A DNA stretch of 64,000 nucleotides from Tepidanaerobacter syntrophicus. GTDB taxonomy: Bacteria; Bacillota; Thermosediminibacteria; Thermosediminibacterales; Tepidanaerobacteraceae. The DNA is taken from positions 62,001-126,000 of the forward strand of contig NZ_DF977001.1 in assembly GCF_001485475.2 (NCBI RefSeq). The letters are read 5' to 3'. Positions 1-64,000 of the stretch are shown one piece after another; the stretch's first letter is position 1; each line of letters opens with the position of its first letter. The notes below the pieces were generated by a model. It was not told the DNA's origin, ran no database searches, and worked only from the letters and a program-made list of their open reading frames with translations. Both the position numbers and the translations under genes were made by a program.

Positions 1-489
1 ATTATTATCAGAAAGAATGTCGTTGAACTGGAAGAAAATGAATGGGACAAGAGTATAGATGTGTGTCTGAAGGGAGTGTATCTGCTTTCGAAGTATGTAA
101 TTCCTGTAATGGCGGCAGGTGGTGGAGGAAGCATTATTAACACAGGCTCGGGCTGGGGACTTAAAGGGGGCGACAATGCCGCCGCATACTGCGCTGCAAA
201 GGGCGGCGTTGTAAACTTAACACGTGCCATGGCGATAGATCACGGTCCTCAGAACATTAGAGTAAATTGTGTCTGTCCGGGAGACATTGATACTCCCATG
301 CTAAGAAGCGAGGCAAGACAGCTCGGAATCCCTGAAGATGAAATGATAAAGTCATCTGCCGTTACAAGACCACTGTTAAAAGTAGGAACACCCCTTGATA
401 TAGCTTATGCAGTCCTTTTTCTTGCCAGCGAAATGTCTTCCTACGTAACTGGAAGCGTCTTAGTAGCAGACGGCGGTGGCCTTGCATAA
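1..489 (+). CDS. Short-chain dehydrogenase/reductase, 3' part (partial)
   Basis: The frame is open from base 1 and the N-terminus, including the Rossmann GxxxGxG motif, lies outside the window. What remains is the C-terminal two thirds of a classical SDR oxidoreductase. It contains the catalytic Ser in the INTGS segment, the YCAAK form of the YxxxK motif, the following AMAIDHGPQNIRVN segment, and the CPGDIDTPM loop that binds the cofactor and substrate. The protein ends in the usual VTGSVLVADGGG tail. The substrate cannot be read from this fragment. An internal ATG at 61 is not the start, because the frame upstream also encodes SDR-like sequence. REP-like repeats begin two bases after the stop. 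Confidence 0.9.
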   Translation: MIIRKNVVELEENEWDKSIDVCLKGVYLLSKYVIPVMAAGGGGSIINTGSGWGLKGGDNAAAYCAAKGGVVNLTRAMAIDHGPQNIRVNCVCPGDIDTPMLRSEARQLGIPEDEMIKSSAVTRPLLKVGTPLDIAYAVLFLASEMSSYVTGSVLVADGGGLA

Positions 490-490
490 A

Positions 491-707
491 AACACATGGG
501 GACAGTCCCTCCGTGTTAATTGATCTACCCAAAACACATGGGGACAGTCCCTCCGTGTTACCTCGGCAGGCTGGGAAACACAAGGGAAACAGGAACACAT
601 GGGGACAGTCCCTCCGTGTTAATTTCTCTTCCTTTGGAATAGCAGAGAAAGAATAGCTTTATTTTAAAACATGCACAGGAACACATGGGGACAGTCCCTC
701 CGTGCTA
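491..707. repeat. Four REP-like repeats (GGGGACAGTCCC core)
   Basis: Four near-identical 28-bp copies lie at 491-518, 533-560, 594-621 and 680-707. Each reads AACACATGGGGACAGTCCC followed by TCCGTGTTA. The fourth has C for T near its end. The core GGGGACAGTCCC is self-complementary apart from its flanks, and the ends (AACAC / GTGTT) are complementary too, so each unit can fold as a hairpin. This is the look of REP sequences mobilised by REP-associated tyrosine transposases. No such transposase is in the window. Confidence 0.8.
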
Positions 708-760
708 ATTTCTCTTCATTTGGAATAGCAAAGAAAGAATAGCTTTATTTTAAAACATGA
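589..760. repeat. Tandem duplication, 86-bp unit
   Basis: Two head-to-tail units (589-674 and 675-760) each contain one REP-like copy followed by the same roughly 55-bp AT-rich tail ending in TTTATTTTAAAACATG. They differ at only a few bases. The duplication explains two of the four REP-like copies in this array. Confidence 0.75.
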
Positions 761-912
761 GCCCGGGTTTTAAAAGAACACAAAAGAACCGTCCGAGACC
801 ACTGAAAAAGTCCCCCCCATAAAAGAAATCTGATTCTAAAATTAAACACAAGAAAATGATTAAAAGCCTTGAAATGTCTGGCTTTAAGGTACCAAAAACC
901 CCTTATTCATGG

Positions 913-918
913 TATAAT
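913..918 (+). promoter_or_regulatory. Transposase -10 box
   Basis: A perfect TATAAT stands 39 bases before the ATG at 958. No good -35 box is seen 17 bases upstream. Its position inside the longer reading frame that begins at 856 supports the ATG at 958 as the real start. Confidence 0.4.
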
Positions 919-957
919 ATAAGTATGATCAAATACCAATCAAAAGGGGTTTTTCTA

Positions 958-2475
958 ATGCTTCGACTTAAGCCAAAGCAACTGAGTTTTCATTCATTGC
1001 TGTACGACAAAATTCCGGAAAATCACATACTAAAAAGGATAGATTCAGTGGTTGATTTTTCTTTTATCAACGAACTGCTAAAAGGCAGCTATTGCAAAGA
1101 GTTTGGCCGTCCTGCAAAAGAACCGGAAATGATGTGCAAGCTGCTTTTCTTGCAGCATCTATATAACCTTTCGGATGAAAGAGTAATAGAGGAAGCAAGC
1201 TTAAACCTTGCCTACCTGTATTTTTTAGGCCTCAATCCTGAAGATGCCCTTCCGGATAAAAGCCTGCTTTCAAAATTCAGGACCCATCGCTTGGAGGAAT
1301 CAACCTTAGACGAAATCATAACAGAAATCGTAAGACAATGTGTAGAAAAGGGAATCATAGAAGGAGGCAGCGTAAGCATAGATACTACCCATATACAAGC
1401 AAATACCATTAAAAAAACCCCTGAACGGTTAATGAAACATTTAGGAAAAAAGATCATTAAAACATATACAGAGGAAACGGGAAAAACCTTAGAAGATATA
1501 CCCGAAGCGCCGGCCTACAAGGAAATTGAAGATCATAAAGAGGCTAAGGCCGAAATGAAAGAATACTTAGAGACTGTAATAGATAAAGTAAACGAAAATA
1601 TATCCGCAAATGAACAAAAGACCAAGGAAGCAATAAACAAAGCTAAGGAAATATTAGACGACCCTAAGTTTATAAATCAAAAAGGAGTGCGTTCGCTAAT
1701 AGACGAAGACGCAAGAGTCGGCTATAAAAGTAAAAACCATAATTATTTCGGCTATAAAACCGAGTTTGCCATGACAACGGATGAACGCATCATCACTTGC
1801 GTAAGAACAGCGAACGGAGCATATACCGACGGAAACCACACAAAAGAAATGCTTGAACAAACAAAAAAAGCCGGCATAAGGATTGATGAAGTTTATGCAG
1901 ATAAAGCGTATTTTAGAAAACCCATACTGGATGATATAAAAGAAATAAATGCAAAAGCCTATATACCTGTAAGCGAATCAGTCTATAGAATCGATGAAAG
2001 TGAATTTACATATAACAAAGACTCCGACCAGTGGCAGTGCAGCCAAGGCAACATAACAGAAAAAAGGAGGCATTTTAAATCTAAAAAAGACAAAAAAGAA
2101 ACCTACAAATACTATTTTGAAATAAATCAGTGCAAGGCATGCCCCATACACGATAAATGCTGCAAAAGAAGTTCGCGTAAAATTCTCAATGTAGGTTTAA
2201 ATACACCGGAGTTTTATGAAATATCGCAGTACCAAAAAACCGAGGAGTTTAAGGAAAAATACAAAAAGAGAGCTTCAATCGAAGGCAAAAATGCCGAACT
2301 TAAACGATTTCACGGGCTGTATCGAGCAAGGGGATACGGTCTGTTAAGCGTGTCCATACAATCGAAACTAGCCGCAATAGCGGTAAATATAAAGAGGATA
2401 GCAGCAATAGTATCCTCTTTTTTTATTTTGTTTTTTAAAAAACCTATATTTTCCAGAGCAAATCTTGGTTTTTGA
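958..2475 (+). CDS. IS1182-family DDE transposase
   Basis: This 505-residue transposase has the DUF772 N-terminal region (FHSLLYDKIPENHIL, then GRPAKEPEMMCKLLFLQHLYNLSD) followed by a DDE domain. The likely catalytic acids are Asp in SIDTTHIQA, Asp in YADKAYF, and Glu in IEGKNAELKRFHGL near the C-terminus. A cysteine cluster (CKACPIHDKCC) precedes the last acid, as is usual in the family. The frame is open from 856, but the ATG at 958 follows an AAAAGGGG ribosome site and matches the usual N-terminus. The gene looks intact, so the element may still be able to move. Confidence 0.92.
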   Translation: MLRLKPKQLSFHSLLYDKIPENHILKRIDSVVDFSFINELLKGSYCKEFGRPAKEPEMMCKLLFLQHLYNLSDERVIEEASLNLAYLYFLGLNPEDALPDKSLLSKFRTHRLEESTLDEIITEIVRQCVEKGIIEGGSVSIDTTHIQANTIKKTPERLMKHLGKKIIKTYTEETGKTLEDIPEAPAYKEIEDHKEAKAEMKEYLETVIDKVNENISANEQKTKEAINKAKEILDDPKFINQKGVRSLIDEDARVGYKSKNHNYFGYKTEFAMTTDERIITCVRTANGAYTDGNHTKEMLEQTKKAGIRIDEVYADKAYFRKPILDDIKEINAKAYIPVSESVYRIDESEFTYNKDSDQWQCSQGNITEKRRHFKSKKDKKETYKYYFEINQCKACPIHDKCCKRSSRKILNVGLNTPEFYEISQYQKTEEFKEKYKKRASIEGKNAELKRFHGLYRARGYGLLSVSIQSKLAAIAVNIKRIAAIVSSFFILFFKKPIFSRANLGF

Positions 2476-2524
2476 TATTTTTTGATGAAACCAGGATAAA
2501 AAAGGCTAGTTTTTCAGTGGTCTC

Positions 2525-2567
2525 GGACGGTTCTTTTGTGTTGTCAGACAACACAAAAGAACCGTCC
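2525..2567. repeat. REP-like inverted repeat, 20-bp arms
   Basis: A perfect inverted repeat with 20-bp arms (2525-2544 and 2548-2567) and a 3-base loop. The left arm forms the outer part of the IS right end. The right arm begins the first of two direct repeats downstream. Transcribed from either strand it would make a very stable hairpin. Confidence 0.8.
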
Positions 2568-2610
2568 CTCTGTGCTATGACAACACAAAAGAACCGTCCC
2601 TGTGTGCTAT
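2547..2610. repeat. Two direct REP-like repeats (32-bp units)
   Basis: Units 2547-2578 and 2579-2610 each read GACAACACAAAAGAACCGTC and then CCTCTGTGCTAT, or CCTGTGTGCTAT in the second. They share the 18-bp core with the two outer ends of the IS at 777-2542, giving four copies of this second family around the IS. Confidence 0.8.
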
Positions 2611-2627
2611 GTGCACTGCGTGTTTAA

Positions 2628-3989
2628 TTATAAAATCAAGTAAATTAAATATTGAAAAATCATTTCTTCAAGCCATTGTAATTTATCTTTACCAAACTCT
2701 GATACATTTGGGTTCAACGCTTTATATTGATCCCATGTCTTATAATATTTACTTTCGAGCTCTCTTGAAGGCTCGACTGTGTAATCTTCTTTGTTAAACT
2801 CAATGCCTGCAGTATCTCCCGGATTAGTATAAACTGCATAATCTCTTACGGTTTCAGCAACAGCACATAGATTTTCTAGGTTTATGTCATTTAGCATGAG
2901 CGGATGTTTGTCCAAGCTAAATATGTATTTACCTCCCGGAGCAAGGATGTCAATGTACTCCTTAACTTCTTTAACACAATCTTTCTTAGATTTGGTTTTC
3001 AAACTCATAATTGGATACAAGCCTGTAATAATATGCTTTTTTCCAAGTTTTTCTTTTATAAGCTTTGGGTCACCGCTTTCAAAGACAAGCAGTGTATTTG
3101 TTGGTAGTTCGTACAGATAATCTAAATATCTTAATAAATCTCCTTCGCAAAGTAAGCTGCAATTAATACCAAGGGATGCATATTCATAAGTCATGCGTTT
3201 GAAGGTAGGCCAGTAAAGTTTTGCAAAATCTTCTTCTCTGATAAAGGCCGGCATATGTAGTGGCATAAAAACTCTGCTGTATTTTGAAGGATTTTTTGGC
3301 AGACCTTTTTTAAATGCTATAGGATATAATGCTTCGCAGGCAGCCTTAACTTTATCAGGGATACGCCTAATATCCACACTTATGCCTCTAAATCCGCGAA
3401 GTTGGTCTGCAAGAAGATCAAAAGGTGTTTCGGTAAAACCGCCCTTAAAAATCGAGCTTGGATAAAATCCATATTTTTCTACCAGATCATTTATTATGTC
3501 TGTAAGTTGCCTATAATCGCTCTGATATGCAAGCAAGCTTTTCGTAAGGCTTATTGCGCTGTTGATGGGATCTGAAGCGTTAAAAGCTTTGTACAGTCTA
3601 GGAAGAACCCTTTCTAGGATACAATCATAAGGTTTTTCGATAAGATAATCATAGTCTTCCACCGTCATTCCTACTACTTCCGGATGCTGAATAAAGCCGT
3701 TTGATGCCATGATAAATGAACGCGACTCAAGGGCCTGGTAGAAAGAAGGCAAGCGAAAACTTCCGGCAAAAACACATATGTCAGAATAAACCAACTGACA
3801 TATCTTGTCCGCAGGCTCTTTAAGTTTTTCAAGTTTCCACTGAGCTTCTACCAGATCAAGGCCTCCAAATTGGGCTACAGCTTCAAGTGTAAGGGATATA
3901 TCTACCGGAACTCTCTTGGGTATTTTATTATCAAGGATATCCTCATAGATCTTTACCCTTTCTTCCTGCAACTTTTTTGCATTAATCAT
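2628..3989 (-). CDS. UroD-family corrinoid methyltransferase (paralog 1)
   Basis: This 453-residue protein belongs to the uroporphyrinogen-decarboxylase fold family, which includes the MtaA/MtbA methylcobamide methyltransferases and related bacterial enzymes. It lacks the HemE substrate loop (KRVPVDISL replaces the RxPxWxMRQ segment), so heme synthesis is unlikely. The next gene upstream encodes a paralog of the same length with strong similarity along its whole length, and upstream of that is a corrinoid protein. The likely role is methyl transfer to or from that corrinoid protein; the substrate is unknown. The frame is open to a GTG at 4004, but the ATG at 3989 aligns with the paralog's start (MINAKKLQEER against MNDVKALQEER). 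A 194-bp gap separates it from the paralog, so it may have its own promoter. Confidence 0.8.
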   Translation of the reverse strand: MINAKKLQEERVKIYEDILDNKIPKRVPVDISLTLEAVAQFGGLDLVEAQWKLEKLKEPADKICQLVYSDICVFAGSFRLPSFYQALESRSFIMASNGFIQHPEVVGMTVEDYDYLIEKPYDCILERVLPRLYKAFNASDPINSAISLTKSLLAYQSDYRQLTDIINDLVEKYGFYPSSIFKGGFTETPFDLLADQLRGFRGISVDIRRIPDKVKAACEALYPIAFKKGLPKNPSKYSRVFMPLHMPAFIREEDFAKLYWPTFKRMTYEYASLGINCSLLCEGDLLRYLDYLYELPTNTLLVFESGDPKLIKEKLGKKHIITGLYPIMSLKTKSKKDCVKEVKEYIDILAPGGKYIFSLDKHPLMLNDINLENLCAVAETVRDYAVYTNPGDTAGIEFNKEDYTVEPSRELESKYYKTWDQYKALNPNVSEFGKDKLQWLEEMIFQYLIYLIL

Positions 3990-4183
3990 ATCGAATTTAT
4001 TCACCTTTTATAGTTATTTTGATGTTCCGCCTTCTTTAGACTATAAACACTTATAGTTAAATTCAATTATATATTGGTTCTTATGAAATGTAAAGATTTT
4101 TTGCTTATTTTAGACAATTTTCTGTAATCCCTGCACATAGCATATCAGACAGCAAAAACTAAATGACGAATATGCAATACAAT

Positions 4184-5545
4184 TTACATTAATAAATAAA
4201 CCAGATATTGAAATACTGCATCTTCAAGATTTGAAAGTTTGTCTTTTCCAAACTCTGATACATTTGGATTCAATGCTTTATATTGATCCCATGTCTTATA
4301 ATATTTACTTTCTAACTTTCTCGAAGGCTCCACCTTATACTCTTCCTTCTTAAACTCAATACCTGCAGTATCTCCCGGATTGGTATAAACCGCATAATCT
4401 CTTACGGTTTCGGCAACGGCACACAAATTTTCTAAGTTTATGTCGTTTAATAGCAAAGGCTGTTTGTCAAATCCAAATATATATTTGCCCTGTGGAGCAA
4501 GGATGTCAATGTACCGCTTTACTTCATCTACGCACTCTTTTTCAGATTTTGTTTTTAAATTGACTATTGGATAGAGTCCTGTAATTATGTGCTTTTTGCC
4601 TAATTTACCTTTGATTATTTTAGGATCACCGTACTCGAACATAAGAACAGTATCCGTCGGCAGATCATAAAGATAATCAAGATACCTTGTCCAGTCATCC
4701 TCGCAAAATATGCTGCAGTGAATCCCCATCGAAGCATATTCATCCAACATTCTTTTGAATGTAGGCCAGTAAAGATTTTCAAAATCCTTTTCACGCATAA
4801 ATGTGGGCATATGCAAAGGCAAAAACACTTGTCCGTAGTTAGAAATTTGCGCAGGCAAACCTTTTTTAAACACTATGGGATAAACTGCTTCGCATGCTTC
4901 CTTTAACTTATCAGGAATGCGCCTAATATCCATGCTTATACCTTTAAATCCCCTAAGTTGGTCAGCTATAAAGTCAAAAGGCGCTTCCGAAAAACCGCCG
5001 CTAAACAAATTCCCCGGGTAGTAGCCGTATTTCTCGGTAAGTTTTCCAACTATCATGCCGCTTTCCATAAAGTCATTATTGTATGCTAAGACACTTTTTG
5101 TAAGGCTTATAGCGCTATTAATCGGGTCTGCTGCATCAAGCGCCTTATATTGGCGAGGAAGCACTCTTTCCAGAATACAGTCATAAGGTTTTTCAATAAG
5201 ATAATCATAATCTTCCGGCATCATGCCAACTACTTCCGGATGTTGGATAAATCCATTTGATGCCATAACGAAGGATTGAGATTTCATCAACTCGTAAAAG
5301 GAAGGAAAACGCAATGAGCCGGAGAAAACGCAGGTATCAGAATAAACCTTCTGACATAATTTGTCAGCGGTTTCTTCCACTATCGAAGGATTCCACTGCG
5401 CCTGAGCCAAATTCAGCCCTCCATACTGGGCAACAAATTCAAAGGGAAGGCTTATGCCTACAGGAACTCTTTTTGGCACCTTATTATCATATACATCATG
5501 ATATATGCTGATCCTTTCTTCCTGCAATGCTTTTACGTCATTCAT
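4184..5545 (-). CDS. UroD-family corrinoid methyltransferase (paralog 2)
   Basis: This is a 453-residue UroD-fold protein that clearly arose with its downstream neighbour by tandem duplication. Blocks such as SNGFIQHPEVVGM, YDYLIEKPYDCILERVLPR and AVAETVRDYAVYTNPGDTAG are shared. Differences cluster around GIHCSIFCEDDW (GINCSLLCEGDL in the other), a region expected near the metal and substrate site, which hints at different methyl donors. The start codon follows the stop of the corrinoid-protein gene immediately, so the two are almost certainly co-transcribed and work together. An MtaA-type HxC zinc motif is not evident. The substrate is not known. Confidence 0.82.
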   Translation of the reverse strand: MNDVKALQEERISIYHDVYDNKVPKRVPVGISLPFEFVAQYGGLNLAQAQWNPSIVEETADKLCQKVYSDTCVFSGSLRFPSFYELMKSQSFVMASNGFIQHPEVVGMMPEDYDYLIEKPYDCILERVLPRQYKALDAADPINSAISLTKSVLAYNNDFMESGMIVGKLTEKYGYYPGNLFSGGFSEAPFDFIADQLRGFKGISMDIRRIPDKLKEACEAVYPIVFKKGLPAQISNYGQVFLPLHMPTFMREKDFENLYWPTFKRMLDEYASMGIHCSIFCEDDWTRYLDYLYDLPTDTVLMFEYGDPKIIKGKLGKKHIITGLYPIVNLKTKSEKECVDEVKRYIDILAPQGKYIFGFDKQPLLLNDINLENLCAVAETVRDYAVYTNPGDTAGIEFKKEEYKVEPSRKLESKYYKTWDQYKALNPNVSEFGKDKLSNLEDAVFQYLVYLLM

Positions 5546-6184
5546 TTATTTCACCCACCCCTGGCATATTTTTACTCCTTCAGCAGCATTTGTCGTCCAG
5601 GCATCTGCCCCCACATGTTCACACACTTCCTGGTTTACCGGGTTGCCTCCTATTATCACTTTAACCTTGTCTCTTAGACCTGCTTCTTTAAGGCCGTCTA
5701 TTGTCTCTTTCATAGCTTCAAGGGCAAGGGTGAGTACTCCGCTAAGTCCTACTATATCAGGATGTACTTCTTTAACTTTTTCTACGAAGGCTTCTACAGG
5801 CTGATCTATTCCAAGGTCATAGACTTGAAATCCTGCAGCTTCAGCCATATTGCGGAATATGTTCTTTCCTATGTCGTGCAAGTCTCCGTGAACAGTTCCT
5901 AAAACTATAGTGCCTATTTTCTTTTCACTTGCGCTTCCTATTACGGGCTTTAATATTTCTATAGCCTGATTTAGCAGTTCTCCCGCAAATATAAGATCTC
6001 CTACAAAATACTCTCCTGTTTCAAACTTTTCGCCTACGATATTCATGCCGTCCTGACATGCTTCAACAGCTTTCTGGGCTTCTTCCTGAGAAGGGTTTGA
6101 TGCTACAAAATCCTTTAAGATTCTAAGCACCTCTTCTTCATCAAGATTTCCTAAAGCTTCGGTTAAATGTTTAAAGTCTGACAT
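5546..6184 (-). CDS. Corrinoid (B12-binding) methyl-carrier protein
   Basis: This 212-residue protein is of the MtaC/MtbC/MttC type. An N-terminal helical cap (about residues 1-85, with NIVGEKFETGEYFVGDLIFAGE) is followed by a Rossmann-like B12 domain. The cobalt-ligating DxHxxG motif is present as DLHDIG inside GTVHGDLHDIGKNIF. The later conserved pieces are GLSGVLTLALEAM and VIIGGNPVNQEV. It carries the methyl group on its cobamide between a substrate methyltransferase and a second methyltransferase. It is the first gene of a unit with two UroD-family methyltransferases downstream. The start has a strong AGGAGG site. Confidence 0.92.
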   Translation of the reverse strand: MSDFKHLTEALGNLDEEEVLRILKDFVASNPSQEEAQKAVEACQDGMNIVGEKFETGEYFVGDLIFAGELLNQAIEILKPVIGSASEKKIGTIVLGTVHGDLHDIGKNIFRNMAEAAGFQVYDLGIDQPVEAFVEKVKEVHPDIVGLSGVLTLALEAMKETIDGLKEAGLRDKVKVIIGGNPVNQEVCEHVGADAWTTNAAEGVKICQGWVK

Positions 6185-6218
6185 TGATGGAAACCTCCTC
6201 TTAGTTTAAATATTTTAT

Positions 6219-6252
6219 ATGTATATACAAGTTATAATATAAGTATATACAT
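6219..6252. promoter_or_regulatory. Inverted repeat, possible operator of the first methyltransferase operon
   Basis: Perfect 10-bp arms ATGTATATAC (6219-6228) and GTATATACAT (6243-6252) lie 35-68 bases upstream of the corrinoid-protein start. The TATAATAT between the arms could be a -10 box read on either strand. A similar TGTATATAC-centred inverted repeat occurs upstream of the second corrinoid operon at 10025-10061, which suggests one regulator for both. Confidence 0.5.
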
Positions 6253-6350
6253 GTAATTTTAGATTGTCAATACTTTTTTGAACATTATTTGTTTTTTAAT
6301 TGTTTATTTTTTAACTATCTTTCGAATTTCCGCGCTATATTGCGCAAAAA

Positions 6351-6388
6351 AATATCCCAACCTAAATCGTAAGAGAGGTTGGGATATT
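6351..6388 (-). terminator. Terminator after the GPH transporter gene
   Basis: A 13-bp stem, AATATCCCAACCT (6351-6363) with AGGTTGGGATATT (6376-6388), lies just beyond the stop at 6424. In the minus direction it is followed by a T-run. It should isolate the second methyltransferase operon from the first. Confidence 0.8.
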
Positions 6389-6423
6389 TTATCGGTAAGC
6401 TTATTAAGCTAATATAATTAATT

Positions 6424-7806
6424 TTATGCTTTTGCCAGTCTTTCATTTATTGCTTTTTGATATTCAACTACCTTTTCTCTTGTAAGTTTATATCCAAATG
6501 TCATTATTAAGGCAGAGATTAACGCGAATATGCCAGGGATAAATAGAAATGCATTTATCACACCTGCTTTAAGTGCAGGAGTAGCCGTAGCCGGATCTGC
6601 TCCCGGTATAAATCCTGCTGTTGCCAAAACAAAAGGAATGACTGTTCCGCGTGAAATAACAGCTAGTTTAAGTGCAACTGTCATTAATCCCATAACAAAA
6701 GATGACGCATCTTCGCCTATCTTCCAGTTGGCATAAATCGATACATCTGAATATAGACCAACCATAACGGAAGTCAGAACACCTAAGAACATTCTTGCTA
6801 AAAAAACAACTACGAAGAACAGTGTTACGTTCATTGCTACATACTTACATATTATGAGTGATGCTGCCAGCGCATAAAGACTCACAATTGTTGCGTTTCG
6901 TGAAGAGAGCTTCTTAGCAAGAGATCCCGCAAAATAGGAACCTATCACCTGTGCAATGGAGCCTGCCAGTAAATACGCAGGAAAAAGAGACATATCTTGA
7001 GCAACATAAGTGAAATAATAAGCTGCTGCCGCTGTCATAACAAAATTGACCATATACCTGAAAAAGTCGGCTATTAATAATACAATAAGGGGCGGGTTTT
7101 GAACAAGGCTTTTTACCATGGCTCCTATTGAAACCTTGGAGCCTTGTTTAGAGCCGAGGGCTTCTGCGCCTGTAGGCTCATAACCTTCGGTTATCTTGAA
7201 TACTATCCAATAGCATATTGTCATTATCAAAGCAGTCAATCCGGCTAAGATAGTATAGCCGAGAACTTCATTATTTGTAACTTTTCCGAAATATTCTGCC
7301 AGCGGTGCTCCCGTATAAGAAAAAACTATACCGGCAAGTGCTGTGTAAGTTGCGCGTCTTGAAGCAAGAAGAGCGGCTTCGTCAGGGTTGGTTGCAAGAA
7401 CCGGAATAAGTGCTACATTAGCGACCCACGGGATATTCCATGCTATGTGGCTCAATATAAAACCGGCGCATATTATAAATGCTGCTACTGGATCGGGGCC
7501 AATTTTTGTGAATTGAAAGATGTATAAAAAAATAACTACTGGGGGCATAATCAACATCCACGAACGGTTTCTGCCCCATTTTAAAGGTTTTGTGCCGCTG
7601 ATTATCGCACCATAAAACGGAGACAGCACAGCATCAACAATACTTGTTATCGAGCCTATCAATGCAACCAGAGGGAGGGGAAGTTTTGCTACGTTTGTCA
7701 AGAAAAATACAAAAAAGTATAATTCAACTTGTGTCATAAGACTGAAGCCGAAATCCCCTATACCATAAAATGTCTTTATGGTCTTATTTAGTGGTTTTTT
7801 CGCCAT
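6424..7806 (-). CDS. GPH-family (MFS) cation symporter
   Basis: This 460-residue integral membrane protein has about 12 predicted transmembrane helices. Its N-terminus (IKTFYGIGDFGFSLMTQVELYFFVFFLTNVAKLPL) and the SITSIVDAVLSPFYGAIIS segment are typical of the glycoside-pentoside-hexuronide symporter family. The gene lies 84 bases downstream of a UroD-family methyltransferase and is followed by a strong terminator, so it is the last gene of the second corrinoid operon. By position it probably imports the methylated compound that the operon uses, or exports the demethylated product. The family name alone does not show that a sugar is carried. The start has a GGGGAGAAAG ribosome site. Confidence 0.85.
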   Translation of the reverse strand: MAKKPLNKTIKTFYGIGDFGFSLMTQVELYFFVFFLTNVAKLPLPLVALIGSITSIVDAVLSPFYGAIISGTKPLKWGRNRSWMLIMPPVVIFLYIFQFTKIGPDPVAAFIICAGFILSHIAWNIPWVANVALIPVLATNPDEAALLASRRATYTALAGIVFSYTGAPLAEYFGKVTNNEVLGYTILAGLTALIMTICYWIVFKITEGYEPTGAEALGSKQGSKVSIGAMVKSLVQNPPLIVLLIADFFRYMVNFVMTAAAAYYFTYVAQDMSLFPAYLLAGSIAQVIGSYFAGSLAKKLSSRNATIVSLYALAASLIICKYVAMNVTLFFVVVFLARMFLGVLTSVMVGLYSDVSIYANWKIGEDASSFVMGLMTVALKLAVISRGTVIPFVLATAGFIPGADPATATPALKAGVINAFLFIPGIFALISALIMTFGYKLTREKVVEYQKAINERLAKA

Positions 7807-7846
7807 AAATCTTTCTCCCCTTTCACAAATCCTAATTTAGTGATAT

Positions 7847-7878
7847 ATAGGCACTGATTTCATTAAACCAGTGCCTAT
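7847..7878 (-). promoter_or_regulatory. Intercistronic hairpin
   Basis: Arms ATAGGCACTG (7847-7856) and CAGTGCCTAT (7869-7878) form a stable hairpin between the methyltransferase and transporter genes. No clear T-run follows on the minus strand. It may partly terminate transcription or protect the upstream mRNA and so lower transporter expression. Confidence 0.5.
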
Positions 7879-7890
7879 TATTTCTATGGT

Positions 7891-9114
7891 TTAACCATAT
7901 TTTTCCACTGCTTCAATTAAGGCCGTAATATTTTCTACCGGCGTCTCGCGAGGAGCTGTTCCTATAGTAGGAGATAAGATAACTCCGCCTCCGGGCTTGA
8001 CTTGCTCTAATAAGTTCTTCATATATTCTTCAATCTTCTCCGGCGTACTCCCGATAATAATACTTACAGGTATTCCGCCTACAACACAGGTATGGCCTTT
8101 TAATACTTGCTTTGCTTTTACCAAATCTGTTTTTTCAAAGTATGCTACACCCCACCCTTTTGGCAGCTCTAAAATGGTCTCTAGGTGAGGCTCATGATGC
8201 CCTTCAAAAAATACCCATGACTTTACGCCCTCATCTAATAATCTGAGTATTACTTCTTTTAATGTGGGCCAATAAAACTCGTTATATAATTTAGGAGAAA
8301 GATACTCGTTTAGATGTAGTGGTATCATCGCAAGGTTAATCCCAACCTTTTTATAGGCTAGGGCATACTGCACTATAGGCTCCACAAGGGCTTCGGTAGC
8401 TTTCTTTACTTTATCGGGATATCTTCTAATATCAAGTACTACATTATTTATTCCTCTTAAAAAGTCTCCAATGATATCAAGTGGTGCATATGCTCCGCCC
8501 ATAGGTATGGAAGGATAACCTAAATCTGCTGAAATTTTGCCAATTTGGCGTCCCGCTGCAGAAAATCTGTCAAATTCTCTGCCCAATCTTACCCACGTAG
8601 CCATTGCTTGGCGTGGCGTAGAGATATTATTGCATGTCCGCGGAAGTATTGTTTCAGTAACAAATTTTACCGGATCTTCAATCAATTTATCGTATTCATC
8701 CGGCTCCATAAAGGTTCCGCCGATAAACTGAGGACTTGAGTTTTCATCAATTTCTCTTCCCGGAAATCTATAATATTTATCGCCTAAAACGTCATGCATA
8801 GGACCTGAAATAAAAGTAGTGCTGCGGGCTATATCCTCGAATTCAGAAAAGGCAACGCTAAATACTCGCCCATCTAAGCCGGGTATCGAAGCCGAGGGCC
8901 AATCAAACGGGAAATCTTTCAAATATTTTTCAATAGCCTTTATGGCTTTATCATAATCATAGCAAAACTCATGCTGATTAATGCCTGAATAAGCAGGGAT
9001 TATGTCGCCGCCTATGCCTTTTAGTGGCACTCTATCAGGTTCCTCTAAATTCATAGCAGCTTGTATTCTTGCAAGACGTTCCTTTGCAAGTTCGTCAGGA
9101 CTTTTTGCACACAT
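7891..9114 (-). CDS. UroD-family corrinoid methyltransferase (third copy)
   Basis: This 407-residue UroD-fold protein is only distantly related to the two at 2.6-5.5 kb. Shared landmarks are a RVPLKGIGGD N-terminal strand, the IPLHLNEYLSPKLYNEFYWP helix (compare LHMPTFMREKDFENLYWP) and a FFEGHHEPHL segment in place of CEDDW. It retains a Cys in HTCVVGGIPV, near a position where MtaA-type enzymes have a zinc ligand; the other two copies have HIITGLYP there. The start is 2 bases after the corrinoid-protein stop, with GGAGGG before it, so the two are translated from one message. The substrate is unknown. Confidence 0.82.
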   Translation of the reverse strand: MCAKSPDELAKERLARIQAAMNLEEPDRVPLKGIGGDIIPAYSGINQHEFCYDYDKAIKAIEKYLKDFPFDWPSASIPGLDGRVFSVAFSEFEDIARSTTFISGPMHDVLGDKYYRFPGREIDENSSPQFIGGTFMEPDEYDKLIEDPVKFVTETILPRTCNNISTPRQAMATWVRLGREFDRFSAAGRQIGKISADLGYPSIPMGGAYAPLDIIGDFLRGINNVVLDIRRYPDKVKKATEALVEPIVQYALAYKKVGINLAMIPLHLNEYLSPKLYNEFYWPTLKEVILRLLDEGVKSWVFFEGHHEPHLETILELPKGWGVAYFEKTDLVKAKQVLKGHTCVVGGIPVSIIIGSTPEKIEEYMKNLLEQVKPGGGVILSPTIGTAPRETPVENITALIEAVEKYG

Positions 9115-9116
9115 CT

Positions 9117-9746
9117 TTATCCCTCCACTCCCATTAATTCTTTACACAGCCTTACTCCTTTTGCAGCATCATCTGCCCAGGCATCTGCGCCGGTAAACTC
9201 TTTTACTTCTTCATCGACTCTTCCTCCGCCTATTATTATCTTAGGCTCTGTAAGACCTGCTTGCTTTATTGCCTCTATTGTCTTTTTCATGGAGCTTATT
9301 CCCGCTGTAATAAGGCAGCTCATTCCTACAAGGTCTGGTTTATTTTCTTTTACTGCGTCTACAAATTTTTCTACAGGTACATCCACACCTATATCTATTA
9401 CATCAAATCCTGCGGCTTCGGCAAATGCTTTGAATATGTCCTTTCCTATGTTATGTATGTCTTCTTTTACGGTGCCTAGTACCATTTTACCTATTTTCTT
9501 TCCTTCTCCTTCCTTTATCATGGGAAGTGCAAGCTCCATTATGCCTTTAAATATTTCTCCTCCCAAGAGAAGCTCTGAAAGAAAATACTCGCCTTTTTCA
9601 AACTTATCTCCTACAACAGCCATAGCATCTCTGCATACATCTAGAAGTTTTTGAGCATCTCCGCCTTTTTCAAGATACTCTTTAGCAAGACTTACTGCAC
9701 CTTCTTCATCCATATCTACTATTTTGTTGAAAAGTTCATCAAGCAC
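9117..9746 (-). CDS. Corrinoid (B12-binding) methyl-carrier protein, second copy
   Basis: This 209-residue protein has the same two-domain plan as the one at 5546-6184. The helical cap contains VVGDKFEKGEYFLSELLLGGEIF. The B12 domain carries DIHNIG as its DxHxxG cobalt-ligand motif (GTVKEDIHNIGKDIF) and ends with KIIIGGGRVDEEV. It starts with GTG after a GGGGAAGG ribosome site and leads an operon with one methyltransferase and a transporter. It is diverged enough from the first copy to suggest a distinct partner. Confidence 0.92.
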   Translation of the reverse strand: MLDELFNKIVDMDEEGAVSLAKEYLEKGGDAQKLLDVCRDAMAVVGDKFEKGEYFLSELLLGGEIFKGIMELALPMIKEGEGKKIGKMVLGTVKEDIHNIGKDIFKAFAEAAGFDVIDIGVDVPVEKFVDAVKENKPDLVGMSCLITAGISSMKKTIEAIKQAGLTEPKIIIGGGRVDEEVKEFTGADAWADDAAKGVRLCKELMGVEG

Positions 9747-10024
9747 TTTACCTTCCCCCTTATGATTGATAGATTAATTAAGAGTATGCGATAATTTCTG
9801 TACATAAAAACTGCAAAGACCTATAAACATAACCGAATTTATTTAAATTTTTGGGTTATGTCACCTCCTTTGCAAAATTCAAAATTTACTAAATACAATT
9901 CTCCCACTTAAATTACAACAAATCTATGTTTGCAATAGATAAAAATAGAATATTATAAATATTTATATGCCTGAGAAATTGTACATAGTAATTGCTATAA
10001 TATCCCGGAAAATATTACTTGCTT
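9747..10024 (-). promoter_or_regulatory. Long AT-rich leader of the second corrinoid operon
   Basis: The stretch upstream of the corrinoid gene holds no convincing gene. It has a hairpin at 9828-9860 (arms CATAACC / GGTTATG). On the minus strand an unused-looking AAAGGAGGTGACA ribosome-site sequence ends in the base of that hairpin. I could not match it to a cobalamin riboswitch: no B12-box-like segment was recognised. Confidence 0.35.
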
Positions 10025-10061
10025 GCTGTATATACTTGTCTCACTACGAGTATATAACAGC
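10025..10061. promoter_or_regulatory. Inverted repeat, possible operator of the second corrinoid operon
   Basis: Imperfect arms GCTGTATATACTTG (10025-10038) and CGAGTATATAACAGC (10047-10061) share the TGTATATAC core with the repeat at 6219-6252. The site is about 280 bases upstream of the corrinoid-protein gene. Confidence 0.45.
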
Positions 10062-10234
10062 TTAGATATATTTGTCAAGATATTTTGAACCTTTTATAGT
10101 TTGTGTCTAAATTCACTTTTAAACATATTTTGTATTATTGTTTTTGTCTCATATTTAACAAGCATCTTGCACCTGATCAGCTAGCGGTTTATGTTTCGCA
10201 AACTTTTATATTGCTTTAAAGGCTAAAGCTTTTT

Positions 10235-10257
10235 ATCCACTGGCTATGCCAGTGGAT
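10235..10257. repeat. Short perfect hairpin
   Basis: Arms ATCCACTGGC and GCCAGTGGAT enclose a 3-base loop. It lies 20 bases beyond the terminator of the DUF1638 gene. Neither strand has a T-run directly after it, so its function is unclear. Confidence 0.5.
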
Positions 10258-10276
10258 GTCTATGCAAAATAAAAAT

Positions 10277-10304
10277 TGCCTACTTCGTCAAAAAGAAGTA
10301 GGCA
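10277..10304 (-). terminator. Terminator after the DUF1638 gene
   Basis: The stem TGCCTACTTC / GAAGTAGGCA, followed on the minus strand by AATTTTTATTTT, is a good intrinsic terminator 40 bases beyond the stop codon at 10345. Confidence 0.8.
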
Positions 10305-10344
10305 TGCATTTTAAATAACTACTCAGAGGTAGGTATGGCCAAAT

Positions 10345-11046
10345 TTAAATAACGTTTATCTCCTTCATTTCAGGAATATTCCCATACCCAAAATGGCTTA
10401 TCTTTATCTTTTCGCCCTTTGGTATTATTGAAAAATCATTGTCATAAGGGCCTGTTAGTAACTTTTCTAAATACCAAACATCTCCTTGCTCTATAATGAG
10501 CTTTAACTTTGTAAACCGGGCTATCTCTTCAGCTTTTCCCATACATTCGCTTAAATCATAGGCTCCTGTATCTATTATCATCAGATACTCATAATTTTTG
10601 AGCATTAATTCAAAAATCCGTTTCGTTTTAGCTTCGCCGTATTTTTCCAGCGCTCTGTAATATTCCCCTGCAAGACTCTTAGGAGACTCCATCCACCCTT
10701 TAGTCAAAAAATAAGTATTGCTTGTGCGATTAAACTCTTCCCCTTTTCTACTGAGCATCATAGATATGCAATCATCGGTTTTAGGAATCACCAATTCGGC
10801 AGTGGTAGCTTTAACCCCGACTAATGCATTACCACAGCAGCCATAACCAAGAAGAATTCTTTTTTTATCTTTTGCTGAGTCTATATTTTCTTGAATTACC
10901 ATGCGCAGTTTGTCAGGATCATTGTGATAATCAGAATCTATTAAAATAGTTGGATACACCTTGCCTGTTTTTTTCATTGCTGCCTCTAGCTCATGCTTGA
11001 TTGTCTGGCAAGCAATAACAAGAATTTGTTTTTCTTCCACTGCCAT
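10345..11046 (-). CDS. DUF1638 family protein
   Basis: This cytoplasmic protein of about 233 residues has the DUF1638 layout: an ILVIACQTIKHELE first strand and helix, ILIDSDYHNDPDKL, the cysteine-bearing GYGCCGNALVG segment, IPKTDDCISMML, and LTKGWMESP. Members are often found near corrinoid methyltransferase genes. No biochemical role is known to me. The adjacent cysteines in GYGCCGN could bind metal or thiols. It stands alone between a terminator and a promoter region, upstream of the second corrinoid operon. Translation probably starts at the ATG at 11046; the GTG three bases earlier is possible. Confidence 0.8.
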   Translation of the reverse strand: MAVEEKQILVIACQTIKHELEAAMKKTGKVYPTILIDSDYHNDPDKLRMVIQENIDSAKDKKRILLGYGCCGNALVGVKATTAELVIPKTDDCISMMLSRKGEEFNRTSNTYFLTKGWMESPKSLAGEYYRALEKYGEAKTKRIFELMLKNYEYLMIIDTGAYDLSECMGKAEEIARFTKLKLIIEQGDVWYLEKLLTGPYDNDFSIIPKGEKIKISHFGYGNIPEMKEINVI

Positions 11047-11163
11047 CACCGTCCATGATATCTATAATTGTATATACGGCTATTACTAATACTATAAGAT
11101 TTTTTAGAAATTTTGTCAATAGCAAAAACCGGTGTTTAAAAGCACCAGCTATATTGCTGTTTG

Positions 11164-12093
11164 TTATCTATTTTTTACCATCTTCGCCGCTTCAACTATA
11201 TCTTGCGCAGTCAGATGGTAAAGTTTTAAAAGTTCTTCCGGTTTGCCGGATTGTCCGAATTGGTCTCTTATTCCAACTCGGTACATGGGGGTAGGCATCT
11301 TTTCTGAGAGCACCTCTGCAACAGCGCTGCCAAGACCTCCTATGACAGAGTGTTCTTCAGCTGTTACAATAGCTTTGCACTTTGCGGCATCAAGTATTAT
11401 ATCTTCGTCTATGGGTTTTAATGTGCTTATGTTTACTACCATGGCATCTAAGCCTTCATTTTTGAGGATTTCGGCGGCTTTTAATGCCTCTATCACCATG
11501 ATGCCTGTTGCGATTATTGCTACATCCCTTCCCTTTCTTAAAACACTTCCTTTGCCGATTTCAAACTTATAGTCGTCATTAAATACGGTTTCTACTTCAA
11601 ATCTTCCAAAGCGAAGATATACAGGGCCTTCATAAAGAGCAGCAGCTCTTACGGCTTTTTTAGCTTCTACTGCATCGGCAGGGTTTATTACGGTCATATT
11701 CGGAACTGACCTCATGAGAGCTAAATCTTCTACGGACTGATGGGTTGCTCCGTCTTCTCCTACTGTAAGGCCTGCGTGAGTTGCAGCTACTTTTACGTTT
11801 AGTTTCGGATAGCATATGGAGTTTCTCACCTGTTCAAAGGCTCTGCCTGTTGCAAAGATGGCAAAGGTGCTGGCAAAGGGTATTTTGCCGCATGTGGCAA
11901 AACCTGCGGCGGTTCCCATAAGGTCCTGTTCCGCTATGCCTATGTTAAAAAATCTTTCGGGAAACTTTTTTGCAAACATCGATGTCTTGGTAGAGCCGGA
12001 AAGATCGGCATCCAAGACTACTATATCTTTTATCTCATCGCCTAAGTCAGCAAGTGCTTGTCCATAGGCTTCACGTGTTGCGATTTTTGTCAT
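11164..12093 (-). CDS. Transketolase, C-terminal subunit
   Basis: This 309-residue protein corresponds to the pyrimidine-binding and C-terminal domains of a split transketolase. It has VVLDADLSGST, FFNIGIAEQDLMGTAAGFA (containing the Glu that activates thiamine diphosphate), THAGLTVGEDGATHQSVED and IRDQFGQSGKPEELL. It pairs with the N-terminal subunit encoded 18 bases upstream. Together they transfer two-carbon ketol units in the non-oxidative pentose phosphate pathway or on a related sugar. The ATG at 12093 follows GGAGGAG with correct spacing; the longer frame from 12108 starts inside that ribosome site. Confidence 0.93.
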   Translation of the reverse strand: MTKIATREAYGQALADLGDEIKDIVVLDADLSGSTKTSMFAKKFPERFFNIGIAEQDLMGTAAGFATCGKIPFASTFAIFATGRAFEQVRNSICYPKLNVKVAATHAGLTVGEDGATHQSVEDLALMRSVPNMTVINPADAVEAKKAVRAAALYEGPVYLRFGRFEVETVFNDDYKFEIGKGSVLRKGRDVAIIATGIMVIEALKAAEILKNEGLDAMVVNISTLKPIDEDIILDAAKCKAIVTAEEHSVIGGLGSAVAEVLSEKMPTPMYRVGIRDQFGQSGKPEELLKLYHLTAQDIVEAAKMVKNR

Positions 12094-12111
12094 CTGTATC
12101 TCCTCCAAGTA

Positions 12112-12942
12112 TTATATGGATAAGGCTTTTAAGGCTTCTTCAGCTTGCTCTCGGCTAGGAGCCTTGCCGTGCCAGCCTGCCTGATTTTCCATAAAGGGAA
12201 CTCCCTTGCCTTTTATGGTCTTTGCAACTATTACGGTGGGCTTGCCTTTTACTTGCTTGGCTTTTTCTGTAGCTTCGATGATTTGAGCGATGTTATGGCC
12301 GTCTATGTCTATTACATTCCAACCAAAGGCTTTAAATTTGTCCTGTACTACTTCAGGCGACATTACTTTTTCAATGGGGCCGTCTATCTGAAGGCCGTTA
12401 TGATCTACAAACGCTGTAAGATTATCCAGTTTGTAGTGAGCTGATGTCATAGCAGCTTCCCAAATCTGTCCTTCTTCCAGCTCTCCGTCTCCCATAAGGA
12501 CATAAACCCTGTAGTCTTTTTTGTCAAGTTTTCCTGCAAGAGCCATTCCGTTTGCGCAGGAAAGGCCTTGCCCTAGGGAGCCTGTGGTCATGTCTACTCC
12601 CGGAGTTACTTTCATGTCAGGATGGCCTTGAAGCATTGAACCTGTCTTTCTAAGGGTCATAAGTTCCTCTTTCGGGAAATACCCTCTTTCGGCTAATGTG
12701 GCATAAAGCACGGGCGCGGCATGTCCTTTTGAAAGAACAAATCTGTCTCTTTCCGGCCACTTTGGATTCTTAGGGTCTATATTCATTACATGAAAATACA
12801 GTGCTGTTAATATATCGGCACTTGAAAGGGAACCTCCGGGGTGTCCTGAACCTGCTTCGGTAATCATTTCAATTATGTGGCGCCGTATTATGAGGGCTTT
12901 TTTGTTGAGTTCTTCTATGGCTTCGCAAGATACTTCGTTCAC
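12112..12942 (-). CDS. Transketolase, N-terminal subunit
   Basis: This 276-residue thiamine-diphosphate-binding half of transketolase has GHPGGSLSSADILTALYF, DRFVLSKGHAAPVLYA, TGSLGQGLSCANGMALAGK, the GDGELEEGQIWEAAM ThDP/Mg site and the DHNGLQIDG segment. It starts with GTG after AAGGAGTGA. It is the first gene of a two-gene operon with the C-terminal subunit. Split transketolases of this kind are common in Clostridia and archaea. Confidence 0.93.
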   Translation of the reverse strand: MNEVSCEAIEELNKKALIIRRHIIEMITEAGSGHPGGSLSSADILTALYFHVMNIDPKNPKWPERDRFVLSKGHAAPVLYATLAERGYFPKEELMTLRKTGSMLQGHPDMKVTPGVDMTTGSLGQGLSCANGMALAGKLDKKDYRVYVLMGDGELEEGQIWEAAMTSAHYKLDNLTAFVDHNGLQIDGPIEKVMSPEVVQDKFKAFGWNVIDIDGHNIAQIIEATEKAKQVKGKPTVIVAKTIKGKGVPFMENQAGWHGKAPSREQAEEALKALSI

Positions 12943-12964
12943 GTAAAATCACTCCTTGGATATT

Positions 12965-13816
12965 TTAATCGTTTTTATAGGTAAAACCTTCTCCTAAAAC
13001 CTCATGCACATCATGAATTATTACAAAGGCTCGGGGGTCGGTTTGATAAACAATGTTTTTTAGCTTAGAAACCTCCATACGTGTTATAACACATAATAAA
13101 ACATTTTTATCTTGTCTTGTAAAACCTCCTTCTGCTTTAAGGAAGGTTAATCCGCGCTGCATATCTGAAAGAATTCGCTGAGATATTGCCTCTGTTTCGT
13201 TTGAAATTATGTAAACAGCTTTAGCGTAATTAAATCCCTCTTGAATGATGTCTATGACTTTACTGCTTATAAACAAAGCTATCCAGGCATACATCGCAAG
13301 TTCCCAGCTGAAAGTTATTCCGCTTAATATTATAACAAAAAAATCAATAATCATTATTCCTTGGCCAATGCTTATTGATGAAATAAAATGATTGAGAATC
13401 ATCGCCGCAAGATCAGTTCCGCCTGTAGAACCTCTGACTCTGAATATTATGCCCAGGCCAATTCCTAAAAGTATGCCGCCATAAACTGTAGCAAGTAATA
13501 AATCGGTCGTCACAACTGGGAAACCTGCGGTCATCTCCGTAAAAAGTGAAAATAGCAGCGTTCCAACAATAGTTTTTATGCCGACACCTTTTCCTAAAAA
13601 AACAACTGCCGCTACAAAAAGCGGAATGTTCAAGACAAGCATCGTCCAGCCTACAGGCAACTTAAAAAGATAATAAAGTACTGTGGCAAGACCACTTAGC
13701 CCTCCTGCAGCGACCTTATTCGGAACAAGAAACATTGTCAGACTGAGTGCACCGATAAAAGATCCTATGACGATTTGTGCATACTCTACAATTAATGTTT
13801 TTGCCTTAGATTTCAT
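12965..13816 (-). CDS. YitT family membrane protein
   Basis: This 283-residue protein has five or six hydrophobic helices (about residues 10-180) followed by the small cytoplasmic DUF2179 domain (about 200-280, with VLLCVITRMEVSKLKNIV and DPRAFVIIHDVHEVLGEGF). FLVPNKVAAGGLSGLATVLYY and RGSTGGTDLAAMIL are signature segments of the YitT/DUF161 family. Its transport role is unproven. It lies at the downstream end of the polysaccharide cluster, 12 bases after the TagA/WecG-like gene, and is probably co-transcribed with it. Confidence 0.88.
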   Translation of the reverse strand: MKSKAKTLIVEYAQIVIGSFIGALSLTMFLVPNKVAAGGLSGLATVLYYLFKLPVGWTMLVLNIPLFVAAVVFLGKGVGIKTIVGTLLFSLFTEMTAGFPVVTTDLLLATVYGGILLGIGLGIIFRVRGSTGGTDLAAMILNHFISSISIGQGIMIIDFFVIILSGITFSWELAMYAWIALFISSKVIDIIQEGFNYAKAVYIISNETEAISQRILSDMQRGLTFLKAEGGFTRQDKNVLLCVITRMEVSKLKNIVYQTDPRAFVIIHDVHEVLGEGFTYKND

Positions 13817-13828
13817 TCTATCACTTCT

Positions 13829-14575
13829 TTAATTGTTTATTGTCCTGTGTGATATTACTTTAACTAAAAATGCAGGCAATGCTCCTACTCTTTTTAGGCG
13901 AGAAGGTTGCATGATAAGTCTGTATAACCATTCAAGCCCGATATTTTGCACGAATTGAGGGGCTCGCTGAACATTGCCGGAAAGCACGTCAAAGCTCCCC
14001 CCAACGCCCATTGCAATTTTAAATTGCATTTTATTCTTGTTTTTTATCATGAATATTTCCTGTTTTGGGCACCCCATAGCAACTAGCAAAATATCTGGTT
14101 TCGTGTGATTTATTAAATTAACGACCTCAATTTCTTCGTTTTCTCCAAAGTATCCGTCATGGCACCCCACGATTTCTACATTCGGAAACATTGAGCAAAT
14201 TTTTTCTCCTGCTTTTTCTGCAACCTCCGGTTTACCGCCTAAAAGAAACAAGCTAAGAGATTTTTTGTTCGCTAGCTCTAATAGTTTCATCATAAAATCG
14301 AAGCCTGTTGTTCTTTCAGCCAGTGGTTTTCCAAGTATCTTAGATGCGATCACGACTCCTATTCCATCTGGAAGGCATAAGTCTGCGCTGTTCAGTGCTG
14401 CTCTTAGTTCCGGGTTTTTCTGAGCCGCCATTATAATTTCTGCATTAGGTGTGACTATTACCTTATTACCGGAAGAATCCAAGAACCGCTCTGCTTGTCG
14501 GTATGCCTTTTGATAATCAGTTTGATCTAAAAGTACCCCTAAGATATTCATACGTTCCCGGGTTTCTGCATTCAT
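13829..14575 (-). CDS. WecG/TagA/CpsF family glycosyltransferase
   Basis: This 248-residue GT26 enzyme has TPNAEIIMAAQ, SADLCLPDGIGVVIASKILGKPLAERTTGFDFM, LFLLGGKPEVAEKA and LLVAMGCPKQEIFM. TagA adds N-acetylmannosamine to lipid-linked GlcNAc, the first committed step of wall teichoic acid and other secondary wall polymers. The start overlaps the csaB stop by 4 bases (ATGA), indicating translational coupling. It has the C-terminal WLYRLIMQPSRLKR tail that places these enzymes at the membrane. Confidence 0.92.
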   Translation of the reverse strand: MNAETRERMNILGVLLDQTDYQKAYRQAERFLDSSGNKVIVTPNAEIIMAAQKNPELRAALNSADLCLPDGIGVVIASKILGKPLAERTTGFDFMMKLLELANKKSLSLFLLGGKPEVAEKAGEKICSMFPNVEIVGCHDGYFGENEEIEVVNLINHTKPDILLVAMGCPKQEIFMIKNKNKMQFKIAMGVGGSFDVLSGNVQRAPQFVQNIGLEWLYRLIMQPSRLKRVGALPAFLVKVISHRTINN

Positions 14576-15672
14576 TTGTGCCCCTCCAAAAGTTTTATAG
14601 CAAGTTTTGCATTTTCATTTGCTAAGACCGTAAGTTCTTCTTTTTTCTTTTGGAGCTGTTTTTGGCTTTTGGCTGCATCTGAAATGGCTTCTTCAAGTAA
14701 ATTGCAAAGCCCTACCAAGTCTAAATCTCCTGGTTTGCCGGCAGATGGCTGTTCTATTCTTTGAAGAAAATGCTCTACCTTCGGATCATATACTAAACCA
14801 ACTAATGGAACTTCCATCATTGCTCCGAAAATCAAGGCATGTAAACGCATCCCAAATATTAAATCCATTTTTCCGCAAAGCCAAAGAATTTCTCGAGGGC
14901 TTAAAGGTTCGGCAATAACTTTAGCCTCTTCCTTCATCAATTTTACAATCTCAAGGGATTCATAATAGTCTTTGGGATGCTGCATAGGTATAAAAACAAC
15001 TTCTGAATCTCGGCCCTTTATCAGATAATCACAAGCTTGTGCTATTATCTCTCTATTTTTGTTCAAATTCCATGGTCTGACTGAAACACCGACTTTCATG
15101 CGCTCACTGCAAAGATTTATATCAAGTCTTTTGAGTAGTTTAGCGCCTTCTTCATCGCTTATTGGTTTTAAGACAAATGCCGGATCTGCGGTAACGATAA
15201 TAGGGGGTTTTGATACGCCGAGGTTTTCCAGCTCTTTCCGAGATTGCTCATCTCTTACCGTTATCAAATCCATCATATTCCCGACACGTTTTATCATGCT
15301 CTTATTTATTTCTCTTAGGACAGGCCCTACACCATTGGCATAAAACATAACCTTCTTATTCATCTTCTTTGCTAAATACAAAATAAAAAGGTAGTATGGT
15401 ATCGATCGGTTGCTTGTAACATCCTGAAGCAAGCCTCCGCCTCCGCTGATAACTAAATCTGCTTTCGATATTTCTCTTATTATGGCAAGAGGACTCGTTC
15501 TTTGGACAGCATTGATACCGTAATATTCCTTAGTCTTTTGAGGATCTGCCGAAAGAGCTGTAATTTCTATATCGCTTTTCAATTTTTTCAATGAATCCAC
15601 GATAGCCATGAGTATGGCTTCATCTCCGGCATTGCCAAAACCATAATAGCCGGAAACCAATACTCTTTGCAT
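14572..15672 (-). CDS. csaB: Polysaccharide pyruvyl transferase CsaB
   Basis: This 366-residue CsaB-type protein has VLVSGYYGFGNAGDEAILMA at its N-terminus, then LVISGGGGLLQDVTSNRSIPYY, a central segment with VSVRPWNLNK, and FGMRLHALIFGAMMEVPLVGLVYDPKV. CsaB adds ketal-linked pyruvate to secondary cell wall polysaccharide, making the ligand for SLH domains that anchor S-layer proteins. That role here is inferred from family and neighbours. The frame is open to 15738, but ATG 15672 follows AGGAGAG and begins at the conserved strand. It is coupled to the TagA-like gene downstream. Confidence 0.9.
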   Translation of the reverse strand: MQRVLVSGYYGFGNAGDEAILMAIVDSLKKLKSDIEITALSADPQKTKEYYGINAVQRTSPLAIIREISKADLVISGGGGLLQDVTSNRSIPYYLFILYLAKKMNKKVMFYANGVGPVLREINKSMIKRVGNMMDLITVRDEQSRKELENLGVSKPPIIVTADPAFVLKPISDEEGAKLLKRLDINLCSERMKVGVSVRPWNLNKNREIIAQACDYLIKGRDSEVVFIPMQHPKDYYESLEIVKLMKEEAKVIAEPLSPREILWLCGKMDLIFGMRLHALIFGAMMEVPLVGLVYDPKVEHFLQRIEQPSAGKPGDLDLVGLCNLLEEAISDAAKSQKQLQKKKEELTVLANENAKLAIKLLEGHK

Positions 15673-15773
15673 CAATCTCTCTCCTCTTTTCATAGAGATA
15701 AATCCCCCTAATTTTCCAACCTCCGGCACTGCCGTCATTTTTCAATCTGGACGGCAAAATGCAAATTCATCAA

Positions 15774-16865
15774 TTATCTTTGTAAGACTTCCTGATAAAC
15801 TTTTTCGGTTTTTTCAATCATTGTCTTTGAAGAAAACTTCTCTACTACTGTCTTTTTTGCCTCATCGCCCAGCCTTCGAGCTAAATCCTTGTCAGATAAA
15901 ATTTTTACTATGCTTTCGGCAAGATAAACATCGTTTCCAGGTTGAACCAAAAGGCCGTTGGTTCCATCCTTTATCACTTCTGGTATGCCTCCTGTTATAG
16001 TAGCCACAACAGGTTTACCAAGAGCCATGGCCTCCAGCAGAGAAAGTCCTAATCCTTCACTTACGGAAGAAAGTACAAACAAATCAAAATCCGCCATAAG
16101 ATTTTCAACATCTTGTCTATACCCCATAAATATTACGTTACTTTCTATTCCAAGTTCAGAGCACATATTTTTTAAATTTTTTTCCAGTGATCCACTGCCT
16201 ATAATTACAAGCAGTGCATTGGGGTAATCTTTTATTACTCGGTAAAATGCATTAATTGCATATTCATAACCTTTTTCAGGAACGAGCCTTGCAACCATGC
16301 CTATTATCGGTGTGTCTGGTGTTATGTTCAACTCCTTGCGTAAAGTTCCTTTAACACCCTCAAACTTTGTAGTATCTATACCATTGTATATAATAGTAAT
16401 CATATCGGCAGGCACGCCGCTTTCTATGAGGTTTATCTTCACAGCGCGAGATATAGCAATAATTTTATCTGTAAAAATGCGAGAAATCAGTCTGGTAATC
16501 ATTCTTTTTACAGGGCCCGCACCACCACCCATAATGCTGTGGCGTGTCATTACCACTTTTGCTCCTGCCATTTTCCCGGCTATTCGGCCGGCAAAGCTCG
16601 CATGGGTATGCACTATATCAAACTTTTCTTGAGAAATTATTCGCCGAAGGCTCTTTATTTGGCTCATATTAGTAGAGCTTTCTCCGCCTTCCAAAGGAAA
16701 TACCTGAATGTTTCTTTCCCTTAGCTCTTTTTCAAGCTCGCCGCCTTTTGGGCAGGCGACCGCTGCTTCAAAAGAGGTTTCGTATTTATTGGATAATAAG
16801 TTAAATATATATCTGCCCGCTCCGCCGACGTTTGTATCAGAAAGCACATGAAGGACTTTTATCAT
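15774..16865 (-). CDS. GT4-family glycosyltransferase
   Basis: This 363-residue retaining GT-B enzyme has a VLHVLSDTNVGGAGRYIFNLL N-terminus, DIVHTHASFAGRIAGK, an acceptor-side IYNGID segment, MVARLVPEKGYEYAI, and the donor-binding SSVSEGLGLSLLEAMALGKPVVAT motif (E-x7-E). It overlaps the polymerase gene upstream by 4 bases. It probably adds one sugar during assembly of the surface polysaccharide; donor and linkage cannot be read. Confidence 0.9.
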   Translation of the reverse strand: MIKVLHVLSDTNVGGAGRYIFNLLSNKYETSFEAAVACPKGGELEKELRERNIQVFPLEGGESSTNMSQIKSLRRIISQEKFDIVHTHASFAGRIAGKMAGAKVVMTRHSIMGGGAGPVKRMITRLISRIFTDKIIAISRAVKINLIESGVPADMITIIYNGIDTTKFEGVKGTLRKELNITPDTPIIGMVARLVPEKGYEYAINAFYRVIKDYPNALLVIIGSGSLEKNLKNMCSELGIESNVIFMGYRQDVENLMADFDLFVLSSVSEGLGLSLLEAMALGKPVVATITGGIPEVIKDGTNGLLVQPGNDVYLAESIVKILSDKDLARRLGDEAKKTVVEKFSSKTMIEKTEKVYQEVLQR

Positions 16866-18775
16866 TGCAATATCTCTTCCTTTGCGGTATCGTCAGGTAA
16901 TTTTATATATGTCATAGCCGACATCATCCCTGAAAGCATCCAAAAAGCCATAACAATTCGCGGACTGTACCACACATAATCAAACAAGCCGTGAAACAGG
17001 TGGCCAAGCAGACCTGTTGCAATACCTGCTAAAACGTATGACATTTTCCAAGGACGCTCTATGCTGCTTAAAGCTTGAGAAAACCCGCGAAAAGCCATCC
17101 ATATCAGAGCAAAAACCCCTATAATTCCCATTTCAAGTGATATTTGAAGGTAAAGGTTGTGGGCATGGACAGCCGATGCACCTGCGATCATGTAATTTCT
17201 GTAAACTAACGCAAAAGCTGTAGACCCTAGGCCTACCCCTGTCAGCCAATAATCTTTAAACATCCTTAAAGCCGCAGTCCAAATTGTTAGTCTATACAGA
17301 TTTGAGCTGTCTTCTAGGCTGCCGATGCTTGCTATCCTTTCATAAACAACAGATGGCAAGAATGCAGGGGCAACAGCGGCAGCTGCAATTATTAAAATTA
17401 AAATTACCGGCGCCTTTAGAAGCGAGAAAATAACTACGCTTGCTGCAAGTCCTAGCCATGCTCCTCTTGAAAATGTCAATATAAGACATAAAAATGATAA
17501 TCCAAGAACGCCGAGCACTACTACTTTTTGTCTAAATTTATCCACTGCAAAAAAAAGTCCAAGAAAAATAGGTATTGTAAGCCCTAAATATTCGCCTAGT
17601 ACATTTGGATTTTCAAGTGTTGCATAAACTCTTGTCTCAAGTTCAGGAAACTGTTTTACGTCCACCCACGCGGCAGCAGTTGGAACCTTTACAAAAAAAT
17701 ATTGGTATATACCCATTAAGGAAATTGCTAATACCGACATCGCTAAAGCAATAAGCATTCTCTTTATAGTTTTCGGATTGCGAAATAGGATTTGGGAAAT
17801 GTAAAATAACATAAAATATATCAGATAGAGAGGAAGAACCTTTAAGCTATCTCCTCTTGCAATAGAAAATATTGCCGCTATAACCGCTGTTATGAGAAAT
17901 AAAATCGCAGGTAAAACGTTGGCCGGCATGCCATCTTTGAATCTGTACTTATCATTTAGCACTACTGCCAAAAATGTAATTCCGATAATTCCGGCTGTAT
18001 ATGTAGTAGGTGCCAGAGGAAGTAAAAAACCGGCAAGATAAAGCCCAATAGCGGGCCATAAGTATATAAGAACAGAACCGCACAAAGCACCGAAGATTTT
18101 TATAAAAATAGTTTTTGTAAGAAAATAATACAATATGCCGATAAATATTCCCAGCAAAGCTAAAACACGCTTATCTCGGACTGATATTTCGCTTAAAGAA
18201 GTCTGATTTTCTGGTATGCGCTTATCATTTGTATCAAAAATCCAATCAACTACCTTATAGATGATACTAGAGCCCAAAATGGAATCTAAAGATGCGGTAG
18301 AATAAAGAATAAAAAATATGGCGCACAGAAACAGTATTTGGGATACAAGCGTTTTAACCGCAAGTCCTTCTAAAAAAACTTTTAAAGCCAAAACAGCAAA
18401 ACTAGAGGGCAAAAAAATATAAGCTGTTGCAATAAGCGGAGTCTGAATAAAGGTATTAATTGCCTTAAGAACAGTTTCTACTAAAAAGCTGCTTTTTATT
18501 GCATCGTTAGCTAGGTCTATAAGTGTATTAATCGGATGGCTTAGTCTTAAGACCGGAGATATAATTTTACTATTTTCAATAGCTTCATTATCCCAATTTC
18601 TATATGTAAAAATTGCCCTTAATCCACTGTTTCTAAATGCCTTTAAAACAACATCGCCCAACTTTCGCAGAGCTTTATAAAAAGAGCTGTTCTCATACAA
18701 AGATGATTGAAAAAGACGTTTAAGTATATTAATTATTATACTATTTTGTATTAAGGAGCTTAAACTGTTTTCCAC
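16862..18775 (-). CDS. O-antigen ligase/polymerase-like membrane protein
   Basis: This 637-residue multi-pass protein has an O-antigen ligase (Wzy_C) domain in the C-terminal half, around ENPNVLGEYLGLTIPIFLGL, LTFSRGAWLGLAASVV and GVGLGSTAFALVYRNYMIAGASAVHAHNLYL. The first 200 residues are an added region with a hydrophobic stretch near 115-165. The family polymerises or ligates undecaprenol-linked glycans on the outer face of the membrane. Here it probably polymerises the secondary wall polysaccharide. GTG start after AAGGAGG. The downstream glycosyltransferase is translationally coupled. Confidence 0.85.
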   Translation of the reverse strand: MENSLSSLIQNSIIINILKRLFQSSLYENSSFYKALRKLGDVVLKAFRNSGLRAIFTYRNWDNEAIENSKIISPVLRLSHPINTLIDLANDAIKSSFLVETVLKAINTFIQTPLIATAYIFLPSSFAVLALKVFLEGLAVKTLVSQILFLCAIFFILYSTASLDSILGSSIIYKVVDWIFDTNDKRIPENQTSLSEISVRDKRVLALLGIFIGILYYFLTKTIFIKIFGALCGSVLIYLWPAIGLYLAGFLLPLAPTTYTAGIIGITFLAVVLNDKYRFKDGMPANVLPAILFLITAVIAAIFSIARGDSLKVLPLYLIYFMLFYISQILFRNPKTIKRMLIALAMSVLAISLMGIYQYFFVKVPTAAAWVDVKQFPELETRVYATLENPNVLGEYLGLTIPIFLGLFFAVDKFRQKVVVLGVLGLSFLCLILTFSRGAWLGLAASVVIFSLLKAPVILILIIAAAAVAPAFLPSVVYERIASIGSLEDSSNLYRLTIWTAALRMFKDYWLTGVGLGSTAFALVYRNYMIAGASAVHAHNLYLQISLEMGIIGVFALIWMAFRGFSQALSSIERPWKMSYVLAGIATGLLGHLFHGLFDYVWYSPRIVMAFWMLSGMMSAMTYIKLPDDTAKEEILQ

Positions 18776-18855
18776 CTACAAGCCTCCTTTAAGCCCTCTA
18801 AAAATCAACGATTTCTGTATATTTACTCCTAGAGATAGTAATCAAACCTGTTTTG

Positions 18856-19335
18856 CTAGAAATTTATTTCCATTACAGTTGATGTTACAGAGTAAATATT
18901 TGTCTTGATTTGCAAAGATGTTCCAATGCGGATTTCGTTGCTGCCAAGAACGATTGCATTTTCATTTACAGAACCTGTTCCCTTTACTGTAATATAAACA
19001 TCTTTCAACACCGGATTCGGATATACAACAATACGCCCATCAGCAGTTTCTACTAATGTTTCTGAAGGTTTTACTTCTACATTGGTAACCTTTCCTAAAA
19101 CACCATTGGTTTTTGTCTCTTTTACTGTATCCCCTACTTTAATAACATCTGCAGTAGCATCTTTTACTTCTTTGACATACAGCACTGCCTCAATATCCTT
19201 TGCTTGAGAACCTACAGAACTTTGATGTATCTTTGTGCCAAATCTTGCTACAACCGCCAGGATAACCAAAATAACGAGCAAATCTATGATATTTATCAGG
19301 CCAAAAATCCTGCCCTTGTTATCTATTATGTGCAT
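18856..19335 (-). CDS. DUF4330 membrane-anchored protein
   Basis: This 159-residue protein has a short N-terminal DNKGRIFGLINIIDLLVILVI segment. The DNKGRIFG motif and the single following helix define DUF4330. The rest should lie outside the membrane as beta-rich sequence. Its function is unknown to me. It overlaps the end of the glycosyltransferase gene upstream by 17 bases and the ATG at 19335 follows GAGGAGG, so it belongs to the polysaccharide operon. Confidence 0.82.
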   Translation of the reverse strand: MHIIDNKGRIFGLINIIDLLVILVILAVVARFGTKIHQSSVGSQAKDIEAVLYVKEVKDATADVIKVGDTVKETKTNGVLGKVTNVEVKPSETLVETADGRIVVYPNPVLKDVYITVKGTGSVNENAIVLGSNEIRIGTSLQIKTNIYSVTSTVMEINF

Positions 19336-20464
19336 TTTTTTCCTCCTCAATTAGTTGATAATAAATTTTTAATACCTGATTAGTCATGCTTTCAATTGAA
19401 AAATATTTTGCAACTTCTTCTCTTCCAAAACTTCCCAACCTTTTCCGAAGCTGTTCATCGCTCAGCAGTGTTTTTATTGCGGAAGCAATATTTTCTGAAT
19501 CTGTTGTCATGCTTGAACCCCTGCCACTAAAATTATGTTTTTTAGCCAGCTCAAAGTTTTCAGGTTTCAAAATCCCCATAAATCCCGCTTCACCCGCTAT
19601 TATAACAGGTTTTTCCATTGCCATAGCTTCTAAGGCCACTCTCCCCACTCCTACTGCCACATCTGCCATATTCATAATTTGCGGAGTATCAAGCCTTGCG
19701 CCTGTAACAATGACACTGTTTTCTGGGGCTTTTTCGTTATATTGATTGGCCATCTTTGCAATTGATTCATATTTGTCCCCTTCCCCTACGACTATCAGTT
19801 TTACGTTTGGGAAACTATCTTTTATTTGAGGAAGGGCTTTTATAAGCCTTAATGCAATTTCGCCGCGGGCTCCCATTAGACGGCTGATATATACGATTTT
19901 TAAATCCTCATGTTTCAGCCCTAATTGTTTTTCCACAGGCGACGAATCAATACTAGGGTCAAATTGTTCTAAGTCAATGCCGTTGGGTATTACAAAAATT
20001 TTATCCGGATTAACTTTAAATCCTGCAATTAAATGTTTTTTCACATCTTCGCTGACTGCAATAACCTTTTGGCCCCAGGCACTGATTAGTCCCATACCCC
20101 ATCCCGTAGAATAAATTCCGTGAGATGTAGTTATATATGGACAACCCGTTAGGACGCTTACCCACTGAGATACCCAGGCCGGTATACGCGCATGGGCATG
20201 AATTATATCAACCTTATGTTTTTTTACAATAGCCGTCAATCCTTTTATAGAAGACGCTAAAGCCATCGGAGATTTTTTGTCCAGCGGCAAAGTATAATGC
20301 TTTATGTCATTGCTCTCCAGGAATTCAGTCAATTTGCCTCCGTGGGAAGCAACGATAACTTCGACCCCTCGTTTTTTTAATTGTTTGGCCAGAGAAATAA
20401 CATGAGTTTCGGCTCCGCCGGCATCAAGAGCCATCAAAGCCAATAATACCGTAAGTTTCTCCAT
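19319..20464 (-). CDS. GT4-family glycosyltransferase
   Basis: This 381-residue GT-B enzyme has LLALMALDAGGAETHVISLAKQL, DIIHAHARIPAWV, FVIPNGIDLEQFDP, KIVYISRLMGARGEIALRLI and VGVGRVALEAMAMEKPVII. The last motif departs from the usual ExxG form, having VGRVALEAMA. Its position at the head of the run to csaB implies a role in the same surface glycan. The donor sugar is unknown. Confidence 0.88.
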   Translation of the reverse strand: MEKLTVLLALMALDAGGAETHVISLAKQLKKRGVEVIVASHGGKLTEFLESNDIKHYTLPLDKKSPMALASSIKGLTAIVKKHKVDIIHAHARIPAWVSQWVSVLTGCPYITTSHGIYSTGWGMGLISAWGQKVIAVSEDVKKHLIAGFKVNPDKIFVIPNGIDLEQFDPSIDSSPVEKQLGLKHEDLKIVYISRLMGARGEIALRLIKALPQIKDSFPNVKLIVVGEGDKYESIAKMANQYNEKAPENSVIVTGARLDTPQIMNMADVAVGVGRVALEAMAMEKPVIIAGEAGFMGILKPENFELAKKHNFSGRGSSMTTDSENIASAIKTLLSDEQLRKRLGSFGREEVAKYFSIESMTNQVLKIYYQLIEEEKNAHNR

Positions 20465-20532
20465 TAAAATAGCCTCTCTCTCCGAGGAATTTGCTAAAAA
20501 AAGTATACCATCATAATAAAGTAAAGTAAAGT

Positions 20533-20988
20533 TTACTGCTCTAATGTGTAATTTCCTCTGACAAGCACTACAACATTATCATTCTCTGCCTTCATCCCTC
20601 GGCCGTCCTCTCTTGGAACAATAAGAAGATGGTTTTGGGATATATTCTCGCCATTTACTATATCTTTTCCTTGTGTAACATCTGCCAGACCTCCGTTGCC
20701 ACTGTCTACGGCAGTTGCAATTCCGCTTCTTAAAATCATTTCGGTGCCTTTATCACCTAAAATGTGCTGCCCCTTTTCCATATAAACTATTTCTAGGCTG
20801 GCAGAATTACCGCTTTTAGAATCAACATACTGCTTTAAATCAGCCAAGACTTTGTCTACATAACTTTTTGTAACTACCGGATCAGCTTCAGAACCAGGCT
20901 CTGCTACATCTGCTTTAACATTGATACTAAATACCAAAACAGCCGCTAATGCTATTAAAAGAATTGATAATCTAGAAATTCTTCTCAT
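20533..20988 (-). CDS. Exported protein of unknown function
   Basis: This 151-residue protein has a clear signal peptide (RRISRLSILLIALAAVLVFSINVKA, cleavage likely after KADVA or near it). The mature part begins acidic (EPGSEADPVVTKSYVDKVL), continues with a short coiled segment, and ends in beta-rich sequence (HLLIVPREDGRGM, NVVVLVRGNYTL). I do not recognise a named domain. Starting at the ATG at 20988 gives the TTGGAGG site a 7-base spacing; the ATG at 20994 is too close. It lies between the UbiB gene and the glycosyltransferases. Confidence 0.75.
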   Translation of the reverse strand: MRRISRLSILLIALAAVLVFSINVKADVAEPGSEADPVVTKSYVDKVLADLKQYVDSKSGNSASLEIVYMEKGQHILGDKGTEMILRSGIATAVDSGNGGLADVTQGKDIVNGENISQNHLLIVPREDGRGMKAENDNVVVLVRGNYTLEQ

Positions 20989-21009
20989 TTTCATGCCTCC
21001 AAATATTTT

Positions 21010-22680
21010 TTACATTCTGCCTGTGCGAAGTATAGAAATAATGAGCCAAACCCCCAGAAAACCTGCAATAATAAATCCTGCAACTCCAAGCAAAGGATAA
21101 TTATAGAAAAACGGCCCAACATTTGCCTGAATTATAAGGGATGAGCCAATTATTAATGCAGCCACTATCAGGCTAAAAACTAATCGATTTACCATTTTAT
21201 GAAGTTCGATAATAACCTTTGAGGTTCCCGGGGTATCAAAATCGATTTTGATGCTGTTAATCTTTGTGCGCTGATATAATCCATTAATAAGCTTTGGGAT
21301 AAGCATAAGGGATTTATTAAATTCTTGCATTGTCGAAACTGCACTCTGTGCTAAATACTCAGGGCTGTAACGTTGCCGAAGGAGCCTTTTTGCAAAAGGT
21401 TTTGCGGTTTCAAATATGTTAAAATCGGGACATAGCTCAAGCCCCACACCTTCTATTGTTATGATTGCTTTTAAAAGAAGGGTGAAGTTTGACGGTAAAA
21501 TTATCTTATATTTTGCAACAATAATAAAAACCTCGTTTAAAAGTTCTGATGCATTTACGTCTTTTAACTCTTTTCCATAATATCGGTCAAGTAAATCCTC
21601 AATATCCAACTCCATTTTCGAAATATCCGGCTCTTGTTCAGACTGACTAATTTCAAGAAGCACATCAGTAATTTTTTTGACGTCTTTATTTATTATCCCA
21701 ATCATTAAGTCCGCAATCTTATCTTTGGTATATTTATCAATTCGCCCGACTATGCCAAAGTCTATGAACACTATCTTACCGTCAGGCCTTATTATTATAT
21801 TGCCAGGGTGCGGATCGGCATGAAAAAATCCATGTATGAATATTTGCTTCATCATGGCTCTTGCGCCGTTTTCAGCAATCTTTCTTTTATCTAAATTGTT
21901 TTCTGATGCACTATCCAGTTCACTTATCTTATATCCACGAATATATTCCAATGTTAATATCTTCTTAGATGTAGCTTCCCAATAAACTTTTGGAACATAA
22001 ATTGTCTCATCGTCTTTAAAATTTTGCCGGAACTTATCTATATTGTAACCTTCTCTTGTAAAATCTAATTCCTTATGCATTGCATCTGCAAATTCCTCAA
22101 TTTTACCAACCGGATCATATATTTTCGCTTCTGGAATATGCTTTTCTACCAATCGTGCAAGATTAAGCATAATTTCCAAATCAGCGTTCACTATTTCTTC
22201 TATCCCTGGCCTTCGAATTTTAATAACAACCTCATCACCATTTTTCAGAACCGCTTTGTGGACTTGTCCAATCGAAGCAGCGGCCAATGGTTCTTTATCA
22301 ATAACTAAAAATATATTTCTCATATTGCCGCCAAGTTCTTCTTCAATTTCAGCTTTTGCCTCATTAAAATCAAAAGGTGCAACATTGTCTTGCAACTTTT
22401 TAAGTTCTTTTATATAATCTGGCGGAAGCAAGTCAGGTCGAGTACTTAAAACCTGTCCAAGCTTTACGAAGGTAGGGCCAAGTTCTTCTAGCATCATAAC
22501 AATCTTTTGCGGCGTTGTCAGTTTGCCGGAAGGATCTATGTTTTTTTGTTTAAATCCTTTAGGCATAATTATGCCGACTTTTTCGACAAGGTAACCAAAT
22601 CCATATTTTATCAATACATTCATTATTTGTCTGTATCTTTTGGCCTGATGGTAAGTTGAGCTAATTTGACTCTTGAACAA
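21010..22680 (-). CDS. ABC1/UbiB family atypical kinase
   Basis: This is a UbiB-type protein of about 556 residues. It has the KxGQ motif in TFVKLGQVLSTRPDLLP, the Ala-rich loop AAASIGQVHKA, VVIKIRRPGI, the HGFFHADPHPGNI catalytic segment and VFIDFGIVGR, then two C-terminal transmembrane helices. The family is needed for isoprenoid-quinone or lipid homeostasis in other bacteria; its substrate in an anaerobe is unclear. The frame opens at a GTG (22695) lying inside the GGGAGGG ribosome site, so the TTG at 22680 is the better start. Confidence 0.88.
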   Translation of the reverse strand: MFKSQISSTYHQAKRYRQIMNVLIKYGFGYLVEKVGIIMPKGFKQKNIDPSGKLTTPQKIVMMLEELGPTFVKLGQVLSTRPDLLPPDYIKELKKLQDNVAPFDFNEAKAEIEEELGGNMRNIFLVIDKEPLAAASIGQVHKAVLKNGDEVVIKIRRPGIEEIVNADLEIMLNLARLVEKHIPEAKIYDPVGKIEEFADAMHKELDFTREGYNIDKFRQNFKDDETIYVPKVYWEATSKKILTLEYIRGYKISELDSASENNLDKRKIAENGARAMMKQIFIHGFFHADPHPGNIIIRPDGKIVFIDFGIVGRIDKYTKDKIADLMIGIINKDVKKITDVLLEISQSEQEPDISKMELDIEDLLDRYYGKELKDVNASELLNEVFIIVAKYKIILPSNFTLLLKAIITIEGVGLELCPDFNIFETAKPFAKRLLRQRYSPEYLAQSAVSTMQEFNKSLMLIPKLINGLYQRTKINSIKIDFDTPGTSKVIIELHKMVNRLVFSLIVAALIIGSSLIIQANVGPFFYNYPLLGVAGFIIAGFLGVWLIISILRTGRM

Positions 22681-22870
22681 GAAAAACCCTCCCACCCATG
22701 ATGACTCTATTTTATCATACCTAAAAACAATTATCTAATTTAAAAAGCAATTATCAGCAGGTTAATAAAACTAATTTCAGCACTGAATTTATCGATTGGA
22801 TAACCTCAGCCTTTAATTTTTTTGTTTTTTGTAATATACTTGTAGTAATTTAGCAGAAGGAGTGTAGCTT

Positions 22871-23821
22871 ATGCCATTGGTAACATCAAAAGAAATGTTT
22901 AAGAAGGCGTATAAAGGCGGGTATGCCATAGGCGCATTTAATGTCAACAATATGGAAATAATACAGGGTATTGTTGAGGCAGGCAAGGAGGAAAATGCTC
23001 CTCTTATCTTGCAGGTATCTGCCGGCGCTAGAAAATATGCCCAGCCGGTCTATCTTAAAAAGTTAGTGGAAGCAGCGGTCGAATACAGTGGTCTGCCAAT
23101 AGTCCTTCATCTAGACCACGGTGACAGTTTTGAAATATGTAAGGCTTGCGTCGACGATGGCTTTACTTCAGTAATGATTGACGGTTCAAAATATCCTTTT
23201 GAAGAAAATATTGCACTTACAAAAAAAGTTGTGGATTATGCCCATTCAAAAGGAGTTGTAGTGGAAGCTGAGCTAGGCAGGCTTTCAGGGATTGAAGATG
23301 CTGTAAGCGTATCAGAACGAGATGCCGCTTTTACAGATCCGGATGAAGCAGTAGAATTCGTAGAGCGCACAGGTGTGGACTCCCTTGCAATTGCTATCGG
23401 CACAAGCCATGGAGCCTATAAGTTTAAAGGAGAACCTAGGCTTGATTTTGAGCGCCTAGAAAAAATCTCTAGCATGTTGCCTAATTTCCCACTTGTTTTG
23501 CACGGTGCCTCATCTGTACCGCAAGAATTTGTTGAGATTTGCAATAAATATGGTGGCCAGATTCCCGGTGCAAAGGGAGTACCGGAAGATATGCTTAGAA
23601 AAGCAGCTGAAATGGGTGTTTGCAAGATAAATATAGATACGGATTTACGTCTTGCCATGACTGCATCTATTAGAAAGTATTTGGCAGAAAATCCATCTCA
23701 TTTTGACCCTCGCCAATATTTAGGACCCGGCCGGGAAGCAATAAAGCAAATGGTAATACATAAGATGAGAGATGTCTTGGGTTGCAGCGGAAAGGCTCCT
23801 GAAAGTATTTCTTCCTTATAG
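22871..23821 (+). CDS. fba: Class II fructose-1,6-bisphosphate aldolase
   Basis: This 316-residue zinc aldolase has GAFNVNNMEIIQGIVEA, the metal-binding HLDHGDSFEICKACVDDGFTSVMIDGS region, VEAELGRLSGIED, IAIGTSHGAYKF, LVLHGASSVP and CKINIDTDLRLA. It cleaves fructose-1,6-bisphosphate to dihydroxyacetone phosphate and glyceraldehyde 3-phosphate, or runs in reverse. A related sugar such as tagatose-1,6-bisphosphate cannot be excluded. It is a single gene on the plus strand with an AGAAGGAG ribosome site and its own terminator. Confidence 0.93.
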   Translation: MPLVTSKEMFKKAYKGGYAIGAFNVNNMEIIQGIVEAGKEENAPLILQVSAGARKYAQPVYLKKLVEAAVEYSGLPIVLHLDHGDSFEICKACVDDGFTSVMIDGSKYPFEENIALTKKVVDYAHSKGVVVEAELGRLSGIEDAVSVSERDAAFTDPDEAVEFVERTGVDSLAIAIGTSHGAYKFKGEPRLDFERLEKISSMLPNFPLVLHGASSVPQEFVEICNKYGGQIPGAKGVPEDMLRKAAEMGVCKINIDTDLRLAMTASIRKYLAENPSHFDPRQYLGPGREAIKQMVIHKMRDVLGCSGKAPESISSL

Positions 23822-24247
23822 CAGTGACATTAGGTAAATAGAAAATATTTTTTCTAGCGCTCAAAATGACAGTAAATCGAGTACGGGTTATCTTCCCGCT
23901 GGTTAGGCGATGGGGTTTCTTTTGACCCATCGTAAACATGCCGGACGAACAATCAAGCTCTGCTAAAATTCCACTTAGCAGAGCTTTTTATTAGATACGC
24001 TTTACTTACAAAGCTAATTTAGGTAGTGCTCATACAAAGCCACTTTGTGTAGCTTTGCAGAAGTAACCATGCCTTGTAGTAAAGGCAGTTTTTCTACTTA
24101 AATTTTGAGATACATAGTTTTTTAGTTTAGAAATATATGTAGTTTTTTCTTTCAGCTTAGAAGGATTTAGTATTTTTGCATAGAAATGAGTATAATATGA
24201 AATATATGGAAACGTAAATTGATTTTAATCCTCAGGGGGATTTTGAT
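23822..24247. other. Intergenic region with a terminator
   Basis: The 426-base gap holds the aldolase terminator and a short stretch (about 23857-23874, GCGCTCAAAATGACAG) resembling the end of a widespread interspersed repeat related to the one at 63375-63480. No gene is supported. A TATAAT at 24191-24196 may be the -10 box of the peptidase gene. Confidence 0.4.
23955..23991 (+). terminator. Terminator after fba
   Basis: An 11-bp perfect stem, AAGCTCTGCTA (23955-23965) with TAGCAGAGCTT (23976-23986), is followed by TTTATT. Confidence 0.85.
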
Positions 24248-25777
24248 TTGAAAAAATTTGTTGCATTTGCTTTGGTAATAATTGCTTTGTTTTTGATATT
24301 CTTATTTGCAAAAAATATTTTTATGCTTTCTATGACGCAGTCTCCTTTAAGCCAAGTGCCAGATAAATCTCAAGAAACTTACTCTGCTCAAGCAATTCCC
24401 GAAAGGAATATATATGCTATCGATGCTGAATATGACGGAAAAGATAAAATAAAAGCTGTCATGGACTTTACTTGCGTAAATAAAACAGAAAAGGTATATG
24501 ACATACTTTATTTTCATCTTTATCCTAATATTTTTTCCAGTCCTTCCAGAGTTCCTTTTTTTAAAGGCGACCTTTCCCGCGTTTTTCCGGAAGGATTTAG
24601 CTATGGCGCCATCCAGATAAAGCAAGTTAAGCAGAAAGATAAAGATATTAAATGGTCTTTTGAAGAAGGCGGCGAAATACTGAAATTATTTCTAGCCGAA
24701 CCTATATCTGCCGGCAATTTCTCAAACTTACATATGCAATTTGAAGTTACTATACCAAAAGCGCGCTTTCGCTTTGGATACCAGACATTTGGAAATGATA
24801 AAATAACTGTATCATTGGGTAACTGGTACCCGATTCTTGCGGTAAATAACGGTGGAAAATGGAGTTTGGAAAAGCATTACGCTATCGGTGACTGCACTTA
24901 CAGTGATATGGCCGATTACAAGGTAAGCATAACAGTACCTAAAGATTTTGTTGTTGCGGCTTCCGGCTCTTTGGAAAAAAATGAAGTTCGAAGTAATAAA
25001 GTTGTTTATATTTACTCTATAGACAACATTCGAGAATTCGGCGCAGCTATAAGCAACAACTATCAGACCTCATCTGACGAAATCGATGGGATAATTATAA
25101 CATCTTATTTTTATCCGGAAGATAAGGAAGGCGGATTTATGGCACTGAATATCGCAAAATATGCCTTGGGAATCTTCAATGAATCTTTTGGCAAATACCC
25201 ATACCCGGAGCTTCGAATAGCCGAAGCCAATTATTATCCGGGAGGAATGGAGTTTCCTACTTTTATAATGATGGATAATGCGAAATATACTCAATCAAAT
25301 ATTTCAAATCTTTCCCTTGAAAGGTCCACCGCCCATGAAGTAGCTCACCAATGGTGGTATAACTTAGTAGGAAGTAACCAAATAACCGAACCCTGGTTAG
25401 ATGAAGGAATCACTGAATTTTCCACTCTATACTATTTTGAAAATCGCTACGGAGCTCCCGGCAAAGATTCCTACTTTGAAAAATTTGTAATAGGCTCAAA
25501 AGATTTTGTTATAAAAAACCGCTCACACATGTTAGACCCCCTTCCGGCTTTTAAAAGTCAGCAAGATTATTTTTCTACTGTATATATTGGCGGCGTGCTG
25601 TTTTATGATGATTTAAGAAATCAAATCGGCAAAGAGAATTTATTGGACTTTTTTAGGTCTTACTGCGAAACCTTTAAATATAAAAATGTCACGCTTAGGG
25701 AGTTTGAAGAATTCCTTAAAGATAAAAAATATGAAGCTCTTGATGAGAGCTTCTATAAAAAATGGTTTAATCCGTGA
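24248..25777 (+). CDS. M1-family metallopeptidase, membrane-anchored
   Basis: This 509-residue gluzincin has one N-terminal hydrophobic segment (about residues 4-25) that should anchor or export it. An aminopeptidase-N-like beta domain follows. The catalytic domain has GGMEFPTFI in place of the GAMEN exopeptidase motif and HEVAHQWW at about residue 363, with the third zinc ligand Glu 18 residues on (WLDEG). It probably trims peptides at the cell surface. The start is TTG, set by an AGGGGGA site. The 3' end overlaps the convergent L,D-transpeptidase gene by 11 bases. Confidence 0.88.
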   Translation: MKKFVAFALVIIALFLIFLFAKNIFMLSMTQSPLSQVPDKSQETYSAQAIPERNIYAIDAEYDGKDKIKAVMDFTCVNKTEKVYDILYFHLYPNIFSSPSRVPFFKGDLSRVFPEGFSYGAIQIKQVKQKDKDIKWSFEEGGEILKLFLAEPISAGNFSNLHMQFEVTIPKARFRFGYQTFGNDKITVSLGNWYPILAVNNGGKWSLEKHYAIGDCTYSDMADYKVSITVPKDFVVAASGSLEKNEVRSNKVVYIYSIDNIREFGAAISNNYQTSSDEIDGIIITSYFYPEDKEGGFMALNIAKYALGIFNESFGKYPYPELRIAEANYYPGGMEFPTFIMMDNAKYTQSNISNLSLERSTAHEVAHQWWYNLVGSNQITEPWLDEGITEFSTLYYFENRYGAPGKDSYFEKFVIGSKDFVIKNRSHMLDPLPAFKSQQDYFSTVYIGGVLFYDDLRNQIGKENLLDFFRSYCETFKYKNVTLREFEEFLKDKKYEALDESFYKKWFNP

Positions 25778-26567
25778 TTATGACCGGAGTTCCCCGAGGC
25801 ATGCTATTATAAAACCATAGGGCATCATCAAGGGAAAGACGTATACATCCGTGAGATGCTTTTTGACCTAGTTTTTCTGCCTCTTCTTCAATAATCTTTT
25901 TATTTTCATCAAAGGGAACGCTGTGGAATAAATAGTTGTTGTTAAATCTTACCCAATAGTAGCCAACTTGTTTGTAATTAGGACTATAAAAAGAATCTCC
26001 TCTTTCACCTATACGATATAAGCCTTCAGGGGTGCTGCAATTATTTTCATCTAGACCGGTTGAACAGGAAAAAGTTTTAATAATTTTATCATTTTCGTAA
26101 ATATCTACCTTTTGTTCGCTTAAATCAACTATTACCCCAAATTTTTCATTTAAATCAACTTCCTGTATGTATTCTGTGGGAACAAAACCACAAATTGGTT
26201 TCATTGTTCTATAGTCTCTGCATTTCACTTCTGTATATCCATTATCCAAATTTTTTATAATTTCTACATTTACCAAGTCTCCATAGACTACACCTAAGCT
26301 TTTGGAATCTGAAGACGGCAGCTCTCTGATATTAATGGCTGTTATTTCATTGGCTTTTAAGACGGTTATCTTACTTGGAAACTTACTTAATGGTTTTGGT
26401 TCAATCTCTTGCAATATACCAATTTCCGGTTTTTCCCATATGATATTTTCTGATTCTGCACTTTCTGTCAAGGGTGGAGAAAACTCAGTTTTTTCTTTGA
26501 TTATCCACGGCATCATTGCAGCTAGGGTCAGTATAATCAAAGAAATAATCACTTTAGTAGGCTTCAA
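25767..26567 (-). CDS. L,D-transpeptidase with N-terminal SH3-like domain
   Basis: This 266-residue protein has an N-terminal membrane helix (about 6-23), an SH3-like region (about 70-130, with INIRELPSSDSKSLGVVYGD) and a YkuD catalytic domain. The catalytic signature is SHGCIRLS with the nucleophile at about Cys241. Such enzymes form 3-3 cross-links in peptidoglycan or attach proteins to it. TTG start after GAGGTG. It is transcribed towards the M1 peptidase gene, and the two stop regions overlap, so each mRNA covers the other's 3' end. Confidence 0.88.
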   Translation of the reverse strand: MKPTKVIISLIILTLAAMMPWIIKEKTEFSPPLTESAESENIIWEKPEIGILQEIEPKPLSKFPSKITVLKANEITAINIRELPSSDSKSLGVVYGDLVNVEIIKNLDNGYTEVKCRDYRTMKPICGFVPTEYIQEVDLNEKFGVIVDLSEQKVDIYENDKIIKTFSCSTGLDENNCSTPEGLYRIGERGDSFYSPNYKQVGYYWVRFNNNYLFHSVPFDENKKIIEEEAEKLGQKASHGCIRLSLDDALWFYNSMPRGTPVIITD

Positions 26568-26878
26568 GTCTACACCTCATTGCTTTTAAGTCTTAACAAC
26601 TCTATGATTGCACTACATCAAATAATATCATACTTTTCTACAAATATCATTACACATTAATCTATTTACGATGCCATTTAAGACAAAAAAGCAGCACAGC
26701 TTATGTTTCAAAGCGGCTGCTTGAAAAATTTGTATTTACTCTTATAAATAAAACCATGCAGATAAGATGGTTTTTTGTCACTAGGTTATTAATATAATAG
26801 TTTTAGATTTTTTTCGGGGCTTTTATGCATTATGCATCGGTCAATTTTTTAATTATTTCATCCAGGTGAAAAAATAAA
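26568..26878. other. Intergenic region, promoter and weak hairpin
   Basis: This 311-base AT-rich gap separates the L,D-transpeptidase start from the gltX stop. It contains an AAGCAGC / GCTGCTT hairpin (26689-26722) with A/T-rich flanks on both sides, a possible terminator for gltX. I see no gene. Confidence 0.35.
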
Positions 26879-28354
26879 CTAATTGCTCTTGTTGCTAATC
26901 CATTCTGCAGCTTTTCTCATACGCTCTACGGTCTTTTCTTTGCCCAAAAGGACGATTATGTCAAAAAGACCCGGCCCTACAGTTCTGCCGGTAATGGCAA
27001 GCCTTGTAGGGTGTATTATCTCTGAGGCTTTAAGACCCATTTCATCGGTTATACTTCTTAAAGCTTCTTCTGTTTTATCATGAGTAAAATCTTCTAGTTT
27101 TTCTAATGCCTCTGCACCCAGCATTAAAAGCTTCGCAGCGTTTTCTTTTGTAAAATGTTTTCTAACACCCTTTTCATCATACTCGGTTATATCTTTGAAG
27201 AAAAAAGCTATACCGTCCGCCAGTTCATCTAAGGTTTTGGCTCTGTCTCTGGAGATTTCAACTGTCTTTTTAATGTATTCAAAATTGTTTTTAGCATATT
27301 CTTCAGTAATAATACCCTTATTAATCATAAATGGTATTGTTTGCTCTGTTATATAATCTAAATCGAGTTCTCTCATATAATGGCCGTTTATCCACGCAAG
27401 CTTTTTCACGTCATAAATTGCAGCTGTCTTATTAACTCTTTCTAAGGTAAATTCTTTTATTGCTTTATCCATACCAAAGATTTCTTCTGTTCCTTCCGGC
27501 GACCAACCCAGCAGTGTCAGATAGTTTATAATCGCTTGTGCAAGATATCCTTGGTCTCTGAATTCTTCTACTGATGTTGCTCCATGTCGTTTACTAAGTT
27601 TACTGCGATCAGGTGCTAGTATCATGGGTAAGTGAGCAAACTGGGGAAGTTTGTATCCTAAAGCAAGATACGTTTGTATTTGTTTAGGAGTATTCGAAAG
27701 ATGTTCCTCTGCTCTTATAACATGACTTATCTTCATTGCGTTATCATCCACTACACAAGCAAAATTATATGTAGGAATACCATTGGATTTTACAATTATT
27801 AAATCATCTAAGGTGGAATTGTCAAATACTACTGTGCCGCGAATTAGATCTTCGACTACTGTCTGACCTTTTTCCGGCATTTTTAGTCTTATTGTATAAG
27901 CTCTTCCTTCATCTTCAAATTTTTTTCTTTCTTCCGGGGTAAGGTTTCGGCAGCGACCATCGTATCTGGGAGGCCTTCCGGCTTTAAGCGCAGCCTCTCT
28001 TCTTTCGGCAAGTTCTTCAGGCGTGCAGTAGCAATAATATGCTTTTCCTTCTGCAAGAAGTCTATCAACCTCTTTTTTATAAATGTCAAGGCGCTTTGAC
28101 TGAAAATAAGGTCCAAAAGGTCCACCTTTTTCAGGCCCTTCGTCCCAATCCAGGCCCAACCATTTTAATGAACGTATAATCTGATTGACAGATTCTTCTG
28201 TAGATCGCTCTGTATCAGTATCCTCTATTCTTAACACAAAAACTCCATTATTATGTCTTGCATAAAGCAAGTTAAAAAGCGCTGTCCGTGCGCCACCGAT
28301 ATGCAAACTTCCAGTGGGGCTCGGTGCAAATCTTACTCTTACGTTGTTTGACAT
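26879..28354 (-). CDS. gltX: Glutamyl-tRNA synthetase
   Basis: This 491-residue class I aminoacyl-tRNA synthetase has the HIGH-type motif in [19 protein letters not shown] and the KMSKS-type motif in SKLSKRHGA. It charges tRNA-Glu (and tRNA-Gln in organisms that use the amidotransferase route). The anticodon-binding C-terminus is complete. It is a single gene with an AGGAGTG ribosome site. Whether it is the discriminating or non-discriminating form cannot be judged by eye. Confidence 0.95.
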
Positions 28355-28451
28355 AAAAACACTCCTATCTCAAGTAAATAGTGCTGGACAAAAAATTTAA
28401 TCGCTTAAAACAGTATAGCATTATAATTTATGCTTTACAAGAATTAGCTCT

Positions 28452-29639
28452 TTAGACTGTCAAATATCGCTTTACAATTTCATAGGCTTTTAGTAAAGGT
28501 ATATTGTTGTTTTTTGCAAGAATCTTCATATCTTCATACTCAGGTGCAGCTTTTATTGTTTCATCGCCGATTTTAGCTATTTTAACTTTAAGATTCCCTA
28601 AAGGGGTATTTATCTCTTCTATTTTTCTGGAAAGCTTTATACGACCTGCAAGTAATTCTCTTACTCCTAAAGTCGTGGTTTCTTTAAGTATTATCTGAGA
28701 TAAATGCTGTTTCTTATTTGGCGCGCAAAGACACGTAAGTTTTACGGCCGGCCTGCTTTTTTTCATTATTATCGGCGTTAAAAATACATCTAACGCTCCT
28801 TCCTGAAAAAGCCTTTCTATAATGGCTTCATATAATTGAGGGTTCATGTCGTCTATATTAGATTCTAATATAGCTACGGCATCTCTTTCCAAGCCCTCCG
28901 CATACTCGCTTTCCATTCGGTCAAGTTCCTTTAGCAGCACTGCTCTTAAAACATTTGGAGACTTTCTTTCGGCTTTTCCGAGCCCATAGCCGATTTTCTC
29001 AGGAATCCCTAAGGGCATGCTGCCAAATTTATCTACAAATATATTTAAAATAAGAGCACCTGTAGGTGTTGTAAATTCCCCTGCTTCTTCTCCAGAATAT
29101 ATAGGGATGCCTTCTAAAAGTTCTAAAGTAGCCGGTGCGGGCACAGGTAAGATACCATGGGCACAATTAACCGTCCCTGATCCTACATTTATGTGAGACG
29201 CATAAACCTTCGTGGGATTTAGCATACTTATAAGTGTACATGCTCCTACTATATCGACTATTGAATCGATGGCTCCTACTTCGTGAAAATGAATTTCCTC
29301 AGGAGGTTTTCCATGAACCTTACCCTCTGCTTTAGCCAATTTATAAAAAGCTTGCTTGCTCTTTTGTTTTATATCATACTCTAATGCGCTGCCATCGATT
29401 ATCGCATATATATCTAAAAGATTTCTGTGGGGGTGGTGTTCATGAGTTTTTACTACAACATCAGTTCCTGTAATCCCACCTTTTATTCCCTTTTTTATTT
29501 CTATGCTATATTCGTCATTTAAAGGAAGAGTCTGGAGTTGTCTTAAAAATCTTTCCTGATCGAGGCCTAAATCCAGCATAGCTCCTAAAAACATATCACC
29601 ACTTATGCCTGAAAAACAGTCCAGGTACAAAATTGACAC
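28452..29639 (-). CDS. larC: LarC, nickel insertion protein
   Basis: This 395-residue LarC is encoded as one continuous frame: LYLDCFSGISGDMFLGAMLDLG, EEIHFHEVGAIDSIVDIVGA, GSGTVNCAHGILPVPAPATLELL, and the C-terminal NIDDMNPQLYEAIIERLF domain. LarC inserts nickel into the pincer nucleotide cofactor (NPN) in a CTP-dependent step. In Lactiplantibacillus plantarum the protein needs a frameshift between larC1 and larC2; that is not needed here. GTG start, 2 bases after the larB stop, in a larE-larB-larC operon. Confidence 0.93.
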   Translation of the reverse strand: MSILYLDCFSGISGDMFLGAMLDLGLDQERFLRQLQTLPLNDEYSIEIKKGIKGGITGTDVVVKTHEHHPHRNLLDIYAIIDGSALEYDIKQKSKQAFYKLAKAEGKVHGKPPEEIHFHEVGAIDSIVDIVGACTLISMLNPTKVYASHINVGSGTVNCAHGILPVPAPATLELLEGIPIYSGEEAGEFTTPTGALILNIFVDKFGSMPLGIPEKIGYGLGKAERKSPNVLRAVLLKELDRMESEYAEGLERDAVAILESNIDDMNPQLYEAIIERLFQEGALDVFLTPIIMKKSRPAVKLTCLCAPNKKQHLSQIILKETTTLGVRELLAGRIKLSRKIEEINTPLGNLKVKIAKIGDETIKAAPEYEDMKILAKNNNIPLLKAYEIVKRYLTV

Positions 29640-29641
29640 AT

Positions 29642-30400
29642 TTATTCCTCCTTGTTGGCCAGCCGATTAATTTGGTGGGCTACATAAGCAGCACCAAAAC
29701 CGTTATCGATGTTTACTACAGAAATTCCGCCTGCACAGCTGTTGAGCATTGCAAGAAGAGCGGAAAGTCCTCCGAAATTTGCTCCATATCCAACACTTGT
29801 TGGAACAGCAACTACAGGTTTATCTACAAGGCCTCCGACTACACTAGCCAGTGCCCCTTCCATTCCGGCTACAACCACTATAACAGTAGCTGATTGAAGT
29901 GCATTCACGTTCATAAGCAACCGATGTATGCCAGCTACTCCCACATCATAAAGTCTTTCTACCGGGTTTCCAAAAAGTTCCGCAGTTACAGCAGCCTCTT
30001 CTGCAACAGGTATATCGGATGTGCCTGCTGTTACAACCGCGATTGTGCCTGTATTTTGGGGTACTTTTTCCCTTATAATGGCAAAAATTCGCGCATCCTC
30101 ATAATATTTTGCATCAGGTGCAATCATTTGGACATCGTGAAAGGTTTTAAGATCTGCTCGCGTGCCGATCACATTACTTCCGTTTTTTGCCATATGTCTT
30201 GCTATTTCTACAACTTGAGATGTGGTTTTACCTTGGCAGTATATTACTTCAGGTATTCCGCGCCTTAGCGCTCTATGGTTGTCGATTTTGGCAAAATCTA
30301 AATTTTCATATGGTAACTTTTTTAGCTTAAGCATCACATCTTCGGTTGTAAGTTTGCCTGTCCTTAGCTTTTCTAATAACTCCCTTAATTTTTCTTCCAA
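29642..30400 (-). CDS. larB: LarB, NaAD carboxylase/hydrolase for the nickel-pincer cofactor
   Basis: This 252-residue PurE-like protein has GIPEVIYCQGKT, GTRADLKTF, TAGTSDIPVAEEAAVTAELFG and VVAGMEGALASVVGGLVDKPVVAVPTSVGYG. LarB carboxylates nicotinic acid adenine dinucleotide and releases AMP, the first step in building the nickel-pincer cofactor of lactate racemase and relatives. It starts with TTG, overlapping the larE 3' end by 16 bases. Confidence 0.93.
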   Translation of the reverse strand: MEEKLRELLEKLRTGKLTTEDVMLKLKKLPYENLDFAKIDNHRALRRGIPEVIYCQGKTTSQVVEIARHMAKNGSNVIGTRADLKTFHDVQMIAPDAKYYEDARIFAIIREKVPQNTGTIAVVTAGTSDIPVAEEAAVTAELFGNPVERLYDVGVAGIHRLLMNVNALQSATVIVVVAGMEGALASVVGGLVDKPVVAVPTSVGYGANFGGLSALLAMLNSCAGGISVVNIDNGFGAAYVAHQINRLANKEE

Positions 30401-31221
30401 AATAGCTTGTCCTCCTCTTTTAGCTCATCATTCATGCTTCCGATTCTATATCCGTCAAGATCTATTGTTACATATTTAAAGCCGAGCCGTCGAAACTCAT
30501 GAGTTATTTTATCACGAAAATTTCTTTCTAAAAACTTGTTTATTTCTTCGGGCAGCACTTCTATTCGTGCCAAATCCCCATGACTGCGAACGCGGAATTG
30601 CCCAAAGCCTTCAGCGCTCAATATTTCTTCTGCATCCGAGACTCTTTTTATTTTTTCTAAAGTAATCTTTTCACCATAAGGAATTCTCGAAAAGAGGCAG
30701 GCAGCAGAAGGTTTGTTCCATGTAGAAAGCTTTAGTTTTTTTGAAGCTTCGCGAATTTCTTCCTTTGTTAAACCGGCTGACTTTAACGGGCTTTTAATTC
30801 CAATCTCCTCAATAGCCTTCATACCAGGCCTGAAATCTGCTGTATCGCTTATATTAGAACCTTCTACTACGTTATCATAACCTCTACTGCTTGCAGCAGA
30901 AATTATAACTGATAAGAGCTTTTTCTTGCAGTAATAGCAGCGATTCGGCGGGTTATTTGCAACATCAGGAATATCTAAAACGGTTAATTTGACAATTTTA
31001 TGTTGCAAGCCAAGTTCTTTTGTGAATCTTCGAGACTCTTCCAAATCTTTTTTTGAAAGCCCTTCAAAATCAGCAGTTATTGCAAGCACATTATTTTTTC
31101 CAAGCGTATCTGTGCACATCCTTAGTAAAAAGGCGCTGTCTGTGCCACCTGAAAACGCAACCGCTAAGCGCTTTAATGCTTGAATTTCATCTTTTAGCCG
31201 ATCTATTTTTTGTTCTAGCAT
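30385..31221 (-). CDS. larE: LarE, sulfur transferase for the nickel-pincer cofactor
   Basis: This 278-residue PP-loop ATPase has AVAFSGGTDSAFLL at the N-terminus, a PNRCYYCKKKL segment, EGSNISDTADFRPG and KPSAACLFSRIPYG. LarE adenylates the LarB product and adds sulfur. In the L. plantarum enzyme a single Cys is sacrificed; the Cys in SAACLFSR sits in the comparable region. First gene of larE-larB-larC. No larA is in the window. Confidence 0.92.
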   Translation of the reverse strand: MLEQKIDRLKDEIQALKRLAVAFSGGTDSAFLLRMCTDTLGKNNVLAITADFEGLSKKDLEESRRFTKELGLQHKIVKLTVLDIPDVANNPPNRCYYCKKKLLSVIISAASSRGYDNVVEGSNISDTADFRPGMKAIEEIGIKSPLKSAGLTKEEIREASKKLKLSTWNKPSAACLFSRIPYGEKITLEKIKRVSDAEEILSAEGFGQFRVRSHGDLARIEVLPEEINKFLERNFRDKITHEFRRLGFKYVTIDLDGYRIGSMNDELKEEDKLFWKKN

Positions 31222-31239
31222 TTATTTGCTCCTTCATTT

Positions 31240-33447
31240 TTATGTAGGATATATTCCGCAGGAAAATTCTTCAATTATCCTATCGCTCAAATGTCCATAA
31301 CGTTTTAGTGCTCTGTTATTTTGTATAGATAGTGTCAAGGCCTGTTTGCTGCCTACCAACACAAGCAATCTTTTAGCTCTCGTAACCGCTGTATACAATA
31401 GATTTCGCTGAAGCATTACATAGTGGGACGTAGTTATCGGTATTATAACCGCCGGAAATTCACTCCCCTGGCTCTTGTGGACGGAAAGGGCATATGCAAG
31501 ATTCAACTCTTCAATTTCCTGTCCGCAATATGTTACATTCTTTTCTTGTTGAATATCCTGAAATGTAACAGTAACTATATCATCATCCTCATCAATATTC
31601 GTTATGCGGCCTAAATCGCCGTTGAAAACCTCTTTCTCATAATTGTTTTTAATCTGCATAACCTTATCGCCTTCCCGAAAAAGCTGTCCATGGTATTTGC
31701 ATTCTTTTTTGGAGGTAGAAGGCGGATTTAAAATATGCTGCAGGCGCTCATTTAAATTTATTACGCCCACAATGCCTTTTTTCATTGGTGTCAGAATTTG
31801 AATATCCTCAAAAGGATCGAAATTTCCATAGTTAGGAAGTCTTTCTTTAACCATTTCAAGTATTGTCTCTAAAATGTCCTCAGGGGAAAGCACCTGTTCA
31901 AAAAAGAAATCTTTGTCTTTTACGTTAAGATACGGAAAATACCCCTTATTTATCCTATGGGCATTTACAACGATCATGCTTTCCTGTGCCTGTCTAAATA
32001 TCTCATCTAGGACTACTGTCGAAATCTTATCACTTTCAATAATTTCTTTTAAAACACTGCCCGGTCCCACCGATGGAAGCTGGTCTTTATCTCCTACTAA
32101 GATAAGGCGGGCTCCCGGTTTTACGGCAGACAGCAGATGATACATAAGAGTTATGTCTACCATTGACATTTCATCAACTATAATTACGTCTTCCTCCAAA
32201 AGACTTTCCTGATTTTTCCCAAAGGCCATGGCACCATGTTCAAATGCATTATATTCAAGTAACCTGTGGATTGTTTTTGCTTCTTTACCGGTAGCTTCTG
32301 CCATGCGTTTTGCAGCTCTGCCTGTAGGCGCAGCAAGGGCTGCTTTAAGTTTGTGTTTTTCAAAGAACTTAAGTAAGCTCTGAATTGTAGTAGTCTTTCC
32401 TGTTCCAGGCCCCCCTGTTATTACAATTACGCCATTTTGTGCAGCTTTTTCCAAGGCTTCGCGCTGGCGCTTGGCAAGTTGGATTTTGCACAACTTTTCT
32501 ATTTCATTTATAGTTTCGTCCGTTATTTCAAGGGGTTTGTCTATCATTTGGGCAAGTAAAAAAAGTTTACGCGCTATAGATTTTTCCAAATAATAAAAAG
32601 CAGCCAGGTATACCTCACTGCTACCCCAGCTTCTATCGATAACAATTTCTTCTTTTTCTTCTAATGCTAAAAGCGGCTGATTTAAAAGTTCACTTTCAAC
32701 TCCCAATAATTCTGAGGTTTTATAAAGCAGTTTATCGGCAGGAAGAAAGACATGGCCTTCATCAGCTGCCTTGAGCAATGTATATTTTAAACCTGCTTCT
32801 AAGCGCTCCATAGAGTTATTTTCTATGCCCATCTTTTGAGCAATGTAATCAGCTGTTTTAAAACCTATACCCTCTACTTCGTCAGCCAGACGATACGGAT
32901 TTTCCTTTAAAACCTGAGTTGCTTTCTCCTTATATTTTTTATATATCTTTACGGCTACAGCCGGTCCAATACCATATTGCTGTAAAAACAGCATAATATC
33001 CCGAATTTCCCGTTGTTCTTCATAGGATTTAGTTATCATATTCAATTTTTTTTCACCAATACCGGGAATTTTTAAAAGTTCATCAGGATAACTATTCAAG
33101 ATCTCAAGGGTTTTTTCGCCAAATTCATCGACGATCCTTTTAGCCGTAGCAGGACCTATCCCCTTAATTGCTCCGGAGGCTAAATATTTTTCTATGTCAT
33201 TTATTGTAGCCGGCGTAATTACCTCATAAAATTCAGTTTTAAACTGGTAACCGTAATCTTTATGAAGTATCCAATCCCCCTTCAGCTTTAGCCTCTCTCC
33301 TGTTTCAAGGCAATGAAAATATCCCACTGCCGTAACTGTTTCATCTTTATAATCCTCGTTATCGTTTACGGAAAATTTTATAACGGAAAAGCCGTCTTTC
33401 TCGTTGTAATATGTAATTCTCTCAACTATACCACTTAATTCGATCAT
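31240..33447 (-). CDS. recD2: RecD2-type ATP-dependent DNA helicase
   Basis: This SF1B helicase of about 735 residues has an N-terminal OB-like region, tandem helix-hairpin-helix segments (GIGPATAKRIVDEFG, IPGIGEKKLNMI, VEGIGFKTADYIA), Walker A GGPGTGKTTT, Walker B VDEMSMVD, and the C-terminal VHKSQGSEFPAVI and LLYTAVTRAK motifs. It is the RecBC-independent 5'-3' helicase linked to DNA repair in Firmicutes. The ATG at 33447 has a GGAG site; the GTG at 33456 lies within that site. Confidence 0.93.
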   Translation of the reverse strand: MIELSGIVERITYYNEKDGFSVIKFSVNDNEDYKDETVTAVGYFHCLETGERLKLKGDWILHKDYGYQFKTEFYEVITPATINDIEKYLASGAIKGIGPATAKRIVDEFGEKTLEILNSYPDELLKIPGIGEKKLNMITKSYEEQREIRDIMLFLQQYGIGPAVAVKIYKKYKEKATQVLKENPYRLADEVEGIGFKTADYIAQKMGIENNSMERLEAGLKYTLLKAADEGHVFLPADKLLYKTSELLGVESELLNQPLLALEEKEEIVIDRSWGSSEVYLAAFYYLEKSIARKLFLLAQMIDKPLEITDETINEIEKLCKIQLAKRQREALEKAAQNGVIVITGGPGTGKTTTIQSLLKFFEKHKLKAALAAPTGRAAKRMAEATGKEAKTIHRLLEYNAFEHGAMAFGKNQESLLEEDVIIVDEMSMVDITLMYHLLSAVKPGARLILVGDKDQLPSVGPGSVLKEIIESDKISTVVLDEIFRQAQESMIVVNAHRINKGYFPYLNVKDKDFFFEQVLSPEDILETILEMVKERLPNYGNFDPFEDIQILTPMKKGIVGVINLNERLQHILNPPSTSKKECKYHGQLFREGDKVMQIKNNYEKEVFNGDLGRITNIDEDDDIVTVTFQDIQQEKNVTYCGQEIEELNLAYALSVHKSQGSEFPAVIIPITTSHYVMLQRNLLYTAVTRAKRLLVLVGSKQALTLSIQNNRALKRYGHLSDRIIEEFSCGIYPT

Positions 33448-33587
33448 TGACTGCACTCCAAAATGTTTTTACGTAAATGCTGCTTATTCTCAGCCTCTGG
33501 TTTATTTTAGCATTTTTTGAATATACCTGCAACTACCGGAAAATCAACGTCATAAAAGGCCGGCTTTTAAAATGTTTTAATTGAGAT

Positions 33588-33613
33588 AAAAAAAGACCCT
33601 TGCTTTCAGGGCC
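33588..33613 (-). terminator. Terminator after degU
   Basis: The minus-strand stem GGCCCT / AGGGTC (one G-U pair) is followed by a run of seven T. It lies within the 325-base gap between recD2 and degU, which otherwise shows no gene. Confidence 0.65.
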
Positions 33614-33772
33614 TCGCCATGAAAGAAGGGGGGCTTAAAACTAAGGGTAAATCATTTAAGAAGAAATAGGGCTTTCATGTTTTTATTATAAGCTTAATTA
33701 GCAAAAATTGGTATATCTCTGTTGCCCTATTTTATTAGGCTTTTAGGCCTATATCTCTGTATATACAGTAGC

Positions 33773-34420
33773 CTAAACAAGACCGTTTTTTATAGCAAAG
33801 ACAGCTGCTTGGGTTCTGTCCATAAGATCCAATTTGTGCAAAATGCTACTTACGTGGTTTTTTACTGTTTTCTCGCTTATACCAAGAGCGGCAGATATTT
33901 CTCTATTGCTCATTCCTTTGGATATATGTATTAAAACTTCTCTTTCTCTTGCTGTAAGATTTCTTTTAAGATCATGATTTGATAATGGCTGTGTTAAACG
34001 ATTGTATTCTGCCACTAGCGCCCTTGTCAAGTTTGGCTGTATGTAAGTTTCACCTCGGCTGGCGCTTCGCACGGCTGAAATGAGGCCTTGAGGCTCTATG
34101 TCTTTAAGGACGTATCCTGATATCCCTAACTTTAGCAATTCAAGAAGATACTCCTTGTCATCATATATTGTCAAAATAACTATTTGGGAAGTCGAGTTTT
34201 TTTCCTTTAATGATTTTGTCACTTCTATCCCGTTTAGCTTAGGCATATTTATATCCAAAAGAAGCACTTGTGGCTTTCTAGTAATAACTTTTTCAACAGC
34301 TTCAAGGCCGTCAGAAGCTTCATCTATTACCTCGATATCATCTTCCATCTCCAAAATTTTTTTTAGGCCTTTTCTCATCAAAACATGGTCGTCAGCTAAT
34401 ATAACAGTAATTTTTTCCAA
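33773..34420 (-). CDS. degU: DegU-like response regulator
   Basis: This 215-residue NarL/FixJ-type regulator has a receiver domain with acidic pocket ADDH, phosphoacceptor Asp in VLLLDINMPKLNG and Lys in VLKDIEP, and a C-terminal LuxR HTH (LTAREREVLIHISKGMSNREISAALGISEKTVKNHVSSILHKL). It is the partner of the adjacent DegS-like kinase. The frame opens at 34438 with ATGGAGGAG, which is really the ribosome site; the TTG at 34420, nine bases on, is the likely start. Confidence 0.9.
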   Translation of the reverse strand: MEKITVILADDHVLMRKGLKKILEMEDDIEVIDEASDGLEAVEKVITRKPQVLLLDINMPKLNGIEVTKSLKEKNSTSQIVILTIYDDKEYLLELLKLGISGYVLKDIEPQGLISAVRSASRGETYIQPNLTRALVAEYNRLTQPLSNHDLKRNLTAREREVLIHISKGMSNREISAALGISEKTVKNHVSSILHKLDLMDRTQAAVFAIKNGLV

Positions 34421-34440
34421 AAACAAACACTCCTCCATAA

Positions 34441-35592
34441 TTAGTTGCCAAATGGAATACTTACAAATACTTTTGTCCCCTGACCAGGTTTAGACTCAAT
34501 ATTGAAAGAACCATCTACCAGGGCAATTCGTTCTTTTATTGTCATAATGCCAAAATGTTGCCGTGACTCCTTATTTGAATTTTCCTGATTTATCTCAAAG
34601 CCAATTCCGTCGTCTGTTACTGCAAGATTTACTCTTCCATCGCTAAACTCCAGCTTTACATAACAATTTTTTGCGCAAGAATGCTTCTTTACATTTGTAA
34701 GTATTTCTTGCAAAACCCTAAAAATAGTAATTTCAACATCGGGATTGAGTCTCATTCTATCCCCAAAAAACCGAAACTCTGTTCTTATCCCGGTTTCCTC
34801 TTGAAATTCTTCGCAGTACCTGCTTATTGCGGCTCTTAAGCCTAAATCATCTAAAGAAGACGGCCTTAAATTGAAAATAATTTTTCTAAGCTCCTGCAAA
34901 GATGCTCTTACAACCTCCTTGAGTTTTTCAAGTTCCTTTTTAGCTTCATTCAGGTCTTTCTCCATAACTCTTTCGCAAATTTCTGCCTGTATAACTACAT
35001 TTGCAAGCGTTTGAGCCGGGCCATCGTGGATATCTCGAGCTACCCGCTGCCGCTCTTCTTCCTGTGCCTTTATTATTTGAGCCGCCAGACTTCGCCGCTC
35101 ATTAATATCTGCCAGTTGGCTCGACATTTCCTTTAAATCGCCCTTTAAGAATCCTAAAGCTACTCCTAGCTGCATTACTAAATGCTCAGATTGATTCAAA
35201 ATATTGAGCATACTTCTTAAATTGCGTTCAAGATCATTTCGCTTTTCTCTAAGCTGTATCTCTTTTTGGCGCTCTATAGAAAGTTGTATTTGAATATTTT
35301 TCGCTTCTTCATAGGCAGCTTTAATGTCTTCTTCCGAATACTTTTCGAAATCTCGGCTTACCGTCATTAATTTAAATTTAGCAGCTCGCTCAAGTTTTAC
35401 TAGATTGTCTACTCTTTCAATAACTTCCTTTACTTGAATCTTTAGCTCTGCAAGTTCGTTTTCCAAGCGTTCGCATTCTTGCTTTGCATGCTCAAATATG
35501 CTAAAAATTTCTTTTTGACTTTTCTCGATTGTTTCAATGGTGTTATTTAGTATTTTATTTAGATATTCTGCATTTAATTTTGATTTATTCAT
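34441..35592 (-). CDS. degS: DegS-like sensor histidine kinase
   Basis: This 383-residue cytoplasmic kinase has a long coiled-coil DegS sensor region (about 1-170) and then HisKA_3 and HATPase_c domains. The phospho-accepting His is in QRVARDIHDGPAQTLANVV. The ATP lid has DDGIGFEINQE and HFGIMTIKERIALVDG. No membrane segment is present. ATG 35592, with GGAG before it, matches the usual start (MNKSKLNAEYL); the longer frame to 35700 is not needed. Downstream degU follows after 20 bases. Confidence 0.9.
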   Translation of the reverse strand: MNKSKLNAEYLNKILNNTIETIEKSQKEIFSIFEHAKQECERLENELAELKIQVKEVIERVDNLVKLERAAKFKLMTVSRDFEKYSEEDIKAAYEEAKNIQIQLSIERQKEIQLREKRNDLERNLRSMLNILNQSEHLVMQLGVALGFLKGDLKEMSSQLADINERRSLAAQIIKAQEEERQRVARDIHDGPAQTLANVVIQAEICERVMEKDLNEAKKELEKLKEVVRASLQELRKIIFNLRPSSLDDLGLRAAISRYCEEFQEETGIRTEFRFFGDRMRLNPDVEITIFRVLQEILTNVKKHSCAKNCYVKLEFSDGRVNLAVTDDGIGFEINQENSNKESRQHFGIMTIKERIALVDGSFNIESKPGQGTKVFVSIPFGN

Positions 35593-35730
35593 GGCAAACT
35601 CCAAAAATTTATAAAATAGTTTATGTCTGCTGTATATATTCGCTAAAATATACGAATATCCCTGCTTCAATAATAATTTAACGTTTAATTTTGGCCCCAA
35701 TCTAAGTAGATTAAAATATATCGAGTAAAA

Positions 35731-35752
35731 AGCAGCCTTTTTAAAGGCTGCT
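35731..35752 (-). terminator. Terminator overlapping the end of metK
   Basis: The stem AGCAGCCTTT (35731-35740) with AAAGGCTGCT (35743-35752) is followed on the minus strand by TTTTTACTCG. The metK stop codon (35741-35743) falls in the loop, so the last codons of metK form half of the stem. Confidence 0.85.
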
Positions 35753-36937
35753 TGCTTGTGCTTTTAATATGTCAACTTTATCTAATTTTTCCCAAGATAA
35801 ATCTAATTCTTCTCTTCCAAAGTGTCCATATGCCGCAACTTGTTTATAGATTGGTTTTCTCAAATCTAGGTCTCTTATGATGGCTCCGGGGCGAAGATCA
35901 AAATTTTGTACAACCAGCTTTTCTATCTCTTCATCCGGCAAAATGCCTGTGCCAAAGGTATCAATCATCACAGAAACCGGTTTTGCAACACCTATTGCAT
36001 AGGCCAGCTGAATCTCGCATTTAGAAGCAAGGCCTGCTCCTACAATATTTTTAGCTACGTAACGGGCAGCGTAAGATGCAGAACGGTCTACCTTAGTCGG
36101 ATCCTTTCCTGAAAAAGAACCGCCGCCATGCCGTGAGTAGCCGCCATATGTATCAACTATGATTTTACGGCCTGTAAGGCCTGAATCTCCATGAGGCCCG
36201 CCGACTACAAACCTGCCGGTAGGATTAATAAAAATTTGTGTTTTATTGTCCATAAGATGGGCTGGAATAATCTTTTTTATAACTTCTTCTATAATTCCCT
36301 CTTGAAGGGTTAAAAGCTTAACCGAAGAACTGTGCTGCGCCGAGACCACTATTTTGTCCACCCTTACAGGTTTTGAATTTTCGTATTGAACCGTTACCTG
36401 AGTCTTTCCGTCGGGCCTTAGAAAAGGAAGCACATCATTTTTCCTGACTTCAGCTAACTTGCGAGCTAGTTTATGTGCAAGAGAAATAGGCATCGGCATA
36501 AGTTCCGGCGTTTCATCTACGGCAAAGCCAAACATCATTCCCTGATCTCCGGCACCGATTTTTTCAAGTTCGTCTGCAGCACCTTCTTTTTCACGCGCCT
36601 CATAAGCACAGTTAACGCCCATGGCAATGTCAGGGGACTGCTCTTTTATGCTTGTAATAACCGCACAGGTATCGCAATCAAAACCGAATTTTGCTCTCGT
36701 ATATCCTATTTCTCTTATAGTTTCGCGAGTAATACTGGGAATATCAACGTAACAATCCGTAGTAATTTCGCCAATAACCAGCGCTAAACCTGTAGTTGCA
36801 GCAACTTCGCAAGCAACTCTTGCCTGCGGATCATTTGCAATAATGGAATCAAGGATAGCATCAGCTATCTGATCACAAACTTTATCCGGGTGTCCCTCTG
36901 TTACTGATTCTGAAGTAAATAAGAAATTTTTCCCCAT
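35741..36937 (-). CDS. metK: S-adenosylmethionine synthetase
   Basis: This 398-residue MetK is complete: [24 protein letters not shown], the [12 protein letters not shown] loop, and the [19 protein letters not shown]-like P-loop region (here [16 protein letters not shown]). It makes AdoMet from methionine and ATP. No SAM riboswitch was recognised in the 30 bases between this gene and the one upstream. Any leader would have to lie before the HEAT-like gene. Confidence 0.96.
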
Positions 36938-36967
36938 TTTATACCTCCTCGTTGTTTATCTTCTCTT

Positions 36968-38557
36968 TTATTTTAACCTATTTAAATTAGACCGAATTTT
37001 GCTCTCGCTCCTTACATTGCTTAAGGCCATTACTAAGCTCTCAATTATCAGACCTTGAATAAACGGATGGCAGCAGAGCGGCTTCATATCCATATTTAAA
37101 AATGCACATAAGGTCAATTTCGCAATGTCTCGACAGTTTGACCTTTCTAGGAAATCAGCAGAAAGCTCCAACATCCGCTTTATTATATTTATGTTTGGTT
37201 CTATAAGCTCTTCGGTAAAATTTCTAAAGAGATTTTCTGATTTTTGATAACTCAGTTTCCTCATCTGGCGTATGTGCTTTGCTTTGCTTTCTTTGGCATA
37301 AGCACAGACTCTAGGATCTCTTACAAACCAATCGTCGAAGTAGCCATAATCTATTAAACCAAAAGTTTTTTTCAAACAAGCATCATCATTTTTAATAGCC
37401 TCTAAATCATAGGTTTCAAATTTAGGGCGATACCTTTCATATTTTATGATATCATTTAGCTCGACAAGATATTTCCAAAAATAAAACTGATAAGGAATTC
37501 GGCTGCCTTTTGTTTGATTTACTAAAAGGGCATCTCCTAAAAGTGCCACAACATAATCGAAATCGCACTTTTCAATAAAAGTTGTTTTTGAAAAATCATT
37601 TATAGAAGAGTTAAATTCGCGGGCAGTTAAATCTGATACTCCCCAACAATCAACAACGCCTAATTCGGTATTAACAAGCAAATTTACAAAACTTAGCTTT
37701 TTGTATTTAAACGGATCTTGCCACACCATCCAAATCGACCTGTTGCCTGTACCATCTATAGCAGAAACAAATGCTTTTATAGGTCTTTTTAGATTTTGCC
37801 ATGGCTCAAAGTAACTCATAATTACCCCGCTTAGTCTGAGCCTCTGGGCTTCGCGAAAAGCTAATTTTCGTATTTTATCATCCTTGGATTTGTTAGCCAG
37901 TTTAAAGAGCACGTAAAGCGCTTTTCCGGATTTAATTTTCCCAAGCGCTTTTACGGCTTCCTGTGCTAAAAGATAATCGTCGGCAAATGCTATAATTTCA
38001 AGTAAGTATATAGACCTTTCGTCTCTTAAGTCACCCATATCTCTGATATATGCTGCTCGCATCTCGGGAGAGAATTCATTTAAATCATCTAATATATGTG
38101 GAATCAAAAACGGATCTTTCTGAACGTCTTCAAACATTTCCAGCATAGAGTCAGAGGCTACTTTATCAAAATCTTTCAGAATAAATTCCAGAGGAAGATC
38201 TGCCGCATCTACGCCATAACGTCCTAGTACAGCAATTATTCTTGCTTTTATGCGATCAGAAACATCTGTCATGATTAATATTTCAAGTAAAGGCTCCAGC
38301 ACGCTTATATTGTTGGCGTATTCTAAAGCATAACAAACTATCGGGGCCATTTCTTCATCATTTTCTCTAAGCTTGGCAAGGCAAATAGGTATTACTGTTT
38401 CGTCTCCTAAGTTGAAAAGTTTTCCCATTGCTTCATCCATTTCCCAAAGCGTAAGATCCTTGTCCTTTAGTGATTTTAAATAGTCTAGTATACGTTTTTT
38501 ATACAAAAGTCGGTAATCGACTTTGACAAAGGCCTGTTTATTTGTTTTCTTTTGCAT
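36968..38557 (-). CDS. HEAT-repeat-like protein of unknown function
   Basis: In this 529-residue cytoplasmic protein the first half reads as helical repeats (for example VCYALEYANNISVLEPLLEILI and ARIIAVLGRYG, then DDYLLAQEAVKALGKIKSGKALYVL), resembling HEAT/PBS-lyase repeats. The second half is less repetitive, with RSIWMVWQDPFKYKKLSFVNLLVN and several cysteines near the end. I cannot name a function. It ends 30 bases before metK, so the two may share a transcript. Confidence 0.75.
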   Translation of the reverse strand: MQKKTNKQAFVKVDYRLLYKKRILDYLKSLKDKDLTLWEMDEAMGKLFNLGDETVIPICLAKLRENDEEMAPIVCYALEYANNISVLEPLLEILIMTDVSDRIKARIIAVLGRYGVDAADLPLEFILKDFDKVASDSMLEMFEDVQKDPFLIPHILDDLNEFSPEMRAAYIRDMGDLRDERSIYLLEIIAFADDYLLAQEAVKALGKIKSGKALYVLFKLANKSKDDKIRKLAFREAQRLRLSGVIMSYFEPWQNLKRPIKAFVSAIDGTGNRSIWMVWQDPFKYKKLSFVNLLVNTELGVVDCWGVSDLTAREFNSSINDFSKTTFIEKCDFDYVVALLGDALLVNQTKGSRIPYQFYFWKYLVELNDIIKYERYRPKFETYDLEAIKNDDACLKKTFGLIDYGYFDDWFVRDPRVCAYAKESKAKHIRQMRKLSYQKSENLFRNFTEELIEPNINIIKRMLELSADFLERSNCRDIAKLTLCAFLNMDMKPLCCHPFIQGLIIESLVMALSNVRSESKIRSNLNRLK

Positions 38558-38723
38558 TGCCTGCTCCTTCCTTACATCTTAAGAAATTCATCTTATACAT
38601 TATAATATAATAAGACGGTTTTAGCAACGGATAACAACTTCGTCAAGTAGGGCCAAGATATTGCAAAGGTTGTATATAGCATTATAAATCACTTTACGGA
38701 ATTTATCCACACCTTTTGTAAAA

Positions 38724-39497
38724 TTAGCTTGTCAACGCCCTTAATATTTCTAGATTTGCGGCCTCGTTAAGACGATTTCGCCATATATCTTCATTTGTAA
38801 GCAATATTTTATCTCCTGGTAGCATCCATTCTCCGCAAATATCTACTGCAAAAACATAAGTGTTATTTTTTATAGTACAAATCAGGCGTTTAAGCCCTGC
38901 TATGCTCATGGTGCCTTGATCCCAACCAGTTGCGGCATCTTGCGGGCGGAGCACATCTTTATCTATGCTTATATAAACAGGGGTTTCAATCCTTGATAAT
39001 TGAGATGCAATTTTAGATATCAAGAGTTTTTCTGGCTCATTTTCTGTAATAAAGAGCAGATTGCTCTCTTTGAGACTATATTTTTCTATTGCAAAATCTC
39101 CGGCATCTACTCCGACTATTATGCATTTTTCTATTTTGCCCTCTTTTATAAGCTCTGCAAGCCATGATCCACAACTTATCAGATGAGGAAAAGTTTCGTA
39201 CATATCAGAATGATGGTCAATTAAAATCAGAGAAATTTTTTCAGGCAGATTGCTTATTAACGAGAAGGAAAGATGGTGAAAATCACTTGAACCTAAAAAG
39301 CTTATTCCTCTAGGCAGTTTCTTTAAATGGTTGGAAATTTCCAAAAGTCTGCTTTTTTGGCTACAAAATCTTAGTTTATCAAAGCCTGTTAAGTCCACAA
39401 TATTATCAGCTTTTTTTAATAGTTTTTCCTGAAAGTCTAAACTATTGTCCACCTTTATTATATTAATAGGCATTCTCACAGGATCACAACTTTTCAT
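38724..39497 (-). CDS. Divergent arginase/agmatinase-fold protein
   Basis: This 257-residue protein has ureohydrolase-fold metal motifs in altered form: FLGSSDFHHLS (for GGDHS), LIDHHSDMYE (for DAHxD) and YISIDKDVLRPQDAATGWDQGTMS (for SxDxDxxDP). The carboxylate and histidine ligands for a dinuclear metal site therefore appear to be kept. The substrate-binding loops are unlike those of arginase or agmatinase. Substrate unknown. The ribosome site is weak at 39497, and the inner ATG (MPINIIKV, 39473) is an alternative start. Confidence 0.75.
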   Translation of the reverse strand: MKSCDPVRMPINIIKVDNSLDFQEKLLKKADNIVDLTGFDKLRFCSQKSRLLEISNHLKKLPRGISFLGSSDFHHLSFSLISNLPEKISLILIDHHSDMYETFPHLISCGSWLAELIKEGKIEKCIIVGVDAGDFAIEKYSLKESNLLFITENEPEKLLISKIASQLSRIETPVYISIDKDVLRPQDAATGWDQGTMSIAGLKRLICTIKNNTYVFAVDICGEWMLPGDKILLTNEDIWRNRLNEAANLEILRALTS

Positions 39498-39576
39498 ATA
39501 CTTTTTAGATTATAAATCTTTATACTTAATATTATCATAAAACAAAATAAATAAGTATTCAGTGCATAAAAAATAA

Positions 39577-39604
39577 AAAGCACGGCGTTAGTTAGCCGCG
39601 CTTT
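39577..39604 (-). terminator. Terminator after the FBP aldolase/phosphatase gene
   Basis: Arms AAAGCACGGC and GCCGCGCTTT (one G-U pair) are followed on the minus strand by TTTATTTTTTA. Confidence 0.85.
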
Positions 39605-39613
39605 CATGAAAAT

Positions 39614-40711
39614 TTAGCATTGTTCAAATCTGCCTTTAAGTTTTTCCATCACACCAGGTAATGTAGTATATTCCATTTCGTCAAGGGGCAATCTATGAGG
39701 TTCAAATGGACCCATCTGTCTTATGTAATCGGCAACTTTGAGAGCCTTTTGTCTAGCCATATCAAAGGCTACGTCTGCGAATAAGTCTTGTGGACCATGG
39801 AGTTTTCCGTTGGCTAGCTGAAAGCCCATTGCAATTACTCTAGGCGGACCATCGAATCGGGTAGGAAGCGCCTGTTTTTGTGATACCGGCATAAGCGGCC
39901 CATAGTGCGAACCACGCATCCAACCTGCTACCAAGTGGGGATTTGCAAAAGGTTCCAGGACTTCTCCAACAGCTGGCAAACCGCTTTGACACCGAACTAT
40001 GAGCACAGGATCGTCTTTACCTACATAGCGGCCGGCCATTTGATTCATTTTTTGCGTTGAAGACACGGCCGCTATCTCGCCTTCCTTGGTATAAATGCTT
40101 TTTACGACATATCTATTAGATGCGCCCAAGAAAATCAGTAAATCATAAAGCTCTTCAGGACAGGCAAAAGTTACTTTTTTGTCTTTTATAAGGTCGAAAA
40201 CTTCAAATCGGAAGCCTGAATGCATTTTTGGATCTATCACAAGCCCAATGGTATTAAATGGGTCAGCAAATATCTTATAAAGCGGCAGATTCCAAGCTCC
40301 CGGTTCAGTCTTATCCGCCATAAAAATCACTATTGGCTCACTTGGCCGTTCCTCAAATTCCATCTCAGCAATTCCCGGTCCCATGCCTTTCATATTACCA
40401 GAAAATGCATCTGATAAGAGATCTTGTCCTGCTCCATACATTTTTAGGCTTTTTGCTACTTCAGTACAGCTGAGAAAAGTATCCCAAGCCAATGTGTGAA
40501 TTTTTTCAGAGTTTATGCCCTCTTTGTGTGTCATTATAAGATTTATATCATCACCGACATTTGTAACAAAACAATCTACTAACAAATCTTTTCCTTTCTC
40601 TTTTAACATTTCCTCCGCTTTTTCCAACATTTTCGGATGTACGCTACCATGCCCAACAAAACCGCCTACATCGGCTTTAATTACTGAAAGAGTTATTTTA
40701 GAGTTTATCAT
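39614..40711 (-). CDS. fbp: Class V fructose-1,6-bisphosphate aldolase/phosphatase
   Basis: This 365-residue protein is of the archaeal/deep-branching bacterial bifunctional FBPA/P family. It has ITLSVIKADVGGFVGHGSVH, TNVGDDINLIMTH, LAWDTFLSCTEVAKSLKMYGAGQDLL and GWMRGSHYGPLMPV. One active site both condenses triose phosphates and dephosphorylates fructose-1,6-bisphosphate, which favours gluconeogenesis. A separate class II aldolase is at 22871. ATG with an AGGAGGT site. The gene has its own promoter region and terminator. Confidence 0.94.
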   Translation of the reverse strand: MINSKITLSVIKADVGGFVGHGSVHPKMLEKAEEMLKEKGKDLLVDCFVTNVGDDINLIMTHKEGINSEKIHTLAWDTFLSCTEVAKSLKMYGAGQDLLSDAFSGNMKGMGPGIAEMEFEERPSEPIVIFMADKTEPGAWNLPLYKIFADPFNTIGLVIDPKMHSGFRFEVFDLIKDKKVTFACPEELYDLLIFLGASNRYVVKSIYTKEGEIAAVSSTQKMNQMAGRYVGKDDPVLIVRCQSGLPAVGEVLEPFANPHLVAGWMRGSHYGPLMPVSQKQALPTRFDGPPRVIAMGFQLANGKLHGPQDLFADVAFDMARQKALKVADYIRQMGPFEPHRLPLDEMEYTTLPGVMEKLKGRFEQC

Positions 40712-40861
40712 GTGATACCTCCTGAATATAATATGCTATTCTATTTAATATAAAATAGCTAAATGTGTTATACTTAATATATATTCGCTATACTATTTAA
40801 TATTCCTTCATAAAATTAAAGTTTTAATATATTTAATAATTAGATAATTATAAGTAAAGAA

Positions 40862-40916
40862 TATGCAGTATGTGTGCAAACTCTTACAAAAATAGTTTAG
40901 GCGCACATACTGCATA
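40862..40916 (-). terminator. Long hairpin after the DUF2007-like gene
   Basis: Sixteen-base arms (40862-40877 and 40901-40916, TATGCAGTATGTGTGC and its near complement) surround a 23-base loop. On the minus strand the sequence after it is ATTCTTTAC, only weakly T-rich. It lies in the 233-base gap before fbp and may end the upstream message. Confidence 0.55.
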
Positions 40917-40944
40917 GTATTTGCTATATATTTAATTTGCTTTT

Positions 40945-41181
40945 TTATTTTTCGATGCCATCGCCTTTTCTTATATCAGATAGAATTTCCAGTACCTGGC
41001 TTTTATAAGATGCCGGAGTTTCAACAAAGCCCCAGCCCTTTTGCGGCTGAAAAATTCCGTCATATGCGGCATCATGATACGTTCCGATAAAGTGCGGTAT
41101 GTTACGCTCAACCAACACTATATCTAAAAGCTTTGCTTCGATTTCGTTCTCTAATGTTGCGATTTTTACTATTTCTTCCAT
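40945..41181 (-). CDS. DUF2007-like small protein
   Basis: This 78-residue protein begins IVKIATLENEIEAKLLDIVLVERNIPHFIGTY, matching the putative-signal-transducing/DUF2007 pattern in which a small alpha/beta domain starts with a strand and a helix that scans for residues shared between paralogs. Its function is not known. The start has an AGAAGGAA site. It lies 41 bases after the coiled-coil gene and may be co-transcribed with it. Confidence 0.7.
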   Translation of the reverse strand: MEEIVKIATLENEIEAKLLDIVLVERNIPHFIGTYHDAAYDGIFQPQKGWGFVETPASYKSQVLEILSDIRKGDGIEK

Positions 41182-41222
41182 AGCTATTCCTTCTTTTGAA
41201 GTAGTATACCCTGCCTTAGAGG

Positions 41223-41939
41223 TTATTTTAGCAATAAAGTTATAATAACACTAATCGTTCCGATTAATACAGCTATCACAGAACCAACAGCCCATTTATT
41301 TAAAGCGTCAAATTTATCCTCTATCCTGTCGAACCTTTCTTCTACTTTGTTAAACTTTGCATCTACTTTGTCGAACCTTTCTTCTACTTTCTCAAACTTT
41401 GAGTCTACTTTATTAAACCTTTCTTCTACTTTGTCGAACCTTGCGTCTACTTTATTAAACCTTTCTTCTACTTTCTCAAACTTTGCGTCTACTTTATTAA
41501 ACCTTTCTTCTACTTTCTCAAACTTTGAGTCTACTTTATTAAACCTTTCTTCTACTTTGTCGAACCTTTCTTCTACTTTGTCGAACCTTTCTTCTACTTT
41601 GTTAAATCTTAAATCGGTTTCCTTTTTCATAGACTCAAATTTTTCGTCTACTTTATCAAACCTTGCATCCATTTCCTTTTTCATAGACTCAAATTTTGCA
41701 TCTACTTTATCAAACCTTGCATCGGTTTTATCAGATAAATCTTTTATTTCTTTATGAACTGCTTCAAACTTTGCATCCACTCTGTCAAATTTTGCATCCA
41801 TGCGGTCTCTTAAATCGTTTATTTGCTGTGACAGATAAAAATAGCCGGATTCATAAATCTTCGGTTCATGAGTTTCGTTTGGCCGCTGTTCATCATTCCC
41901 TGTGCCATTAGCACCGATTTCTTTTTCTGCCATATCCAT
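41223..41939 (-). CDS. Heptad-repeat coiled-coil protein with C-terminal membrane anchor
   Basis: In this protein of about 238 residues, residues 45-210 consist of near-perfect seven-residue units (for example ERFDKVE, AKFEKVE, SKFEKVE), forming one long coiled coil. A single hydrophobic helix at the very C-terminus (VGSVIAVLIGTISVIITLLLK) would anchor it to the membrane with the coil in the cytoplasm. The N-terminal 40 residues are polar with a YESGYFYLSQQI segment. Similar tail-anchored repeat proteins vary in length between strains. Role unknown. The ATG at 41939 follows GGAGGAAGG. Confidence 0.85.
   Translation of the reverse strand: MDMAEKEIGANGTGNDEQRPNETHEPKIYESGYFYLSQQINDLRDRMDAKFDRVDAKFEAVHKEIKDLSDKTDARFDKVDAKFESMKKEMDARFDKVDEKFESMKKETDLRFNKVEERFDKVEERFDKVEERFNKVDSKFEKVEERFNKVDAKFEKVEERFNKVDARFDKVEERFNKVDSKFEKVEERFDKVDAKFNKVEERFDRIEDKFDALNKWAVGSVIAVLIGTISVIITLLLK
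41330..41720. repeat. 21-bp tandem repeats in the coiled-coil gene
   Basis: Units of 21 bases (for example AACCTTTCTTCTACTTTGTCG and variants), many in 42-base pairs, repeat about 17 times. Because the unit is a multiple of three, gain or loss of units keeps the reading frame and changes coil length. Confidence 0.85.
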
Positions 41940-42132
41940 CACCCTTCCTCCTGTCTATGACCATTATAGCATGAATTTCTATAATTTTCTATTAAACATC
42001 ATGCAAGGATAGTGAGGTCTTTTTTCTGCGTCAATATGAATTTTTCCTGCAAAAAATCTAAAAACCGCTTATACGCAGCTTTGTGACCCAAAAAATATTA
42101 CATTTTTAATTTTTAGTATGGCAAGTAATTTA

Positions 42133-42172
42133 AAACCCTACAAACCTATCAGAATAAAGGCTTGTAGGGTTT
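42133..42172 (-). terminator. Displaced original guaA terminator
   Basis: An 11-bp perfect stem, AAACCCTACAA (42133-42143) with TTGTAGGGTTT (42162-42172), stands 7 bases beyond the copy of the guaA stop codon at 42179-42181. Before the element inserted this would have ended the guaA transcript. It is now 17 kb from guaA. Confidence 0.75.
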
Positions 42173-42179
42173 TCATTAT

Positions 42180-42190
42180 TATTCCCACTC
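42180..42190. other. Attachment site, far end
   Basis: This copy of TATTCCCACTC reads on the minus strand as the end of guaA (TIEWE then TAA). Homology to the other end extends imperfectly to 17 bases (ACAATTGAGTGGGAATA here, ACTATCGAGTGGGAATA at guaA). Confidence 0.75.
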
Positions 42191-42406
42191 AATTGTTAAA
42201 GTTTTATTCGTCGTTATTCCTATTATTTTCAGTTATTTCTATTATCATATTTGCTCAAATTATTGTCAATTTTTAAGTTTAGCAATTTTTTTGCTTCCAT
42301 ATTGCTACCACGTTGATTCTCTATTCCGCATAAAATGATAAGCTCATTTTTCATCTTTATCATGTAAAGTATCTCCATCGTTTTTTATTTTTAACCCCAC
42401 TTTGAT
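42191..42406. other. Non-coding left end of the element
   Basis: About 216 bases without a supported gene. It contains a 20-bp sequence at 42293-42312 (GCTTCCATATTGCTACCACG) that recurs with one mismatch at 59009-59028 near the other attachment site, in the same orientation. This is a candidate arm-type integrase binding site. Confidence 0.55.
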
Positions 42407-42739
42407 TCATATCTTGAACTCCTTCCGATACCATTGGTGAAGGTCCTCTGTGGTGTTTAGCTTGGCCGCCAGCGCCTGGCCACTTTCGACCAGCTTGTAA
42501 TATTTGTGTTTGAACTCTTCGATTGTTAATACCTTGAACTGCCATTCCCCCGGCATGTATCCTTCAGATATGAAGGTAAATCCCTTCTCGGTCTCCTCTG
42601 TAATCTTTCCCGGGATCTCATGGTCTCTATTGGTATCAAAATAGCGGAGGTTGCCTTTGTGCATGTGTACGTCCAGAGCTATGCCGGTGAAACTTTCCTC
42701 ATCCGGAAGCTTGTATATATAAACAGCTTGTCTGTCCAT
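42407..42739 (-). CDS. Hypothetical phage-type protein
   Basis: This 110-residue protein begins MDRQAVYIYKLPDEESFTGI and ends in LHQWYRKEFKI. It has no membrane segment and I do not recognise a domain. The ATG at 42739 is preceded by AGGAGGTAAAAAGATC; the upstream extension to 42781 runs through the ribosome site. It is the last gene of the left minus-strand block of the element. Confidence 0.65.
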   Translation of the reverse strand: MDRQAVYIYKLPDEESFTGIALDVHMHKGNLRYFDTNRDHEIPGKITEETEKGFTFISEGYMPGEWQFKVLTIEEFKHKYYKLVESGQALAAKLNTTEDLHQWYRKEFKI

Positions 42740-42886
42740 GATCTTTTTACCTCCTCTTACCTGAAAATAAGCACTTTGCACCGTACTGGCACTGTGCTAT
42801 TACTGTGCTTTTCCGGTGCATCTCTGGTGCTCTTTTAGTGGCCTGTATCCTACTATTATACTACATCAGATATCTGATTAAAATAC

Positions 42887-43267
42887 CTATTGAAACTCTG
42901 GCGCTGGTATTTGACTGCACCTTCTGTAAAGCTGCCGGTTCCTGTATTTACTAAAGTTATTCACCTGAATATAGTTGCTGCCATTTACGCTGTATCGCAC
43001 GATAAAGCGTCTATCGTGCAGGCTCTGCAGCATTTCATCAACCTGGCTGGCGCTCACATCATCAAATCCCATTATAACCTTCTTGATCTTCCTGGGATTG
43101 TCCTCCATGCGTCCCTTGTCATCTACCATGGTCCAGAGGCCTGCAAATAATAATCTGGTTAATGGCGGGAGTTCTCCCATGGCATCATTGTCAAAAATGA
43201 GGTTCTTTATATTGCGCATTTGCTCCATCTGCCTTTGAAAAACTGGTGTTATACATGCTTTACTCAT
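42887..43267 (-). CDS. Phage replisome-organizer-like N-terminal domain protein
   Basis: This 126-residue protein contains the winged-helix pattern common at the N-terminus of phage replication proteins: LPPLTRLLFAGLWTMVDDKGRMEDNPRKIKKVI, then VDEMLQSLHDRRFIVRYSVNGSNYIQVNNFSKYR. The C-terminal DnaD-like or DnaB-loader-contacting region is missing, so it is a stand-alone domain. A full-length replisome organizer with related architecture is at 55784. GGAGG site before the ATG. Confidence 0.7.
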   Translation of the reverse strand: MSKACITPVFQRQMEQMRNIKNLIFDNDAMGELPPLTRLLFAGLWTMVDDKGRMEDNPRKIKKVIMGFDDVSASQVDEMLQSLHDRRFIVRYSVNGSNYIQVNNFSKYRNRQLYRRCSQIPAPEFQ

Positions 43268-43290
43268 ACCGTTAGCCTCCTTCTCAAATT

Positions 43291-43566
43291 TTAAGCCGTT
43301 ATTTTGATGGTGTCGGCGTCTCCAGTAATTAGTCTTATCAGCTGTGCGCCTGCTCTGATTCCATCGATATAGCCCTGGTCATACACAGAAGTTGTAAGAT
43401 TGTTGAGTTTGTCTTCTGCCGCTATTTTGCCTACTTTTTCAGCCAGTAATGACAAGATTTCCTCTTTGGCTACCTCGATATCCTCCTGAAGATCAGCTGT
43501 AGATATGGCATTGGTATTCTCCTCGGTCTGCAAAAAACATGCTAATTGATAAATGTTCTTTTTCAT
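43291..43566 (-). CDS. Hypothetical phage protein
   Basis: This 91-residue, mostly helical, acidic protein begins MKKNIYQLACFLQ and contains DQGYIDGIRAGAQLIRLITGD. I do not recognise it. It has an AAGGAGG site and lies 23 bases upstream of the winged-helix gene and 20 bases downstream of the DUF5131 gene, in one operon. Confidence 0.65.
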   Translation of the reverse strand: MKKNIYQLACFLQTEENTNAISTADLQEDIEVAKEEILSLLAEKVGKIAAEDKLNNLTTSVYDQGYIDGIRAGAQLIRLITGDADTIKITA

Positions 43567-43586
43567 CCTTCATTCCTCCTTATTTA

Positions 43587-44537
43587 TTATTCGTTCCGGA
43601 ACGGGCACCATGTCGGGCTGGTCCGTGCATACCTTCCTGGTATATGTTTGCCTACCTTCATGCAATCGTGCCGGTTCCCTCGCTTCCCTTCCGGGGTTAT
43701 TTTGCAGTACTCACACTTCTTGCAGTGTGGGATTGGTTTCTCCTCCGGCAGTATTAGTTCTGCAGGGAACTCCTGTATTAAATCCCCGCCCCAGACTTTC
43801 TCCAGCTCTTTGCTGCTATTCATAAAGACCGGGATTTCGGCGGTTCTGGCTGCAGTGACGATTGTCTCTATCCATTCCCGCTTTGGCTTTACTTTGTCCC
43901 GCCTATTTCCGGTCTCGGCTCCGATGATGATCCAGTCCATGAAGTCTATGTCGCTTATGTCTATCTCCTCCAGGAGCGGCTCTATATTGATGAATTGGTT
44001 ATGCTGCTTCCTGGGGAGGAATACTATCTGATCAAGGTCAGCGCTCCTGGTGACGGTCGTCCCGTACCAGAAATTCCTGGAGCGGGGGAGTAGCCCTATG
44101 GAGCTCATTTGTTCGTATCTTTGCGGGTACCTCGTCATGAAAAGGTAATTATGCCATGGTGCTGCTTCACAGGCCCTGAATACTTCCTCTATCCAGGTAT
44201 CCGGGATCCAAGGTCCGAACAGATCCCCCAAGCTGCAAACGAAAATGTTCGCTGGTTTCTTCTTTTGTGCCGGCATTGGCAGGCGGTACCTGTGCATTAT
44301 AGGTTCAAATCCCACCGGGTCCGGTATAACCTTGCCTACCTGGTTTTTAAATGGGTTATCCAGGATATAAAGTCCGTTTTCATCCTTCCGGAGCTGGCTG
44401 GATCCTTTGTTGATCCTCACGTCTCCGGAGAAGCGCTTTGCCTGTTTCGCTGCGTAGCAGTATGGGCAGCCATGCCGGCAGCCGGTGACCGGGTTCCAGG
44501 TGAAGTTACACCACTCGATCTGTGATATGTTCATCAT
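43587..44537 (-). CDS. DUF5131 (phage Gp37/Gp68 family) protein
   Basis: This 316-residue protein has the family start IEWCNFTWNPVTGCRHGCPYCYA. Its CRHGCPYC is a CxxxCxxC pattern identical in form to the radical-SAM [4Fe-4S] motif. Later landmarks are NIFVCSLGDLFGPWIP, WHNYLFMTRYPQRY, GTTVTR and IIGAETGNRRDKVKP. Four more cysteines near the C-terminus (HCKKCEYC) may bind a second metal. The family is frequent in phages and mobile elements, and its reaction is not established to my knowledge. Confidence 0.88.
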   Translation of the reverse strand: MMNISQIEWCNFTWNPVTGCRHGCPYCYAAKQAKRFSGDVRINKGSSQLRKDENGLYILDNPFKNQVGKVIPDPVGFEPIMHRYRLPMPAQKKKPANIFVCSLGDLFGPWIPDTWIEEVFRACEAAPWHNYLFMTRYPQRYEQMSSIGLLPRSRNFWYGTTVTRSADLDQIVFLPRKQHNQFINIEPLLEEIDISDIDFMDWIIIGAETGNRRDKVKPKREWIETIVTAARTAEIPVFMNSSKELEKVWGGDLIQEFPAELILPEEKPIPHCKKCEYCKITPEGKRGNRHDCMKVGKHIPGRYARTSPTWCPFRNE

Positions 44538-44571
44538 CTGTTTATTCCTCCCTTCCTGGTATTAGTCGGTG

Positions 44572-44627
44572 ATAGGTAAAAGGTAAAAGGTAATAGGCAA
44601 TAGGTAATAGGTTAAAGGTAATAGGCC
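44572..44627. repeat. Short tandem repeat (AATAGGT / AAAAGGT units)
   Basis: About seven degenerate units of 7-8 bases lie between the DUF5131 gene and its upstream neighbour, in about 110 bases with no gene. They contribute several weak AGG triplets but no obvious ribosome site. Confidence 0.6.
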
Positions 44628-44647
44628 CGGCTTGTACTGTGCTTTTC

Positions 44648-44935
44648 TCATACTTGTATGAGACTAATCTGGTGCTTTTTGAAGGTCCTTGATTTTGTTA
44701 GGCTTCCAATAGGCGCCGGTATTCTGTCCTTATGTTGCTGCTTTGCGATAGCTGCAGCTTCTTTTCTTATTGTCTCAGCTTCCTCCGGTGTCCTGGCTGT
44801 GATCATGATGGTAATTACTCCAGGCTTTAGTTCCCGTGCTACATGGACCGGCGTTTCGTCCTCGTCAATCGTGATTATGTACCTTACCTTTGGCTGCTGT
44901 GTGATAGCTGATTGCAAGCTTACTACTTTGGCCAT
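44648..44935 (-). CDS. Hypothetical phage protein
   Basis: This 95-residue protein begins MAKVVSLQSAITQQ and has an alternating beta/alpha pattern (VRYIITIDEDETPVHVAREL, VITIMITARTPEEAETIRKEA) and a basic C-terminus. The ATG at 44935 follows GGGGGTAAAAGAC. The frame is open further upstream to 45067, but that part is proline-rich and reads like a frame shadow of the fragment described next. Function unknown. Confidence 0.6.
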   Translation of the reverse strand: MAKVVSLQSAITQQPKVRYIITIDEDETPVHVARELKPGVITIMITARTPEEAETIRKEAAAIAKQQHKDRIPAPIGSLTKSRTFKKHQISLIQV

Positions 44936-44957
44936 GTCTTTTACCCCCTTTATCAAT

Positions 44958-45173
44958 TTATGTGGTTGGGTCGTCCTCTTCGGGTATGTTTGCCTGCTCC
45001 TGGTTGGTATCCACCCGCGCCGCGTGGAGGCGGCAGGCTCTGCGGGCATGGCACCTGGCGGTGCCATTTGTGGTTGGGTTGTCTGTTGATCCGGTTTTCT
45101 TTTGCCTGCTGGCTTCCGGTACTGACTTTAAGTTAGTTATAAATTGAACTATGGGAGCGGATCTGGTACAATG
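44958..45173 (-). pseudogene. Possible 3' remnant of a lost phage gene
   Basis: A 72-codon open stretch has no usable start codon at its head. It includes protein-like sequence (VQFITNLKSVPEASRQKKTG, then VDTNQEQANIPEEDDPTT before the stop). It ends 22 bases before the ATG of the next gene, as operon genes do. The missing 5' part would lie where the putative small-RNA promoter and hairpin now stand, suggesting a deletion junction near 45174. Low confidence. Confidence 0.3.
45144..45172 (+). promoter_or_regulatory. Strong sigma-A-type promoter
   Basis: TTGAAC (45144-45149), a 17-base spacer and TACAAT (45167-45172). No plus-strand gene follows for more than 500 bases; a hairpin does. Confidence 0.6.
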
Positions 45174-45178
45174 TTAGT

Positions 45179-45256
45179 ACAAGACCGCTCCGGTTGGTCT
45201 GTGTGAAGCTCTTTACATCAAAGCTTTTAGTCGGGTGCTGATGTAAGGGGCTTTTC
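45179..45256 (+). ncRNA. Candidate small RNA
   Basis: Transcription from the promoter just upstream would give an RNA of about 75-80 nt. It has a short 5' hairpin (GACC / GGTC around 45183-45199) and a long 3' stem (AGCTCTTTACATCA with TGATGTAAGGGGCT, including G-U pairs) around an 18-base loop with AAGCTTTTAGTCGGG, then TTTTCTT. It has no ribosome site or start codon. It converges on the gene at 45257-45532 and ends at that gene's stop. Confidence 0.45.
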
Positions 45257-45532
45257 TTATGCCACTGTGAAGCGGCGGGATTCTATTTCCTTCAAGTATT
45301 GCTTATAAAGTTCTGCATGTGTCGTCTTAAACGCTGCTGTATCAAAGCGGCTGCTTTTTACAACCTTCCAACGGATCTTGAAAACATCAACCACCATTTC
45401 ATCTACTCCTCTGGCGCTCATCTCAGCTTTAATCGCATCCTGAATACTATTTATTTCTGCCTGAAGCTCTTCTGCCATTGCCTGAAGTTCTTTAAGCTCT
45501 CTAACCTTGCTTACTAATTCGTTTGTACTCAT
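45257..45532 (-). CDS. Hypothetical phage protein (helical)
   Basis: This 91-residue protein has an N-terminal coiled coil (VRELKELQAMAEELQAEINSIQDAIKAEM) followed by a short beta-rich part with VFKIRWKVVKSSRFD and YKQYLKEIESRRF. Proteins of this plan are common in Clostridial prophage early regions; the function is unknown. It has a GGGAG site and a divergent partner, the XRE gene at 45687. Confidence 0.7.
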   Translation of the reverse strand: MSTNELVSKVRELKELQAMAEELQAEINSIQDAIKAEMSARGVDEMVVDVFKIRWKVVKSSRFDTAAFKTTHAELYKQYLKEIESRRFTVA

Positions 45533-45633
45533 GTAATCACTCCCTTTAATTGTTTCTGTTTATAATATAAATGATATTGTTTATAGTGTCAATGACTAAT
45601 TTAACGTTTCTCAATAAAAGAGAAATAATATCG

Positions 45634-45662
45634 TTGATTTATTAAATAAATTCGTTTATAAT
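45634..45662 (+). promoter_or_regulatory. Promoter of the small XRE gene
   Basis: TTGATT (45634-45639), a 17-base spacer and TATAAT (45657-45662) lie 25 bases before the start. Upstream are a TTTCTC / GAGAAA inverted repeat (about 45607-45624) and repeated TGTTTATA motifs (about 45556 and 45580), possible operators for the divergent pair. Confidence 0.65.
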
Positions 45663-45686
45663 GAGAATATCGAAAGGAGTGGTTAT

Positions 45687-45902
45687 ATGTCCGTTTCGGA
45701 ACAGTTAAAAATTCTATGTGTTAAGCTTGGTATAAGTGTTTCTGAACTCGGAAGGTTATCCGGCAGAAGTCCACAGGCCTTTAATCAAAAGATGAAGCGT
45801 GAAACTTTTACTGTCGATGAGCTAAAAAAGATAGCCGAAGCTGCCGGATGCAAATACGAGGGCTCTTTTATACTGCCATCTGGCGAGAAAGTCACATATT
45901 AA
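45687..45902 (+). CDS. Small XRE-family HTH protein
   Basis: This 71-residue protein is almost entirely a helix-turn-helix domain (LKILCVKLGISVSELGRLSGRSPQAFNQKMKRETFTVDELKKIAEAAGCKY). It could act as a Cro-like repressor for the divergent promoters at 45532-45687 and for the cargo genes downstream. AAAGGAGTGG ribosome site. Confidence 0.85.
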   Translation: MSVSEQLKILCVKLGISVSELGRLSGRSPQAFNQKMKRETFTVDELKKIAEAAGCKYEGSFILPSGEKVTY

Positions 45903-45920
45903 TTGAGGGGATGTCCTGCT

Positions 45921-46022
45921 TTGGAAAAGAAAAATATTCATATTTTTGCGCCCTACAACAATGGCTTTACTGTAAAAATTCCAGGAGCTGGGTACCTCAA
46001 TGGCAAGGAGGCAAGAGAGTAA
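45921..46022 (+). CDS. Possible 33-residue small protein
   Basis: The frame starts with TTG after GAGGGGATG and reads EKKNIHIFAPYNNGFTVKI, then PGAGYLNGKEARE and a stop. It lies between the XRE gene and the membrane protein. It is too short to judge by composition. The 88 bases after it have no gene. Confidence 0.3.
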   Translation: MEKKNIHIFAPYNNGFTVKIPGAGYLNGKEARE

Positions 46023-46110
46023 AATTTGCCCTTGGTACAACTTTGAAAACGACAGCGAGGTGACAAATGGCAGCATTTCCATTAAAAAATAATTAAGAAA
46101 GGATGATTTT

Positions 46111-46992
46111 ATGTTTATGGTTCTTGGTTTAACCGGAATGGTAGGCTTTGTGGTCTGCCTGGTTGTTTTTATAATCTCACTGATTAGAAAAAAGTCGAAG
46201 AAGCCAAGTGCTATTGGTATGGTTGTGTGCTTCACCTTGTTTTTTGTCGGTTTGGCATTGACGCCTCCAGCGCCAGAAAAAACAGCAGTAGAAAAGGAAC
46301 CGGCCCCGATTATTACGGAGAGCACTGACTTTGAAAGTGAAGCTCCCTCTTCAAGTGTTATGCCTTCTGAGACCATTACGCCTGTTTCCACTGCTGACGA
46401 TAGTCAGTCTGCAGAGAGTTCCTCACCATCCGAGCCGTCCAAGCCATTCGAGCCAACTGAACCGACTGAAACTCAGCCTACCGAAGTATCGGAGACTGTC
46501 TTCACATTAGATGATGAGATAATTCCGGGACTTAAGGCAGCCGATATAAAACTGAACTTGGTTAAATGGGGATTGAAGGAGGCCTCTTCCAAGAAATCCG
46601 AGGGCTCTGACGACATTTCCTATATTTCCTCCGTGGTCGATTCTGAAACCGGTGCTGATCTGTCCTATTTCATCATGACAAACAGTGCTCTTAATGTGAA
46701 ATATGCAACCTTCTCAATTATCAATCTGGCTGCTATATCTGAAGAGGATTTCCTTAATATCGCTACCGGTTATCTTGGTTACTGTGCTACTGTTCCATTT
46801 GACGGTGCCGAGCCTGAAAAATCCAAACAGTGGATCGAGGACAACATTAAAAAGTGTAATGAAGCGGGAAAGATTGAAACACTGAATGTCGGCAATGTAG
46901 AATTTTCACTCTACGGCACTGGCAACAGTTCACGATATCTTGAAATAAAACCCATAAAAAATAATCCTCAGCAGAGCTCATCGGAAGATTAA
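46111..46992 (+). CDS. Membrane-anchored protein with Ser/Pro/Glu-rich linker
   Basis: In this 293-residue protein two hydrophobic helices lie at about residues 3-25 and 33-50. A low-complexity linker (about 55-128, many SEPS, PTE and PSK units) follows, then a folded C-terminal region of about 160 residues (VFTLDDEIIPGLKAADIKLNLVKWG onward) that should lie outside the cell. A short cysteine-containing loop (YLGYCATVPF, IKKCNEAGK) may form a disulfide. I do not recognise the domain. AAAGGATG site. Followed after 29 bases by the Fic gene. Confidence 0.7.
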   Translation: MFMVLGLTGMVGFVVCLVVFIISLIRKKSKKPSAIGMVVCFTLFFVGLALTPPAPEKTAVEKEPAPIITESTDFESEAPSSSVMPSETITPVSTADDSQSAESSSPSEPSKPFEPTEPTETQPTEVSETVFTLDDEIIPGLKAADIKLNLVKWGLKEASSKKSEGSDDISYISSVVDSETGADLSYFIMTNSALNVKYATFSIINLAAISEEDFLNIATGYLGYCATVPFDGAEPEKSKQWIEDNIKKCNEAGKIETLNVGNVEFSLYGTGNSSRYLEIKPIKNNPQQSSSED

Positions 46993-47021
46993 ACGAATTT
47001 ATAAATGGAGGAGTTGATAAA

Positions 47022-47771
47022 ATGACGATATATGAAAAAATCGACCGCTACAAGCTGGCCATTGATGAAAAGCGTCCCTTTGAAGGTCATTTGCTTCATG
47101 AAATTAAAAACTACTACCGGATAGGCCTTACATGGTCCAGCAATGCCCTCGAAGGGAACACCCTCACTCTAAGTGAAACAAAGATCCTCCTGGAAGACGG
47201 ACTGACTGTCGGAGGGAAGCCTCTTCGGGATACATTCGAAGCCCTGGGGCATGCAAAGGCTTATGATTTCATGTTTACATTGCTTAATAGTTACCAAATA
47301 ACCGAAGAAGACGCCCTTACAATGCACCGGATGTTCTATACAGGTATTGATGCCGAGGAAGCGGGAAAATACCGCAGTCGCCCAGTCTTTATAACCGGCT
47401 CAAAATATGAAGTATGCCCAGTAGAACGGATAGAAGAGGAAATGAAAAACTTATTCCAGTGGGCATGCTCCGCGCGTAACAAATACCATCCGGTCCAATT
47501 TGCCGCCCAGCTGCATAAGCGGTTCGTATTTATTCATCCTTTCATAGATGGAAATGGGAGAGTTGCTCGGTTGCTGATGAATACGGCGCTTATTCAAGAC
47601 GGTTATATGCTGGCCATAATTCCGCCGGTCTTGCGACATGAGTATATTAGCTTACTGGAGCGGGCTCATGAAGATGATCAACCTTTTATGGACTTTATTG
47701 CCGAACGCGTTCTTGAGTCTGAAAAGGAAATTATGAGGTTATTGAATATCCCTTTTCCTCATCTATCCTAA
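47022..47771 (+). CDS. Fic family protein
   Basis: In this 249-residue Fic-domain protein the catalytic motif is HPFIDGNGRVAR (His at about residue 172). The N-terminal segment SSNALEGN (Ser40 to Gly45) matches the inhibitory (S/T)xxxE(G/N) motif. In class II Fic proteins Glu from this helix blocks ATP until released. Fic enzymes usually transfer AMP to a protein target. No separate antitoxin gene is needed or seen. GGAGG site. The gene ends at a bidirectional terminator. Confidence 0.9.
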   Translation: MTIYEKIDRYKLAIDEKRPFEGHLLHEIKNYYRIGLTWSSNALEGNTLTLSETKILLEDGLTVGGKPLRDTFEALGHAKAYDFMFTLLNSYQITEEDALTMHRMFYTGIDAEEAGKYRSRPVFITGSKYEVCPVERIEEEMKNLFQWACSARNKYHPVQFAAQLHKRFVFIHPFIDGNGRVARLLMNTALIQDGYMLAIIPPVLRHEYISLLERAHEDDQPFMDFIAERVLESEKEIMRLLNIPFPHLS

Positions 47772-47862
47772 AATAAAATAAGAGCGATATCTGTCCGTTA
47801 AGATTCCGCTCAAAATATACCCAGTGGTAATATTTAAGCCATTCCGCGTTTATATGAAAAAG

Positions 47863-47898
47863 AGAGCCTCTACCGGGATAAAGTCCTGGAGGCTCTCT
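47863..47898. terminator. Bidirectional terminator after the Fic gene
   Basis: The stem AGAGAGCCTC / GAGGCTCTCT sits between convergent genes. It is flanked by AAAAA on the left and TTTGTGTTT on the right, so it can act on both the Fic transcript and the minus-strand gene at 47962. Confidence 0.75.
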
Positions 47899-47961
47899 TT
47901 GTGTTTCTGGTGTAGCTTTGATGTCATTGTCCTATTGTATGACATGGAAGAGCTATGGCCG

Positions 47962-48231
47962 CTAATATTCACTTGGGAAGAGGATTGTTGTCGCAGATCT
48001 ATCCCATTCGGTAATAATCCAGATCTTTCCCTTGCTGGTCTCATATGCGGCCAGTATCCGCTCGCCTGTCCTGGCTGCCATATCATTCAGATCTTTATCC
48101 TCTTGACAAAGGTCTCCCCAGTCATATTTCCGGTACCGGTTAAAGGCTGCTATGACTTCTTGAGCAAATGCCGGGTTTTCCTTCATTTCATCAGCTACAC
48201 CTTTTATTGCGAGTATCGTTCCATATTCCAT
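47962..48231 (-). CDS. Small conserved mobile-element protein
   Basis: This 89-residue protein ends in GKIWIITEWDRSATTILFPSEY, a C-terminus I recall in small proteins of Firmicute plasmids and phages. The middle carries WGDLCQEDKDLNDMA. Function unknown. Weak GGAGAAA site. It is transcribed alone against the cargo genes. Confidence 0.65.
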   Translation of the reverse strand: MEYGTILAIKGVADEMKENPAFAQEVIAAFNRYRKYDWGDLCQEDKDLNDMAARTGERILAAYETSKGKIWIITEWDRSATTILFPSEY

Positions 48232-48366
48232 GGGGTTTCTCCGCTTGCTTTAGTTTGTATTCATGTTAATACGATCAGCTCACCTGGTTAAGGCATACCA
48301 GGTGGGTAAATTCAGGACCAGCTCCAAATACGTTGGCGTATTTAATAACGTTCAGCGGATGAGGAG
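48232..48366. other. Gap with two hairpins
   Basis: Hairpins CACCTGG / CCAGGTG (about 48279-48302) and AAATACG / CGTATTT (about 48327-48343) lie between divergent genes. No coding sequence is supported. Confidence 0.4.
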
Positions 48367-48375
48367 GTGGTTATC

Positions 48376-48732
48376 CTGATCATTGCTATTAATTACACCG
48401 TGGAATACGACGAGGCCCGCAAGGTTTATAAGATCCGGAATAAAGATGCTCCATTTTGCCCGGACTGCGGCCAGCTGCTCTCCGGATATGATACAAGAGC
48501 TCGCCATGTCGTTGATAGTTCGGGCCAGATCTGCTGGTACCGACTGCGCCGGTTAAAGTGTCTATGTTGCGATAAACTGCATCTTGAGCTTCCGGATTTT
48601 ATGGCTCCTAAAAAGCATTATGAAGCCAGGCTTATAGAAGATGTTATGGCTGGCCGATCGGATTCTTGCCCGGCTGATGATTCGACAATCCGAAGATGGA
48701 AAAAAGGAAAATACCCACCCAGTTTGCCTTAA
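48376..48732 (+). CDS. DUF6431-type zinc-ribbon protein
   Basis: This protein of about 118 residues has a zinc ribbon (FCPDCGQLL, later LKCLCCDKLH), an intervening basic YRLRRL, and a C-terminal STIRRWKKGK that looks like a DNA-binding helix. The start is uncertain. GAGGAGG at 48361-48367 points to CTG 48376, ATC 48379 or ATT 48382, while the frame's only standard start, GTG 48367, lies inside the ribosome site. Similar proteins occur on Clostridial mobile elements and resemble the front end of IS-type transposases; no catalytic acids are seen. Confidence 0.6.
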   Translation: MIIAINYTVEYDEARKVYKIRNKDAPFCPDCGQLLSGYDTRARHVVDSSGQICWYRLRRLKCLCCDKLHLELPDFMAPKKHYEARLIEDVMAGRSDSCPADDSTIRRWKKGKYPPSLP

Positions 48733-48790
48733 TAACCCGGAGCTTCTGTAGTATTTTTGTAGACAAGCCAGTTGAAAGGAGTGATAAACC

Positions 48791-49273
48791 ATTGGAAACA
48801 GAATTTTTAAAAAAATAGCTGTCTCATTCGGTATAGCTTTAGCTTTGTTTGTAGCCGCAGTAATCGGTTACAATTTTAACGATGCGAGCTTGTCCTTACC
48901 TGGAGACTCTGTGAAGACATTCTCCGATGTAGATGTATCATCGAATAACAGTGGCGCCCCTGGTATGATCACAATCCCAGGTTACAAGCATATCACTATG
49001 AAAGCAGGCCAGAAGGTTCAGAAGGTAGAGCTCGGTAATCCAAAACAAAATAACTGTTATATGTCAATTGCTATTAAGCTCCCAGATGGGACGCAGCTTT
49101 ATGAGTCAGGTTTGCTTGAACCCGGACAGGTCCTTACCTCTATTGAAATCTCCCGAGAGCTAAAATCCGGGATTTATGAAGGGGCAATCCTGAGCTATTC
49201 ATGCTATGACATGGAGGAAATAAAAGAGCTAAATGGTGCTGTAACTATTTTTGATTTGGAGGTTATGCCATGA
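48791..49273 (+). CDS. Exported protein, first of a coupled pair (ATT start likely)
   Basis: A 160-residue protein if translation starts at ATT 48791, nine bases after AAAGGAG. That start supplies the basic N-terminus and signal helix (GNRIFKKIAVSFGIALALFV). The first standard start in frame, TTG 48845, would begin in the middle of that helix. The exported part is beta-rich (MITIPGYKHITMKAGQKVQKVELGNP, MSIAIKLPDGTQLYESGLL). The stop overlaps the next gene's ATG (ATGA). No domain recognised. Confidence 0.65.
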   Translation: MGNRIFKKIAVSFGIALALFVAAVIGYNFNDASLSLPGDSVKTFSDVDVSSNNSGAPGMITIPGYKHITMKAGQKVQKVELGNPKQNNCYMSIAIKLPDGTQLYESGLLEPGQVLTSIEISRELKSGIYEGAILSYSCYDMEEIKELNGAVTIFDLEVMP

Positions 49274-49800
49274 ATAAAAGAGTTTTGTCTGTATTAATAG
49301 CCATCATCCTGGTGTGCAGTGTTATGCCAATAGAAGCACTTGCAAGCCAGACATCTGGAAGTATGACCGTTTCCTATACCTATACTTTCACACCTGATTA
49401 TACAATAAATATCCCCGCTTCAATCTCTATCAATGATAGCGAAGTTATTACATTCACGGCTGAAAAAATGGATATTGGATCTGATAAGGAAGTCCATATT
49501 AAAATCGACGGTGAAGCTACATATGAAAACGGCGGAAATTTTTATCTTTATAAAGATAAAGGGACAGAAAACGAGTCAAAAATACCTTGCTCTATTTTGC
49601 GCTCAAATCCATCTGGAAGTATTGGATGGACTAAAATTAACGGCTTGAGCAACGAGGATGTAGCTTGGTTTAGAGATGGTGATACAAATGTGAGAGGTTA
49701 CGGAGCTCTTAAATTTATACCAAATGTCCCCAGCGGCTCTCCCTATGGAACATATACAGGAACGGTCTATTTTAAGATTGAGCTCATTGATAAAAGCTAA
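49270..49800 (+). CDS. Exported beta-rich protein, second of the coupled pair
   Basis: This 176-residue protein has a signal peptide (MNKRVLSVLIAIILVCSVMPIEALA) and a mature part of about 150 residues with alternating polar/hydrophobic strands (SMTVSYTYTFTPDYTINIP, TVYFKIELIDKS). A single beta-sandwich domain is likely. It resembles small secreted proteins of the WxL or fimbrial-subunit type in layout only. Translation is coupled to the gene upstream. It is followed by a strong terminator. Confidence 0.7.
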   Translation: MNKRVLSVLIAIILVCSVMPIEALASQTSGSMTVSYTYTFTPDYTINIPASISINDSEVITFTAEKMDIGSDKEVHIKIDGEATYENGGNFYLYKDKGTENESKIPCSILRSNPSGSIGWTKINGLSNEDVAWFRDGDTNVRGYGALKFIPNVPSGSPYGTYTGTVYFKIELIDKS

Positions 49801-49828
49801 TTAATTCATAAAAGCATGTTAGTAGTAG

Positions 49829-49860
49829 AACCCTGGAAAAACCAGGGTTTTTGTTTTCTT
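49829..49860 (+). terminator. Terminator after the secreted pair
   Basis: AACCCTGG / CCAGGGTT stem with a 5-base loop, followed by TTTGTTTTCTT. Confidence 0.85.
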
Positions 49861-50028
49861 GCTTACTCTATAAAATATATTTTAGGCGCGTATTTCCCCT
49901 TTATTTTGAATTTTAACTCCAACATGGGTATTTACCTTACCTACTTTAAATTCGCTCCGTACAAGTCAAATCTGGCCGTTTCTCGCCTGCATTTTTGATA
50001 TGGACATGTCCGTCCAAACAAGTAAAGC

Positions 50029-50056
50029 AAAAGAGCGGATTTTATTCCGCCCTTTT
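50029..50056. terminator. Terminator after the gp10-like gene
   Basis: The stem AAAGAGCGGA / TCCGCCCTTTT (one G-U pair) lies 18 bases beyond the minus-strand stop at 50074, with T-rich sequence on both sides. Between it and the previous terminator (49861-50028) no gene is supported; an 8-bp palindrome, GGACATGTCC, lies near 50002. Confidence 0.65.
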
Positions 50057-50073
50057 ACTTTTTAAGGCTAAGC

Positions 50074-50556
50074 CTAATACGGCTCTTTGAAGATTTGACT
50101 AATACGAGGCATTGCTTTCTCGATGATAGGATCCTCAAATGGTCTTGGAGCCATTCTATCGGTTCCCTCTTCGAGATATGGAGCATACTTTACTTCAGTA
50201 GTAATTGCCGGTTTTATTGTTACGGTCTTGCCTATTCGCTCGGATGCAGATTGCGGTCTCCAACTTAAGCGCAGGTTTCCACTGCGATTTGCAGGCGGTT
50301 CACCTGGTGCTGAAGCTCTGTATAATTGCCCACCTCGCAATTTATGGCCATAATCTTTAAGCAAGCTCTTTGTTTGCTTTGTCATCCTGCTGCCATATGT
50401 GCCAGGCTTCTTATAAACCTTACCGGAACGCTCTCCTCGAAGGACAGTTAAAGCTGAATTCCGGAGCTCGTTGGCTGCACGAAACGCTCTTGATTTGGCT
50501 TGATAAGTTATTTCCTCCACAATCTCATTAACAGCGCCCTCTAAATCAATCTTCAA
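50074..50556 (-). CDS. HK97-gp10-like phage tail/neck protein
   Basis: In this 160-residue protein a helical N-terminus (VNEIVEEITYQAKSRAFRAANELRNSALTVLRG) is followed by SGNLRLSWRP and YAPYLEEGTDRMAPRPFEDP, the typical ending of HK97-gp10-type proteins (the YAxxxExGT and RPFLxPA pattern). In phages this protein belongs to the head-tail joining or tail completion group. It usually lies before the tape measure gene; here it lies after it. The TTG start overlaps the tape measure stop. Confidence 0.75.
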   Translation of the reverse strand: MKIDLEGAVNEIVEEITYQAKSRAFRAANELRNSALTVLRGERSGKVYKKPGTYGSRMTKQTKSLLKDYGHKLRGGQLYRASAPGEPPANRSGNLRLSWRPQSASERIGKTVTIKPAITTEVKYAPYLEEGTDRMAPRPFEDPIIEKAMPRISQIFKEPY

Positions 50557-53500
50557 GCTTCAGCCACTCCTTTCACCGGCATATTTGCAAAAATGCGGGC
50601 CAGTCTTTCTGCCAGCTCGTCTCCGATGTCGTCAGTCATTTCGCGGATATAAGCCTTCAGTATGGCCACCACTTTGTTTTCATCGGTGTTGTCTCCGCCG
50701 CCTTCAATCGTGAATTTAGGCTCTGCCTTGACTTCTACCTTGATGGTGATGTTCTGGCCGGCCTTTCCGGTTGCGGAGGCTACCGGGATTTCGTCCGGTT
50801 CCTCTCCTACGATTCCGCCGTCTTCATAGGCCCTTACGCCAAGAAGCTCACCGGTCCGCTGCCATAAATCAAGGCCTCTTTGCCTCTTGCTTGGGCTTAA
50901 CGGGATAATTCCTTCAGCTCCGTCCTCGGCCACGATGCCCATGTGCGGCTTTGTCATAATGCCGCCGTATGCATGTTCGAGGACGCTGCCTTTGCCCTGG
51001 CTGGTCGTCAGGCCGGTTTCTTTCGATCCTTTTTGACCCAGGCCTCCGAGCCAGTCTTTGAAGCTCTGCCACTTGTCGCCGATCCATTCACCGATGCCAC
51101 CGAGCTTTTCGCCTACCCATTCCCATGCCCTGGTTGCTCCGGTCTTGATGGGTTCCCAGACTTTCTGTTCAAACCATCCCGACACTCCGGACCAGGCTTC
51201 GCTTATGGCATTCTTTGCTGCTGTGAACTGATCTCCCAGCCATGCTCCTGCTGTCTGCGCTGCGCTTTTCACCGGCTGCCAGACCGATTCATCAAACCAA
51301 CCTGAAACAGCTCCCCAGGTCTCGCTTACCCAGGTCTTGGCCTCGCTCCATCTTTCGCTTACCCACTGGCCTGCTGCCTGGGCTCCTGTTTTGACCGGTG
51401 TCCATATTGACTCTTCAAACCATGTTGAAAAGTCGGACCAGCGCTCGCCTATCCATGTTCTTGCCTCGCTCCATCTTTCGCTTACCCACTGGCCGGCGGC
51501 TTGGGCTGCATTGCTTACCGGGGTCCATATCGATTCATCAAACCACCCGGAGAAATCACTCCATTTATCTCCGATCCAATCTCTTGCCTCGCTCCATGCT
51601 CCTGCTGCGATGTTAATTGCTGAAATACCAACGTCCTTTGTCGGGGTCCATATCGAAGTTTCGAACCATTCACTGAACCCGCTCCACTTGTCACTGATCC
51701 ATGATCCGGCGTTTGAGGCTCCTGTCTTGATGGAGTCCCATGTGTTGCTTGCCCATATCTTGGTATTTTCCCAGAACTTTGATAAAGCTCCGTCTTTGTC
51801 CGTTGCGTCAGATAGGGCTTTGCCGGCTTTATCTCCGGTTAAAAGCGCCGCTGCGCCGCCTATTCCTGCACCGATTAAAGTTCCAAGTCCAGGCATGATT
51901 GCAGTACCTATTAAAGCACCTGTTCCGACCATACCTGCTTTGGTTCCTGCGGTTACATACTCATCTTTAGCAACTTTGTTATTGCCTGCTTTGCTTGCTT
52001 TTATTCCCTGATAAACATCAATTCCTGCGCTACCAAGTCCGAGGATCCCGCCTATAATTCCGGCTATCCCTGCGGCGCCTGCAGCTGCAGCTCCGCCGGC
52101 AGTTGTTGCTCCGCTTCCGAGTGCTACTCCTAACTTGGCCAGGCCTGTTGTTAATGCGCCTCCGGACGCTACGTATGTGCCATTAGCAAGCTTCACAGTA
52201 TTTATAGCATTTCCTGCCGCTCCCGCGGCGCCCGGTAAAGCAAGAGGCGATCCTCCTCCAGGAAGCTTCGGTATTGTCGCGGGTCCTCCTCCAGGTAAGC
52301 TTGGAATGTTGTTTATGATTTTGCCCCCACTTCCACCTTCTCCAATCGTTGGGCCATTGATGTAAACTACGGAGGCCGTAACGGCCATAGTGGAAGTTAT
52401 GAAGCTGTCAGGGACAAGAGATCCTGTTGCTGCAGGTACTCCATCTTTGCTCCCTTTTCCAAAAAGGTTAAATAAACCTTTCCCGGCCTTACTTCCCAGC
52501 TTAAAAACACCTGTTCCAAGTTTAAAGATACCTGTAAGTAGCGGCCATATTTTAGCAATTCCTAACCCTATTGCGCCGGCAGACAGCCAGGATGTACTGC
52601 TTGGCTTCTCTCCTCCTGGAAGCAGCGTTCCTGCGTCCTTAAATACGCCTTTGATAGCGTTCAGGATTGCCTCTCCTACCTTCTTGCCGTCAAATCCCCG
52701 TGTAAAACCTTCAGCGAATGAAGCGCCTATGCTGGTTCCGTCCTCTACGGCACCCCTGGCGTCAATTCCGAGTATGGCCAGCAATCCTGCGGAGAGTGCA
52801 GTTCCTATTCCTTCGCCGATTTTGCTGGCTTTGTCTGCAAGCCAGGCCTTACCGGTTGAATTCCACCACTCGTTGAATGGCTGCGCTATGATCTTATCCC
52901 AGGCTATCTTCAGCTTTTCTCCGAAGTTCTTGGCGTCTTTCCATTCCTGGGAGTTAACCATGCGCTGTATGCTATTTCTCAAGGCATCCACTCTGGCCAT
53001 TACCCACTTGGAGATATTTGCTCCGGCTTTCTTCCAGGCCTCTCCCCATTGAGCGATGATATCCTGGTTCTCGTCTATCCAGGTAGTGATCTTTTCAAGT
53101 CCTGGCTTTACGCCTTCCCACAAGCCTTGTCCCCAAGGCCTCAAGAGTGAGTTTTGGAGAGTGTCTTTAAGGGTTGAGATCATACCTTTGGCCGTCCTGG
53201 ATTGGTTGTCCATCATTCCGCCGAAGCGCTTATCCATGCCTCGTAACAATGCATCGATAACTTTTGCCGCTTCTATGCTCTCTTTACCGATGTTCGCTAT
53301 CTGCTCTCCGGTGAGGCCGAGCTCTTCCTGCAGGATCTGGTTAGCCGGCACGCCGAGTTCCTGGAGCTGCAAGAGCTCTTCTGTCTGCGCTCGCCCTTTG
53401 GCCTGCATCTGGCCGAGGGCCCTGGTGATTCTGTCTATTCCTTTGGAGCCGGCTCCCAGGCCGCTGGCCGTATCGCCTATGGTTTTCAGCATATCCAGCA

Positions 53501-54044
53501 CCTTATCCGCTTCAAATCCGAAGGCCATTAGCAGCTTACTGCTGTTGATCAGTTCCGGAAATTCAAACGGCGTTTTGTTCGCAAACTCTGACGCTTCCTT
53601 CAGGAACTGCTGGGCCTTCTCGGCGCTTTTTAGCATGGTCTCAAATGCAATCTGTGTCTGCTCAAAGTCAGCGGCTATGTCCATTGGTTTATAAATGCCA
53701 GCAAATGCGCCGGTGGCCCCGAGTATAGCTCCCTGGATGGAAGTCGCAAAGTTCCATAGGCTTCTCAATGGTGCCGTGGCCAGATCGATTACTTTCATCG
53801 TAAAACTGAACGTCTTACCCGCTATGCTGCGTGCTTTTGATGAAACTTTACCGACAATGCTTGACGCCCTATCCAGCGCGTCAAGGACGATCTGGTATTT
53901 TGTTTTATTCATCTGCTCCAGCCTTTCCTGGGTCCTTTGACTTGCTTTATCAAAGGCATTCAGCTTACTTTTAGCCTGGGACACTCCAGGATCTGTATTA
54001 TCCTTGATGCTTATTGGTATCTCAATTCTATAGACGTCACCCAT
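50553..54044 (-). CDS. Phage tail tape measure protein
   Basis: This 1163-residue protein has a tape-measure N-terminal domain (FEQTQIAFETMLKSAEKAQQFLKEASEFANKTPFEFPELI, GSKGIDRITRALGQMQAKG, MDNQSRTAKGMISTLKDTL), several hydrophobic Gly/Ala-rich stretches near 610-760, and about six tryptophan-rich units of roughly 33 residues at about 770-1000 (for example WSEARTWIGERWSDFSTWFE). The C-terminus has GAEGIIPLSPSKRQRGLDLW. Tape measures set tail length at about 1.5 angstrom per residue, giving about 170 nm here. GAAAGGAGGATAACT precedes the ATG. No tail tube, chaperone or baseplate genes adjoin it. Confidence 0.9.
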   Translation of the reverse strand: MGDVYRIEIPISIKDNTDPGVSQAKSKLNAFDKASQRTQERLEQMNKTKYQIVLDALDRASSIVGKVSSKARSIAGKTFSFTMKVIDLATAPLRSLWNFATSIQGAILGATGAFAGIYKPMDIAADFEQTQIAFETMLKSAEKAQQFLKEASEFANKTPFEFPELINSSKLLMAFGFEADKVLDMLKTIGDTASGLGAGSKGIDRITRALGQMQAKGRAQTEELLQLQELGVPANQILQEELGLTGEQIANIGKESIEAAKVIDALLRGMDKRFGGMMDNQSRTAKGMISTLKDTLQNSLLRPWGQGLWEGVKPGLEKITTWIDENQDIIAQWGEAWKKAGANISKWVMARVDALRNSIQRMVNSQEWKDAKNFGEKLKIAWDKIIAQPFNEWWNSTGKAWLADKASKIGEGIGTALSAGLLAILGIDARGAVEDGTSIGASFAEGFTRGFDGKKVGEAILNAIKGVFKDAGTLLPGGEKPSSTSWLSAGAIGLGIAKIWPLLTGIFKLGTGVFKLGSKAGKGLFNLFGKGSKDGVPAATGSLVPDSFITSTMAVTASVVYINGPTIGEGGSGGKIINNIPSLPGGGPATIPKLPGGGSPLALPGAAGAAGNAINTVKLANGTYVASGGALTTGLAKLGVALGSGATTAGGAAAAGAAGIAGIIGGILGLGSAGIDVYQGIKASKAGNNKVAKDEYVTAGTKAGMVGTGALIGTAIMPGLGTLIGAGIGGAAALLTGDKAGKALSDATDKDGALSKFWENTKIWASNTWDSIKTGASNAGSWISDKWSGFSEWFETSIWTPTKDVGISAINIAAGAWSEARDWIGDKWSDFSGWFDESIWTPVSNAAQAAGQWVSERWSEARTWIGERWSDFSTWFEESIWTPVKTGAQAAGQWVSERWSEAKTWVSETWGAVSGWFDESVWQPVKSAAQTAGAWLGDQFTAAKNAISEAWSGVSGWFEQKVWEPIKTGATRAWEWVGEKLGGIGEWIGDKWQSFKDWLGGLGQKGSKETGLTTSQGKGSVLEHAYGGIMTKPHMGIVAEDGAEGIIPLSPSKRQRGLDLWQRTGELLGVRAYEDGGIVGEEPDEIPVASATGKAGQNITIKVEVKAEPKFTIEGGGDNTDENKVVAILKAYIREMTDDIGDELAERLARIFANMPVKGVAEA

Positions 54045-54087
54045 AGTTATCCTCCTTTCTGAATTATTTTAATTAATTGCATGGGTT

Positions 54088-54174
54088 TTAGAAGGGAGGA
54101 GCTCTGCCACAGTAAAGGTAACTGCTAACTAATGCACTTATATAGCCTTTTCCCTTTAACTTTCCGCTTTTCAC
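54088..54174 (-). CDS. Possible 28-residue small protein
   Basis: The frame has a GTG start with an excellent AAAGGAGGGATAAC site and reads MKSGKLKGKGYISALVSSYL, then YCGRAPPF and a stop. It fills most of the gap before the tape measure gene, in the same direction. It occupies the spot where tail-assembly chaperones usually lie but is far too short to be one. Confidence 0.5.
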   Translation of the reverse strand: MKSGKLKGKGYISALVSSYLYCGRAPPF

Positions 54175-54207
54175 GTTATCCCTCCTTTCTGCTTATAGCT
54201 TCCCGGA

Positions 54208-54510
54208 CTATTTCTCCGAGCTGATTTCTGGCTTGATTTCAGTCAAGCAAAAGTCCAGAATATCACATATTTGCTTTAGTGCAGCGGTTATATATCCTTC
54301 GTTCATTGGGCTGCCTATTTGAATGCTGTTAAGGAGCTCTTTGGCTTCTTTTAGCTTGTCCAAGGCTTTCTCATGTGGCGTCTTTTCAGCAGCCTTTCTT
54401 GCTGCAGCTTCCCTTTCCTCTTGCTGCCGCTGTAGCTCCTGGCGTTGTTTTTGCTTTTCGATGTACTTAGCTCTTTCCTCATTTCTAACTTCTGCAGTAG
54501 GGAAAAACAT
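54208..54510 (-). CDS. Hypothetical phage protein with Gln/Glu/Arg-rich coil
   Basis: This 100-residue protein has MFFPTAEVRNEERAKYIEKQ, then an extended charged helix (QRQELQRQQEEREAAARKAA) and a second helical part with GYITAALKQICDILDF. No known domain. The ATG at 54510 lies 7 bases after AAGGAGG; the frame to 54519 passes through that site. Confidence 0.65.
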   Translation of the reverse strand: MFFPTAEVRNEERAKYIEKQKQRQELQRQQEEREAAARKAAEKTPHEKALDKLKEAKELLNSIQIGSPMNEGYITAALKQICDILDFCLTEIKPEISSEK

Positions 54511-54515
54511 TGTCT

Positions 54516-54956
54516 TCACCTCCTTCCAAATTCTTCAGTTAACTTTTTTGTTATTGCCTCCTGGAGTTTAGCTTTTATAAAAGCCGGACTTTCCTCTTCA
54601 GGGAGCAACTCAATCCCGCCGATACCATATAAAATTACCGTCAGGTCCCTTACGCCTCTGTCTATGTCCTTGAATAATGTCCTTCTGTTTATGTTAAATC
54701 GTGCCGCCGTTTTATAGCTATCCAGAGGATTTTCTGCAAAATAGAAACAAAGCAATTCGTTATACACTCTGGTTTTTTCACCTTTAGCTATCTCCCTGTA
54801 TATCTTCATCGCTTGTATAAGTACCGCTTTCTCCTCTGGGCTTGACTTACCATCCCTATATCTTTGCAAGGCCTGTTTTACAGCTTTCTGCCGGGCTTCA
54901 ACCATGATACTTGAACTGTCTTCCTGCTCAATTAATTCCTGAATGTTAAATGCCAT
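54516..54956 (-). CDS. Phage HTH regulator (ArpU/late-activator-like)
   Basis: This 146-residue protein has an HTH at about 85-115 (SYKTAARFNINRRTLFKDIDRGV), after a helical region with VLIQAMKIYREIAKGEKTRVYNEL. The layout is like phage proteins that activate late genes or resemble sigma region 4. It lies directly after the sigma-factor gene, and the two likely act together. Start set by AAGGGGGATGTGA before the ATG at 54956. Function inferred from position. Confidence 0.65.
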   Translation of the reverse strand: MAFNIQELIEQEDSSSIMVEARQKAVKQALQRYRDGKSSPEEKAVLIQAMKIYREIAKGEKTRVYNELLCFYFAENPLDSYKTAARFNINRRTLFKDIDRGVRDLTVILYGIGGIELLPEEESPAFIKAKLQEAITKKLTEEFGRR

Positions 54957-54978
54957 TTCACATCCCCCTTGGTTATTG

Positions 54979-55665
54979 TTATATGAGTTTGAGAGCCTCG
55001 TCCTCAAAGCTAATAACAACGCTCTCTGGATTTGAGAATTCACTTATACGTCTAAACTGGTAAACTTCCCCTAATTCTTGAATGGATTCTGATTTACGCA
55101 GTTTATTGAAAGCCGAGCATCTTATATCCCATGTAAGCCACCTTTCCCATCCCATGATCTCACATATCTCTGTAATGGTTTTTTCTTCATAATACCGGTA
55201 ATGTATGTAAATCTGTTCTCTTGGCGAAAGCTTATCTATCTCTTCTCTGACAATAAGCATCATATCGTTTAGTTCGCAATAACTGTATGTATCCGAAGAG
55301 GGGTCACAAATAGCATCCTCTAAAGTAAGGTCGTCTCCGTCTTCAGATATGGGTGCATTGAGCGATATCGTCTCAACCTGCCGTTTACCCTTAAATCCTA
55401 ATTCAGCGAGGCATGTATTTTTCACGTGATATCCAAGATATGAATTAAAAAGAAGTCCCTTATCAGGTGAAAAATCATTAACGGCCTCTAAAACCGCAAA
55501 GTAACCGCACTGAAGTAAGTCTTCCGGCTCTGCTAAACTGTTCTTGCATAGAGGGAAATACCGGCTTATGAGCTTGAAAAGCAGTGGCTTCACTGCGAAA
55601 TACAATTTATGCAGGCTTTCTATATCTCCCTGCGCGGCCATGGCCGCCAACTCCTCATTTGTCAC
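54979..55665 (-). CDS. Phage-encoded sigma-70-family factor
   Basis: In this 228-residue protein region 2 is recognisable in EDLLQCGYFAVLEAVNDFSPDKGLLFNSYLGYHVKNTCL and region 4 in LSPREQIYIHYRYYEEKTITEICEIMGWERWLTWDI. No region 1.1 or 3 is evident, so it is small like the prophage sigma factors of Clostridia and the PBSX Xpf factor. GTG start after AGGGGGTTATTACAA. It probably directs RNA polymerase to the element's late genes. Confidence 0.85.
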   Translation of the reverse strand: MTNEELAAMAAQGDIESLHKLYFAVKPLLFKLISRYFPLCKNSLAEPEDLLQCGYFAVLEAVNDFSPDKGLLFNSYLGYHVKNTCLAELGFKGKRQVETISLNAPISEDGDDLTLEDAICDPSSDTYSYCELNDMMLIVREEIDKLSPREQIYIHYRYYEEKTITEICEIMGWERWLTWDIRCSAFNKLRKSESIQELGEVYQFRRISEFSNPESVVISFEDEALKLI

Positions 55666-55783
55666 TTGTAATAACCCCCTCTCCGTGATAGAATATTAAA
55701 AAATATGTTAATATTTGGCTAAACGGAGCGGGAGCTGTTTATAATGCTCTCGTTTTTATTTTTGTTTGTTAGCAACCATAGTC

Positions 55784-56746
55784 TTATTTCTCCTTATCTA
55801 TTGACCGTGAATAGAAATAATAATCTTCTGCTCGTTTGAAGCCTGCAAGCATATCTCTCTTACTTTCTGCTCCCGGCGAGCTGGCCGCTGGTTGCTGATT
55901 GTTCCCGTCAAAATACTTGCTATTGATTCCATTCAGCGGTTCCTCCTTGTATTCATCATCCCATCTTCCCTCGTTCAGCCAGGTTTTTGGGTTTGGTATA
56001 TATCTGCCGTTTTCTCTCTGCCATTGCCACGTTGCTTTAGCTCTTCCTATGGCCGTCATGATCTTGTCAAACAGTTCTGTATCAGGCTTGACCTTTTTCC
56101 AGGCGTTCCATGCTGCCTTCTTGCCTACTTTCTTTGGATATGCGGTCCAGAATTCATTAAATCTCTTTTCCTGAAGGCTTGGATCCGCCACGTCACTCTC
56201 TTCTTCAAGATCACGGTTTATGTTAAGGTTACGGTTAAGGTTACGGTCACGGTTACGGTTACGGTTAGGGTCGGATGTCCCATTGTCTTGTCCTATGGAA
56301 TGTCCATAGTCTTGTCCCGCGGACTGTCCCGCGGACATTCCGCTATCATTATCACTTTGACGTTGTTTCCTTTTTCGTTCAGCCTCTTTAGCCCGCTTAT
56401 CGAGTGCTTTATACCATTGATCCTGCCATACATCCCAGTCATGCAGAATAAAATGACCATCATCAGCAACATCAATCCATCCAGTAGAGATGAGACTTTC
56501 CAGAAGATGTTCTGCTGCTTCATGTGCAGATTGTCCCGCGGACTGTCCGCGGTACATAATGCCGTCAGCTATATCATCAGCTGTTGCACTAAGAATATTT
56601 CCATCTCGATCAGCATTATTAAGGCCCCATAACCACAGTGTAACGAGTATTCCAATCGCTTCATGCCTACTGCATTGAAGCTGGCGAGCTAATGCTCTGG
56701 TTTTTGGGTGATCTCGCACACCTTCATGAGCGCTTACCCATGCCAT
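55784..56746 (-). CDS. Phage replisome organizer
   Basis: This 320-residue protein has an N-terminal winged-helix domain (MAWVSAHEGVRDHPKTRALARQLQCSRHEAIGILVTLWLWGLNNADRD region). Then come a charged linker, repeated SAGQ and NRNR tracts, and a C-terminal domain with FNEFWTAYPKKVGKKAAWNAWKK and NPKTWLNEGRWDD, a pattern found in phage replication initiators of Firmicutes. It should bind the element's origin, possibly within its own gene (see the repeats at 56218-56555), and load helicase. GAGGAGGTGGTGAGT precedes the ATG at 56746. Confidence 0.85.
   Translation of the reverse strand: MAWVSAHEGVRDHPKTRALARQLQCSRHEAIGILVTLWLWGLNNADRDGNILSATADDIADGIMYRGQSAGQSAHEAAEHLLESLISTGWIDVADDGHFILHDWDVWQDQWYKALDKRAKEAERKRKQRQSDNDSGMSAGQSAGQDYGHSIGQDNGTSDPNRNRNRDRNLNRNLNINRDLEEESDVADPSLQEKRFNEFWTAYPKKVGKKAAWNAWKKVKPDTELFDKIMTAIGRAKATWQWQRENGRYIPNPKTWLNEGRWDDEYKEEPLNGINSKYFDGNNQQPAASSPGAESKRDMLAGFKRAEDYYFYSRSIDKEK
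56218..56272. repeat. Six-base tandem repeats (GGTTAC) in the replisome gene
   Basis: About nine units of GGTTAC/GGTTAA/GGTCAC encode alternating Asn-Arg residues. Unit length 6 keeps the frame when units are lost or gained. Confidence 0.8.
56313..56555. repeat. Iteron-like 12-bp repeats, candidate origin
   Basis: TGTCCCGCGGAC occurs at 56313-56324, 56325-56336 and 56532-56543, and a variant TGTCCGCGGTAC at 56544-56555. Each contains the palindrome CCGCGG. They are the two Gln-Ser-Ala-Gly tracts of the protein. Phage origins of this type often lie inside the initiator gene. Confidence 0.5.
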
Positions 56747-56807
56747 ACTCACCACCTCCTCTCTCTTTACCTTCTATTGCTCTGCTTCTTCCTTCCGGGT
56801 AAGCGGA

Positions 56808-57035
56808 TTATGCTCCGAACGCTTCACATATGTGGCCATCGTTACTGCATCCCTGTTTTGCTTTGCTGAGTTCCTTAATTGCTTGTCGGACCATCGCTTT
56901 CTCCTCTGGAGATAGTTCGTCCCGCAGTTTGCGGCAAAATGTTGATTCAGAGCATCCCAGCCACTTCGCAATCTGCCAATGAGCTACGTTTGCACTCTTA
57001 GCTTCTCTCCTAATATCAGCGTTGGCTTTACTCAT
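56808..57035 (-). CDS. Small HTH protein of the element's early region
   Basis: In this 75-residue protein the HTH reads NVAHWQIAKWLGCSESTFCRKL, with a C-terminal helix of PEEKAMVRQAIKELSKAK. Small proteins of this type stand next to the repressor gene in many Firmicute prophages. It is divergent from the repressor at 57235 and could act as Cro or as an excision regulator. AAAGGAGGATGTAGA site. Confidence 0.75.
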   Translation of the reverse strand: MSKANADIRREAKSANVAHWQIAKWLGCSESTFCRKLRDELSPEEKAMVRQAIKELSKAKQGCSNDGHICEAFGA

Positions 57036-57234
57036 TCTACATCCTCCTTTGCATATAATTGTTGTTGTTGTTATTGACCTTTGAACAGTAATGTTGTATT
57101 ATGTCTTTAGAATAATTCTTGTTGCTGTTGTTGTCAATTAGGCTAAATGCAATTCAACAATGTTGTTCATTTTTAGAATTTGCGGCTCTGATGCGCCGTT
57201 TACTTGCTTATATTGTTAAACGAGGAGGTATAAA
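57036..57234. promoter_or_regulatory. Repressor-early gene divergent control region
   Basis: This 199-base AT-rich region lies between the divergent HTH genes. It has palindromes AACAGTAATGTT (57084-57095) and CAACAATGTTG (57155-57165), plus TTGTTG runs on both sides. These resemble each other (AACA..TGTT) and are candidate operators for the repressor. Confidence 0.55.
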
Positions 57235-57849
57235 ATGGGAGAAAGCAAAATCAACAAAACTGAGATGCATGTGCGTAAGTGTTTTTCTGAACGCCTTAAG
57301 GGATTACGCAAAGGACGCAAGCTTTCACAGGATGAATTGGGCGCCGATCTTGGCTTGTCTCGCGGCAGTATCAGCTATTATGAAAAACAGAGCCGAACGG
57401 CTCCGATAGATGTTCTGTATGTCATTGCGGATTATTTTAATGTGTCTACAGATTTCTTGTTGGGTCTGAAAGATGAACCTGATCCATATGTTAAAATAAA
57501 TGCTCCCAAAAAGCCTGGAACTTCTCATACGCTTCCAAAAATTTTAGATGATGTCCCAGCTCTGGCAGCTCGGCATTCTGAATTATGGAGTGCTTTTATT
57601 CGAACGTCGCTATTGCTCCCTCAGGAATCTGGATTACGGGATAGTCTTTTCACTGCAGTAATGGGGACAATAGATGCTTACATGGTTGCAGCACAATTTC
57701 TCCGATCAGGTAAACCCTTATCAGAGTTAATCTCTGCGCTCCAGGATACCAAAGTATCTACCGAGCTTTCTATGTCTATCCTTGTTCAGATCTCTGGCCT
57801 TCAGGAGAAAGCGATTAGTGCCAGCCAAGATGATAGGGGAAAAGAATAA
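57235..57849 (+). CDS. XRE-family repressor of the element
   Basis: In this 204-residue protein an N-terminal HTH (about 15-75: FSERLKGLRKGRKLSQDELGADLGLSRGSISYYEK, DVLYVIADYFNVSTDFLLG) is followed by a helical C-terminal region. No LexA-like Ala-Gly cleavage site or catalytic Ser-Lys pair is seen, so induction by self-cleavage is not supported. CGAGGAGGT ribosome site. It lies directly before the integrase, as in lysogeny modules. Confidence 0.88.
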   Translation: MGESKINKTEMHVRKCFSERLKGLRKGRKLSQDELGADLGLSRGSISYYEKQSRTAPIDVLYVIADYFNVSTDFLLGLKDEPDPYVKINAPKKPGTSHTLPKILDDVPALAARHSELWSAFIRTSLLLPQESGLRDSLFTAVMGTIDAYMVAAQFLRSGKPLSELISALQDTKVSTELSMSILVQISGLQEKAISASQDDRGKE

Positions 57850-57900
57850 AAAATAAGTACCGACTTTTTATCAAGAGTTTATATGAAGGGAGGCGGTTGG

Positions 57901-59007
57901 TTGCCGGTTTACAAAGATGAAGAGAGAAAAACGTGGTATGTCTGGTTCCGCTACAAAGACTGGGCCGGCGTTGTGCGTCAGCACAAGAAGAGAGGCTTTC
58001 AGAAGAGATCTGAAGCTGTCCAGTACGAGCGAGACTTTCTAAAAAAGCAAAGCGGCAGCTGTGATATGAGCTTCGGCTCTATGGTGGAGCTATACATGGA
58101 AGATTGTAAATCGCGGCTCCGCTCCACGACATACGAAAGTAAGAAATACCTCATTGAGTCAAAAATACTTCCAACTTTTAAAGATTTACCTGTCAATGCT
58201 ATAACAGCCGCTACGGTGCGTAAATGGCAGAATGAGCTCCTGGATGATGATGCTGAGTATTCTCCAACATACCTTAAAACGATAAATAACCAGCTGTCGG
58301 CCATTTTCAATTTTGCCAAGCGCTATTATGGCCTGAATACAAATCCTGCAGCTGTCGCGGGATCCATCGGTAAAAAGAACGCCGAGACTATGCAGTTCTG
58401 GACAAAAGATGAATTTGAGCTTTTTATTGAAGCTGTTTCAGATAAGCCTGCGTCATATGCTATTTTTAATACCTTATTCTGGACCGGTATGCGCTCCGGA
58501 GAGCTCCTGGCCCTTACTCTGAATGATATAAATTTCGAAGCTAAAACGATAAGTATAACAAAGAGCTACGCCAGGATTGGAGGAGAGGATGTGATCTCTC
58601 TTCCAAAAACTCCAAAGAGCCGCCGGGTAATTACTGTACCGGATTTTCTCCTGGATATTCTGAAGGATTACGCCGGCCGCCTGGTGGACTATGAGCCTTC
58701 GGACCGCCTTTTTGAATATACAAAGCACTACCTTCAAAGCGAAATGGACCGCGGGTGTAAGAAATCAGGGGTAAAAAAGATACGTGTTCATGACATCCGC
58801 CATTCCCACGCATCGTTATTGATTGAACTGGGTTTTTCCCCGCTGCTTATATCAGAGCGTCTTGGCCATGAGAATGTGGAGACCACTCTGGAAATATACG
58901 CCCATTTATACCCCAATAAGCACGGGGAAGTTTCCAGTAAACTGAACGAACTATTTACCCCTAAAATTTTCCAAAAAACAGGCGAAAATCCGGGTATTTC
59001 AGAATAA
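57901..59007 (+). CDS. int: Tyrosine integrase
   Basis: This protein of about 368 residues has an N-terminal AP2-like arm-binding domain (TWYVWFRYKDWAGVVRQHKKRGFQKRSEA), a SAM-like core-binding domain and a catalytic domain. It has catalytic Arg in TGMRSGELLAL, the HxxR box in HDIRHSHASLLIELG, and Tyr in IYAHLYPNK. The TTG at 57901 follows GGGAGG with 7-base spacing; the ATG at 57883 lacks a ribosome site. It ends 80 bases from the attachment core in guaA, which it should use for integration and excision. Confidence 0.92.
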   Translation: MPVYKDEERKTWYVWFRYKDWAGVVRQHKKRGFQKRSEAVQYERDFLKKQSGSCDMSFGSMVELYMEDCKSRLRSTTYESKKYLIESKILPTFKDLPVNAITAATVRKWQNELLDDDAEYSPTYLKTINNQLSAIFNFAKRYYGLNTNPAAVAGSIGKKNAETMQFWTKDEFELFIEAVSDKPASYAIFNTLFWTGMRSGELLALTLNDINFEAKTISITKSYARIGGEDVISLPKTPKSRRVITVPDFLLDILKDYAGRLVDYEPSDRLFEYTKHYLQSEMDRGCKKSGVKKIRVHDIRHSHASLLIELGFSPLLISERLGHENVETTLEIYAHLYPNKHGEVSSKLNELFTPKIFQKTGENPGISE

Positions 59008-59008
59008 T

Positions 59009-59028
59009 GCTTCCAAATTGCTACCACG
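59009..59028. repeat. Candidate integrase arm site
   Basis: GCTTCCAAATTGCTACCACG has one mismatch to 42293-42312 near the other end, in the same direction. It is 59 bases inside the right attachment core. Confidence 0.55.
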
Positions 59029-59040
59029 GGCAAAAATTAA

Positions 59041-59076
59041 GCCTCTGAAACCCTTTATTTTACTGGGTTCAGAGGC
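59041..59076 (-). terminator. Element-supplied terminator for guaA
   Basis: The stem GCCTCTGAAACC / GGGTTCAGAGGC, followed on the minus strand by TTAATTTTTG, is inside the element. It takes the place of the host terminator now found at 42133-42172. Confidence 0.8.
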
Positions 59077-59086
59077 ATTTTGACGT

Positions 59087-60622
59087 CTATTCCCACTCGA
59101 TAGTTGCCGGAGGCTTTGATGTTATGTCATAAACTACGCGGTTTGCATCCTCTACTTCACTTGTGATTCTTTTTGAAATTCTGTCAAGTAAATCATGGGG
59201 AAGTTTTGCCCATTCGGCAGTCATTGCATCTTCGCTTATTATTGCTCTTACGGCAATAGTATGTTTATATGTGCGTTTGTCTGCAGTTACACCTACGCTT
59301 TGAATGTTCGGGAGGATTGCAAAGGCCTGCCACAGTTCTCTATAAAGTCCCGCTTTTTTTATTTCATCAGTTACAATAAAATCGGCTTCTCTTACTATAT
59401 TGAGTTTTTCTTCGGTTACTTCTCCCAACACTCTTACTCCGAGCCCCGGCCCGGGGAATGGATGGCGATATACTATCTCTTCGGGAATTCCCAATTCAAG
59501 CCCTATTTTTCGTACTTCATCTTTAAAAAGTTCTTTTAGAGGTTCTATTAATTCAAAGTTTACATTTTCTGGAAGTCCGCCAACATTGTGATGGCTTTTA
59601 ACTGCTCCTGCTATTGGGTTTACGCTTTCAATTATGTCAGGATATATTGTTCCTTGAACTAAAAAGTCAATTTTTCCGAGTTTCGATGCTTCTTCTTCAA
59701 ACACCCTGATAAATTCTTCTCCAACTATTTTTCGTTTCATTTCGGGATCTGTAACACCTTTAAGCTTATCAAGAAAGCGCTTAGATGCGTTAATTGCTAT
59801 AAGATTCATATGAAACTTATCCCTGAATGTCTTTATAACTTGCTCCGGCTCGTTTTTGCGCATAAGGCCGTGATCTACAAAAATGCACGTCAAATTGTCA
59901 CCTATTGCTTTATGAACTAAAACTGCCGATACTGATGAATCAATGCCGCCGCTAAGAGCGCAAATTGCTTTTTTATCTCCTACCTTCTCTTTTATAAGAT
60001 TTACTTGTTCTTCAATAAAAGCCTTGGTAGACCATGTTCCACTGCATTTTGCAATCCCAAATAAGAAGTTATTTAAAATTTCACGTCCACATTGAGTCAA
60101 ACTTTCTTCAGGGTGAAATTGAATGCCGTAAAGGTTTTTCCCGTTTCCAATTGCTGCAAACTGAGTTTTCTTAGTATGTGCAAGCACTTCGAATTCTTCG
60201 GGAAGTGAACTGGGTAAATCGCCACTGTCCATTACAACTGTTATCTTCCCATCGATGCCTTGAAATAAACCCTTTGGCATGTCTATAATAAGTTCTGATA
60301 CACCACTTTCCCAGCTGCCAGATGCTTCGATTTTTGCACCAAAGGTCTTTAGCATTAGCTGCATTCCGTAGCCTATAGCCAAGACCGGGATATCGCTTCT
60401 AAAGATATTTTCATCGCAAAAAGGTGCATTCTCACTATAGACGCTCATCGGCCCCCCGGCTAAAATAATTGCTTTGGGCTGCTTTTCTAATATTTTTTCC
60501 AGCGAAGTTGAATATGGTAGTAATTCACAATAAACCTGAGCTTCTCTTACTCGCCGTGCCACCATCTGGGCATATTTACCACCAAAATCAAGGATTATAA
60601 CTGTTTCCCTTGCACGTTCCAT
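59087..60622 (-). CDS. guaA: GMP synthase (glutamine-hydrolysing)
   Basis: In this 511-residue GuaA an N-terminal class I glutamine amidotransferase domain is followed by the PP-loop ATPase domain (ALSGGIDSSVSAVLV, then FVDHGLMRKNEPEQV) and the dimerisation domain ending ATIEWE. It makes GMP from XMP. The catalytic Cys normally found in the nucleophile elbow (GxCxGxQ) reads AIGYGMQL here, so a Tyr stands where Cys is expected. ATG 60622 follows GGAGGGG. The stop codon TAG comes from the inserted element; the original TAA is at 42179-42181. Confidence 0.93.
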   Translation of the reverse strand: MERARETVIILDFGGKYAQMVARRVREAQVYCELLPYSTSLEKILEKQPKAIILAGGPMSVYSENAPFCDENIFRSDIPVLAIGYGMQLMLKTFGAKIEASGSWESGVSELIIDMPKGLFQGIDGKITVVMDSGDLPSSLPEEFEVLAHTKKTQFAAIGNGKNLYGIQFHPEESLTQCGREILNNFLFGIAKCSGTWSTKAFIEEQVNLIKEKVGDKKAICALSGGIDSSVSAVLVHKAIGDNLTCIFVDHGLMRKNEPEQVIKTFRDKFHMNLIAINASKRFLDKLKGVTDPEMKRKIVGEEFIRVFEEEASKLGKIDFLVQGTIYPDIIESVNPIAGAVKSHHNVGGLPENVNFELIEPLKELFKDEVRKIGLELGIPEEIVYRHPFPGPGLGVRVLGEVTEEKLNIVREADFIVTDEIKKAGLYRELWQAFAILPNIQSVGVTADKRTYKHTIAVRAIISEDAMTAEWAKLPHDLLDRISKRITSEVEDANRVVYDITSKPPATIEWE

Positions 60623-60864
60623 GCTATCCCCTCCAAAAGATTTTACCTTTTTCACTCAACAATTATCCCACAAAATCTTATATTTTTCCATGAAATTTTG
60701 GCTCTAACATATATTTTTTTATTTCTATTTTACTTATATATTTATATGTAATTCTTTTGCCATTATATCATAGATTTTAAACTTCTGATTTGCCTTATCT
60801 TGGATGACGGATTGTTTTTGTCTCTAAATACAACAAGTGTCGTAAGTATCTTGCCACGTTATTC

Positions 60865-61929
60865 TTATACCTTCGCTCGGTTTGTTTTTATGCTGTAACT
60901 TGCTACAAACCATCCTAAAAAAATTCCTATGATATAGCCAATTATTGTAAATATCCTGGGAACATTATTTGTGAAATATATAAAACTTCCTGCACATCCG
61001 GTAACTATTACTCCAACGAGCATGGAGGTGCACACTGCCACCCCAAACTTGAAAAATGTTTCTATTGTCTCAAATTCTAGAGTTTCGCCGCTTCTCTCCA
61101 ATTTATTGCGGTCAAACAATAGTTTTGCTGCAACAAGCATTATTATTGCTGAAATAATATGAAATACAATAGGCACCTCTTTAATGTTGCTTAATATCCC
61201 CGGCATAGTATATGACCCAAAAATATTTAAAAACTCGTCAATTACAGCTATGCGATATCCCCACATCGCCATATTCATATACAGCAATCCTGTAAAACCT
61301 ATGGGGAATATGAAAAATATAATAGTCAAAACCAACTGGGATATTGAAGTACCTGTCAAACTTGCAAAAAGCAGTGAGAAACTCAATACAATAAATAATC
61401 TAAAGGCATCTGCTCCAAACCAGGACATTACCATACCTGCTGAGTAAAAATCCCTTAAGCCCTTGGAAAGCCATAGAGCTGCTACCATTATCGCTGCATT
61501 TATTAAAAACGGCAAAATTACATTTGCAAAAGCTATTACGGCTTTATTAAAAAATATTTCTGTACGGCTAAATGGCATAGTCGCAAGTATTTCGAATGTC
61601 TTTTTTCGCTTTTCCTCTCCAAATAGAAGCGCCGCAGCTGCCATGGGTGTAAAAACTACTAACATTGCTTCCATACCTGATAGTTGTTTAAATTTATCTT
61701 GCAAAAGATTCTTTAACTCGGCTTTGTATCCATCTATATCAAAGCCCGCATACCATTCCGGGTGTTTTTCCATTTCTTGAATTGTTCTTTGATAATTGTT
61801 GTATGTATTTATCACACCTAAAGTCATTGTAAAAAATAATATGCCTGCTACCGCAAAGCACAGCCATTTAGTCATTTTCCAGTCCTTTTTCAGCAAAGCC
61901 TTATTAAAGGGCAATGTCTGTAAAGTCAT
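60865..61929 (-). CDS. ABC transporter permease (ABC-2 type)
   Basis: This 354-residue membrane protein has six or so hydrophobic helices. It contains FTPMAAAALLFGEEKRKKTFEILATMPFSRTEIFFNKA, the typical ABC-2 exporter segment. The ATG at 61929 overlaps the 3' end of the ATPase gene by 26 bases and has a GAAGG site; the frame to 61968 is not needed. It forms an exporter with the ATPase, under the GntR regulator. The substrate may be a peptide antibiotic or lipid, by analogy with YtrA-regulated exporters. Confidence 0.87.
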   Translation of the reverse strand: MTLQTLPFNKALLKKDWKMTKWLCFAVAGILFFTMTLGVINTYNNYQRTIQEMEKHPEWYAGFDIDGYKAELKNLLQDKFKQLSGMEAMLVVFTPMAAAALLFGEEKRKKTFEILATMPFSRTEIFFNKAVIAFANVILPFLINAAIMVAALWLSKGLRDFYSAGMVMSWFGADAFRLFIVLSFSLLFASLTGTSISQLVLTIIFFIFPIGFTGLLYMNMAMWGYRIAVIDEFLNIFGSYTMPGILSNIKEVPIVFHIISAIIMLVAAKLLFDRNKLERSGETLEFETIETFFKFGVAVCTSMLVGVIVTGCAGSFIYFTNNVPRIFTIIGYIIGIFLGWFVASYSIKTNRAKV

Positions 61930-62803
61930 AGCCTTCAACTCCCATCTTGTATATAAAAATCTCTTCAAGAGACATATCTATCGTTTCTAATAAAATAGGA
62001 TTGCATTTTTTGATCGCATCTATTACCGCATCAAGATTATCCTTCACTACTATTTGATGTATTTTGCCGATGGTTTCTATTTTTAGTATATGTTCATTGC
62101 TCTTTATCTCTTCCGGAAACTCACCTTTAAACGCAACTTGAATCTTTCTCACATTACTTTTAAGGTTTTCAACACTATCTTCCAACAACATCTTACCTTC
62201 ATGGATAATGCCAATATGGTCGCAAATTTGCTCCAATTGCCCCAAATTATGGCTTGAAATCAAAACAGTAGTTTCATTTGCGCTTACTTCGTCGACAATT
62301 AAGTTTAAAACCTTTTGTTTAACAACAGGATCTAAGCCCGATGTGGGTTCGTCCAATATAAGTATATTGGGCATTATAGATAAGCTCAAAAGTATGGCAA
62401 GCTGCGTTTTCATGCCTTTTGATAAATATTTGATTTTTTTATTGCCGTCGAGTTTGAAAAGTTTCATTAATTGAATATATCTTTTATCATTCCAAAACGG
62501 GTAAGTATCCTTATAAAACTCGACTATCTCACCGATTTTAAAGGAGGGATAGAAATACTGATAATCCGATACATAGCCTATTCTGGACTTTATATTAGTA
62601 TTATCTTTGATGTTCTCGCCCGAGATTAGAACTTCACCTTTTTCCGGTTTATATATATCTACTAAGTTTTTTATCAAGGTTGTTTTGCCTGCCCCATTAG
62701 GTCCTATCAAACCATATATCGAACCGCTTTTTATCCTAAGGTTTATGTCATCTAGGATCTTTGTTCCTCCTAAAGATTTATCTAAATTTTTAACTTCAAT
62801 CAT
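61904..62803 (-). CDS. ABC transporter ATP-binding protein
   Basis: In this 299-residue ATPase Walker A is GLIGPNGAGKTTLIKNL, the signature YLSKGMKTQLAILLSL, Walker B NILILDEPTSGLD, and the H-loop SSHNL. The signature deviates from LSGGQ (LSKGM), as is common in this exporter class. The ATG is 2 bases after the GntR stop. The C-terminal 80 residues form a regulatory tail. Confidence 0.93.
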   Translation of the reverse strand: MIEVKNLDKSLGGTKILDDINLRIKSGSIYGLIGPNGAGKTTLIKNLVDIYKPEKGEVLISGENIKDNTNIKSRIGYVSDYQYFYPSFKIGEIVEFYKDTYPFWNDKRYIQLMKLFKLDGNKKIKYLSKGMKTQLAILLSLSIMPNILILDEPTSGLDPVVKQKVLNLIVDEVSANETTVLISSHNLGQLEQICDHIGIIHEGKMLLEDSVENLKSNVRKIQVAFKGEFPEEIKSNEHILKIETIGKIHQIVVKDNLDAVIDAIKKCNPILLETIDMSLEEIFIYKMGVEGYDFTDIAL

Positions 62804-62805
62804 TT

Positions 62806-63189
62806 TTATGCTCTCTCCTCCATTTCCTCAGCTAATCCTTGAATGAAAGCCATAAGCTCTTCTTTGCTAAACCCCATATACAAGGCTTCAATGATGCCCT
62901 TTCTAAACGTTTTTTTTAGTTCTTCCATTTTGCTACTGTCTTTTTTTGGTTTATATTCTTTTGAGATAAATGTCCCTTTCCCTTGAATTGTAACTATTAC
63001 CCCTTCTCTCTCTAATTCTTTATATGCCTTTTGAACAGTGTTTGGGTTTAAAGTCATCATTTTAGCCATATCTCTAATAGATGGCAGCTTTTCCCCCGGT
63101 TCAAATAAGCCCTTCAATATACCTTCTTTTATATTGTTTACAATTTGCGCATAAATAGGCGTGCTGCTGGTTACATCAATATAAATCAA
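62806..63189 (-). CDS. GntR-family regulator (YtrA subfamily)
   Basis: In this 127-residue protein the winged HTH (LPSIRDMAKMMTLNPNTVQKAYKELEREGVIVTIQGKGTFIS) occupies the N-terminal half. The short C-terminal part lacks a large ligand domain, as in YtrA. TTG start after GGAGGTGAAAAA. It should repress its own operon; the region upstream has an inverted AGTGTACTATGA.. / ..ACATAGT motif at about 63213-63254. Confidence 0.9.
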   Translation of the reverse strand: MIYIDVTSSTPIYAQIVNNIKEGILKGLFEPGEKLPSIRDMAKMMTLNPNTVQKAYKELEREGVIVTIQGKGTFISKEYKPKKDSSKMEELKKTFRKGIIEALYMGFSKEELMAFIQGLAEEMEERA

Positions 63190-63374
63190 TTTTTCACCTC
63201 CAACGGCATTATGTATATAGTGTACTATGAGTATTAATACATTAGATACATAGTAACTTATAAAAAAAATAAAGTCAAGGTTTGTCCCTGACTTTTATTC
63301 TTGCTCCTGTATTTCTATTTTTTTAATATCCGGGTGGCCGTTAAAGGATAGAAACTTTTTATCCCAGAAACCGC

Positions 63375-63480
63375 CTGTCATCCCGAAAATAGTTTCAAAA
63401 TAGTTTCTCTGCTTTATATCTTAAAAGCTATTTGTCATCCTGAACGCAGCAACAGATCTTTGGAGGGATTCTTCGTCTAG
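63375..63480. repeat. Degenerate TCATCCTGA-type interspersed repeat
   Basis: TGTCATCCCGA at about 63377 and TGTCATCCTGAACGCAG at about 63433 are followed by AGATCTTTGGAGGGATTCTTCG. This is the shape of the widespread GTCATCCTGAGCG...GATTCTTCG sequence seen in many bacterial genomes. A piece of the opposite end is at about 23857. Confidence 0.45.
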
Positions 63481-63510
63481 TTTTCTGTATGACTATAGTA
63501 AGATACAAAA

Positions 63511-63557
63511 AGAGCTGTCGCTTTGCAAGATTATTTTCCTTGCAGTGCAACAGCTCT
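63511..63557 (-). terminator. Terminator after pntB
   Basis: Nineteen-base arms (AGAGCTGTCGCTTTGCAAG with CTTGCAGTGCAACAGCTCT, a few mismatches) are followed on the minus strand by TTTTTGTATC. Confidence 0.85.
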
Positions 63558-63571
63558 TTTATAGACATTCC

Positions 63572-64000
63572 TTAAATATTGTTTTTCGAACTTAATGTAA
63601 CTTCTTCTTGCTCTATGCTCTTGATTAGTTTTTTAAGTGTTTCCGAAGCATCGCCAAGCAGTAAATGCACATGAGGTAATTCATATAGGGAATTGTCAAC
63701 TCCCGAATAGCCCGGCTTTGTATCTAAATTACATACAATAACACTTTTTGCCTTATCTACTTCCAGCACCGGCATTCCATATATAGGGGTGCCCTCAGCG
63801 GTGTTGGCTGCAGGATTTATTACATCACACGCTCCGACTACAAGCACTACATCTGTTTCGGCAAATTCCGGGTTTATGGCATCCATCTCGCATAATTTTT
63901 CGTAAGGCACATCCACTTCTGCCAAAAGCACATTCATATGGCCGGGCATACGGCCTGCCACCGGATGTATAGCAAACTTTACTTCCTTGCCTTGGGACTC
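63572..64000 (-). CDS. pntB: NAD(P) transhydrogenase beta subunit, C-terminal part (partial)
   Basis: The frame is open to the window edge; the sequence before the first ATG (KEVKFAIHPVAGRMPGHMNVLLAE) is coding. This is the NADP-binding domain III of PntB, with VLVVGACDVINPAA, GTPIYGMPVLEVDKAKSVIV and GYSGVDNSLYELPHVHLLLGDA. The enzyme couples hydride transfer between NADH and NADP to ion movement. The membrane part lies beyond the window. Confidence 0.93.
   Translation of the reverse strand, partial: ESQGKEVKFAIHPVAGRMPGHMNVLLAEVDVPYEKLCEMDAINPEFAETDVVLVVGACDVINPAANTAEGTPIYGMPVLEVDKAKSVIVCNLDTKPGYSGVDNSLYELPHVHLLLGDASETLKKLIKSIEQEEVTLSSKNNI

Follow-up and report, generated by a model that had tools for sequence, protein, structure and literature searches.

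PLE11, a phage satellite of Vibrio cholerae, is described as encoding its own tape measure and a hub-like protein together with cargo that affects phages (PMC12987554), and the same source mentions capsid-forming PICIs with putative tmp genes. Class 2 Fic proteins named 'Sofic' are reported to protect against phages by abortive infection (PMC12249575). For Gram-positive bacteria, the TapA-TasA fibre of Bacillus subtilis is presented as a pair in which a helper with a complete Ig fold accompanies a donor-strand subunit (PMC10151520).

The locus described here lies in a 64,000-nucleotide stretch of Tepidanaerobacter syntrophicus DNA (contig NZ_DF977001.1, positions 62,001 to 126,000), which we call the window and whose own positions are used throughout. 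It holds a real, repeatedly found and conserved two-unit cargo block of a satellite family in thermophilic Firmicutes. As a kind, satellite cargo, the block is ordinary; in content it is unusual. A preliminary description had placed six plus-strand genes here, for an XRE protein, a membrane protein, a Fic protein, a zinc-ribbon protein and two exported proteins (EX1 and EX2), and all six are found where it put them. It proposed looking for the same genes together in other elements, and they do occur together in all 11 other elements, at ∼32–89% protein identity. Near relatives of the element came from viral-contig searches and further ones from whole-genome and genome-contig searches; hosts read from titles include Thermoanaerobacter sp. 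A7A (MAG), Thermoanaerobacterium butyriciformans and Desulfoscipio geothermicus (MAG). The 11 records exclude L004, which is the window's own element, and are not all independent, since L009 and L086 are ∼99% alike over 8.6 kb.

The whole element (42180..59098, unstranded) measures 16,919 bp between two att-like cores, TATTCCCACTC, and is integrated at the 3′ end of the host gene guaA (GMP synthase; 59087..60655, minus strand), which serves as the attachment site; no tRNA gene was found within the 64-kb window. One relative, L008, has its left end joined to the integrase end through the att core, giving an attP junction. Because the first 4 kb of that contig are repeated at 97.2% identity, L008 is taken as a tandem or mixed circular form and not as a clean circle. 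At the right end of the window element lie genes for a tyrosine integrase (57883..59007, plus; PHROG integrase, 5.8e-77) and, by family scan, a CI-like repressor (57235..57849, plus). On the minus strand, family scans identify a replication initiation protein (55784..56755), one of two replication-initiation-like proteins in the element, and a sigma-factor-like protein (54979..55665). Further minus-strand genes are those for a tail tape measure protein with ∼75–87% identity to helper-type phages (50553..54044), a gp10-like neck or tail-completion protein recognised by family scan and by comparison with helper-type phages (50074..50556), a gp157-like protein divergent from XRE (45257..45532), a DUF5131 radical-SAM-like protein common to helper-type phages (43587..44537) and g42410 (42407..42781), which is ∼70% identical to the helper-type phage gene between those for the minor head protein and the protease. 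Family scans of the window element recognised no head genes and neither large nor small terminase; among the elements tested only G112 has a small terminase.

The cargo had been pictured as a single plus-strand block with its own promoter and terminators. A promoter and tail terminators were indeed found, the latter by hairpin scan after EX2 (49827..49851, plus) and again at 50024-50061, but a strong terminator hairpin also follows Fic (47859..47900, plus; −26.6 kcal/mol, z −5.4), so the cargo forms two transcription units. In related elements too, a hairpin-like sequence, judged by eye, lies 3′ of Fic. Nor is the block entirely plus-strand, since a conserved minus-strand ORF of 89 aa (m47962; 47962..48231) stands between the two units.

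Unit 1 consists of XRE, a zinc-ribbon ORF or the membrane protein, and Fic, behind a conserved divergent promoter. The control region (45558..45667, unstranded) holds a leftward promoter (45592-45564), a rightward promoter (45634-45662) conserved in all 10 aligned elements, and three operator-like repeats found by pattern match, GTTTATARTRWNAA, at 45558, 45579 and 45654. The pattern has three exact matches, all within one 110-bp stretch, and six with one mismatch against 2.0 expected, counts that are descriptive given that the pattern was composed after the region had been inspected. The region upstream of XRE, both promoter-like sites and the repeats included, has a mean column identity of 82% over 10 elements. 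This conservation suggests that XRE, a 71-aa regulator (45687..45902, plus; Pfam HTH_26, 1.4e-5), controls the leftward operon as well as the cargo unit.

The position before Fic is variable. The membrane protein with its long linker (46111..46992, plus) is optional, being present in the window and in 3 of the 11 other elements. In these four (the window, L005, L017 and L088) a 65-aa zinc-ribbon ORF is not open, and in the window a broken remnant of it (45921..46022, plus) remains between XRE and the membrane protein. The ORF is open in the other eight elements, its 3′ end overlapping the start of Fic. Since it is open only where the membrane protein is missing, this slot is filled by either the ribbon or the membrane protein.

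Unit 2 encodes ZN, a DUF6431 zinc-ribbon protein (48367..48732, plus; PF20020, 3.6e-29), EX1 (48791..49273, plus) and EX2 (49270..49800, plus). Each of the 11 other records has XRE and Fic at full length. Ten have an essentially full-length ZN, which is truncated in L003, and ten a full-length EX2, the exception being the truncated copy of L079/L087. For EX1, L003 and L079/L087 have broken or partial versions; L017 and L088 give a partial match with the ORFs open. The ZN-EX1-EX2 order was found again in L090, and EX1-EX2 lies beside an integrase in L089.

Selection was measured on comparisons with at least 75% coverage and no stop inside the stretch, which left out m47962 and a few others. dN/dS is mostly 0.02–0.3 for the cargo genes measured and ∼0.09–0.16 for the tape measure; the integrase and cargo are likewise under purifying selection. 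Together with the recurrence of the genes in 11 of 11 other elements, the cargo values speak for more than a chance arrangement. Every cargo or backbone comparison with a defined ratio stays below ∼0.36 except one DUF5131 pair, whose value of 0.56 is based on very few changes. Positive selection on EX1 and EX2 was considered and rejected, their dN/dS being ∼0.14–0.20 against L007–L009 and L086. In the same comparisons dS is raised for EX1 (0.61–0.65) and EX2 (1.74–1.89) relative to the neighbouring genes ZN (0.17–0.30) and gp10 (0.25–0.45), which points to exchange of EX1/EX2 alleles.

Of the two proteins first taken as exported, EX2 does have a signal peptide, but EX1, with one TM helix ahead of an Ig-like domain and apparently an AUU start, appears from its sequence to be membrane-anchored and not freely exported. 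The EX1 model has pLDDT 76, with the Ig-like core mostly above 90. Its best structural match (VIA) is a weak one, to a GbpA domain (Z 8.7, rmsd 2.8, 94 residues), with FimC/PapD chaperones lower at Z ∼6–7, and its best Foldseek E of 1.6e-3 is weak. In EX2 an N-terminal alternating strand precedes a predicted pilin-like beta-sandwich (pLDDT 71, the N-terminal 40 residues at low confidence). Chaperone-usher pilins fill 49 of its 50 VIA rows, the best at Z 7.8 (rmsd 3.5, 117 residues), a weak match, and VIA warns that Z below 8 may reflect merely a common arrangement; Foldseek gave no E below 0.001 (best 1.2e-2). The stretch before the EX2 core alternates in hydrophobicity, as expected of a donor strand. 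A role for EX1 and EX2 in a fibre is no more than an attractive hypothesis.

The EX1 and EX2 genes adjoin each other in the elements and also on the chromosomes of several Firmicutes, where an LPxTG-like anchor protein (L078, L085 and L103, read from sequence) or several EX2-like copies at times accompany them. No EX2 relatives were found on plasmids in PLSDB, and in phage records EX1 occurs only in unannotated Listeria contigs. Searches for known relatives of such a pair returned no Pfam or NCBIfam family named TasA or camelysin at E up to 1, no Pfam match to a WxL or WxL-interacting domain for EX1 or EX2, and, by family scans, no usher gene among the block proteins. The two might instead be generic adhesin-like surface proteins, acquired from a host chromosome and building no fibre. 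Their chromosomal relatives, some beside very large surface proteins, and the better match of the EX1 domain to GbpA and other Ig-like domains would fit such an origin, which we hold to be possible rather than probable: the EX2 rows are nearly all donor-strand pilins, and the alternating hydrophobic strand is set apart from the EX2 core by a Gly-rich linker in L080 and L088.

Fic (47022..47771, plus; PF02661, 8.4e-22) is a 249-aa class 2, N-terminally self-inhibited enzyme: HPFIDGNGR and S-x-x-x-E-G are invariant in all seven aligned Fic proteins, in agreement with the class 2 motif HPFx[D/E]GN[G/K]R and the N-terminal inhibitory motif [ST]xxxE[GN]. The set of genes had been called unlike known defence islands, which does not hold for Fic, as PADLOC matches it to the candidate PDC-S04 (1.9e-31) and to SoFic (9.8e-26). 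The SoFic match covers positions 63–269 of a 361-position profile, and Fic ends at 249 aa, so that of the two SoFic domains the C-terminal part is absent by this profile match.

A relative of Fic at 1e-40 is present in 48 of 299 genomes. Among 30 of the listed places that were examined (L104–L133), seven have Fic adjoining guaA in convergent orientation with the rest of the element missing. These solo loci have no ZN-EX genes, bar a 40-residue ZN stretch in L109/L160, and their Fic proteins carry HPFx[D/E]GN[G/K]R in five cases and HPYIDGNGR in two; solo Fic dN/dS is 0.06–0.21 where measurable. Beside them XRE is full length in four loci (one at 36% identity), partial in one and undetected in two (L121/L162 and L122/L163). 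One solo locus, G005, keeps a gp157 remnant, and another, G216, is a 2.4 kb remnant flanked by two att-like cores; as to direction, from a decayed satellite or from an ancestral guaA neighbour, an indication comes from G005 only, with G216 suggestive. The XRE-Fic pair was also found in a different element, G113.

From these sequences a defence or maintenance role for XRE-Fic is plausible. XRE-Fic might instead be simply a toxin-antitoxin or addiction module that keeps the element stable and plays no part against phages. This would account for XRE and Fic being the two genes that stay intact in all 11 elements and that persist beside guaA. We consider it unlikely: Fic carries its own inhibitory motif, so a separate antitoxin is not required, and the two solo loci in which Fic stands with no detectable XRE are what a strict pair would forbid.

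The carrier, at first called a phage element, is satellite-like, and we find strong grounds for reading it best as a phage satellite and not as an ordinary phage. The comparison rests on helper-type phages, of which G108 is a ∼56.4 kb unit with terminase subunits, portal, major head, sheath and tube. With G108 proteins as queries, the tape measure is matched in all 12 elements, the neck protein in 11 (the exception being L088) and the gene beside that for the minor head protein in nine; the three without a match to this gene, L003, L007 and L028, end early or are partial. The large terminase, major head, sheath and tube have no match in any of the 12, several of these loci being partial. In the window element the tape measure, the neck protein and one head-module gene are the only helper-type structural genes, which is why we read it as a satellite. 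Compared with the other elements, G126 additionally carries a portal, and G112 a small terminase, a portal, part of a minor head protein and hub-like proteins. The cargo genes are absent from the helper-type phages G108 and G109.

A direct link between the two kinds of element is seen in G109. Its bases 1–129 are 98% identical to the satellite right end, integrase gene end included, with an att core at 117, and the other prophage end (core at 55807) continues into guaA. We read this prophage, flanked by a satellite end and by guaA, as lying in tandem with a satellite at guaA, with a small chance that the junction is an assembly join. Of 12 helper-type records, mostly fragments, one showed this tandem. 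A tape measure search of the satellite's own genome for a close helper gave just a 37% partial match elsewhere in the genome, and none was found in 60 relatives by tape measure at 1e-100. The element shows an integrase of its own with site-specific attachment, an incomplete set of virion genes and an association with a helper phage. That it is a decaying prophage which lost its head and most tail genes, its cargo ordinary morons drifting along, is very improbable: it does have only scattered structural genes of the helper-type phage, and L079/L087 are clearly decaying (a large deletion, EX1 broken, EX2 truncated), but the architecture, or large parts of it, is common to 11 other records, tape measure, integrase and cargo genes are under purifying selection, an attP form exists, and a satellite end is found in tandem with a helper-type prophage.

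Joined together, these parts would make a satellite cargo in which XRE-Fic serves defence or maintenance and the EX pair alters the host surface by means of a fibre of the donor-strand type, a reading to which we give an even chance. The satellite would excise and rely on a contractile-tailed helper phage; because it brings a tape measure, a neck protein and one head-module gene of its own, the helper particles would probably be chimeric. In the integrated state XRE, at the divergent promoter, may repress the leftward operon as well as the unit to which it and Fic belong, as the operators imply. Fic would be a SoFic-type AMP-transferase (class 2, self-inhibited), set free when a competing phage enters so that the cell is shut down, or it may keep the element in the cell. 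From unit 2, the membrane-tethered Ig-like helper EX1 and the pilin-like secreted subunit EX2 would form a short fibre on the cell surface through donor-strand exchange and so alter the surface of the host. The contents are compatible with the host-modifying or competition module proposed in the preliminary description. In a more elaborate version, which we think quite improbable, membrane chaperone EX1 and pilin EX2 would be a minimal Gram-positive donor-strand fibre system with which the satellite controls phage adsorption, favouring its own helper and keeping rivals out, and XRE-Fic would kill any cell that the wrong phage has entered. EX1-EX2 would then be the first members of a fibre family that is widespread in Firmicutes and has not been described.

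None of the titles and abstract openings found on satellites, tape measures, Fic, DUF6431 and donor-strand pilins shows this cargo, and a literature search for Thermoanaerobacter phage satellites gave nothing. The locus links a helper-type contractile-tailed phage to a satellite in thermophilic Firmicutes, with a tandem pair at one site. Its cargo offers two units that can be tested: a class 2 Fic that hosts retain when the remainder of the element has gone, and a chaperone/pilin-like surface pair spread over Firmicutes chromosomes and other mobile elements.

Each part can be set beside a known system. The EX2 model aligns to the pilins and the EX1 model to the chaperone of chaperone-usher pili (FimC with FimG/FimA); unlike in those pili, no usher was found here and no outer membrane is expected, and the likeness is one of fold match only. 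The closest described Gram-positive case is TapA-TasA as presented in PMC10151520, where EX1 and EX2 may likewise be read as helper and donor-strand subunit, although the EX pair has no TasA/camelysin sequence match and EX1 carries at its N terminus a predicted helix that we take to be a TM anchor. Like SoFic as reported in PMC12249575, the Fic here is class 2 with an N-terminal inhibitory motif; unlike it, this Fic has 249 aa, lacks the C-terminal part and is preceded by XRE. The capsid-forming PICIs mentioned in PMC12987554 are also integrated satellites with tmp, but in the elements here neither the major head nor the large terminase of the helper type was matched. With respect to PLE11 as described in the same source, the hosts and helper are different, integration is into guaA, the cargo is Fic and surface proteins, and chimeric tails are a prediction. 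In common with PLE11, the satellite here has cargo that may affect phages and encodes its own tape measure, and G112 a hub-like protein as well, which adds a sequence-based case, after PLE11, to the satellites that bring tail parts.

The gene for the TM-anchored Ig-like protein of the guaA-integrated element (EX1, 48791..49273, plus strand) has no ATG, GTG or TTG start at a fitting position near 48791-48793. An AUU codon stands at 48791-48793, downstream of a good ribosome-binding site, and this codon is kept in EX1 of the window and of the related elements L005-L009.

Elsewhere in the element, the DUF5131 protein (43587-44537), which is common to the element and helper-type phages, also matches two candidate entries of PADLOC, PDC-M41B and PDC-M30B. 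The tape measure gene carries internal repeats at 51247-51597, seen as self-matches with a period of ∼123 bp. Immediately beyond the left end of the element lies a strongly repetitive, coiled-coil-like protein (41223-41942), and farther away, at 2628-9746, the open reading frames suggest a cluster of corrinoid-binding-like and methyltransferase-like genes that includes a transporter gene.

The cargo regulator and Fic enzyme pair (XRE-Fic) also occurs in a distinct element, G113 (locus L065), that contains several recombinase-like genes; there a gp157-like gene adjoins the pair. Among related elements, a 23 kb member (G112, loci L063/L064) has genes for a small terminase, a portal, part of a minor head protein and hub-like proteins, with 56–77% identity to the helper-type phage, and the portal protein of the G126 element (L080, 14478-15875) has 82% identity to that of the helper-type contractile-tailed phage G108.
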